DNA of 30,162 bases from a virus, in IMG/VR virus record IMGVR_UViG_3300035698_010356, positions 1 through 30,162 of that record; one strand, given 5' to 3'. The translations under genes were made by a program, and so were the position numbers. Numbering within the stretch: the stretch's first letter is position 1; each line of letters starts with the position of its first letter. The notes below the pieces were generated by a model. That model saw only the letters and a list, made by a program, of their open reading frames with translations. It was not told where the DNA came from and did not search any database. This document shows positions 1 through 30,162 of the stretch, piece after piece.

Positions 1-223
1 ATTCCTGACAACTATACTCTTTTCGTTTTCTATACAAAATAAATTTAAGGTTTTGATTGTTTTTGTATGCTGCATCTTGTTTACCTCACTATATACTATA
101 TATAGGTATACATAACTCATATATAAATGTTTGTATTATAAAACAACATATAAGTATCTATATAGGTATTGCTATACTACCATACACATATACTAAGGTA
201 CTACATAGAAGGACAACTATTGG

Positions 224-245
224 GTTCTGAACGATAGTTCTGAAC
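224..245. repeat. Tandem palindromic 9-mer GTTCTGAAC
   Basis: GTTCTGAAC occurs at 224-232 and again at 237-245, separated by GATA. Each copy is itself palindromic (GTTC-T-GAAC) and the period is 13 bp. Paired palindromes with close to one-turn spacing are typical of a dimeric regulator or initiator site; the protein is unknown. Confidence 0.6.
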
Positions 246-280
246 ATATAGCATAGAAATTACTAGAGAGCACTACAATA

Positions 281-300
281 ATAATGATCTACATCATTAT
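281..300. repeat. Perfect inverted repeat ATAATGAT/ATCATTAT
   Basis: ATAATGAT (281-288) and ATCATTAT (293-300) are exact reverse complements around the loop CTAC. GATCTAC, which spans the loop, recurs at 306-312. This is either a protein-binding palindrome or a small hairpin; no function can be assigned. Confidence 0.55.
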
Positions 301-333
301 AATAAGATCTACTATCATCATCATAGTTTATTT

Positions 334-402
334 CTAAATTAGTACTAAAAAAGTACTAAAAAAGTCTTATTTATTACTATTATATTACTAAATTAGTACT
401 AA
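334..402. repeat. Iteron-like repeats around TTAGTACTAA
   Basis: The 15-mer CTAAATTAGTACTAA occurs at 334-348 and 388-402. Each copy contains the perfect 10-bp palindrome TTAGTACTAA, and a further AAGTACTAAA lies at 351-360. The cluster looks like iterons of a replication origin or an operator array; AT-rich sequence makes some repetition expected, but the exact 15-mer is unlikely by chance alone. Confidence 0.5.
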
Positions 403-608
403 TAATACTAATAGCATATTGATATACATATATCTATATTAATAAATATATCATAAATCTCCATTGTTCCACTTGTTCCATGCGAAATGGTGATTCAATA
501 TATATATTATGATATATATATACGATAGGGGTAGTGGTTAGAGAAAAGATGTTGAATTGCTTATATAGGTGGTCACATAAATTTTCCCAGAAAACACATT
601 TAACTGAT

Positions 609-672
609 GTGATTGATATTATCACGATGCCCCAGTATTTATATACAATCAGATGATTATCATAATTCTATA
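609..672 (+). promoter_or_regulatory. Archaeal-type promoter of the packaging genes
   Basis: TTTATATA at 638-645 sits about 27-34 nt before the ATG at 672, which would place transcription start within a few bases of the start codon (near-leaderless mRNA, as in many archaea). No Shine-Dalgarno site precedes this ATG, in agreement. Just upstream an inverted repeat GTGAT (609-613) / ATCAC (621-625) with a 7-nt loop could be an operator. Basis: TATA position seen; start-site distance from archaeal promoter rules. Confidence 0.6.
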
Positions 673-1052
673 TGGCGAAAGAAAGAAAACGACGCAGTGA
701 TACAGACGAAATCGTTGGCAGATTTATGAAAACTAGCATTCCTACTAAAGACTTTCAAGTGGACCATTTAATTCAATTAAAGATTTTAATAGACAATTTG
801 ATGAATAAATACAAAGATGATGAGATTATTAATATATCTGATTTTGCTAAGCTCTCTAAAAACATGGTTGCACTTACGGATAAAATCAGACGACAGGATG
901 AAGGCATTAAAATAAATCAGGATATACACCACAGTCACCTTAGACTGATTGATATCATGGATACCCAAGCAGATAATATTAAGCAGCTCAAAACAGATGA
1001 AAAGTTGATTACCTTAACTGAAGATGAAAAAGATAAAGAACAGAATAACTGA
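672..1052 (+). CDS. Putative small terminase subunit (TerS-like)
   Basis: A 126-residue, charged, mostly helical protein with a basic N-terminus (KERKRR at residues 3-8) and an acidic C-terminus. It lies directly upstream of the large terminase and overlaps it by 29 nt, the normal place for the DNA-recognition subunit that selects viral DNA for packaging. No clear helix-turn-helix signature can be read by eye, so the function is inferred from position and size. The start is the first ATG after a well placed TATA box. It could instead be an unrelated early-late regulator. Confidence 0.5.
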   Translation: MAKERKRRSDTDEIVGRFMKTSIPTKDFQVDHLIQLKILIDNLMNKYKDDEIINISDFAKLSKNMVALTDKIRRQDEGIKINQDIHHSHLRLIDIMDTQADNIKQLKTDEKLITLTEDEKDKEQNN

Positions 1053-2433
1053 ACTAGAACAACTAAACCTAGATAAGAAGTGGCAGATAGTAGATAATGA
1101 ATTGCCGAACTTTCTGGGGTATATAAGATCAGATCCTACTCTTTTCGCATATTTCTATTTCAATGATGATAGAAACAATACGTTCAAATCAAGACCTTAC
1201 CAAGATATAATCCTAAATGACAAGGGCAAGCGAATCGTTGTCTGCATCTCAAGGCAGATGGGCAAAACTACGATGTCTGCGATCAAAGCAATATATACTG
1301 CATTTTTCAATCCTGGAAGTGAAATAATTGTGGTTTCCAGAACCAAACCACAATCTATGGATATAATCAGAAGGATTAAAAAATTGTTTAGAACAGGAAG
1401 ATATACTGATTTCAAGGAATTTTTTATCTCACAGAAAGAATCTAAAGCAGAGATTATATTAAGATTAAAAGATAATAAAGAATCAAGAATACTATGTGTT
1501 CCTGCAACTGAAGCTGGAAGGGGGTACACAGCAGATATGGTTATTGTAGATGAAGCTGCATTTATTGAAAACGGAGATTATATATTTGAGCGAGTAATCT
1601 TACCTATTGTAACAGATACAAAAGGATCTATCTTGCTTTTGAGCACTCCAAACGGAAGGCGAGGATTCTTCTATAAGTGTTTTAAATCAGATTACTGGAA
1701 CTCATATCAATTTGATTATAGGGCCAATCCAAGGAATACAGAAATAGAGATGGATGAAAAAAGGAGTATAATGACAAGGCTTGCTTTTATGTCAGAATAC
1801 GAAGCTAAGTTTATTACATCCAAATCAGCTTATTTTAATGTTAATGAAATTGCACGATCCTTCAGTTTATTGGCTGGCCAGGGAGCTACTATTCAAAGGC
1901 CCCTATGTGTTGGAGTTGATTTCGGGAAGATGCATGATAAATCTGTTATAATGATAGGAACCATTGTAAATCCTAACGATACTCCAGACAAGCATATAAT
2001 TAGAGTGTTAGAAAGGAGAGTCAAGCCTCTGGGAACAAATTATGCGCAGATAATTGGAGAATTGCGATTTATTGCAAAAACCCTCAAACCTGCGATAATG
2101 GTACTGGACGCAACAGGAGTAGGAGAGTCACCTGCAGATATACTAGCTCAGGAGTCTGGGATGATAGTTGAGCCAATCAAATTCACAATTCAGTCTAAAA
2201 TAGATATATTTTCAAATCTCAAGGTTTTGTTTGAACAAGGCAGGATGCAGATCCCTGATGAACAAGAACTGAAAAATCAGCTTGAGATGTTTGAATATGA
2301 ATACACACTTCTTGGTAACATGAAGCTCCATGCACCAGAGAATGAACATGATGATGAGTGTGATGCATTAGCTTTAATGACATGGGGATTAACTCGTGGA
2401 AGAAATCCACCTGTAACAATGGAAATAATATGA
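1024..2433 (+). CDS. terL: Terminase large subunit (packaging ATPase-nuclease)
   Basis: The 469-residue motor cuts viral DNA and pumps it into the procapsid through the portal. ATPase motifs are visible: Walker A-type RQMGKTT (residues 78-84), Walker B MVIVDEA (172-178) with the catalytic Glu after Asp, and coupling motif STPNG (207-211). The C-terminal RNase H-fold nuclease has acidic positions at VDFG (Asp299), LDATG (Asp362) and DDECD (443-447). Length and motif order match a complete family member. The ATG overlaps the preceding gene by 29 nt, suggesting translational coupling. The SD-like site of the next gene overlaps its stop codon. Confidence 0.95.
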   Translation: MKKIKNRITELEQLNLDKKWQIVDNELPNFLGYIRSDPTLFAYFYFNDDRNNTFKSRPYQDIILNDKGKRIVVCISRQMGKTTMSAIKAIYTAFFNPGSEIIVVSRTKPQSMDIIRRIKKLFRTGRYTDFKEFFISQKESKAEIILRLKDNKESRILCVPATEAGRGYTADMVIVDEAAFIENGDYIFERVILPIVTDTKGSILLLSTPNGRRGFFYKCFKSDYWNSYQFDYRANPRNTEIEMDEKRSIMTRLAFMSEYEAKFITSKSAYFNVNEIARSFSLLAGQGATIQRPLCVGVDFGKMHDKSVIMIGTIVNPNDTPDKHIIRVLERRVKPLGTNYAQIIGELRFIAKTLKPAIMVLDATGVGESPADILAQESGMIVEPIKFTIQSKIDIFSNLKVLFEQGRMQIPDEQELKNQLEMFEYEYTLLGNMKLHAPENEHDDECDALALMTWGLTRGRNPPVTMEII

Positions 2434-2443
2434 GGTGAATAAT

Positions 2444-2530
2444 ATGAGTGATAGAGATGGAAGAGGGCCAAGAACAAGAAGCCCAAGACCAAGCAAGCCA
2501 AAAGGTGGCAGAAGAAGAGGAAATTGTTAA
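2444..2530 (+). CDS. Very basic 28-residue peptide
   Basis: A short frame (MSDRDGRGPRTR..., ending RRRGNC) starts at an ATG placed 5 nt after a full GAGGTGA site (2432-2438), the same motif and spacing used by the safe genes of this window. It is rich in Arg, Lys, Pro and Gly. The next gene starts one base after its stop. The same DNA read in a second frame (GTG at 2448) gives an acidic, Gln/Glu-rich N-terminal extension of the downstream protein, so only one of the two readings may be real. The SD spacing favours this one. No function is known. Confidence 0.5.
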   Translation: MSDRDGRGPRTRSPRPSKPKGGRRRGNC

Positions 2531-2531
2531 A

Positions 2532-2768
2532 ATGGATAAAACAAAAATTACATTAAGAGACACTGCAAGGATTTTCAAATTAAACCAGAAGACACTTGCG
2601 ATTGGTATCAAGCCAGCGATAAAAGTTCCGCTTGAGCTGAAGCATGGTGACTATGTAGATTTGACAATTCGAAAGACTGGGTTGAATGTCCCTTATCTGG
2701 GACCTAAGAGAAATGCACCACCAGTGGAACAAGAAGATGGGACAAAAGAACTTGACGACAGTATTTAA
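2532..2768 (+). CDS. Small AbrB/SpoVT-like swapped-hairpin protein
   Basis: Taken from the ATG at 2532 this is 78 residues; an in-frame GTG at 2448 would extend it to 106. The central part (LAIGIKPAIKVP, then LKHGDYVDLTIRK) follows the pattern of AbrB/MazE-type DNA-binding hairpins, in which a strand pair is followed by a hydrophobic-x-x-GD-x-V segment. Such proteins bind DNA as dimers and often regulate their own operons. Position between terminase and portal fits a small regulatory or packaging accessory. Assignment is by pattern only. Confidence 0.5.
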   Translation: MDKTKITLRDTARIFKLNQKTLAIGIKPAIKVPLELKHGDYVDLTIRKTGLNVPYLGPKRNAPPVEQEDGTKELDDSI

Positions 2769-2777
2769 ATATGCAAA

Positions 2778-3149
2778 ATGACAGAAACTATAGTAAAACC
2801 TATGAAAAAGGTAGGAAAAGTACGTAAAACTATCAATAAAGTCCGAGAAAGTCCCATTAAACTCAAAAGATGGGTAATATTGACAACATTATCAAAACTG
2901 GACAAATTTTTGAGAAGATACGGAATTATAAATATTCCAGAAACAGACATAAATGATTTTTTGTTTGAAACATACCAAAAACCAGCGATAAAATGGATTA
3001 TATCAATGATAATGACTTCAATCCCAATTTGCATGGGTTTAATATTATTATGGATCATCCCTCCTTTACGAGCTGTCCCTGTTTCGGCAGGGGTGGCAAT
3101 ATTTTGGTGGTTGTTGGTAGAATTTAAAAGAGATTGGGTGAAAAAATAA
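2778..3149 (+). CDS. Membrane protein with two C-terminal helices
   Basis: A 123-residue protein with a basic first half (several KK/KR pairs) and two hydrophobic segments at about residues 72-96 and 99-115, ending in a basic KRDWVKK tail. The helical hairpin resembles small holin or membrane-anchoring proteins, but sequence identity to a family cannot be claimed. It sits in the packaging module between terminase and portal, which is an uncommon site for a lysis gene. The start is the ATG 9 nt after the previous stop; no strong SD is present. Confidence 0.6.
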   Translation: MTETIVKPMKKVGKVRKTINKVRESPIKLKRWVILTTLSKLDKFLRRYGIINIPETDINDFLFETYQKPAIKWIISMIMTSIPICMGLILLWIIPPLRAVPVSAGVAIFWWLLVEFKRDWVKK

Positions 3150-3175
3150 AATAGATAAACGAAGAGGTGAATAGA

Positions 3176-3331
3176 ATGAAAGAAGTTTTATTAATTAGTT
3201 TGAAAGATGTTGCAAAAATAGAAGAAAGAACAAAAGAAAAAGGAATAGATGCTGTTTTTATTCCAATAAAAATCAAAGAAACAAACAAAGAAAACATTGT
3301 TTTTGTTATAGATTCAAAAAGGTTATCATAA
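3176..3331 (+). CDS. 51-residue hypothetical protein
   Basis: A short frame preceded by a full GAGGTGA (3164-3170) 5 nt before the ATG, which is the best reason to call it. The product alternates charged and beta-branched residues (starts MKEVLLISLKDV, ends FVIDSKRLS) and has no membrane segment or cysteine. It fits the gap between its neighbours exactly. Function unknown. Confidence 0.65.
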   Translation: MKEVLLISLKDVAKIEERTKEKGIDAVFIPIKIKETNKENIVFVIDSKRLS

Positions 3332-3344
3332 ACCAGAGGTAAAA

Positions 3345-3698
3345 ATGAAAGGCGATAAAAGAAGAGAAAAACAAATGGAAAAGATGAAGGCAAAAGCATC
3401 AGCAGAAAGAACACCTGAACAGTTGAATGAAGACAGAATCAAGACAGTAGAATGGATTGAGAAAGTCATTCCAACACATGAAAAAGAGATTGCGTTCAGA
3501 GAAGAACAAATAAGCACAGGAAACATATTAGAAAAAAGTGACAAATACGTCGACGGGAAAAAGAGAGATTTTGAAATAGAGTTTGAAATAAAGAACCAAA
3601 AGGATATATTAGCAGGTTTGCTAGATCAGTTAAAATTTGTTAAAAAAGACATAGAAGAATATGATAGAACTAAAGAGCCAGATAAGACCAGTACTTAA
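3345..3698 (+). CDS. Coiled-coil protein upstream of portal
   Basis: A 117-residue, highly charged and mainly helical protein, Lys/Glu-rich throughout, with long heptad-like stretches at about residues 1-60 and 72-105. GAGGT lies 6-7 nt before the ATG. Its end overlaps the portal gene by 38 nt in another frame, suggesting coupled translation. A role as a scaffold-like or packaging accessory is possible from position and composition, but the family is not recognised. Confidence 0.65.
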   Translation: MKGDKRREKQMEKMKAKASAERTPEQLNEDRIKTVEWIEKVIPTHEKEIAFREEQISTGNILEKSDKYVDGKKRDFEIEFEIKNQKDILAGLLDQLKFVKKDIEEYDRTKEPDKTST

Positions 3699-5064
3699 TT
3701 CAAATTTTTATCCATCTAACATAAAAGGTAGTGGAACATTCACACAAACCCCTAGAGGGTATGATATAAAAGAATTAATGTGGTGGGTAAAAAGAACACC
3801 TGAATGTATTGGAATCGGAAGAAGGATAGCAATGGATATTGTTTCTAAGATTTCTTTTAAAGCTATTGATAAAAAAAACACAGGCAGACCATCTGATAAG
3901 TATAAACAAGATACTGAAGACAAAGCCAAAGCATTCGCAGTAAACGAGAATCTAAGGGAAAAGTTAGTTGCAGCAATATTTGATTGGGTTTTCACTGGAG
4001 ATGCTTATATTTGGCATAATATGATGGAAGGCCAGAAATTAAAAGAAATAACAGCCCCTATCATCCATAAGCTAGAATTAAAAAAGGATTCAAAATTAAG
4101 AGCACTTGATGAGGATTTTAGTGCGTTGTCTACTATTGAACTAATCCCATCTACTACAGTTGAGATAAGGCATAATGGACAGAAAGTAATATTCTATGTT
4201 CAGAATGTTTTAGGAAATGAAAGAAAATATGACCCAGATAACGTAATCCATGCAAGATTCATGTATTTAGATGGAGATATATATGGATTTTCACCAATGA
4301 TTGCAGCAGGTGGCGTAATTCAATCACTTGGATATATCAAAGATTATTCTATGAATTACTTTAATAATGGCGGACCAGACATGGTTTTCAAACTTCCAAA
4401 GGAAATGGCTGGAAGTCCTAATCATGAGGCTCTAAAGCAGGGCCTTCAAAAATATAAAGATATGAGAACAAAACGTGGAAACTTAGTATTCACAGGAGAG
4501 CTTGAAATAGAAGAATTAAACAAATGGAACAAAGACATGGAATTTAGACAATATGCTATATATCTTACTGGTTGCCTTGCTTTTGCATTCAATATGCCAG
4601 CAGACATTATTTCTTCAATTCTAGGTGTAGACATAAAAGGAACTGCAATGGGTTCAGATATTGAAGATGCAGGTTATAATAGGAATATATCCCACTCACA
4701 AGAGTATTGGGAAAATTTACTCAATTCACAATTTTTCAACAGATACATGGATGTAGAGATTTCTTTTGAAAGAGAATATAAACAAGAGCAGATAAGACTC
4801 TCTCAGGAAAGGATGCAAAACCTTCCTCTTGCTGAATTTATGTTCAAACACAAATATCCTGTTTCTGATGAGTTCTTTCATAATATTCTTCAGATCCCTA
4901 GAAAATACCTTGAGAAAGGAAAGATAAAGCGTGAAGTCGAAGAATTAATGGCTACTTCTGGCTCTACCAAGCCACAACCAGGACCGAACCAACAAAAGTA
5001 CCAGGATCAAAAGAAGGCTCAGCAGAAGCCTCAAGAGAGAAATAATCCTCCAATCGGCAGGTAG
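3661..5064 (+). CDS. Portal protein
   Basis: The 467-residue protein fits the dodecameric ring at the capsid vertex through which DNA enters and leaves and to which the terminase docks. Supporting features: typical length, N-terminal WWVKRTPECIGIGRRIA helix, the GFSPM turn (about residue 218-222), a long alpha/beta core, the segment FNMPADIISS followed by a Gly/Asp loop as in HK97-type portals, and a Gln/Pro/Lys-rich flexible C-terminus (about 425-467). Order TerL-portal-protease-coat is the classical one. The start overlaps the upstream gene; the next in-frame Met (residue 39) would remove conserved-looking sequence. Confidence 0.9.
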   Translation: MIELKSQIRPVLNSNFYPSNIKGSGTFTQTPRGYDIKELMWWVKRTPECIGIGRRIAMDIVSKISFKAIDKKNTGRPSDKYKQDTEDKAKAFAVNENLREKLVAAIFDWVFTGDAYIWHNMMEGQKLKEITAPIIHKLELKKDSKLRALDEDFSALSTIELIPSTTVEIRHNGQKVIFYVQNVLGNERKYDPDNVIHARFMYLDGDIYGFSPMIAAGGVIQSLGYIKDYSMNYFNNGGPDMVFKLPKEMAGSPNHEALKQGLQKYKDMRTKRGNLVFTGELEIEELNKWNKDMEFRQYAIYLTGCLAFAFNMPADIISSILGVDIKGTAMGSDIEDAGYNRNISHSQEYWENLLNSQFFNRYMDVEISFEREYKQEQIRLSQERMQNLPLAEFMFKHKYPVSDEFFHNILQIPRKYLEKGKIKREVEELMATSGSTKPQPGPNQQKYQDQKKAQQKPQERNNPPIGR

Positions 5065-5112
5065 TATTTATATATTAATAATTTAACTAATAACTTATGT
5101 TTAAGTAGTTTA
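5065..5112 (+). promoter_or_regulatory. TATA box before the capsid gene
   Basis: TATTTATATATT at 5065-5076, directly after the portal stop, is followed 36 nt later by the ATG at 5112. Archaeal spacing would put the start site near 5097 and give a leader of about 15 nt. No good SD precedes 5112. A dedicated promoter for the most abundant virion protein is plausible. Confidence 0.5.
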
Positions 5113-7154
5113 TGAATTATAACACTATGGAAAAACCAAAATCTAATGGAAAAATGATTAAAACTTCTAAGCTTAAGTTAGAACTCAAAGAAATTGATGG
5201 AGAGTTTTATACTAAAGGTTTTATAGCAACAACTCATGTTGATGCTGTTGATGATAAAATAATGAAAGAAACTTTAGAAGGTTGGTCAAATCAGATTAAT
5301 ACAACTAAAATTCCTGTTTCTTTGCGTCATGATATGGATGATTCAACTTTGATTGCTGCTAGTGTTAAATCTTCAGTAGACAAACTAGATGATGGCGAAT
5401 ATGGTCTTTGGGTGGAAACACATTATAATAAAGCACATCCTGAGTTCGATACAGTCCATTATGAAATTGATAATGATTTTCTTACTAATTATTCTATAGA
5501 GTATGACACAAGAGATGATATAACAACCCACAAAGAGATGATTAATGGGAAATGGATAAGATTATTAGAGCCAGAAACAGAACTTGCAGGATATGGTTTG
5601 TGCAACATGAGAAAAGCCGCAAACAAAGAAGCTAAGCTCTATAAACAGATTATGGTTATGAAAAAGCCAGATGAAATTAAAACAAAAAAAGAGGTAAACA
5701 AAATGCCAGAGAAAAAAGAAGAACAACCAAAAGTACCTGAAGCTCCAAAAGAAGAACCAAAGGAAGAGCCAAAGGAAGAAGCACAATCAGAAGAGAAAAA
5801 AGAAGAAGAGGAAGGAGAAAAAACAAAGAAAACAGTTCCTTCTGAAACAAAAGAGATGATGATGAAAGAATTAGGAGAACTGAGAAAAGAAATGAAAGAA
5901 GCAATGGAAAAACAGAAACCACTAATTCCAGAGACTAAGGAGAAAAAAATGGAAGTCAAAGAGATTAAAGATTATTGCCAGAGAGTTTTCGGAAAAGAGA
6001 TAGAAGGAAAGGAAGTTAAAGCTCCAATTTCTACTCAGTGGAAAACAGCAGGAAAACTACACAATTATTTACAGACAAAAACAGGTGGAGACTTGCCTAG
6101 TGCGGGACAATCACTTCCTTTTGAATGTAACGGAACAAAGATCGAACTAAAAGCAGCAGATCATGGCCACATAATTCCAGATAGTTATACAGGAACACAA
6201 ACAACCTGGGCAAACATATATGGCGCTTATGAAGAGTATCCTGCTGAAATGGGTGCAGTTTATCAGCCAATTATAATCAACCAAATGAATGATGCAGTGA
6301 ACACATGGAACTTGCTTGACAAAGTAGATTACTCTAATTCAAGTACAATTACATTTAGAGTCAGAAATGCAAGAAACTCAGCAGTAGGCGGTTATACTGA
6401 AGAAACAGGAACTACATCTATGGTTAATACAGATTTCGATGGGGAAGTTAGCTATCAAAAGAACCACCAGATATTTTCCTATTATAAGGCAAATGTGATG
6501 GTATCAGGTCCATTGATGAAATTTGCAGCAGGTGCAGGTGGAATGGGAGATGTTTATTCTCAAGAGATTGCATGGTCTACAAAAGATTTAATCAAGGCAC
6601 TTAATCAGGCTATATTAGGCTCAGGTGCAGGAACAGCAGAAAATGCTTGTTTAGGATTTGAAGTATTAGGACTTCAAACAGGAAATCTATATGCACACTC
6701 CAGGACAACTTTTACATTGCTTAAATCAGGCGGATATGATAACCTGAGTTCAGCAGCAATAACATTGAAGAAAATGAGAGAGATGGTTAGGACTGTTGAA
6801 GAAAATGGAGCAGACAGAAGGGATCTAGTATTTATCTGTGATCCACTACAAGTTGATTTTATCAAAGCATTAATCCAACCAATGCAGACCCTTACACCAA
6901 CATCAGGAACAGTAGGATTCACTGGAACAATAAGTTTAGATGGAGTTCCAATTTTCTCAGATGTTGATTGTAACACTGACGATTTGTTTTTAATAGACAA
7001 GGCACACACAAAGATTGGAATCAGTGTACCTCCAGTTTATGAAGAACTTGGAAAGCAATCAGACTGCAGGATGGGTATAATCAAAACATACTTTAACTTG
7101 TTTTGCACAGCACCAAACCACAACTTTTGGGCTTACGGATTAGCAGTCACATAA
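5112..7154 (+). CDS. HK97-type prohead protease fused to major capsid protein
   Basis: A 680-residue fusion. Residues about 18-190 match the HK97 prohead protease pattern: GFIATTHVDAVDD, candidate catalytic His73 in LRHD, and candidate nucleophile Ser128 in NYSIEYD, followed by the usual LAGYGL strand. Residues 198-275 are a Lys/Glu/Pro linker with a coiled coil (MMMKELGELRKEM), comparable to the scaffolding delta domain of HK97-like coats. Residues about 280-680 have the length and texture of an HK97-fold coat (QMNDAVNTWNLLDKVDY, then a long beta-rich core). The protease would cut the linker after assembly. An internal SD and ATG (5690-5705) could give coat without protease. A T-tract follows the stop. 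Confidence 0.85.
   Translation: MNYNTMEKPKSNGKMIKTSKLKLELKEIDGEFYTKGFIATTHVDAVDDKIMKETLEGWSNQINTTKIPVSLRHDMDDSTLIAASVKSSVDKLDDGEYGLWVETHYNKAHPEFDTVHYEIDNDFLTNYSIEYDTRDDITTHKEMINGKWIRLLEPETELAGYGLCNMRKAANKEAKLYKQIMVMKKPDEIKTKKEVNKMPEKKEEQPKVPEAPKEEPKEEPKEEAQSEEKKEEEEGEKTKKTVPSETKEMMMKELGELRKEMKEAMEKQKPLIPETKEKKMEVKEIKDYCQRVFGKEIEGKEVKAPISTQWKTAGKLHNYLQTKTGGDLPSAGQSLPFECNGTKIELKAADHGHIIPDSYTGTQTTWANIYGAYEEYPAEMGAVYQPIIINQMNDAVNTWNLLDKVDYSNSSTITFRVRNARNSAVGGYTEETGTTSMVNTDFDGEVSYQKNHQIFSYYKANVMVSGPLMKFAAGAGGMGDVYSQEIAWSTKDLIKALNQAILGSGAGTAENACLGFEVLGLQTGNLYAHSRTTFTLLKSGGYDNLSSAAITLKKMREMVRTVEENGADRRDLVFICDPLQVDFIKALIQPMQTLTPTSGTVGFTGTISLDGVPIFSDVDCNTDDLFLIDKAHTKIGISVPPVYEELGKQSDCRMGIIKTYFNLFCTAPNHNFWAYGLAVT
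5690..5705 (+). promoter_or_regulatory. Internal ribosome binding site and in-frame start
   Basis: AGAGGT at 5690-5695 is followed by 7 nt and an in-frame ATG at 5703 (codon 198 of the fusion), exactly between the protease domain and the scaffold-like linker. The same GAGGTAA-type site starts the genes at 3345 and 9570. It would yield a 483-residue linker-plus-coat product without the protease. Confidence 0.5.
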
Positions 7155-7159
7155 ACTGC

Positions 7160-7172
7160 TTTTTTATTTTTT
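7160..7172 (+). terminator. T-tract terminator after the capsid gene
   Basis: T6-A-T6 starts 6 nt after the capsid stop codon. Archaeal RNA polymerase terminates on such T-tracts without a hairpin, so this may end or reduce transcription from the capsid promoter before the small genes that follow. Confidence 0.5.
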
Positions 7173-7192
7173 ATAATTATATGAGGTGAATT

Positions 7193-7525
7193 ATGGCATC
7201 AGAACTATTGGATTTCGCAGCTACAAAATACAAACAACCATCTGGAACAGATGGAATAAATGATTGGATGGAATTAAACAATCCACCAACAGAAGTATTC
7301 AGAGTAACCTCTAATGAAGATGGGGATTGGTTCTTTTGTAGAAGGATATGCAAAGTTCAAAATATAAGAATACAGAATCATGGTACAACATGCGCAACAG
7401 GAGCAGACATGGCTCCAGCAAAAGTTACAGTAACACATAGTTCAACTGGAGGGACAGCAAAGATAACAATAGGGCATACAACTTCAAGAGAATCATTTTC
7501 AGTTGTAATAATAGGTACATTATAA
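7193..7525 (+). CDS. Small beta-rich virion protein, decoration candidate A
   Basis: A 110-residue, Thr/Ser-rich beta protein with GAGGTG at 7183-7188 in front of its ATG. It shares a pattern with the next gene product: DGDWFFCRRICKVQNIRI here versus DGDYYDCKQLSRIKVAFA there, and a hydrophobic C-terminal strand SVVIIG. Its place directly after the coat gene and its small size fit a capsid decoration or stabilising protein. The family is not recognised; function is inferred from position. Confidence 0.7.
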   Translation: MASELLDFAATKYKQPSGTDGINDWMELNNPPTEVFRVTSNEDGDWFFCRRICKVQNIRIQNHGTTCATGADMAPAKVTVTHSSTGGTAKITIGHTTSRESFSVVIIGTL

Positions 7526-7803
7526 TGGCAAAAAGACCAGTAGATACAACGCTAACAGTACCGATGGAAACATCAAATCCTAGTCTTGAATTAGTACATT
7601 TTACTACTCAAAGTAAAGATGGAGATTATTATGATTGCAAACAATTATCAAGAATCAAAGTAGCATTTGCTACTAACTTAACTTCAGCAGATAAATGTAT
7701 CCAAGTAAGTTGGGCTATTCAAGCAAATGGACAACCAAGAATAACATTAGTTCCAGAGGAAGCAAGTACTTCTGGTTATCTTACAATAGTGGGGTGGAAA
7801 TGA
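7525..7803 (+). CDS. Small beta-rich virion protein, decoration candidate B
   Basis: A 92-residue protein whose ATG shares the last base of the previous stop codon. It looks like a diverged paralogue of the preceding protein (shared DGD-aromatic-x-C core and a final YLTIVG strand). The two probably form the same fold and may make a hetero-oligomer on the capsid surface. This assignment is by alignment by eye and position only. Confidence 0.7.
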   Translation: MAKRPVDTTLTVPMETSNPSLELVHFTTQSKDGDYYDCKQLSRIKVAFATNLTSADKCIQVSWAIQANGQPRITLVPEEASTSGYLTIVGWK

Positions 7804-8048
7804 TGGCAGCAGGAACTGTAACACAAGATGATGATGGACTTTATCCAGAAGAAAGATTAGTAAGAATCACAACTACAGGAACCACAACTACATACATTTG
7901 TCCTTATTTTGCAGAGATAGTCACTTGTGTTGGAAACAATGAATCTGATGATGATGGAGTTGGAATTGGATTTTCAGGTCAGACAATCACAATAACAGTT
8001 GCATCAAGCACTGATGTAGTATCACTAAGTATAATAGGTAGACAATGA
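7800..8048 (+). CDS. Small beta-rich virion protein, decoration candidate C
   Basis: The start is set at the ATG ATG pair at 7800/7803, which overlaps the previous stop (ATGA) and follows GGGGTGG; the frame is open further upstream but that part lies inside the previous gene. The 82-residue product ends in VVSLSIIGRQ, similar to the SVVIIGTL end of candidate A, and contains an acidic patch SDDDG. Likely a third member of the same small-protein cluster. Confidence 0.7.
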   Translation: MMAAGTVTQDDDGLYPEERLVRITTTGTTTTYICPYFAEIVTCVGNNESDDDGVGIGFSGQTITITVASSTDVVSLSIIGRQ

Positions 8049-8455
8049 AACTAAGCGAATTTGAACTAATAGATGATCTTACAGTAGATAATAAAGTTTA
8101 CAAAAGAGGAACTAAATGTCCTGAATCTGAAGTACCTAGACTTTTAAGACACAATAGAAATTATCTCAAATTAGAATATGAAGCAGGGATTCCTGTACTT
8201 TCAGATGCACAAAAGAAAAAGTACCAAATAGGTAATTTATTTGATGGACCTAAACCTATTATGAAAATAAAACCAAAGCCATTCACACGCGAAAATCTTA
8301 CTGTCAAATGGAATAAGCTTGGAACAAAAGAATTTAAAGAATGGGCTGAAAAGCAATTTGGAGAAGACAATATTGATAAAAGAAACTCAGCAAGAAATAT
8401 TATTTATGATATTTTAGTAGAACAAGAAAAAGGAGAGAACAATGTCTACTTGTGA
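8045..8455 (+). CDS. Hypothetical neck/head protein with KxYKRG N-terminal module
   Basis: A 136-residue protein whose ATG overlaps the previous stop. Residues 1-45 (FELIDDLTVDNKVYKRGTKC... then LLRHNRNYLKLE) resemble the short beta module common in small phage head proteins, in which a (K)xYKxGD-type turn is followed by a helix. The C-terminal 45 residues (LGTKEFKEWAEKQFG...) look like a small helical SAP/HeH-type domain. Probably a structural or DNA-contacting capsid accessory; not recognised precisely. Confidence 0.6.
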   Translation: MKLSEFELIDDLTVDNKVYKRGTKCPESEVPRLLRHNRNYLKLEYEAGIPVLSDAQKKKYQIGNLFDGPKPIMKIKPKPFTRENLTVKWNKLGTKEFKEWAEKQFGEDNIDKRNSARNIIYDILVEQEKGENNVYL

Positions 8456-8786
8456 AGGGATAGGAGATAACAAAGAATTTACAGTAGCAACAGTTTCAGA
8501 TGTAACAATTTATTTCAATGGTGGATCTACAGGAGCAAAAACAAGTGCAAATGATACAGCAACTGAAAAATATTTTGATACTCAATCATCAACTAAAAAT
8601 ATACAGATTAGAAACAATCAAACCATTCAAATAGTTTCAATTAATGGAGTTACTCAAACAGACCCAATAACTGTTATTATAAACAAAGGATGGACTGAAA
8701 AATGGGATACTCCAATAGTTTTTAAAATGGTATTAAGAACAACCATTGCAGGAACAGCAATAAAAATAAGATATAGGGGACGATAA
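8442..8786 (+). CDS. Small beta-rich structural protein
   Basis: A 114-residue Thr/Asn-rich protein with AAGGAGAG just upstream of the ATG, overlapping the previous gene by 14 nt. It begins MSTCEGIGDN and ends in a basic strand IKIRYRGR. Composition is like the other small beta proteins of this cluster, so a decoration or neck role is likely, but no family is recognised. Confidence 0.65.
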   Translation: MSTCEGIGDNKEFTVATVSDVTIYFNGGSTGAKTSANDTATEKYFDTQSSTKNIQIRNNQTIQIVSINGVTQTDPITVIINKGWTEKWDTPIVFKMVLRTTIAGTAIKIRYRGR

Positions 8787-8787
8787 T

Positions 8788-9258
8788 ATGGATAAAAGTT
8801 TTTATCATAAACCAGAATACCGAGAAAAACAAAGATTGTCTCATTTAGGAAAACAACTAGGTAAAGATAATCCGAATTATAAACATGGAAAAAGTTGTGG
8901 AGTTATGATAAAATTATATGGAAAATATCTTAAGAAAGGATTTAATTCAGAAAGCGGAAAGTCTACAAGATTCAAAAAAGGTGAAAACCATCCTAACTGG
9001 AAAGGTGGAAAAACAAAAATAAGGGATATGATTGAAGGATTACAAATCTATAAAAAATGGAGACAAGAAGTATTTAAAAGAGACAATTTTACTTGTAAGA
9101 AATGCTCAAAAAGAGGAGGAGTTATCCATCCTCATCATATAATCCCATTTGCAGTATGTATAGAACAAAAAAGATATGATATGGTAACTAATATTAATAA
9201 TGGAGTAACTTTATGTTTTCCTTGCCATAAAATCAACCATATTAGGGGGATAAATTAA
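8788..9258 (+). CDS. Free-standing HNH homing-type endonuclease
   Basis: A 156-residue DNA endonuclease. The N-terminal half contains two NUMOD3-like DNA-binding motifs (GKDNPNYKHGK at about 25-35 and GENHPNWKGGK at 65-75). The C-terminal HNH domain shows Cys103-x2-Cys106, the HPHHIIP segment (His114, His116, His117), Asn137/138 and Cys143-x2-Cys146-His147. These are the metal- and zinc-binding positions of HNH nucleases. All are intact. It sits alone between structural genes with only 1-2 nt on each side, typical of a mobile homing gene that nicks genomes lacking it. A packaging-associated HNH role is less likely because it is far from the terminase and carries NUMOD motifs. Confidence 0.88.
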   Translation: MDKSFYHKPEYREKQRLSHLGKQLGKDNPNYKHGKSCGVMIKLYGKYLKKGFNSESGKSTRFKKGENHPNWKGGKTKIRDMIEGLQIYKKWRQEVFKRDNFTCKKCSKRGGVIHPHHIIPFAVCIEQKRYDMVTNINNGVTLCFPCHKINHIRGIN

Positions 9259-9259
9259 A

Positions 9260-9562
9260 ATGCCAACACCAACTGGACCAAAATTAATAAGAGTTAAAAC
9301 AACAACAACTGCTTATGCAGGTGAATATATCAAAGTTACTAATTTTACAAGAGGTATAACTATCAGAAAAAAACTTAATTCAAGCGGTGAAGCAGTGATA
9401 GACCCTTCTAGTGAAAGCCAAACATGGAGCACAGGGGATACTGTTCAGGCAGAAATAAATGGAAGGCTTTTAGGATATGCTTCAGGTACTTACTCAAAAT
9501 CAGGAGTTACGCTTACTATGAATGATGCAGCAGACACAACCACGCCTGCTATAAATCTATGA
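9260..9562 (+). CDS. Ig-like small structural protein
   Basis: A 100-residue beta protein with one Ig/carboxypeptidase-regulatory-like domain: a variable strand, NSSGEAVID, then STGDTVQAEINGRLLGY. The same pattern recurs in the N-terminal parts of the proteins at 11468 and 13436. No signal peptide is present, so it is likely a virion part such as a decoration or neck protein. The name stops at the fold level. Confidence 0.65.
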   Translation: MPTPTGPKLIRVKTTTTAYAGEYIKVTNFTRGITIRKKLNSSGEAVIDPSSESQTWSTGDTVQAEINGRLLGYASGTYSKSGVTLTMNDAADTTTPAINL

Positions 9563-9569
9563 GGTAAAA

Positions 9570-11459
9570 ATGAAAAAGAAAACAATATTCATAACTTTAT
9601 TTTTAATAGCTTTGATGGCTTTGACTGTCTATGCTTTTGATATTACATACATAAATTTAGCTTTACCAGTAGATGATTATTACTGGAGTCTTAATCAGGA
9701 TAATATAAGTTTCACAGTAAATTGTTCACCAACTGGAACAGATGGTGGAGATAATAATGTGGCAGATATAATATTTTATGCAAATAATTCAGGAACTTAC
9801 TCAGCTATTGCAAACGATTCAACAGGTGGAATTGCAGGTGCTCGTGTTGATTCAACATTCACAGCAGCAGAACTTAATCTTTCTAGTTTAGGAGATGGGG
9901 AAACTTTTGAATGGTCTGTTTTTTGCATTTTGAATGGTACAGGTTCAGCATATAGAAATTGGTCTATAAACAAAACTATTTATACAGGAGAGGGTCCTAC
10001 ATTTAATACTCAAACACCAAGTAGCACTCAAGGGGCTTCTGCAGAGCAAAATATAACAATAAATGTTTCTGGTGGAGAATCTGATTTTTTTATCTGTGAC
10101 TTTTATACAAATAGGTCTGGGACAAATCGTTCAGATGGCTCCTGGGAGATAGAGGATAATCTATTTTTAGTAAATAATACTCAAGAGATTCTTCATTATA
10201 TATTTGATGAAGGAGTTGTAACTAAATGGAATATGAAATGTTATAGGCATCCTGATCTTGATTTTTATAGATGGGGAACTAATACATCTTTTGAAGTGAA
10301 CACAACAGCTTTATCTGTTGCAGTAACAGCACCTACAACTGGAGATTATGTAAACAATGCAAATTATTCAATTAACTTTACTCCAGCAAGTGCTTTTTTG
10401 TCTTGGTGTTTCCTTTATGTAAATAATACTTTAAATGAAACAATGACTTCACCTACAAGTGATTCAACCAATACTTTTTACTGGCACTCTGTAGATGTAA
10501 ATGGTAGCGAGGTTGTTGTAATGTGTAACGATACCTTAGATAATTATGTAAACTCAACTACACTTACTCTTGTAAAAGACACAACCTATCCTAAGATAAG
10601 CGATATGGGTAATTTTTCAATAGAAAGTTGTTCTATGCTTAGTTTTCAGATAAATACCACAGAAGACTGCACATCAAGTTCAGTATATTATGGACTTGGA
10701 AGTGTGGATAGCACATGGACTAATACAGAAGTTGCTAACACTGGAATAAGATACCACAATTTAACATTTGGATATTATACCGACTTAAACTTTACAGTAA
10801 ACATAACATTGACTGATTTAGCAGGAAATGTAAATGTTTCAGTAGAAACATTTTCACAATCTTCACCAGTAGGACTTTGCACTGGATGGAGTCTTTATTC
10901 ATTAACACGAGGAATGAATGCTACTGACTTAGAAGCGACAGCACCATATATAGAATATGTCTACCTATGGAATGAGTCTGCACAGAGCTGGGATTATAAA
11001 GCAAATGGTTCTGGAATTGATATAGAATTGTTTGAAGGTTCAGCACCATTTATCTATACTTCAACTGATAGTTCATGGTACAGATTGCTAGACTATAATA
11101 ATTCATATAGTAAAAACATTGATAATGGAAGCAACTATCTTGGATTGCTTGACAATTACACCTTTGGAGAGTTTGCTACTGCAAGTATGAAAAATGCAAC
11201 AGCATCAACTACATCTGGAAATGTTACTAATTCAACCCCTAGTGGTGGAAGACTTGAATTTAGGATAAGAGACTTTGCTGCCTGGAACAATACTGGAAAG
11301 AAATGGGTAAGTAAATACTATACATATTCAGTAGAGAATACAACAAATATAGGGCAGTATGCAAATAATAGTTTAGATGCCTTATGGTTATGGTCTGAAA
11401 ATCATATAACATATAATTCAACTAAAAATCATATTGACCGAAACTGGTCTACAACTTAG
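9570..11459 (+). CDS. Secreted, heavily sequon-bearing Ig-like surface protein
   Basis: A 629-residue protein with a clear Sec signal peptide (MKKKTIFITLFLIALMALTVYA, cut predicted near residue 22), given here only as motif positions 1-22. The rest is Ser/Thr/Asn-rich with dozens of N-x-S/T sites and several Ig-like repeats. A late domain begins CTGWSLYSLTRG (about residue 445) and continues to YVYLWNESAQSW, the pattern of the short GWNLISL-type domain of archaeal exoproteins. No C-terminal membrane anchor is seen. GAGGTAA precedes the ATG. Inference: a host-surface-like adhesin or exported virion protein that binds or coats the cell surface. Confidence 0.75.
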   Translation: MKKKTIFITLFLIALMALTVYAFDITYINLALPVDDYYWSLNQDNISFTVNCSPTGTDGGDNNVADIIFYANNSGTYSAIANDSTGGIAGARVDSTFTAAELNLSSLGDGETFEWSVFCILNGTGSAYRNWSINKTIYTGEGPTFNTQTPSSTQGASAEQNITINVSGGESDFFICDFYTNRSGTNRSDGSWEIEDNLFLVNNTQEILHYIFDEGVVTKWNMKCYRHPDLDFYRWGTNTSFEVNTTALSVAVTAPTTGDYVNNANYSINFTPASAFLSWCFLYVNNTLNETMTSPTSDSTNTFYWHSVDVNGSEVVVMCNDTLDNYVNSTTLTLVKDTTYPKISDMGNFSIESCSMLSFQINTTEDCTSSSVYYGLGSVDSTWTNTEVANTGIRYHNLTFGYYTDLNFTVNITLTDLAGNVNVSVETFSQSSPVGLCTGWSLYSLTRGMNATDLEATAPYIEYVYLWNESAQSWDYKANGSGIDIELFEGSAPFIYTSTDSSWYRLLDYNNSYSKNIDNGSNYLGLLDNYTFGEFATASMKNATASTTSGNVTNSTPSGGRLEFRIRDFAAWNNTGKKWVSKYYTYSVENTTNIGQYANNSLDALWLWSENHITYNSTKNHIDRNWSTT

Positions 11460-11467
11460 GTGATAAA

Positions 11468-13429
11468 ATGAAAAAAATAATAACTTTTTTAATGATGATG
11501 GTTTTTTTAGCTTCTTTTGTTTATGCACCTCCAACGCCAGCTCCAGCAAGGGGAACTCTTTTTATAGATGGAGTGCCAGCAGACGGAGTAGCAGTTCAGG
11601 TTAAAAATGACAGAACAGGAGAGACTTTAACTTCTACTCAAGTTCCTTATTTAAATGTAGAAGATGGAGACTATTTTTTTGATATGCAAGAGTTTGCTCT
11701 TGGTTACAACACAGGAGACTTGATTATTGTTTCTTATGGAACTGATATTCAATCTTTCTTAGCAGGAAACTTCCCTTATACAGTAGCTGCAATAAATGCA
11801 GGTGAGGAAGTAGAAGAAGATGTAGAAGAAGGAGTTTCTGGTGGAGAAGATTATGCTACAGTTGATTTATTTTATGGAGACTTTTTTGATATAGAGGTTG
11901 GAAACAACAAGCTTTCTAAACTATTTGAAGGGGAAGTCAAGTTTGATGGTGAGTCTTATGATGTAGAAGAAGTAATATTCTTAAAAGGTCAAGTTCAGAC
12001 TTCTTTAGATGATGAAGATTTTGGGTTAAATCCTTACCTTACATTAGAAGAAATAGAATACAGATATGTTTTCAAAGATGAGATTCCTATTGAAGATATT
12101 AGTGAAGATGAAACACTTACTATTGAAATCTTAGGAGTTGAATACGAGATAAGCAATGCAAATGAAGATGAAATTACTTACATAAAAGGAACAGAATATT
12201 CCCTTTCAGAAGGGGAATCTGTAAACATTGAAGGAAAAACACTTACAGTCTCTCAAGTTGGAGAGGACTATGCTTATATTTCTTATAACGGAGTAAGTGA
12301 AAAAATAGACGAAGAATCGGTTGGAGAAGTAGGCGGAATCGAGGTTTACGCTAAAGACGTAATGGAAGATGATGATGGTCCAGACTTAGTAACAATTAGG
12401 GTCGGAGACAATATCGAAAGAGAAATCCAAAACGGAGATGATTATGTAGTAGATGACGAGGTTTGGGAATGGGTCATTGACTTAGATGCAGACCCTCAAT
12501 TTATTGGAGTAAAAAACCAAGAACCTTTCGAGGAGCTAGATGAAGATGTAGTTCCAATTAAATCAGGTGAAAAAATCTCACTACCAGAAGATTATGTAGA
12601 TATTAAATTCAAAGTAGATACTGTTGATTACTATGACTTAGAGATAGACGAAGATGATGGATATCTTAGAGTTGAAGGAGAATTTTCAAAAGACACAGAA
12701 GACTATGATGAGGTCAATGTAAACAGTGCAGGTATCTTTGATGAAGACTTAGTGCTTATTGACTCAAACGAAATTCAAATAGGAGACAGCGATATTATGT
12801 TAATGGTTGGTTCTTTGAAGATAGGACAACTAGAAGTAAAAAACCTTTTACTAGATATACTTTATGATGGAGTTTCTTTTGCTAGCAAAGACTATGATAT
12901 ATTAGATTACTTTGGAATAATCTTTGAGAACCCAGAGGATGCAGTAGAAGATCAAAAGGATTTCAAAGTTAGTGTTCCAGAAGAAAGGCCAGAGGCACAC
13001 ATTATAATAGGAGAAAAGTTAGAAGAAGAAGAGGAAGAATGTCCTTCTTGCGTATGTGAAATAAAAGAATGTGTATGTCCAACTTGTAATGCTTGTCCTG
13101 TTTGTGAAGAAACAGTTTGCCCAGAGTGCCCTGAAGAAGATAATGATTGGTTAATAACATCTATCGTTGGAATATTAGGTGCTGCAGGTGGAGCAGGTAT
13201 ATTCTTTAAGCTATTCAATAATAAGATATTCACAGGAAAGAATACTGGATTAAAATCATACAGAGGGAGAAATGGAGAACTAAAATTACTTCATAAACAT
13301 CCTGGAACTAAAGGTTATCACGACCCAAATATTTCCCATAGAGGGCTTGAAAAGCACCCAAGAGGAATGGTAGATGTTGGGGATAAATACAAAAAGAATG
13401 CTAAAGGAGAATGGGAGTTTGAGGGGTGA
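11468..13429 (+). CDS. S-layer-like membrane-anchored protein with Cys cluster
   Basis: A 653-residue protein: signal peptide 1-20, Ig-like domain at about 25-105, then acidic beta-rich repeats (e.g. SLSEGESVNIEGKTLTV, VGGIEVYAKDV) whose texture resembles archaeal S-layer proteins. Residues 525-554 hold ten cysteines in C-P-x-C/C-x-C spacing, followed by a membrane helix (about 562-583) and a basic, His-rich C-terminal tail (LHKHPGTKGYHDP, SHRGLEKHPRG) that would be cytoplasmic. The stop overlaps the SD of the next gene. Inference: a viral surface protein imitating or inserting in the host envelope; adhesion, exit or superinfection exclusion are all possible. Confidence 0.7.
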   Translation: MKKIITFLMMMVFLASFVYAPPTPAPARGTLFIDGVPADGVAVQVKNDRTGETLTSTQVPYLNVEDGDYFFDMQEFALGYNTGDLIIVSYGTDIQSFLAGNFPYTVAAINAGEEVEEDVEEGVSGGEDYATVDLFYGDFFDIEVGNNKLSKLFEGEVKFDGESYDVEEVIFLKGQVQTSLDDEDFGLNPYLTLEEIEYRYVFKDEIPIEDISEDETLTIEILGVEYEISNANEDEITYIKGTEYSLSEGESVNIEGKTLTVSQVGEDYAYISYNGVSEKIDEESVGEVGGIEVYAKDVMEDDDGPDLVTIRVGDNIEREIQNGDDYVVDDEVWEWVIDLDADPQFIGVKNQEPFEELDEDVVPIKSGEKISLPEDYVDIKFKVDTVDYYDLEIDEDDGYLRVEGEFSKDTEDYDEVNVNSAGIFDEDLVLIDSNEIQIGDSDIMLMVGSLKIGQLEVKNLLLDILYDGVSFASKDYDILDYFGIIFENPEDAVEDQKDFKVSVPEERPEAHIIIGEKLEEEEEECPSCVCEIKECVCPTCNACPVCEETVCPECPEEDNDWLITSIVGILGAAGGAGIFFKLFNNKIFTGKNTGLKSYRGRNGELKLLHKHPGTKGYHDPNISHRGLEKHPRGMVDVGDKYKKNAKGEWEFEG

Positions 13430-13438
13430 TTTAATGTG
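13421..13438 (+). promoter_or_regulatory. SD deciding a GTG start
   Basis: GAGGGGTGA (13421-13429) ends the previous gene and lies 6 nt before GTG at 13436. The overlapping ATG at 13434 gives only a few codons, so GTG is the correct start of the adaptor gene. Confidence 0.75.
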
Positions 13439-14389
13439 CCTACAAATCCTTATCCGATAAATTTAATTCTTTATGATACAGATGGCTCTACAGTAGTAAC
13501 TTCTAAATTAGTAGTTATGAGAAATGGAACTACAGAAGAGACTTCTAGTGGAACAACCAATGGAAGTGGTGAAGTTATCTTAGATGCCTCTAATTTTGAT
13601 TCTGGCTATACTAATGCAGATGTATTGACCATCTGGAGTACTGATGGAGATAAAACTGTCTATACTACTCATACGATAGATACAGGTGAAGGAAGCTACA
13701 CAACTACACTTACTTATATTGACCTAAGCGGTGGAACAACAGTTTCCCTTAGATATTTTACAGCAAGTCAATTCAGGGAATTTTTTAACATAGACGAATA
13801 CAATTCAAGCTCTTCACCTGCAGGGATTAAATCTACACAGATTGAAAGAGTTGGAGCTGGAGTTGAAGCAGAAATAGACAGGATTACTAGATCTAAATTT
13901 GATTATAATGATGGAAGCTATCATGCTGCTACAGACGAATATCATGATTGCAATTATAAATACCAAAAAGACTTCTTTTCTAAATATGGACCTATTGTTG
14001 ATGTTACTAAATTTGAAATCAATACAGAAGTAGAAGGTGCAACTGCAAGCTATACTGATTTAGATGAAACAGATTATGCTAATTATTGGAGTTATGATGC
14101 CACTACAGGAAGATTTAGAATAGAAGAAAGTTCTTATTACCCTACTGTTGGACCTAAACAAGTTAGAATGACTTATACTTATGGAATGGCTACAGTTCCT
14201 AATGATATTAAATCACTTGCTATCTTAATGACTGGAAGGCAACTAGCACAGACTGGCCTTATGTCTTTAGCTATCAAAGGCACAGAGATGGAAGGCAGTG
14301 GAAGCAGTATTAATATACTTCAAAGCATGGATAATCAAATAGAAGGGTTGCTAAACAATCGCATGAGAATCACAGCAGAAAATATTTAA
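13436..14389 (+). CDS. Head-tail connector (gp6-like adaptor) with N-terminal Ig-like domain
   Basis: A 317-residue, two-part protein starting at GTG. Residues 1-100 form an Ig-like domain (NGSGEVILDASNFDSGY...). Residues about 108-317 follow the gp6/gp15-type adaptor pattern: RYFTASQFREFFNI, a helix with VEAEIDRITRSKF, a YHDC...YGPIVDVTKFEI strand pair, a VRMTYTYG strand, and a final helical part after VPNDIKSLAIL. Adaptors form a ring under the portal and build the neck. The added Ig-like domain probably projects from the neck. Position after the surface genes and before the tail terminator agrees. Confidence 0.78.
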   Translation: MPTNPYPINLILYDTDGSTVVTSKLVVMRNGTTEETSSGTTNGSGEVILDASNFDSGYTNADVLTIWSTDGDKTVYTTHTIDTGEGSYTTTLTYIDLSGGTTVSLRYFTASQFREFFNIDEYNSSSSPAGIKSTQIERVGAGVEAEIDRITRSKFDYNDGSYHAATDEYHDCNYKYQKDFFSKYGPIVDVTKFEINTEVEGATASYTDLDETDYANYWSYDATTGRFRIEESSYYPTVGPKQVRMTYTYGMATVPNDIKSLAILMTGRQLAQTGLMSLAIKGTEMEGSGSSINILQSMDNQIEGLLNNRMRITAENI

Positions 14390-14420
14390 TCAAAGGATTA
14401 GACCAATATCTGCGAAAATG

Positions 14421-14458
14421 CCTAACAAAAGTTAGGAGCTTCTTATCCAAAGGGATAA
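14421..14458 (+). ncRNA. Two tandem hairpins in a 71-nt leader
   Basis: CCTAAC (14421-14426) pairs with GTTAGG (14431-14436) across AAAA, and TTATCC (14443-14448) pairs with GGATAA (14453-14458) across AAAG. Both stems are perfect 6-bp helices with 4-nt loops. The second holds the only purine-rich SD-like stretch (AAAGGG) before the ATG at 14461. This is one of the few real gaps in the operon, so it may be a translational control element or a processing site. Confidence 0.5.
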
Positions 14459-14460
14459 AA

Positions 14461-14943
14461 ATGGCAGTAGATGGTGTAAGAAAAGCAACGGAATCAGTAG
14501 ATACTTATAATGTAATCCATGACATTTTGACAGATAATCTTACAGATCCTTTAACTGGAAGAGCCTCCACAGATTTTATTAAAAATGGTTTCCCTAATCC
14601 TAATAATCATTTGAATGCTAAGTCAGGAAGCTCTTGGCATTATCCAATCGTAGTCATAGAGGTAGGAGACATAAGCAGAGAACCTGCTACAGTAGATGCA
14701 GCACAGACTATCTCAAAAGGAACAGTTGATGTTGAGATTGAAGTTCATGCTAGAAATTCACTTGAAAGAAACGAGCTGAGAGATGCTGTATTAAATGCAC
14801 TTTATTCAAATGCTGCAGACTTAGCAAATAAGGCTGCTTTGCATAATATGATATTACTCGGCACTACAAATGATACTGAATTTTTAGGTCAAGTTAAAGT
14901 GAGAGTAAACAAAATTAGTGTAAGATTCAGCAGGTATGATTAA
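14461..14943 (+). CDS. Tail terminator/completion protein
   Basis: A 160-residue alpha/beta protein. The run PIVVIEVGDISREPAT, a strand VDVEIEVHARN, then a helix RNELRDAVLNAL and a closing KVRVNKISVRFSRYD follow the usual pattern of proteins that cap the tail tube and join it to the head (gpU/DUF3168-like). It lies between the connector and a gp10-like neck protein, the classical place. The stop overlaps the next start. A hairpin may mask its ribosome binding site. Confidence 0.7.
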   Translation: MAVDGVRKATESVDTYNVIHDILTDNLTDPLTGRASTDFIKNGFPNPNNHLNAKSGSSWHYPIVVIEVGDISREPATVDAAQTISKGTVDVEIEVHARNSLERNELRDAVLNALYSNAADLANKAALHNMILLGTTNDTEFLGQVKVRVNKISVRFSRYD

Positions 14944-15415
14944 AATGTCAATGGTTGTAATTAAAACAAGGGACACAGCAACACCTTATTTTGACAGGAT
15001 GATGAAAAGACTTCCAGTTGTAGGAGACAGGACTGCTTGGAATGTAGCTCAAAAGGGAGCAAAGATGTTAAAACACCATGCAAAGATGGCTGGGATCAGA
15101 AAATGGAGAGGAAAGTTATTCAGTAAACAAGGAATCAGAGCAAAGAAAAAAAGAAGAGGAACATATCAGATTATTATTCCTTATTATGGTTATGAACTAG
15201 ATCAATGGAAAGGTGGATACAAACAAGTAAGAAGAGGAACTATGCTAGCCAAGTGGATTAAGACATCACCTAAAAGTCCTTTTAAGGGAAGAGCAGGTAT
15301 GCCTAGACAAATATGGGTTAGACCACATCCATTTATTGAACAGGGATGGAGAAGCCTTGATGCTTCTACACCAACAGAACTAGAACGATTAGCAAATAAT
15401 ATACTAAGAGGTTGA
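14936..15415 (+). CDS. HK97 gp10-like neck protein
   Basis: A 159-residue, strongly basic protein (KAKKKRRG motif near residue 70-77) with an amphipathic N-terminal helix (PYFDRMMKRLP...AWNVAQKGAKMLKHHAK), a WRGKLFSKQGI turn and the C-terminal motif RPHPFIEQGWRSL. The last motif, with a conserved HPF after a beta strand, is the hallmark of gp10-type head-tail joining proteins. The ATG at 14936 overlaps the upstream stop; ATG 14945 is an alternative start three codons later. Confidence 0.75.
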   Translation: MIKMSMVVIKTRDTATPYFDRMMKRLPVVGDRTAWNVAQKGAKMLKHHAKMAGIRKWRGKLFSKQGIRAKKKRRGTYQIIIPYYGYELDQWKGGYKQVRRGTMLAKWIKTSPKSPFKGRAGMPRQIWVRPHPFIEQGWRSLDASTPTELERLANNILRG

Positions 15416-15420
15416 AAACA

Positions 15421-15699
15421 ATGAAAGAATATGTGAAAAACATAACAAACAATAAAGCATTTGGTTTTGATGCGGTAGTTCTTGCTTTTAATGAAGATGG
15501 TAAAAGGATTACATTAAAGCCAGGAGAAAAAGCAGAAACCAAAAAGAAAGGAGATAACATCTCTGGGAAAAGATTGAAGATTGTTAATGAAAAGGGAGAA
15601 ATCTTTGGAAAAGGAACAAAGACAGAAAGACATGAATTTAAACTAGAAGAGATACTTGATGATGTTGAAGAGAATAAAAAAAAGAAAAAGGTGATTTAA
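15421..15699 (+). CDS. Small basic neck/tail accessory protein
   Basis: A 92-residue protein started at the ATG at 15421, which follows AGAGGT (15407-15412) by 8 nt; a TTG nine bases earlier is less likely. It contains a short beta module ending ITLKPGEKAE and a Lys-rich tail (ENKKKKKVI). Small proteins of this kind often sit between neck and tail-tube genes. No family is recognised. Confidence 0.6.
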   Translation: MKEYVKNITNNKAFGFDAVVLAFNEDGKRITLKPGEKAETKKKGDNISGKRLKIVNEKGEIFGKGTKTERHEFKLEEILDDVEENKKKKKVI

Positions 15700-15700
15700 A

Positions 15701-16336
15701 ATGACAATTAATGCAACAGGAGATGAGGATGCTTGGCAAAGACAGTGCCTTGTAGAAGTAACAAGTGATTCAACTCATATAGTAAGACTCACTGCAATGA
15801 CTGAAACAGTAGATATAGACATGGGTGAAAGAGGACTAGATGTAATCAATTTGATTAATTTAGGACAGATACCAAAGCATACACCTATTGGATTAACTAC
15901 AGTAACAATAGAAGGATATCCACAGGAAGCTGCAACAGAAACAACATCTACTGGAGATGGTTTTTTTGATTTGTTTGCTTCTTCACCACTAATAACAGGA
16001 TCACAACCTGCAGATGTGGATGTTTCAAACACATTAACTAGATACAGAGTAGCTGTCCTTTGGACCAACGATGCAGATTGTGATGATGCAAGTGATGATG
16101 TAGATAGTGCAGACAAAGGAATGAGATTTGTAATGGCTAATTGTTTTTGTACTAGTTGTAAAACTAGCTTTACAGATGGAATACTAAAACAAACACTTGT
16201 TTTCAAAGGAACTGCTTTTGGAAAAGATGGTGGTTCTACTGCACCAGGAATCAATATCAAGATGGAATCCTGTGATGCTACTGCTGCTATAGCCGCACTT
16301 GGAAACTACACTGCTGGAACAACTAATTGGGCGTGA
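15701..16336 (+). CDS. Tail tube protein A
   Basis: A 211-residue beta-rich protein with AAGGTGA upstream. It shares with the next gene the blocks GDEDAWQR, ETVDIDMGERG, LGQIPKHT, VTIEGYP and CTSCKTSFTDG. The position before the chaperones and tape measure, plus the TxDID-type strand followed by a Pro/Gly loop, fits the hexameric tail tube subunit. It carries a CFCTSC cysteine motif. Its length matches a simple tube subunit without an extra domain. Confidence 0.72.
   Translation: MTINATGDEDAWQRQCLVEVTSDSTHIVRLTAMTETVDIDMGERGLDVINLINLGQIPKHTPIGLTTVTIEGYPQEAATETTSTGDGFFDLFASSPLITGSQPADVDVSNTLTRYRVAVLWTNDADCDDASDDVDSADKGMRFVMANCFCTSCKTSFTDGILKQTLVFKGTAFGKDGGSTAPGINIKMESCDATAAIAALGNYTAGTTNWA
16148..16209 (+). 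repeat. 62-bp exact repeat, copy 1 (tail tube A)
   Basis: Bases 16148-16209 are identical to 17048-17109, exactly 900 bp downstream, while the flanking sequence of the two genes has diverged. The repeat begins with a small inverted repeat CTAGTT-GTAA-AACTAG (16152-16167). It encodes the shared segment around CTSCKTSFTDG. Confidence 0.9.
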
Positions 16337-16342
16337 GTAAAG

Positions 16343-17224
16343 ATGGCATTAGGAGCAACAGGAAGTGAAGATGCGTGGCAAAGGAATGCTTACATTTCAA
16401 TAGAATCAAGCACCACTGTAAAGATGCAATATGAAGCAGTTTCTGAGACTATCGACATTGACACAGGAGAAAGAGGAATGGATGTTATTACCCTTCTTAA
16501 TATGGGTCAGATTCCAAAACATACAGCACCAGGGATTTGTACTATAACTTTTGAAGGATATCCAATTCAAGCAGGAACATCTAATACAAGCGGTGGAACA
16601 AGAGGAACTCCAACAGGAGGAGTTGCTACAGGATATTGGGAATTATTCTCAACATCTGGTCACATAGATACAGCACAAGCACTTGATTTAGATATAAGCA
16701 ATACACTTACACCATATAGAGTAGCAATCTTATGGACAGATGAAGACAGGACAAGTGGAACTGCAAGTGCAGCAAGTAATGCCACACCTAGTATAACAGG
16801 AACAGCAGCAACTTCTGGAGATCATGATGGTAAAATGCTTTACATTAGAAGTGGAACAGGAATAGGTGGAAGGTATATGATTGTAAGTGGTGAAGGAACA
16901 AGTGTTTATACACTTACTGCAGGAGATACACCTCAGACAGATTTAGGTGGAGCAAGTCCAGATAATCCGTATTATATCTATCCAACTGGAAGCGGTGCTT
17001 TAAAGGCTGCAAGCAAAGGAGCTAGATATGTATTAGCAGATTGTAGATGTACTAGTTGTAAAACTAGCTTTACAGATGGAATACTAAAACAAACACTTGT
17101 TTTCAAAGGTTCTATGATAGCAAAAGACGGAAGCACACCACTTGTTAAAATGGAATCAAATGATGGAACAGTTCAATTACCAGAATTAGGAAATTACACA
17201 GCGAATACTACAAGATGGGCATAA
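16343..17224 (+). CDS. Tail tube protein B with inserted domain
   Basis: A 293-residue paralogue of tube protein A. Shared blocks are SEDAWQRN, ETIDIDTGERG, MGQIPKHT, FEGYP and CTSCKTSFTDG. Relative to A it gains about 80 residues (roughly 137-222), including GKMLYIRSGTGIGG and PDNPYYIYP. That insert follows the pattern of a small beta module found in many virion proteins (SGTG-x-G-x-x then a Pro-aromatic end). It probably projects from the tube. Two paralogous tubes suggest a mixed tube or a major/minor pair. Confidence 0.72.
   Translation: MALGATGSEDAWQRNAYISIESSTTVKMQYEAVSETIDIDTGERGMDVITLLNMGQIPKHTAPGICTITFEGYPIQAGTSNTSGGTRGTPTGGVATGYWELFSTSGHIDTAQALDLDISNTLTPYRVAILWTDEDRTSGTASAASNATPSITGTAATSGDHDGKMLYIRSGTGIGGRYMIVSGEGTSVYTLTAGDTPQTDLGGASPDNPYYIYPTGSGALKAASKGARYVLADCRCTSCKTSFTDGILKQTLVFKGSMIAKDGSTPLVKMESNDGTVQLPELGNYTANTTRWA
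17048..17109 (+). repeat. 62-bp exact repeat, copy 2 (tail tube B)
   Basis: Identical to 16148-16209. Perfect identity, including third codon positions, within otherwise diverged paralogues points to recent gene conversion or very strong constraint. Confidence 0.9.
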
Positions 17225-17751
17225 CTGAAGGAATAGAAGCAGTAAAGGAAGTAAAGAGTTTCATAGACAAAGTAGGATTAAATATATCTCGAGTACCTCA
17301 TAAAGTTAAAAAAAGATTCATTGAACTTTCAAATGAAGATTTTGTAGGCGATTATGGGATGTGTTTGCTCCACTGTTTAGAATCAAGAGATGAATTAAAA
17401 AAACTGAAGGATTTAATATATTCTTCGGAATTTAAGGAATGGATGAAAAGAAATGTGAATCATGCGGAAAAAGAAAAAGGGGATATTATCATAAAACATA
17501 TTCCACCTAATATCCTTGAAAGATTTTTAAGATTAGCAGACAACGATTTTGAAGGGGAAACAGGATTTACTTTAAAATATCTGATTGATATCCACGACGG
17601 AGTTTTACCGACTGGAATCGAGCAGACTGAACGTGCAGAAGCGAAAGCTGATGAAGCATTGAATCAAATCCAAGAGTTAAAATCAGGGGCTCTTGAGCAA
17701 AAAGAAGAAAAGACCATTACATTAGTTAATGGAAAAAAATTGAAGAGGTGA
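17215..17751 (+). CDS. Two-repeat helical protein before the tail chaperones
   Basis: A 178-residue protein with an internal duplication: residues 24-61 (VPHKVKKRFIELSNEDFVGDYG...) and 93-130 (IPPNILERFLRLADNDFEGETG...) align without gaps at a 69-residue spacing. Each unit reads P-x4-RF-x-x-L-x-N-x-DF-x-G, a small helical unit. A coiled coil at about 136-165 and a final strand TITLVNGKKLKR follow. The ATG lies inside the tube gene (10-nt overlap). Function unknown; small DNA-binding or tail-assembly roles are possible. Confidence 0.6.
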   Translation: MGITEGIEAVKEVKSFIDKVGLNISRVPHKVKKRFIELSNEDFVGDYGMCLLHCLESRDELKKLKDLIYSSEFKEWMKRNVNHAEKEKGDIIIKHIPPNILERFLRLADNDFEGETGFTLKYLIDIHDGVLPTGIEQTERAEAKADEALNQIQELKSGALEQKEEKTITLVNGKKLKR

Positions 17752-17756
17752 ACTAG

Positions 17757-18089
17757 ATGAGTGAATTAAGCAAATTAGCAGGAAAACCAAAAAAGTTTAA
17801 GATAGGAGATATAGAAATAAGTATCAAGCCATTATCAGTCGCAGACATGGACATAATGATGAAACTAGGAAAAGAAGAAACACAGACAGAAGCAACAAAA
17901 GAACTTCTTGACAAAGTTTTGAAAGATTCATATCCAGAGGCAACAGAAGAAGAGATTAATAGAATCGAATTAAAAAATTTCAAAAAGATTATGGAATCTA
18001 TAATGGAAGTAAACGGAATGGATAAATCTGATGTAGACACAAAGTTCCTAGTTAAAGTAAAGAAGAAACAACAAGGAACAATAGACTGA
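17757..18089 (+). CDS. Tail assembly chaperone, gpG-like
   Basis: A 110-residue protein with the typical start KKFKIGDIEISIKPLSVADMDIMMKL, here given by its first and last blocks (KKFKIGD, IKPLSVADMD), then SYPEATEEEINRI and a helix KKIMESIMEVNG. This is the pattern of the small chaperones that coat the tape measure during tail assembly. GAGGTGA (17745-17751) precedes the ATG. The next frame lies at -1 relative to it and starts at a TGATG overlap. Confidence 0.75.
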   Translation: MSELSKLAGKPKKFKIGDIEISIKPLSVADMDIMMKLGKEETQTEATKELLDKVLKDSYPEATEEEINRIELKNFKKIMESIMEVNGMDKSDVDTKFLVKVKKKQQGTID

Positions 18090-18304
18090 TGGGTAGAAAC
18101 CCATTTGGAATAGGAGAAAAGAAAAAAAAAAGTGAGGATAACTTCAAAACCTCTATTTTTTATTTTATGAGGGAATTTAAGATAAACCCTCTCGATAGAA
18201 AAAATAATATAAATATTCCAATGTTCAACGCAATGTTAAAAGAAATGGAAGAGCATTATAAAAAAGAAGCAGAAGCTAATAAAAATGCATCGAGGAAAAG
18301 ATAA
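18089..18304 (+). CDS. Second tail chaperone, gpT-like
   Basis: A 71-residue basic helical protein (FMREFKINPLDR, then MFNAMLKEMEEHYKKE). Its position between gpG-like and tape measure genes and its REF-x4-P pattern fit the second member of the chaperone pair. In lambda-like phages this part is made by a -1 frameshift; here the frame is indeed -1 to the upstream gene, but its own ATG overlaps the upstream TGA, so re-initiation is the simpler route. The stop shares a base with the tape measure ATG. Confidence 0.65.
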   Translation: MGRNPFGIGEKKKKSEDNFKTSIFYFMREFKINPLDRKNNINIPMFNAMLKEMEEHYKKEAEANKNASRKR

Positions 18305-19443
18305 TGGTAGCAAAAACAGTTGATATATTTGTAAGGTTTAGAAGCAATGTTAGACAGTTTCAAAATATAATGAAGATGCCTATGAATTCATTTAGAAGGA
18401 TACACGATGCTTCTGGTAGATTAAATAAAACAATGGCTCAAAATCAAACAGCACTAGGTAGATTTGGATTTGGATTAAGAAGAGCAACTCATGGGATGCG
18501 TGGTTTTAGAATGGAAATGCTTGGAGTGATGTTCTTTGGAATGATGATCCAAAAAATGCTTACTGGATTGATTAGACCTGCACTTGAAATGAGTGGAGCA
18601 ATGGAATTGCTTTCAACTGTGTTAGGACTTATGTTTCTTCCTATAGGGTTAGCGGTTTTAGAATGGACAATAAAATTATTTAAGTGGTGGAAGGATCTCC
18701 CTCCAGTTGTTCAAAATGTTATTCGTGGGTTAGTTATATTAGGGATAGTTCTTGGTGGATTGCTTTATTTGATTGGTACCTTTGCATTAGGAATAGGAAG
18801 TTTGATTTTAGCTTTTGGTGGATTAGGAATTTTATCAACAATAGCTACTGCATTTACTGCTTTAGGTGCTGCAATAGTTTCATTAGGATTAGGAGCAATA
18901 GCTGTTTTTGGTGCTTTGTTTTTATTTGTGGTTGCTGGAATATTAGCTTGGAAGGAAAATTTTATGAATTTTAGACATTATTTTTCTATGATATGGGGAG
19001 GAATAAAAATATTTTTTAAAGGAGTGATTGATATCCTCTCTGGGATTTGGAATATATTTTTTGGATTAATCACAGGAGATATTGATAGAATAAGAAAAGG
19101 GTTTGAACAATTTACTGGTGGGTTTACTGGGGTAATTAGAGGAGCATTAATATCTTTATGGGGTTTTATCAAATCAGTACAGATTGCTATTGATAGGATT
19201 ATAGATGGAATAAGAACCTCTTTGTCTACTATTCCAGGTCTTGGAAGGTTTATGGAAGAAGGTGGATTTGGAACAGGATTTCCAATGGTAGGTGGTGGTA
19301 TTTTAGGATCTATTATTTCAGGAGCATCGAGAACATTTGGTGGTTCAGTAAATGTAACTGTAAATGCAATGGATGAAGAAAATTTAGTCACAAAAGTTAC
19401 AGATGCTGTGATTGATGGGTTAGATAGGGTATTTAGAGGTTAA
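18304..19443 (+). CDS. Tape measure protein (short)
   Basis: A 379-residue protein with an N-terminal helical part rich in Met, Arg and Gln, then several long hydrophobic segments (about residues 98-125, 138-170, 175-220), and a Gly-rich C-terminus (GFGTGFPMVGGG). This order, after the chaperones and before distal tail genes, is that of tape measures, which set tail length and help cross the host membrane. At the common ruler of about 0.15 nm per residue the tail would be near 55-60 nm, which is short for a siphovirus. Confidence 0.8.
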   Translation: MVAKTVDIFVRFRSNVRQFQNIMKMPMNSFRRIHDASGRLNKTMAQNQTALGRFGFGLRRATHGMRGFRMEMLGVMFFGMMIQKMLTGLIRPALEMSGAMELLSTVLGLMFLPIGLAVLEWTIKLFKWWKDLPPVVQNVIRGLVILGIVLGGLLYLIGTFALGIGSLILAFGGLGILSTIATAFTALGAAIVSLGLGAIAVFGALFLFVVAGILAWKENFMNFRHYFSMIWGGIKIFFKGVIDILSGIWNIFFGLITGDIDRIRKGFEQFTGGFTGVIRGALISLWGFIKSVQIAIDRIIDGIRTSLSTIPGLGRFMEEGGFGTGFPMVGGGILGSIISGASRTFGGSVNVTVNAMDEENLVTKVTDAVIDGLDRVFRG

Positions 19444-19451
19444 GATTAAAA

Positions 19452-19883
19452 ATGGCAAATGAAGATAGGGCAAGAATAACAGATGGGACATACATTATAG
19501 ATTTAACAATAATTTCACTATCTCATGGGTTAGATAAACAACTTATGATATATCCTATGCCTAGCGAACCTGGAAGTGATACTCTTACTTATCTTATTGA
19601 TTTAAGCAGATGTAAAGAAGCAGTTACTATTCAAGGATGGATTCTTCCTAATTCTACAGATAGTGGATTAACACAAAAAGGTCATATAATTAATCTAATG
19701 AGGCTAACAGCAACTGACTTAACACTTACTTGGGGTGCAGCAGGAACTACAGAAACTATGAAAGGAAATATCCAAAAGGCTGATATCAAAGAAGAAGCAG
19801 TAAGAGTTGGTAGTGTTACAACAAATGAAACTAAAGCTTATAATGTGCAGATTGTATTTGTAAGAGGAACTAAATATAACTGA
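19452..19883 (+). CDS. Distal tail protein candidate
   Basis: A 143-residue, beta-rich protein directly after the tape measure. It contains KEAVTIQGWI, TLTWGAAGT and VQIVFVRGTKYN strands. Short beta proteins here usually form the ring joining tube and baseplate (Dit-like). The ATG follows AGAGGTTAA with a long spacer. Fold-level inference only. Confidence 0.6.
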   Translation: MANEDRARITDGTYIIDLTIISLSHGLDKQLMIYPMPSEPGSDTLTYLIDLSRCKEAVTIQGWILPNSTDSGLTQKGHIINLMRLTATDLTLTWGAAGTTETMKGNIQKADIKEEAVRVGSVTTNETKAYNVQIVFVRGTKYN

Positions 19884-20851
19884 TGGCAAAAAGAATAACA
19901 GAATCAAGGATAAAGAAATGGATGATAGCTACAGGAGTAGTTGGTGTACCATTAGGAATAGCTCTCATTTTATTTATGACAAGTTCTGATATGATTAAAG
20001 TAATAGACCACTCTGGAGATATTGTTACAAATGAATCAGTTGTTTTTATTAATATGACTTTTATTCCTAATGAAGATATTTTTATCTATCCTATGGAGTT
20101 ATCCTGGGGTTTGTCTGCAGACCCAGAAGTTGAGATAACCAAACTATACAGAACTTGGGGAAGTGGTCTTAGAGAATTGAACATGAACAAAACCTGCACA
20201 GGAAGATGGTGTGGATGTTATTGGTGTACTAAATACAACACTGCAAAATATATTTATGTTTTTAGAGCAAGAAGAAAATATACTCTTGTCTATGAAATCC
20301 ACAAAGAACCTAATTCAACTATTAAATGGACTTGGTTAAACAACACAATAGACCCTTACATTGTAGGATATGAAAATGTTTACTCATTTAATAAAGTTCC
20401 AATACTAGGTGAAGTTCCAATTAAAGATTACAAGACAACTTATGAAACTTTCAAAAAGAATGATACAGTCATAGAACATATTAATTTTGTAGGATATAAA
20501 GAAATAAAGATTCCAATATACAAACAGATTAAAGTTGATGGAAAAATTGAGAATGGAACACTGCTTGGATATAAAATAATCAATGAAACAGAAACAGGAA
20601 TAGTTGGTTACAAAGAGGTCAAAGACAAACAAATATCAGTAAAGATAAAAAACAAAGTTATTAAAAATTCCTATGTCTATAAAAATCAATTAATAAAATT
20701 CACAATACCAATAGGAGACAGAAATCTAGAAGAGTTTGGAGAGTGCAGAAAGTATGAAATAGAAAAAGGTGTTTGTGAAATAGTCAATCTAACTAAGTTA
20801 TGCAAAGAGGTGTTCAATGAAAAGAATAATACTATGGATGCTTTTACTTAG
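19883..20851 (+). CDS. Membrane-anchored exported protein with Cys motif
   Basis: A 322-residue protein with a basic start and one N-terminal membrane helix (about 14-32), so type II-like or signal-anchored. The outside part has sequons, a cysteine motif CTGRWCGCYWC (Cys105, 110, 112, 115) and a degenerate repeated strand (VGYENVY, VGYKEIKI, LGYKIIN, VGYKEVK). Three more cysteines lie near the end. Its ATG overlaps the previous stop, and its last 35 bases overlap the adhesin start. It may assist the adhesin or form part of the tail tip; family not recognised. Confidence 0.65.
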   Translation: MAKRITESRIKKWMIATGVVGVPLGIALILFMTSSDMIKVIDHSGDIVTNESVVFINMTFIPNEDIFIYPMELSWGLSADPEVEITKLYRTWGSGLRELNMNKTCTGRWCGCYWCTKYNTAKYIYVFRARRKYTLVYEIHKEPNSTIKWTWLNNTIDPYIVGYENVYSFNKVPILGEVPIKDYKTTYETFKKNDTVIEHINFVGYKEIKIPIYKQIKVDGKIENGTLLGYKIINETETGIVGYKEVKDKQISVKIKNKVIKNSYVYKNQLIKFTIPIGDRNLEEFGECRKYEIEKGVCEIVNLTKLCKEVFNEKNNTMDAFT

Positions 20852-23800
20852 TCTTTTAGTTTATCCTTGCTTTGGATATGATGCATTCCACGCAGCAGGT
20901 GATGCAGTCATTGACAGAAATGACATTATGGCTTTGGGTGCAGGATGGACTAATATAATAAATCATACATTCATAAACACAACACTTACTATTACAAATA
21001 TTTCTATTGATGTTGTAGATAAAAATGCTAATACAAAAGTACAGTTCAGATGTATGTATGAATCCCCACAAGGAACTTTCAATGTAAGAGCTGTTGCAGA
21101 CAAGAACATAACTATCAACTGTGATTTTGAAGGCAAACAAAATTATCCTATGAACCTTTCAGGATGCCAAGTAGGAGATCATATCGCTTATTATCAGATA
21201 GATGGTTCTGGAGTTACACTCCAACCAGAGAGAACATCAACAGCTGGAAAGACAATTATGTATAAATTGAATCTTTGTAATCCAAGTTGTAATGCTATGT
21301 CTACTACAAATGCAGAGATATCTATGGCTTATTGGGTAGATGCTGGAACAGCAGTAGACACAACCCCTCCAACTAACTCAACTTGGAATGTAACAAGTAA
21401 CAATCTAAAGACTGGTTCTAGCACAATAGCTTGGCAAACAGGAGAGACAGTTACTCTTCTTACAAATGCTCTCAGCTTTACAGCATCTTCAGATGAAAAC
21501 ACTAATATGACTTGTATCCTAGATGAAGACTATAATTACACTCTTGCTTATGCTACTGATTCAAATTACAAAGCAGCAACCACTGATACAAATGCACATT
21601 CATATACTCTTTATGATAACATAAGCATTGGAGATCATTGTGTTTATTGTAGTTTTATAGATGCTGCTGGAAATACTTATCCTAATTCAACATCTGGTTG
21701 CCTTGCTATCACAAGGATTGAACCACCTAAACCAAGAAATAGAGGTCCTGCAAATGCTTCAACTAATACCTCTGCTGAGATTAATTTCACCTTTTCAACA
21801 CTTATAGGTTCTTCGTTGTATATATCAACTTGTGAGAGATGGGATAATAGCACAGGAGCTTGGAAAAAGAATCAAACACTTAGTTCAGCATCTAACTTTG
21901 CATATAAAAGAGAGATAATTATAGACCATTGGAATACTTCAGATGAAATAAAAGATTATAATATCAAATTAATTCTTAATTCAACTAATTTAGATTATTC
22001 ACAATTCAATACTGCTGAAGGTTTAATGGAATTTAGAGACAATGATTCTATCTTGATTCCTCATTATGTAAGGTTCTGGAACAACACCAACAATTCAGAA
22101 GTTTTTGTAAGCTACAACAAGACTGGAGAAAATGCTACTTTTTGGGTGTATTATGGAAACACATCTTCTGTTGAAGATGAGAGTAATATTTCAATTACTT
22201 ATATTTATGACAATGGAGAGATTCTTTATGATGATGCTCAATATCCTGAGAATGGAACTTTGTTAGATGTTCACTCTTGGAATATATCGGCAGGTGCTGC
22301 AGAAACTAAACTTGCTTATTATTCAACTAAATATGCATATAGTGGAAATATGAGTTTGGTTACTTTTAATTATTCAAATAAAGAAATAGGTGCTTGGATT
22401 CACACTACACCAGATAGGTATAATTATTATGGTTGGTTTTATGATGATGGACACCTAACTGGTGCTGCTCACGTTATGGCATCTAAAGGTGGTGGAGATT
22501 TATCTTATGGTACTCATACAAGAACTATATTTTTTGATAGTAAGAATTATGCTGGCTATTACAATTTTATGAATAATGTGTCCCCTTACATCCATAATGG
22601 ATGGAACTTGACACCACTTCAAGGCAGATGGGCCAAGTGGGAGATGGAATATGTAGACAGCAATTCTACCTGGTATGCTGTTGATGATAACTATAATAAT
22701 TTCAAAGATGATGGAGCATTTAATGGTTTGGCTTCTCTTTATTTAGATTACCAAGATACAAATGCTTTCCACTTGACAGGAGCAGAATACACAGACCCAG
22801 TTCAATCACAGAAATCTCTTTGGTTAGATGATTTCTTTATGACAAGATGGTCTAATACAAGTGTTAGAAGTTATAGTGCAGAAACTTCTTCTTCTTCAAA
22901 TCCAATAGACAACAATACAGTTGAGAATTTTGACCCAGTTAACCTTACAAATGGATATTATATATGGGGTGTGAAATGTACTGATTCAGAAGCTCAAATA
23001 AATTGGAGTGTTAACTGGAGTCTGATTGTTGATATAGGTGCAGCAGACACAAAAACACCAACATGGACAGGAATACCTGACAATCTTACTTTAGAATATC
23101 GTGAAGACTCACTTAATGTTAATTTCAATGCTACTGATAATATAGCCGTTACTGGTTTTACAACAAACTATTCAAATAATTTTTCTATAGATGCAACAGG
23201 AGTAATGACAAACAACACAGATAATATAATTTATATTTACTATGTTAATGTAACTGCTAGTGATGCTGCTGGAAACAAGAACTCTACAGTATTCAAGATT
23301 AATGTAAGTGACACAACAGCTCCGTTAATTGACTCTCCTTCAAATGTTACTTTAGAATATGGGGCAGATTCTCTTGAGGCTGATTTCAATGAGACAGACC
23401 ATTCTCCTGTAGATTGGGGAATTAACGACTCAACTAATTTTAACATCACACAGTCTGGTGTGCTTAGAAACAAAACAGAGTTAGCAGTAGGAGTGCATTG
23501 GGTTAATGTTTCTTTAAATGATACATCTCTTAATATGAACTTTGCTTTATTAAACGTCACAGTAGAAGATTCAAGAGCACCTACAATAGATTATCCCAAG
23601 AACAGGACTATACAATATTACAAGGCACTTAGTGTTGATTTTAATTACAGTGATTATTCAAGTGTAAATTGGGGTATGAATGATTCTACAAGATTTAATC
23701 TTACTCAATCAGGAGTTTTAAGAAACAAGACTTTGCTTGCAATAGGTGCTTATCATGTCAATGTTTCTATCAATGACACTTACCTGAATATGAACTCAAC

Positions 23801-26800
23801 TATTTTCAATGTAACAATAATAGATACAGACTCACCTTCAATAGAATCTCCTGCAAACAAGACAATAGAAGCATGTGTAAATTCAGTCTCTCTTGATTTC
23901 AATGCAACTGACCCATCTGGATTAAGCTGGTGGTCTATTAATTACACAAGCAATTTGTCTATCGACCAGAGTGGTATCCTCACCAATATAACAAAATTAA
24001 ATGCAGGAGTTTATATTACAAATGTTTCTATCAATGACACACTAGACAATACAAACTCTACGCTTTACAACTTGACTGTTGAAGATACTTTAGCTCCTAA
24101 AATAGATGCTCCTGCTAATATGACTGCGTGGTTTGGAAAAACAATGATAGAAGAAGATTTTAATGCAACAGATTGTAGCAATTTAGATTGGGGAATTAAC
24201 GACTCAACTAATTTTAACATCACACAGTCTGGTGTGCTTAGAAACAAAACAGCTTTAGCTATTGCTTTCTTTGTAGTAAACATTTCAGTGAATGACACTT
24301 ACCTGAATATGAACTCTACATTGTTTACAGTGAATGTAAGCCAATCTATAATAGAGGTTTTCATCGAACTCAATGGGCTGAAAGCAAACAGAACTTATGA
24401 ATATGATACAACTACTAATATCTCTGGATTGATAAACAATTCAATTTCTAAAGTTTGTGTCAATATAGACGATGGGACTAACAGATATTCAAATTATTCC
24501 TGTTCACTTAATAGCTCCTTTGATTATTTAATAGATAAGTTGGTTATAGATAAATTCAATGATGGAAGCAAAGTGATAAATGTAACTACTGCTTATTGTT
24601 ACCAAGAATCAGCAAATGTATCTACTAGCTGTGGTGGTCTTTCTACAGGAAATTATAGTGTAATTGGAGCATGGGCAACTGCAGAAAATTGTTCAGATGG
24701 AGATTGGAACACTTCAGGGTATGGAACTGCAGTATCTGTAATTTACATAAACTACACAAAACCCTCTTCTTCTGTGGAAGGAACTATATGGACAGTTAAG
24801 GATAGCTGTAGTACCAAAAATATCACGATACCTAATGATTGTTGGAATCGTTTTAGTGATAAAATATCATTTTTAATATACTCCCCAAATAATATAAATA
24901 GAATTTATTGGTTGTGTAAATATTCAGGTTCAACATATAAAACTATTGGAGAATCGTGTACTACTAACAATTTTGCTTACGAAGAAGCAATGTGGTGGAA
25001 CATTCCATCTAATAAAACATATATTGATATAGACAACAAAACAGATTTAATTGAATTGAATATAAACATCACAGGTTATAATGAATCTGAAGATTTCAGA
25101 ATAACAGTAGGAGACACAAATCCAATAGATGTACTAATCACAGGAAAACTAAAAGGAAACACTTATGAGATAGATGAGTTCATTTATCAAGATGTTATTA
25201 ATAGTATTTTAAACATCTCATGCACAACAGCTTGTGAAGAAGTAATTTATTTAAATATCACAACTGCTGGAAATTTAACAACTGCTGGAAACCTAAACTT
25301 TACAATAACTTCTTATAATCTAGACGGAGCAAATGTTTTTGAAAAAGAACAGAACTTTAGCAGTAAGCAAGAAGGATATGAAAATGGAACTACTGGAACT
25401 GTAGCTCCTTTCACTTTTGATGATATGTATTCAAATGCTTCTTACTATAAATGGAACTGGACTAATTTAGAAATTGGTTCTGGAACTTATCAGACCTCTT
25501 CAACTACAAGCATTATAGATAGTTGCAACGCACAAGGAGGATTCCCAAGCAGTAAATGTCTCCATAATGAACCAGATGAAAAAAGCAGTGCAGGAAGGTT
25601 TAATTCAGATGTTTATCCAGACCTTGATTTGAGATACATAAATCAACTTGACTTCAATACTTATTCAAGGATGGGGGGATGGAGAAGCCCAGGAAGCTAT
25701 GCAAATGTTATGACAAAGATTGGATTTTACGGAGAAACAAACGAAGAAGTGGTTTACATACTTGAGAATGAATTAGAGTTGGCAACTTGGCAACAAGCTA
25801 TAGCAAACAATATTTCTTATTCGATGTATAAAGTAGATCCTACTACTTGGAAGATTGATTCTATCAAAAACGGAAGAGCATCAACTTCAACTTATCAATT
25901 AGGAAACCTTGAAGGACCAATAAGAATTTTCTTCCATAATTATATAAGGCAGGACAGTGCAATTTCTACTCCTTATTCTTACACAGAGATAGGACAGTTC
26001 AATGTTTCAGGATTAGGATTAAACATCAGCAGTGGAACTTATAAAACATCCTTTTCAAACTTCACAAAACATCTTACTACTTTCAATACAAACCTTCAGA
26101 GAGTCAGGGTAACATTCGATAGAATATTACCAGAAAACTTTGGAACAACATCAACAGTCACTCTTTGGGTAAGCAACGATAATTCAACTTGGGAGTCTGC
26201 AGTAAACGGAACATTCCATTCATTTGACTCTACTGGAAAAGATTTAAACATAAGGCTAGAACTGAATACAACCAACCAAACTATCTCTCCTATTATTACC
26301 AACTATGAGGTAGATGTAATTTCTTCTAGTGGAAATGATTTAAAAATCTATGTAGGTCAGGATTACATAAGTTCTATTGACACACCAGATATTGATTTGA
26401 ATTATAATATCTCAACTATTAGTCCTTATAATTTTACTGGAAACGATACTAATATACTTAATTATATCCAGGCGTGCAGCAAAGGATCTTGTCTTGTTCC
26501 TATTACTTTCAAACTAAACCAGTCTGGAATGATTGAAATATCCAGTATGAATTACACAAAGAATCCTAACAGGATTAATTTCAGTAACTTAAATAGTTTT
26601 GAAGACTTGACTAGTATACCTATTTATTTTACTTCTGGAGAAGGTATTGTTCAAATAAGCAACCCTATGCTTGAATATTATGGTAGCAAAAATATATCTG
26701 TTTTTGCCTTTAAAGAAGACAACACTAGCATTAATGACACTATGATAATCAGAGCAAAGTATTCCCATTTTAATATAACTTATCCATCTGGGCAGGAGTA

Positions 26801-27698
26801 TTGGCAGATATCTCCTCAGTCAAGAAATCAGTCAGCAGTAGAACCTTACGGACAAAATGACTCTACTGGAATATGGGAGATAACAAGCAGAGCCTACGAT
26901 GAAGGATTTGATTTATATGCTAAATATAATGAAAGTGCTAACTCTTGTATTATTCATAATAATTTCACTGCTTACTTAGATGTGCCACTTTGCTACCAAG
27001 AGTTTGCAAATCAGTCAAGCGATTGTGGTGGGCTTTCCACTGGAAGCTATGGTGAATATCTTGATGCAGGAGTTCCTGGTCCAACTTATATTTACACAAA
27101 CTACACAAAGCCCCACGATGCTATGAATGATTCAATCTGGGGATTTAGACTTGGAAACATCACTATGAACACTACTGTCAAAAGTGATTGTTGGGATTAT
27201 TCTACTACTATGATTATGTTGAGGCTAATGGCAAATAATAATAATTACAATAACTCAGCAGAATGTTATAACGGAAGTAGTTGGTTAAGCCTTTATGCAG
27301 AAGATTCAAATGGTTATCCTACTGGAACAAGTGCAGATACTCCTTCTCCTGCTTGGGATGGCAACTGGAGTTCATATACATTCCCAGGAGCAAATTGGAG
27401 AAGAACAACAGCAACAGGGGTTTACAATGTTTATATCTACGAAGAAGCAATGTGGTGGAATATTTCAAATGTCACAGTCTTAGGAAATAAAGTTATAAAT
27501 ATCTCTCTTAATGCAAGCTATCAAAAACTTATCTCAGATATGAACAAATCAGAAGAAGCAAATATATTTACTTACACAGACTTAGGATGTGATGGAACTA
27601 CAGCTCCTTACTATCTTTATTATTTTTGCTTTATAGCCCATTGCGATAGTTGTGTGCTCACCGAAGATTGGAACAGAAGCTGTGATTGGGTGGAATAG
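20817..27698 (+). CDS. Giant secreted adhesin / tail fibre candidate (2293 aa)
   Basis: The ATG is set by AGAGGTG (20806-20812) 4 nt upstream and by the signal peptide (residues 1-21, IILWMLLLSLLVYPCFG). Domains in order: Ig-like parts to about 340; a DUF2341-like part (about 360-450, AYKREIIIDHW...NYTIK-type strands); a LamG-like jelly roll (about 460-700); five cadherin/HYR-like repeats (about 740-1175) with the motif DWGINDSTNFNITQSG; a CYQE...CGGLSTG...YEEAMWWN module (about 1258-1400); middle beta domains (1520-1950); and a second CYQE module (about 2056-2225). It is full of N-x-S/T sites. It likely binds host surface sugars or proteins. No C-terminal anchor is visible. Confidence 0.8.
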   Translation: MKRIILWMLLLSLLVYPCFGYDAFHAAGDAVIDRNDIMALGAGWTNIINHTFINTTLTITNISIDVVDKNANTKVQFRCMYESPQGTFNVRAVADKNITINCDFEGKQNYPMNLSGCQVGDHIAYYQIDGSGVTLQPERTSTAGKTIMYKLNLCNPSCNAMSTTNAEISMAYWVDAGTAVDTTPPTNSTWNVTSNNLKTGSSTIAWQTGETVTLLTNALSFTASSDENTNMTCILDEDYNYTLAYATDSNYKAATTDTNAHSYTLYDNISIGDHCVYCSFIDAAGNTYPNSTSGCLAITRIEPPKPRNRGPANASTNTSAEINFTFSTLIGSSLYISTCERWDNSTGAWKKNQTLSSASNFAYKREIIIDHWNTSDEIKDYNIKLILNSTNLDYSQFNTAEGLMEFRDNDSILIPHYVRFWNNTNNSEVFVSYNKTGENATFWVYYGNTSSVEDESNISITYIYDNGEILYDDAQYPENGTLLDVHSWNISAGAAETKLAYYSTKYAYSGNMSLVTFNYSNKEIGAWIHTTPDRYNYYGWFYDDGHLTGAAHVMASKGGGDLSYGTHTRTIFFDSKNYAGYYNFMNNVSPYIHNGWNLTPLQGRWAKWEMEYVDSNSTWYAVDDNYNNFKDDGAFNGLASLYLDYQDTNAFHLTGAEYTDPVQSQKSLWLDDFFMTRWSNTSVRSYSAETSSSSNPIDNNTVENFDPVNLTNGYYIWGVKCTDSEAQINWSVNWSLIVDIGAADTKTPTWTGIPDNLTLEYREDSLNVNFNATDNIAVTGFTTNYSNNFSIDATGVMTNNTDNIIYIYYVNVTASDAAGNKNSTVFKINVSDTTAPLIDSPSNVTLEYGADSLEADFNETDHSPVDWGINDSTNFNITQSGVLRNKTELAVGVHWVNVSLNDTSLNMNFALLNVTVEDSRAPTIDYPKNRTIQYYKALSVDFNYSDYSSVNWGMNDSTRFNLTQSGVLRNKTLLAIGAYHVNVSINDTYLNMNSTIFNVTIIDTDSPSIESPANKTIEACVNSVSLDFNATDPSGLSWWSINYTSNLSIDQSGILTNITKLNAGVYITNVSINDTLDNTNSTLYNLTVEDTLAPKIDAPANMTAWFGKTMIEEDFNATDCSNLDWGINDSTNFNITQSGVLRNKTALAIAFFVVNISVNDTYLNMNSTLFTVNVSQSIIEVFIELNGLKANRTYEYDTTTNISGLINNSISKVCVNIDDGTNRYSNYSCSLNSSFDYLIDKLVIDKFNDGSKVINVTTAYCYQESANVSTSCGGLSTGNYSVIGAWATAENCSDGDWNTSGYGTAVSVIYINYTKPSSSVEGTIWTVKDSCSTKNITIPNDCWNRFSDKISFLIYSPNNINRIYWLCKYSGSTYKTIGESCTTNNFAYEEAMWWNIPSNKTYIDIDNKTDLIELNINITGYNESEDFRITVGDTNPIDVLITGKLKGNTYEIDEFIYQDVINSILNISCTTACEEVIYLNITTAGNLTTAGNLNFTITSYNLDGANVFEKEQNFSSKQEGYENGTTGTVAPFTFDDMYSNASYYKWNWTNLEIGSGTYQTSSTTSIIDSCNAQGGFPSSKCLHNEPDEKSSAGRFNSDVYPDLDLRYINQLDFNTYSRMGGWRSPGSYANVMTKIGFYGETNEEVVYILENELELATWQQAIANNISYSMYKVDPTTWKIDSIKNGRASTSTYQLGNLEGPIRIFFHNYIRQDSAISTPYSYTEIGQFNVSGLGLNISSGTYKTSFSNFTKHLTTFNTNLQRVRVTFDRILPENFGTTSTVTLWVSNDNSTWESAVNGTFHSFDSTGKDLNIRLELNTTNQTISPIITNYEVDVISSSGNDLKIYVGQDYISSIDTPDIDLNYNISTISPYNFTGNDTNILNYIQACSKGSCLVPITFKLNQSGMIEISSMNYTKNPNRINFSNLNSFEDLTSIPIYFTSGEGIVQISNPMLEYYGSKNISVFAFKEDNTSINDTMIIRAKYSHFNITYPSGQEYWQISPQSRNQSAVEPYGQNDSTGIWEITSRAYDEGFDLYAKYNESANSCIIHNNFTAYLDVPLCYQEFANQSSDCGGLSTGSYGEYLDAGVPGPTYIYTNYTKPHDAMNDSIWGFRLGNITMNTTVKSDCWDYSTTMIMLRLMANNNNYNNSAECYNGSSWLSLYAEDSNGYPTGTSADTPSPAWDGNWSSYTFPGANWRRTTATGVYNVYIYEEAMWWNISNVTVLGNKVINISLNASYQKLISDMNKSEEANIFTYTDLGCDGTTAPYYLYYFCFIAHCDSCVLTEDWNRSCDWVE
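23410..23478 (+). repeat. 69-bp exact repeat in adhesin, copy 1
   Basis: Bases 23410-23478 are identical to 24184-24252 (offset 774) and encode the same DWGINDSTNFNITQSG segment in two non-adjacent repeats. A third, unequal repeat between them carries a diverged version, so the identity reflects recent copying or conversion. Confidence 0.9.
23772..23797 (+). repeat. 26-bp exact repeat in adhesin, copy 1
   Basis: Identical to 24291-24316 (offset 519). It encodes NDTYLNMNS at the end of two cadherin-like repeats. The offset differs from that of the 69-bp repeat, so different repeat pairs share different patches. Confidence 0.85.
24184..24252 (+). repeat. 69-bp exact repeat in adhesin, copy 2
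   Basis: Second copy of the sequence at 23410-23478, in the fifth cadherin-like repeat. Confidence 0.9.
24291..24316 (+). repeat. 26-bp exact repeat in adhesin, copy 2
   Basis: Second copy of the sequence at 23772-23797. Confidence 0.85.
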
Positions 27699-29171
27699 AT
27701 GCCAAGAACACAATCAAATAGAGGAAGAGAGAAAGCATTTCACTGGCTTCCAAAATCAGGAAGTGTTTACATAGAAATCACAGTAGACGGAACTTCTATT
27801 AAAAGTTATTACATCTCTGCTGAATTTAGCAAAGGAATATGCCCAGACACAGGCTCTTTTAAAATCAAGTTGATAAATGCAAATGGAAGATTCTCAGATG
27901 TTTATTCTGGTGGTGAAACTGTTATATTTTATATAGACCGAACAGATGCAACCACTCAAAGATTTGAAGGAAAAGTAGATACTGTTCGATATGAGATGGA
28001 TTCTTTTCAATCTGTTGTATTAGAAGGCGGACACCTATCTTCGGAATTACTAGACTTGACAGTTACAAAAGAATACAATGGAAACAAAACCTGTGATGAG
28101 ATTTTAAAAGATATAATTGACACTTACTTGACTGGATATACTTACACCAATGTAGCTAGTTCTGATGTTTCTCCGACTATAAAGTGGAGCAACAAACCTT
28201 TCTGGGATGCAGTCAATGACCTTTGTAAATTAGCAGTAGCAACAACCACAGCTGGTTTAAAAAGATATGATTGTTTTGTAGACGATGATTTAGACTTTCA
28301 TTTCTTCGAGGAGAACTCACTGGAAACAACAACTGAAGCAGTGGTCTGGAATAATACTTTAATCAAACTTGGGGGGTTCGGAGAACAATCTACACTATCA
28401 AAAAACAAAATAATAGTATACGGAGATGATGGTTCAGGACTACCAATAATTAGAACATCAGAAAACACAAAAGACCAATCAAATTATTGGGTTAAAGAAT
28501 TAGTTGAAAAAAACACAGATATAAACACAGAAGAATATGCAGAATCTCTTTCAGATGCTTTGCTTGAAAACACAGCTACTGAAAAAGAAGGAAAAGCTAA
28601 CTGTTTTATGTTAGAAGACCTCACACCAGGATATAGAATATGGGTATCAGAGCCAAGGTCCAAGATAACAGAACAGATCAAAGTAAGCAAATTCACTCAG
28701 AAATTTCCATTAAAAATGACAGATGTGATCCTTCAGAAGAAGAGAAGTTTGGCTACTGTCCTTAAAGACCAGTCACTTAGGACTATTGCAAATGAAGAGA
28801 TAATAAATCCCTTTGAGTGTACCAAGTCTATAAACTTTACATTTGATGATTTCAGCAAGTTGTCTGCTTGGGACAGTAATATTACTATCTTAGATGGAAA
28901 AATATATCTAGGGTCTGGGACAACAGGAACCGCCACTTCTAAAGTCTACAACCAGAAAGTTGATTATACTAAAATACATCTCCTTATAGTAGGAGAAAAG
29001 TTAGATGAAGCAGAATTTAAGCTAAGCACAAAAGGAACAACAGACACGCTTCACACTATTTACCCCAATAATTTAAATACTGTGGAATCAGGTAAGGATA
29101 TAATGTTAAAGATTTACCTAAATAGTGCAGATGTAAGAATTGACTCAGTAGTATTACTTTTGAAACAATGA
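27699..29171 (+). CDS. Baseplate hub / gpD-like tail protein
   Basis: A 490-residue protein. The pattern FEGKVDTV, then VVLEGGHLSSELLDLTVTKEY, DEILKDIIDTYL and IKWSNKPFWDAVNDLC follows the hub family that includes phage late control gpD and T4 gp27-like proteins. The last 120 residues (from about FTFDDFSKLSAWDS) look like a separate beta-sandwich, possibly carbohydrate-binding. The ATG follows the adhesin stop directly. The hub would hold the adhesin and tail tip together. Confidence 0.72.
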   Translation: MPRTQSNRGREKAFHWLPKSGSVYIEITVDGTSIKSYYISAEFSKGICPDTGSFKIKLINANGRFSDVYSGGETVIFYIDRTDATTQRFEGKVDTVRYEMDSFQSVVLEGGHLSSELLDLTVTKEYNGNKTCDEILKDIIDTYLTGYTYTNVASSDVSPTIKWSNKPFWDAVNDLCKLAVATTTAGLKRYDCFVDDDLDFHFFEENSLETTTEAVVWNNTLIKLGGFGEQSTLSKNKIIVYGDDGSGLPIIRTSENTKDQSNYWVKELVEKNTDINTEEYAESLSDALLENTATEKEGKANCFMLEDLTPGYRIWVSEPRSKITEQIKVSKFTQKFPLKMTDVILQKKRSLATVLKDQSLRTIANEEIINPFECTKSINFTFDDFSKLSAWDSNITILDGKIYLGSGTTGTATSKVYNQKVDYTKIHLLIVGEKLDEAEFKLSTKGTTDTLHTIYPNNLNTVESGKDIMLKIYLNSADVRIDSVVLLLKQ

Positions 29172-29434
29172 TAATGACAAATAAAGACATATTGTATGAT
29201 ATACAACGGAATACTACCAAGAACGCTATTAAATTAGGGCAGATAGAAGAACACCTAAAGAACTTAAATAACTCGGTTGAGGGTAACAAAGAAGACTTAA
29301 AGGTACTTGACACTAGGTGTGATGGACAAGATAGGCGTATTGATAAGATATATACAGTCGCAAGCGTAATTTCAGCAGGAATAACTCTTGTTGGGGGCAC
29401 AATTATAGTTTTTATAAATAAAATATTAAAATGA
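29168..29434 (+). CDS. XhlA/holin-like coiled-coil membrane protein
   Basis: An 88-residue protein with a coiled coil (about 10-60) and one C-terminal membrane helix (VASVISAGITLVGGTIIVFI, about 65-84) ending in basic residues. This is the layout of haemolysin XhlA-like phage proteins, which assist holins. The ATG overlaps the hub stop. Followed by a second small membrane protein, it could form a lysis or exit pair. Confidence 0.65.
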   Translation: MIMTNKDILYDIQRNTTKNAIKLGQIEEHLKNLNNSVEGNKEDLKVLDTRCDGQDRRIDKIYTVASVISAGITLVGGTIIVFINKILK

Positions 29435-29444
29435 GGTGAAAAAA

Positions 29445-29606
29445 TTGGAAAAAGAATTTTGGAAAAGTAAAACCTTTTGGGCTGGTGTTTTAATTGCTGG
29501 TGGGTTTATTGGAAACTTCCTGAATGGAAACATTGGTCTTGAGGTCTTGATTTCAGGAATGGGCGGTGCTTTAGGATTGTTTGGTCTAAGAGCTGCACAG
29601 AAATAG
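29445..29606 (+). CDS. 53-residue holin-like membrane protein
   Basis: Starts at TTG with GAGGTGA at 29433-29439, 5 nt upstream; no ATG is available. The product has a short amphipathic start (EKEFWKSKTFW), a Gly/Ile-rich hydrophobic segment (about 13-25), and a second one (about 31-47) before a basic end. Small phage membrane proteins of this kind sit with XhlA-like genes. It is too short for most automatic calls. Confidence 0.65.
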   Translation: MEKEFWKSKTFWAGVLIAGGFIGNFLNGNIGLEVLISGMGGALGLFGLRAAQK

Positions 29607-29641
29607 AAAGACTTAAATAAACTAGTTACTTTCTTTTTTTT
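29605..29641 (+). terminator. Terminator of the late operon
   Basis: AGAAAG (29605-29610) pairs with CTTTCT (29629-29634), and T8 runs on through 29641. The first arm overlaps the stop of the holin-like gene. Archaeal termination needs only the T-tract; the stem would also fit a factor-independent terminator. Confidence 0.55.
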
Positions 29642-29646
29642 GAGGT

Positions 29647-29694
29647 AAGACTTTGTTGTCTTGAAGAATAGATGGTGGGAAACCACTGTCTATT
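29647..29694 (+). ncRNA. Structured RNA: small hairpin plus 12-bp GAAA-capped hairpin
   Basis: AAGAC (29647-29651) pairs with GTCTT (29658-29662). Four bases later, 29667-29678 pairs with 29683-29694 over 12 consecutive positions (10 Watson-Crick, 2 G-U) around the loop GAAA, a GNRA tetraloop. Two G-U pairs inside the stem are a sign of an RNA rather than a DNA element, because they break the DNA palindrome on one strand only. No ORF covers this stretch. It may be a small RNA, a stable 3' end or a regulator of the gene at 29780. Confidence 0.6.
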
Positions 29695-29741
29695 ACCACT
29701 ATTTAGTACCTTATTATACTGATTTCTAACACTAACTATAC

Positions 29742-29766
29742 AAACATTTATATAGTATATATGTTT
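29742..29766. promoter_or_regulatory. Operator palindrome over the TATA box of the RHH gene
   Basis: AAACATTTATA and TATATATGTTT form near-perfect arms (AAACATnTATA ... TATAnATGTTT) of a 25-bp inverted repeat. The TATA box (about 29748-29755) lies within it and 25-32 nt before the ATG at 29780, which predicts a leaderless mRNA. A repressor bound here would block TATA-binding protein. Autoregulation by the RHH protein is the obvious candidate. Confidence 0.6.
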
Positions 29767-29779
29767 TACCATATTTACT

Positions 29780-29923
29780 ATGACATCTACAAGAACAACA
29801 ATTCAATTAACAATGAGACTAAGAGATAGGCTGAAAGCACTTGGCAAAAAAGGAGAATCCTATGAACATTTACTTGACAAACTGATTGATAGTTATGAAA
29901 GTAAAGTCACTCAAGAGGCATAA
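29780..29923 (+). CDS. Ribbon-helix-helix regulator (VapB-antitoxin-like)
   Basis: A 47-residue protein. TTIQLTMRLRDRLKALG is the typical strand-helix start of archaeal RHH proteins, and ESYEHLLDKLIDSYE is the second helix. RHH dimers bind palindromic DNA through the N-terminal strand. The family includes VapB-type antitoxins, but no toxin gene follows within the window. Leaderless start with a good TATA box; a T7 tract follows the stop. Confidence 0.78.
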   Translation: MTSTRTTIQLTMRLRDRLKALGKKGESYEHLLDKLIDSYESKVTQEA

Positions 29924-29924
29924 C

Positions 29925-29951
29925 TTTTTTTATTAATCGTTAAATTAATAA
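29925..29951 (+). terminator. T-tract and AT hairpin after the RHH gene
   Basis: T7 at 29925-29931 begins one base after the stop codon. TTATTAAT (29930-29937) and ATTAATAA (29944-29951) form a perfect 8-bp inverted repeat. The T-tract alone would serve as an archaeal terminator. Confidence 0.5.
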
Positions 29952-30162
29952 GAAAAAAAAGAAAGACAGGATAGGTATGTTATCCAAACGCAAAGACAGT
30001 AAAGTACCTATTCTTTATTAATCTTTTGTTTTTAGTTAGATTATAAACTACTAATAAATCACTTAATTTATCACATTTAGCAAAGTTATGAGCTAAATTA
30101 AGAGGGTACACCTCTTTTTAGGCTGGAAAAATAGATTAATAATTAACCACTTAATAAATAAA
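29952..30162. other. Gene-free right end with overlapping inverted repeats
   Basis: No gene of useful length is seen. Repeats: ATAGGTA (29971-29977) with TACCTAT (30005-30011); GGATA (29969-29973) with TATCC (29981-29985); CTTAATTTA (30062-30070) with TAAATTAAG (30094-30102); ATTTAGC (30075-30081) with GCTAAAT (30092-30098); AAGAGG (30100-30105) with CCTCTT (30111-30116) followed by Ts. CACTTAAT occurs at 30060-30067 and 30148-30155. Several pairs exclude one another. Confidence 0.5.
30100..30119 (+). terminator. Hairpin plus T-run near the right end
   Basis: AAGAGG (30100-30105), loop GTACA, CCTCTT (30111-30116), then TTT. It has the form of a factor-independent terminator. Its first arm overlaps TAAATTAAG (30094-30102), which can pair with CTTAATTTA (30062-30070) instead, as in an attenuator. 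Confidence 0.45.

Follow-up and report, generated by a model that had tools for sequence, protein, structure and literature searches.

The sequence analysed, referred to here as the window, is the IMG/VR virus record IMGVR_UViG_3300035698_010356, positions 1 to 30,162 (30,162 nucleotides), whose genes are named by start position (Table 1). Two of them, 9570 and 11468, lie between small decoration-like genes (8442 and 9260) and the head-tail adaptor gene 13436, as the original prediction had placed them. The product of 9260 matches L256:18863-19156 (phmmer 1.4e-18) and the adaptor matches L257:3439-4449 (phmmer 9.7e-38), and both neighbours keep their positions in a related virus, contig G669:C7, found in a small-genome archaeal bin. 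Signal peptides were called by a hand-made hydropathy rule, which was positive in three of the 31 window genes (9570, 11468 and 20817) and in none of those in the structural blocks of the archaeal proviruses G110, G224 and G112, or of HGTV-1 and Hardycor1. The clear signal peptides predicted for 9570 and 11468 are of textbook Sec type, with putative cleavage after MKKKTIFITLFLIALMALTVYA and before F in the former, and after MKKIITFLMMMVFLASFVYA and before P in the latter.

Table 1. Features of the window discussed in the text (aa, residues of the protein).
Feature	Position	Strand	Basis or remark
Major capsid protein (conservation yardstick)	5112..7154	+	phrog_9953, E 0.0014
Small decoration-like protein without signal peptide, directly upstream of 9570	9260..9562	+	phmmer
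Exported sequon-rich surface protein, 629 aa	9570..11459	+	signal peptide aa 1-22, Ig-like stretches
Very probable viral homologue of S-layer proteins (type I membrane protein), 653 aa	11468..13429	+	G669 homologue; profile
Signal peptide of 11468, aa 1-20	11468..11527	+	hydropathy rule
N-terminal Ig-like domain of 11468, aa about 21-115	11528..11812	+	hhalign
S-layer core part 1 of 11468, aa 138-398	11879..12661	+	hmmsearch, AlphaFold2
S-layer core part 2 of 11468, aa 452-523	12821..13036	+	hmmsearch
Cys-rich linker of 11468	13037..13147	+	sequence; Pro-rich in G669 homologue
C-terminal transmembrane helix of 11468	13151..13201	+	hydropathy; also in G669 homologue
Basic cytosolic tail of 11468	13205..13426	+	sequence
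Head-tail adaptor with N-terminal Ig-like domain, directly downstream of 11468	13436..14389	+	phrog_442, E 1.8e-5
Tape measure protein, 379 aa	18304..19443	+	phrog_1272, E 5.7e-12; homologue 1.9e-41
Signal-anchored, sequon-rich protein, third exported gene	19883..20851	+	10 sequons vs 2.6 expected
Giant exported protein, 2293 aa, fourth exported gene	20817..27698	+	signal peptide, DUF2341, Ig/HYR-like repeats

The product of 9570 carries 39 N-glycosylation sequons against 14.8 in shuffled sequences (z 7.4). Its N-terminal half resembles a cellular surface protein and its C-terminal part holds a 'CTGW...' motif. A homologue with 29% identity occupies the equivalent position in the related virus (G669:C7:19153-21366), and 17 sequons are aligned between the two proteins against 2.3 expected. 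The original prediction had described both products as full of sequons, which is right for 9570 but not for 11468, which has one against 2.3 expected, as its homologue has one against 2.5. Structure prediction of 9570 gave an unusable model (mean pLDDT 32), and by sequence neither 9570 nor 11468 matched anything above the cut-offs in Pfam, NCBIfam, PHROGs or the PDB. Furthermore, no cysteine follows the signal peptide in either protein, and an identity as lipoprotein exclusion proteins was rejected for both on that ground.

The export of 11468 has also proved more elaborate than the plain secretion first proposed for both products: the signal peptide stands, but a transmembrane helix (approximately aa 562-578) followed by a basic cytosolic tail, both present in the G669 homologue, would leave the protein anchored in the membrane. 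Nor is the feature limited to two genes, since 19883 and 20817, in the tail block, are exported as well. The positional counterpart of 19883 (G669:C7:30142-31335) has 14 sequons against 4.6 expected, whereas the giant product of 20817, which matches PF10102, has 138 against 50, and its counterpart, truncated by the end of the related contig, opens with a signal peptide. The HYR repeats of 20817 found a sole match in IMG/VR, the unrelated non-tailed element L027, and none was confirmed in the genome contigs.

All four exported genes are found in equivalent places in the related virus, which also encodes an exported fibre protein with LamG and Peptidase_S74 domains. This contig is assigned to its genome by binning only, and the link of the window virus to that archaeal phylum rests on this relative. 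The homologue of 11468 (G669:C7:21354-23423) is 41% identical to it, equal to the value for the major capsid protein (41% to G669:C7:15616-17805), and, like the other G669 homologues, it carries a signal peptide, so that homologues lacking one, named with the original prediction as a refuting case, were not what the related virus showed. The two viral proteins measure 653-689 aa, and theirs are the only two viral genomes in which the gene has been found. Within the order to which G669 belongs, a capsid profile search of 103 genomes recovered no third virus, and no syntenic virus was found in IMG/VR either by single-protein scans (TerL, MCP and 11468) or by profile scans (TerL, the tail-tube pair and 11468). 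Among GenBank phages, the best TerL matches were haloviruses at 28%, and 11468, the MCP and a cellular S-layer protein all went unmatched. In the proviruses whose TerL is more distant (G110, G224 and G112), the structural block is devoid of signal-peptide genes, and the two haloviruses examined lack such exported genes. The G540 locus contained TerL and host genes only.

The existence of cellular homologues, together with the lack of the genes in the more distant proviruses, might point to a chimeric assembly containing host genes, or to recent cargo. Such an origin is hardly credible, given that gene content, gene order and flanking genes all agree in an independent contig, and that the viral S-layer pair forms its own clade with a conservation equal to that of the capsid protein. 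The chimera proposed as a possible refutation of the original prediction was rejected on the basis of this synteny, unless that contig has the same kind of assembly error.

The resemblance of the products to host envelope proteins, suggested from the start, has been strengthened for 9570 by its N-terminal part and, above all, for 11468, by a homology to S-layer proteins that the original prediction did not contain. A profile built from the two viral proteins matches S-layer proteins in 85 of 371 genomes of the phylum of G669, with a best E of 4e-40, the matched ORFs being mostly 600-900 aa long. In the opposite direction, a cellular S-layer profile matches 11468 (hmmsearch) with 172.8 bits over profile positions 106-381 (aa 138-398) and, in a second segment, with 27.3 bits over positions 519-589 (aa 452-523), so that about 330 residues are colinear with the cellular proteins. 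The latter exceed the cut-off of the Pfam family S_layer_C (PF05124; 28-44 bits vs 23.9), which was matched by 18/18 cellular homologues tested and by 0/2 viral members at E up to 1; 11468 is therefore to be regarded as an S-layer homologue and not as a member of the S_layer_C family. In the tree, the two viral proteins group together as a separate clade (support 100/100). The core is about 25-31% identical to its cellular relatives, and the G669 virus copy is 24.5% identical to the S-layer protein of G669 itself (encoded on contig C21), a distance at which the viral protein may no longer fit the host lattice.

The AlphaFold2 model of the core is confident (pLDDT about 85-94 for aa 138-398), and its best structural fits are 3u2g (Z 9.1 over 213 residues) and 3u2h (Z 9.0 over 194), crystal structures of the DUF1608 S-layer domain of Methanosarcina acetivorans MA0829 and the only matches spanning aa 126-517, although this agreement is not fully independent, as cellular S-layer sequences were present in the alignment of the model. 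No sequence match to MA0829 was found in PDB or Pfam searches, a plain Foldseek search of the model against the PDB returned nothing at E <= 0.001, and viral models gave no significant match. MA0829 has, as 11468 does, a membrane tether at its C-terminus.

From these sequence and fold comparisons, 11468 very probably encodes a viral S-layer protein homologue inherited with the structural genes in this virus lineage. It shares with the cellular proteins (PF05124; TIGR01564, S_layer_MJ type) a colinear core, a signal peptide and a similar length, but in place of the N- and C-terminal S_layer_C parts the viral proteins have an Ig-like domain, a linker rich in Cys or Pro, and a transmembrane helix. 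As read from the sequence, the viral protein has kept the S-layer core, lost the split outer domain (S_layer_C), whose place is occupied by the linker, and gained an N-terminal domain and a membrane anchor. The Ig-like domain was not found in the cellular S-layer proteins and shows a weak similarity to the N-terminal domain of the adaptor 13436 (hhalign probability 64%, E 6.5e-5, one comparison).

This similarity, the adjacency of 11468 to the adaptor, the location of 20817 between tail genes and the Peptidase_S74 domain of the exported G669 fibre, typical of tail fibres, would fit exported proteins that encounter the virion at the membrane, where they become neck or tail-tip components. Such a role is nevertheless very improbable: tailed heads are assembled in the cytoplasm, whereas the signal peptides, the selection for sequons and the transmembrane anchor place these products in or outside the membrane; moreover, the homologues are S-layer proteins rather than virion proteins, and the distant proviruses and both haloviruses do without them. 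A virus-made port in the host S-layer could also be imagined, in which anchored viral subunits would form a patch. Their cytosolic tails, and the Ig-like domain that they have in common with the neck adaptor, would draw finished virions to the membrane, and assembly, docking and exit would all take place at this port; such a scheme is judged quite improbable.

Viruses of sheathed archaea offer a precedent: they encode exported homologues of the sheath proteins of their hosts, most of which lack the cap domains and which were proposed to disrupt the sheath for virus exit (PMC11576556). These SH-like proteins of methanogen and ANME-1 viruses occur in head-tailed and icosahedral viruses and, like 11468, are virus-encoded, carry a signal peptide and are homologues of a host outer layer, the usual lack of cellular cap domains paralleling the missing outer domain of 11468 (PMC11576556). 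They differ in having an amyloid-like sheath core of 159-288 aa, with no membrane anchor reported (PMC11576556), against the S-layer core of different fold, the 653-689 aa, the C-terminal anchor and the added N-terminal domain of the 11468 type. Their hosts, methanogens and ANME (PMC11576556), also differ from the small-genome archaeal phylum of the 11468 type. By hypothesis 11468 would act like an SH-like protein, but it is not one. No paper on a virus-encoded S-layer homologue was found in the literature searched, where absence is no proof.

Exported proteins encoded in or near tail genes and acting on the infected cell surface are known from bacteriophages, such as Lom of lambda and Cor of phi80 and N15. 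These are small bacterial outer-membrane proteins or lipoproteins and, unlike 11468, have no homology to a surface lattice of the host.

The presence of an S-layer homologue among the particle-building genes, with the same placement in a second virus, suggests that at a late stage of infection these viruses probably restructure the coat of their host or make it weaker. In the mechanism we propose, 11468 would be produced late, together with the virion proteins; it and 9570 would be exported through Sec, 11468 remaining tethered to the membrane; and its core would insert into the host S-layer, where the missing outer domain and the foreign anchor would create gaps or weak patches, through which virions could leave a cell whose S-layer would otherwise retain them. 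The products of 9570, 19883 and 20817 would act in this late programme as glycosylated partners or as adhesive proteins at the surface. As a whole, from a viral S-layer version through late export and lattice entry to exit, this explanation stands at about even chances, and the step by which 11468 opens or weakens the S-layer for virion release is held a shade more tentatively.

The main rival to exit is receptor replacement, by which 11468 and the glycosylated 9570 would cover or replace the host S-layer, a likely receptor, providing superinfection exclusion and preventing virions from sticking to debris. Two archaeal tailed viruses use the S-layer protein as their receptor (PMC12494034), the viral version lacks the S_layer_C outer domain and has a different N-terminal domain, and the sequons of 9570 are retained; yet genes inside the late structural block would come late for exclusion, a location that fits exit better than an early function, and both viruses keep a membrane anchor that masking would not need, so that this alternative appears somewhat unlikely. 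Less likely still is that 9570, 19883 and 20817 are surface adhesins, tethered through 11468, attaching infected cells to one another or to partner cells, which would aid spread, with the S-layer core serving solely to anchor the display. Their large size or richness in sequons, their Ig-like character, the cellular resemblance of 9570 and the exported fibre of the G669 virus are in agreement with it, but it leaves unexplained why an S-layer core, and not any membrane anchor, matches the capsid protein in conservation.

Archaea have no peptidoglycan, and the S-layer is their commonest envelope. To our knowledge, the exit of tailed viruses from archaea is poorly known, above all in uncultured small-genome lineages. 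The viral S-layer homologue, with its core kept, its outer domain dropped and an anchor added, would be a concrete candidate for this exit step, and would carry the idea of sheath mimicry, proposed for methanogen viruses, over to the type of envelope most common among archaea. Moreover, the 11468 type may serve as a marker to find such viruses and to assign their hosts, and it indicates that a host-derived envelope protein can reach the level of conservation of a capsid protein.

The window spans the entire 30,162-base IMG/VR record and carries a late structural block of tailed-virus type (see the table; genes are named by their start positions), its closest named phages by terminase being haloviruses (28%). 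The capsid gene encodes 680 aa, with a protease-like N-terminus, a charged linker and the capsid domain (aa 455-671), and looks like a fusion with a putative protease part; its homologue in a syntenic virus, contig G669:C7 of an archaeal bin, has 729 aa. The tandem paralogues at the tail-tube position, 57% identical and with an extra internal segment in the second, are both present in this relative too. The tape measure is very short (379 aa, and 536 aa in the relative), which implies a short tail. The HNH endonuclease gene, flanked by the small decoration-like genes 8442 and 9260, is missing from the equivalent position in the relative and is probably a homing insertion. Close to the contig end, an 88-aa protein with a single C-terminal transmembrane helix and a coiled-coil look is possibly a holin-like candidate (XhlA type).

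Features of the window virus (sequons: observed vs shuffled)
Feature	Position	Remarks
Large terminase	1024-2433	
Portal	3661-5064	
Major capsid protein	5112-7154	
HNH endonuclease	8788-9258	
Exported protein	from 9570	629 aa
S-layer homologue	11468-13429	653 aa
Head-tail adaptor	13436-14389	
Tail-tube-like paralogue 1	15701-16336	
Tail-tube-like paralogue 2	16343-17224	
Tape measure	18304-19443	
Exported gene, tail block	19883-20851	signal anchor, 10 vs 2.6 sequons
Exported gene, tail block	20817-27698	2293 aa, signal peptide, 138 vs 50 sequons
Tail protein	27699-29171	
88-aa protein	29168-29434	

As the original prediction held, 9570 and 11468 each open with a clear Sec signal peptide, called here by a hydropathy rule. 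The richness in N-glycosylation sequons ascribed to both was borne out for 9570 (39 vs 14.8 in a shuffle test) but not for 11468 (1 vs 2.3); the capsid, adaptor and tail-tube proteins, as internal control in the same test, showed no enrichment. Furthermore, 11468 had been described as Sec-secreted, but its C-terminal transmembrane helix and basic tail make it a membrane-anchored protein, not a free one. The set of two exported genes, both real, was also too small, 19883 and 20817 in the tail block having been overlooked; together they are larger than the feature originally noted. A 2002-aa membrane-anchored surface protein (L027:5855-11863, IMGVR_UViG_3300014504_000046) carries repeats of LamG-like and HYR-like type that are related to those of 20817; it is encoded by a non-tailed element, distinct from the window virus, which also codes for an integrase and P-loop ATPases.

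Scans of IMG/VR, within their sensitivity, yielded no close relatives, and G669:C7 (31,698 bases) was reached by a terminase search of whole archaeal genomes. Its host assignment, which rests on binning, is to a 0.8 Mb genome in a large phylum of small genomes, which we infer to be a DPANN group, probably Nanoarchaeota. Both viruses share portal (4e-84), capsid (3e-112), 9570 (2e-26) and 11468 (5e-94), as well as 8442, 9260, the adaptor, both tail tubes, the tape measure and 19452, and the order 9260, 9570, 11468, 13436 is identical. After the 19452 counterpart, G669:C7 has a gene likewise signal-anchored and sequon-rich, and then one opening with a signal peptide and cut by the contig end; thus, 19883 and 20817 have positional counterparts. 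The 11468 proteins are 41% identical, equal to the capsid protein, and the 9570 proteins 29%, with 17 aligned sequons vs 2.3 expected. The exported proteins are unlikely to have a structural role in the virion, since the signal peptide, the selection for sequons and the membrane anchor each suggest a location outside the cytoplasm. Between portal and capsid, G669:C7 also encodes an exported 972-aa protein (L256:11647-14565) with a signal peptide, a LamG lectin domain and Peptidase_S74, an intramolecular chaperone with which phage tail fibres end.

In its N-terminal part, 9570 is similar to a C-terminally anchored cellular surface protein (E 5.5e-32) encoded beside pilin-like genes in G771, another genome of this phylum; structure prediction of 9570 gave no assignable fold. 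Among 371 genomes of the phylum, 85, including G669 with one ORF, contain matches to a profile of the two viral 11468 proteins; a genome usually has one or two such ORFs, most of them 600-900 aa long. The cellular homologues tested score above the Pfam S_layer_C gathering score and one matches NCBIfam S_layer_MJ under the cut-off, so these homologues are S-layer proteins. S_layer_C is matched by 18/18 cellular alignment members vs 0/2 viral ones, which form a separate, fully supported clade. Two parts of 11468, aa 138-398 (172.8 bits) and aa 452-523 (27.3 bits), align colinearly with the cellular profile. The outer domain, which the cellular proteins build jointly from their N- and C-terminal regions, is missing; its place is taken by a signal peptide and Ig-like domain at one end and by a linker (Cys-rich in the window, Pro-rich in G669), the transmembrane helix and the basic tail at the other. 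The Ig-like likeness to the adaptor is weak, a lead only. AlphaFold2 models the core with confidence (pLDDT about 85-94 across most of aa 130-520), and the solved structures that match it best, the Methanosarcina acetivorans S-layer domain entries 3u2g (Z 9.1, 213 residues) and 3u2h (Z 9.0), alone span the core, the remaining rows covering ~75 residues. Since plain Foldseek returned nothing significant with this model, itself built with cellular S-layer sequences, the fold match supports the sequence result and cannot stand alone.

Probably expressed late, the viral homologue would enter the host S-layer and weaken it locally, and virions may, by analogy, exit through the weakened layer. PMC11576556 proposes the same logic for viruses of sheathed archaea, in which exported sheath-like proteins, usually without cap domains, would disrupt the sheath so that virions can leave; the alternatives raised there, which include delivering lysis factors or virus particles to the cell surface, apply to 11468 too. 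The strongest rival to exit is receptor replacement, because two archaeal tailed viruses use the S-layer protein as a receptor (PMC12494034). No such exported genes were found in the structural block of the more distant proviruses in G110, G224 and G112 or of haloviruses HGTV-1 and Hardycor1. Kept in G669:C7 and absent from these, the exported gene set, which two viral genomes only are seen to have, is not a trait of archaeal tailed viruses generally but a stable one of this virus lineage.
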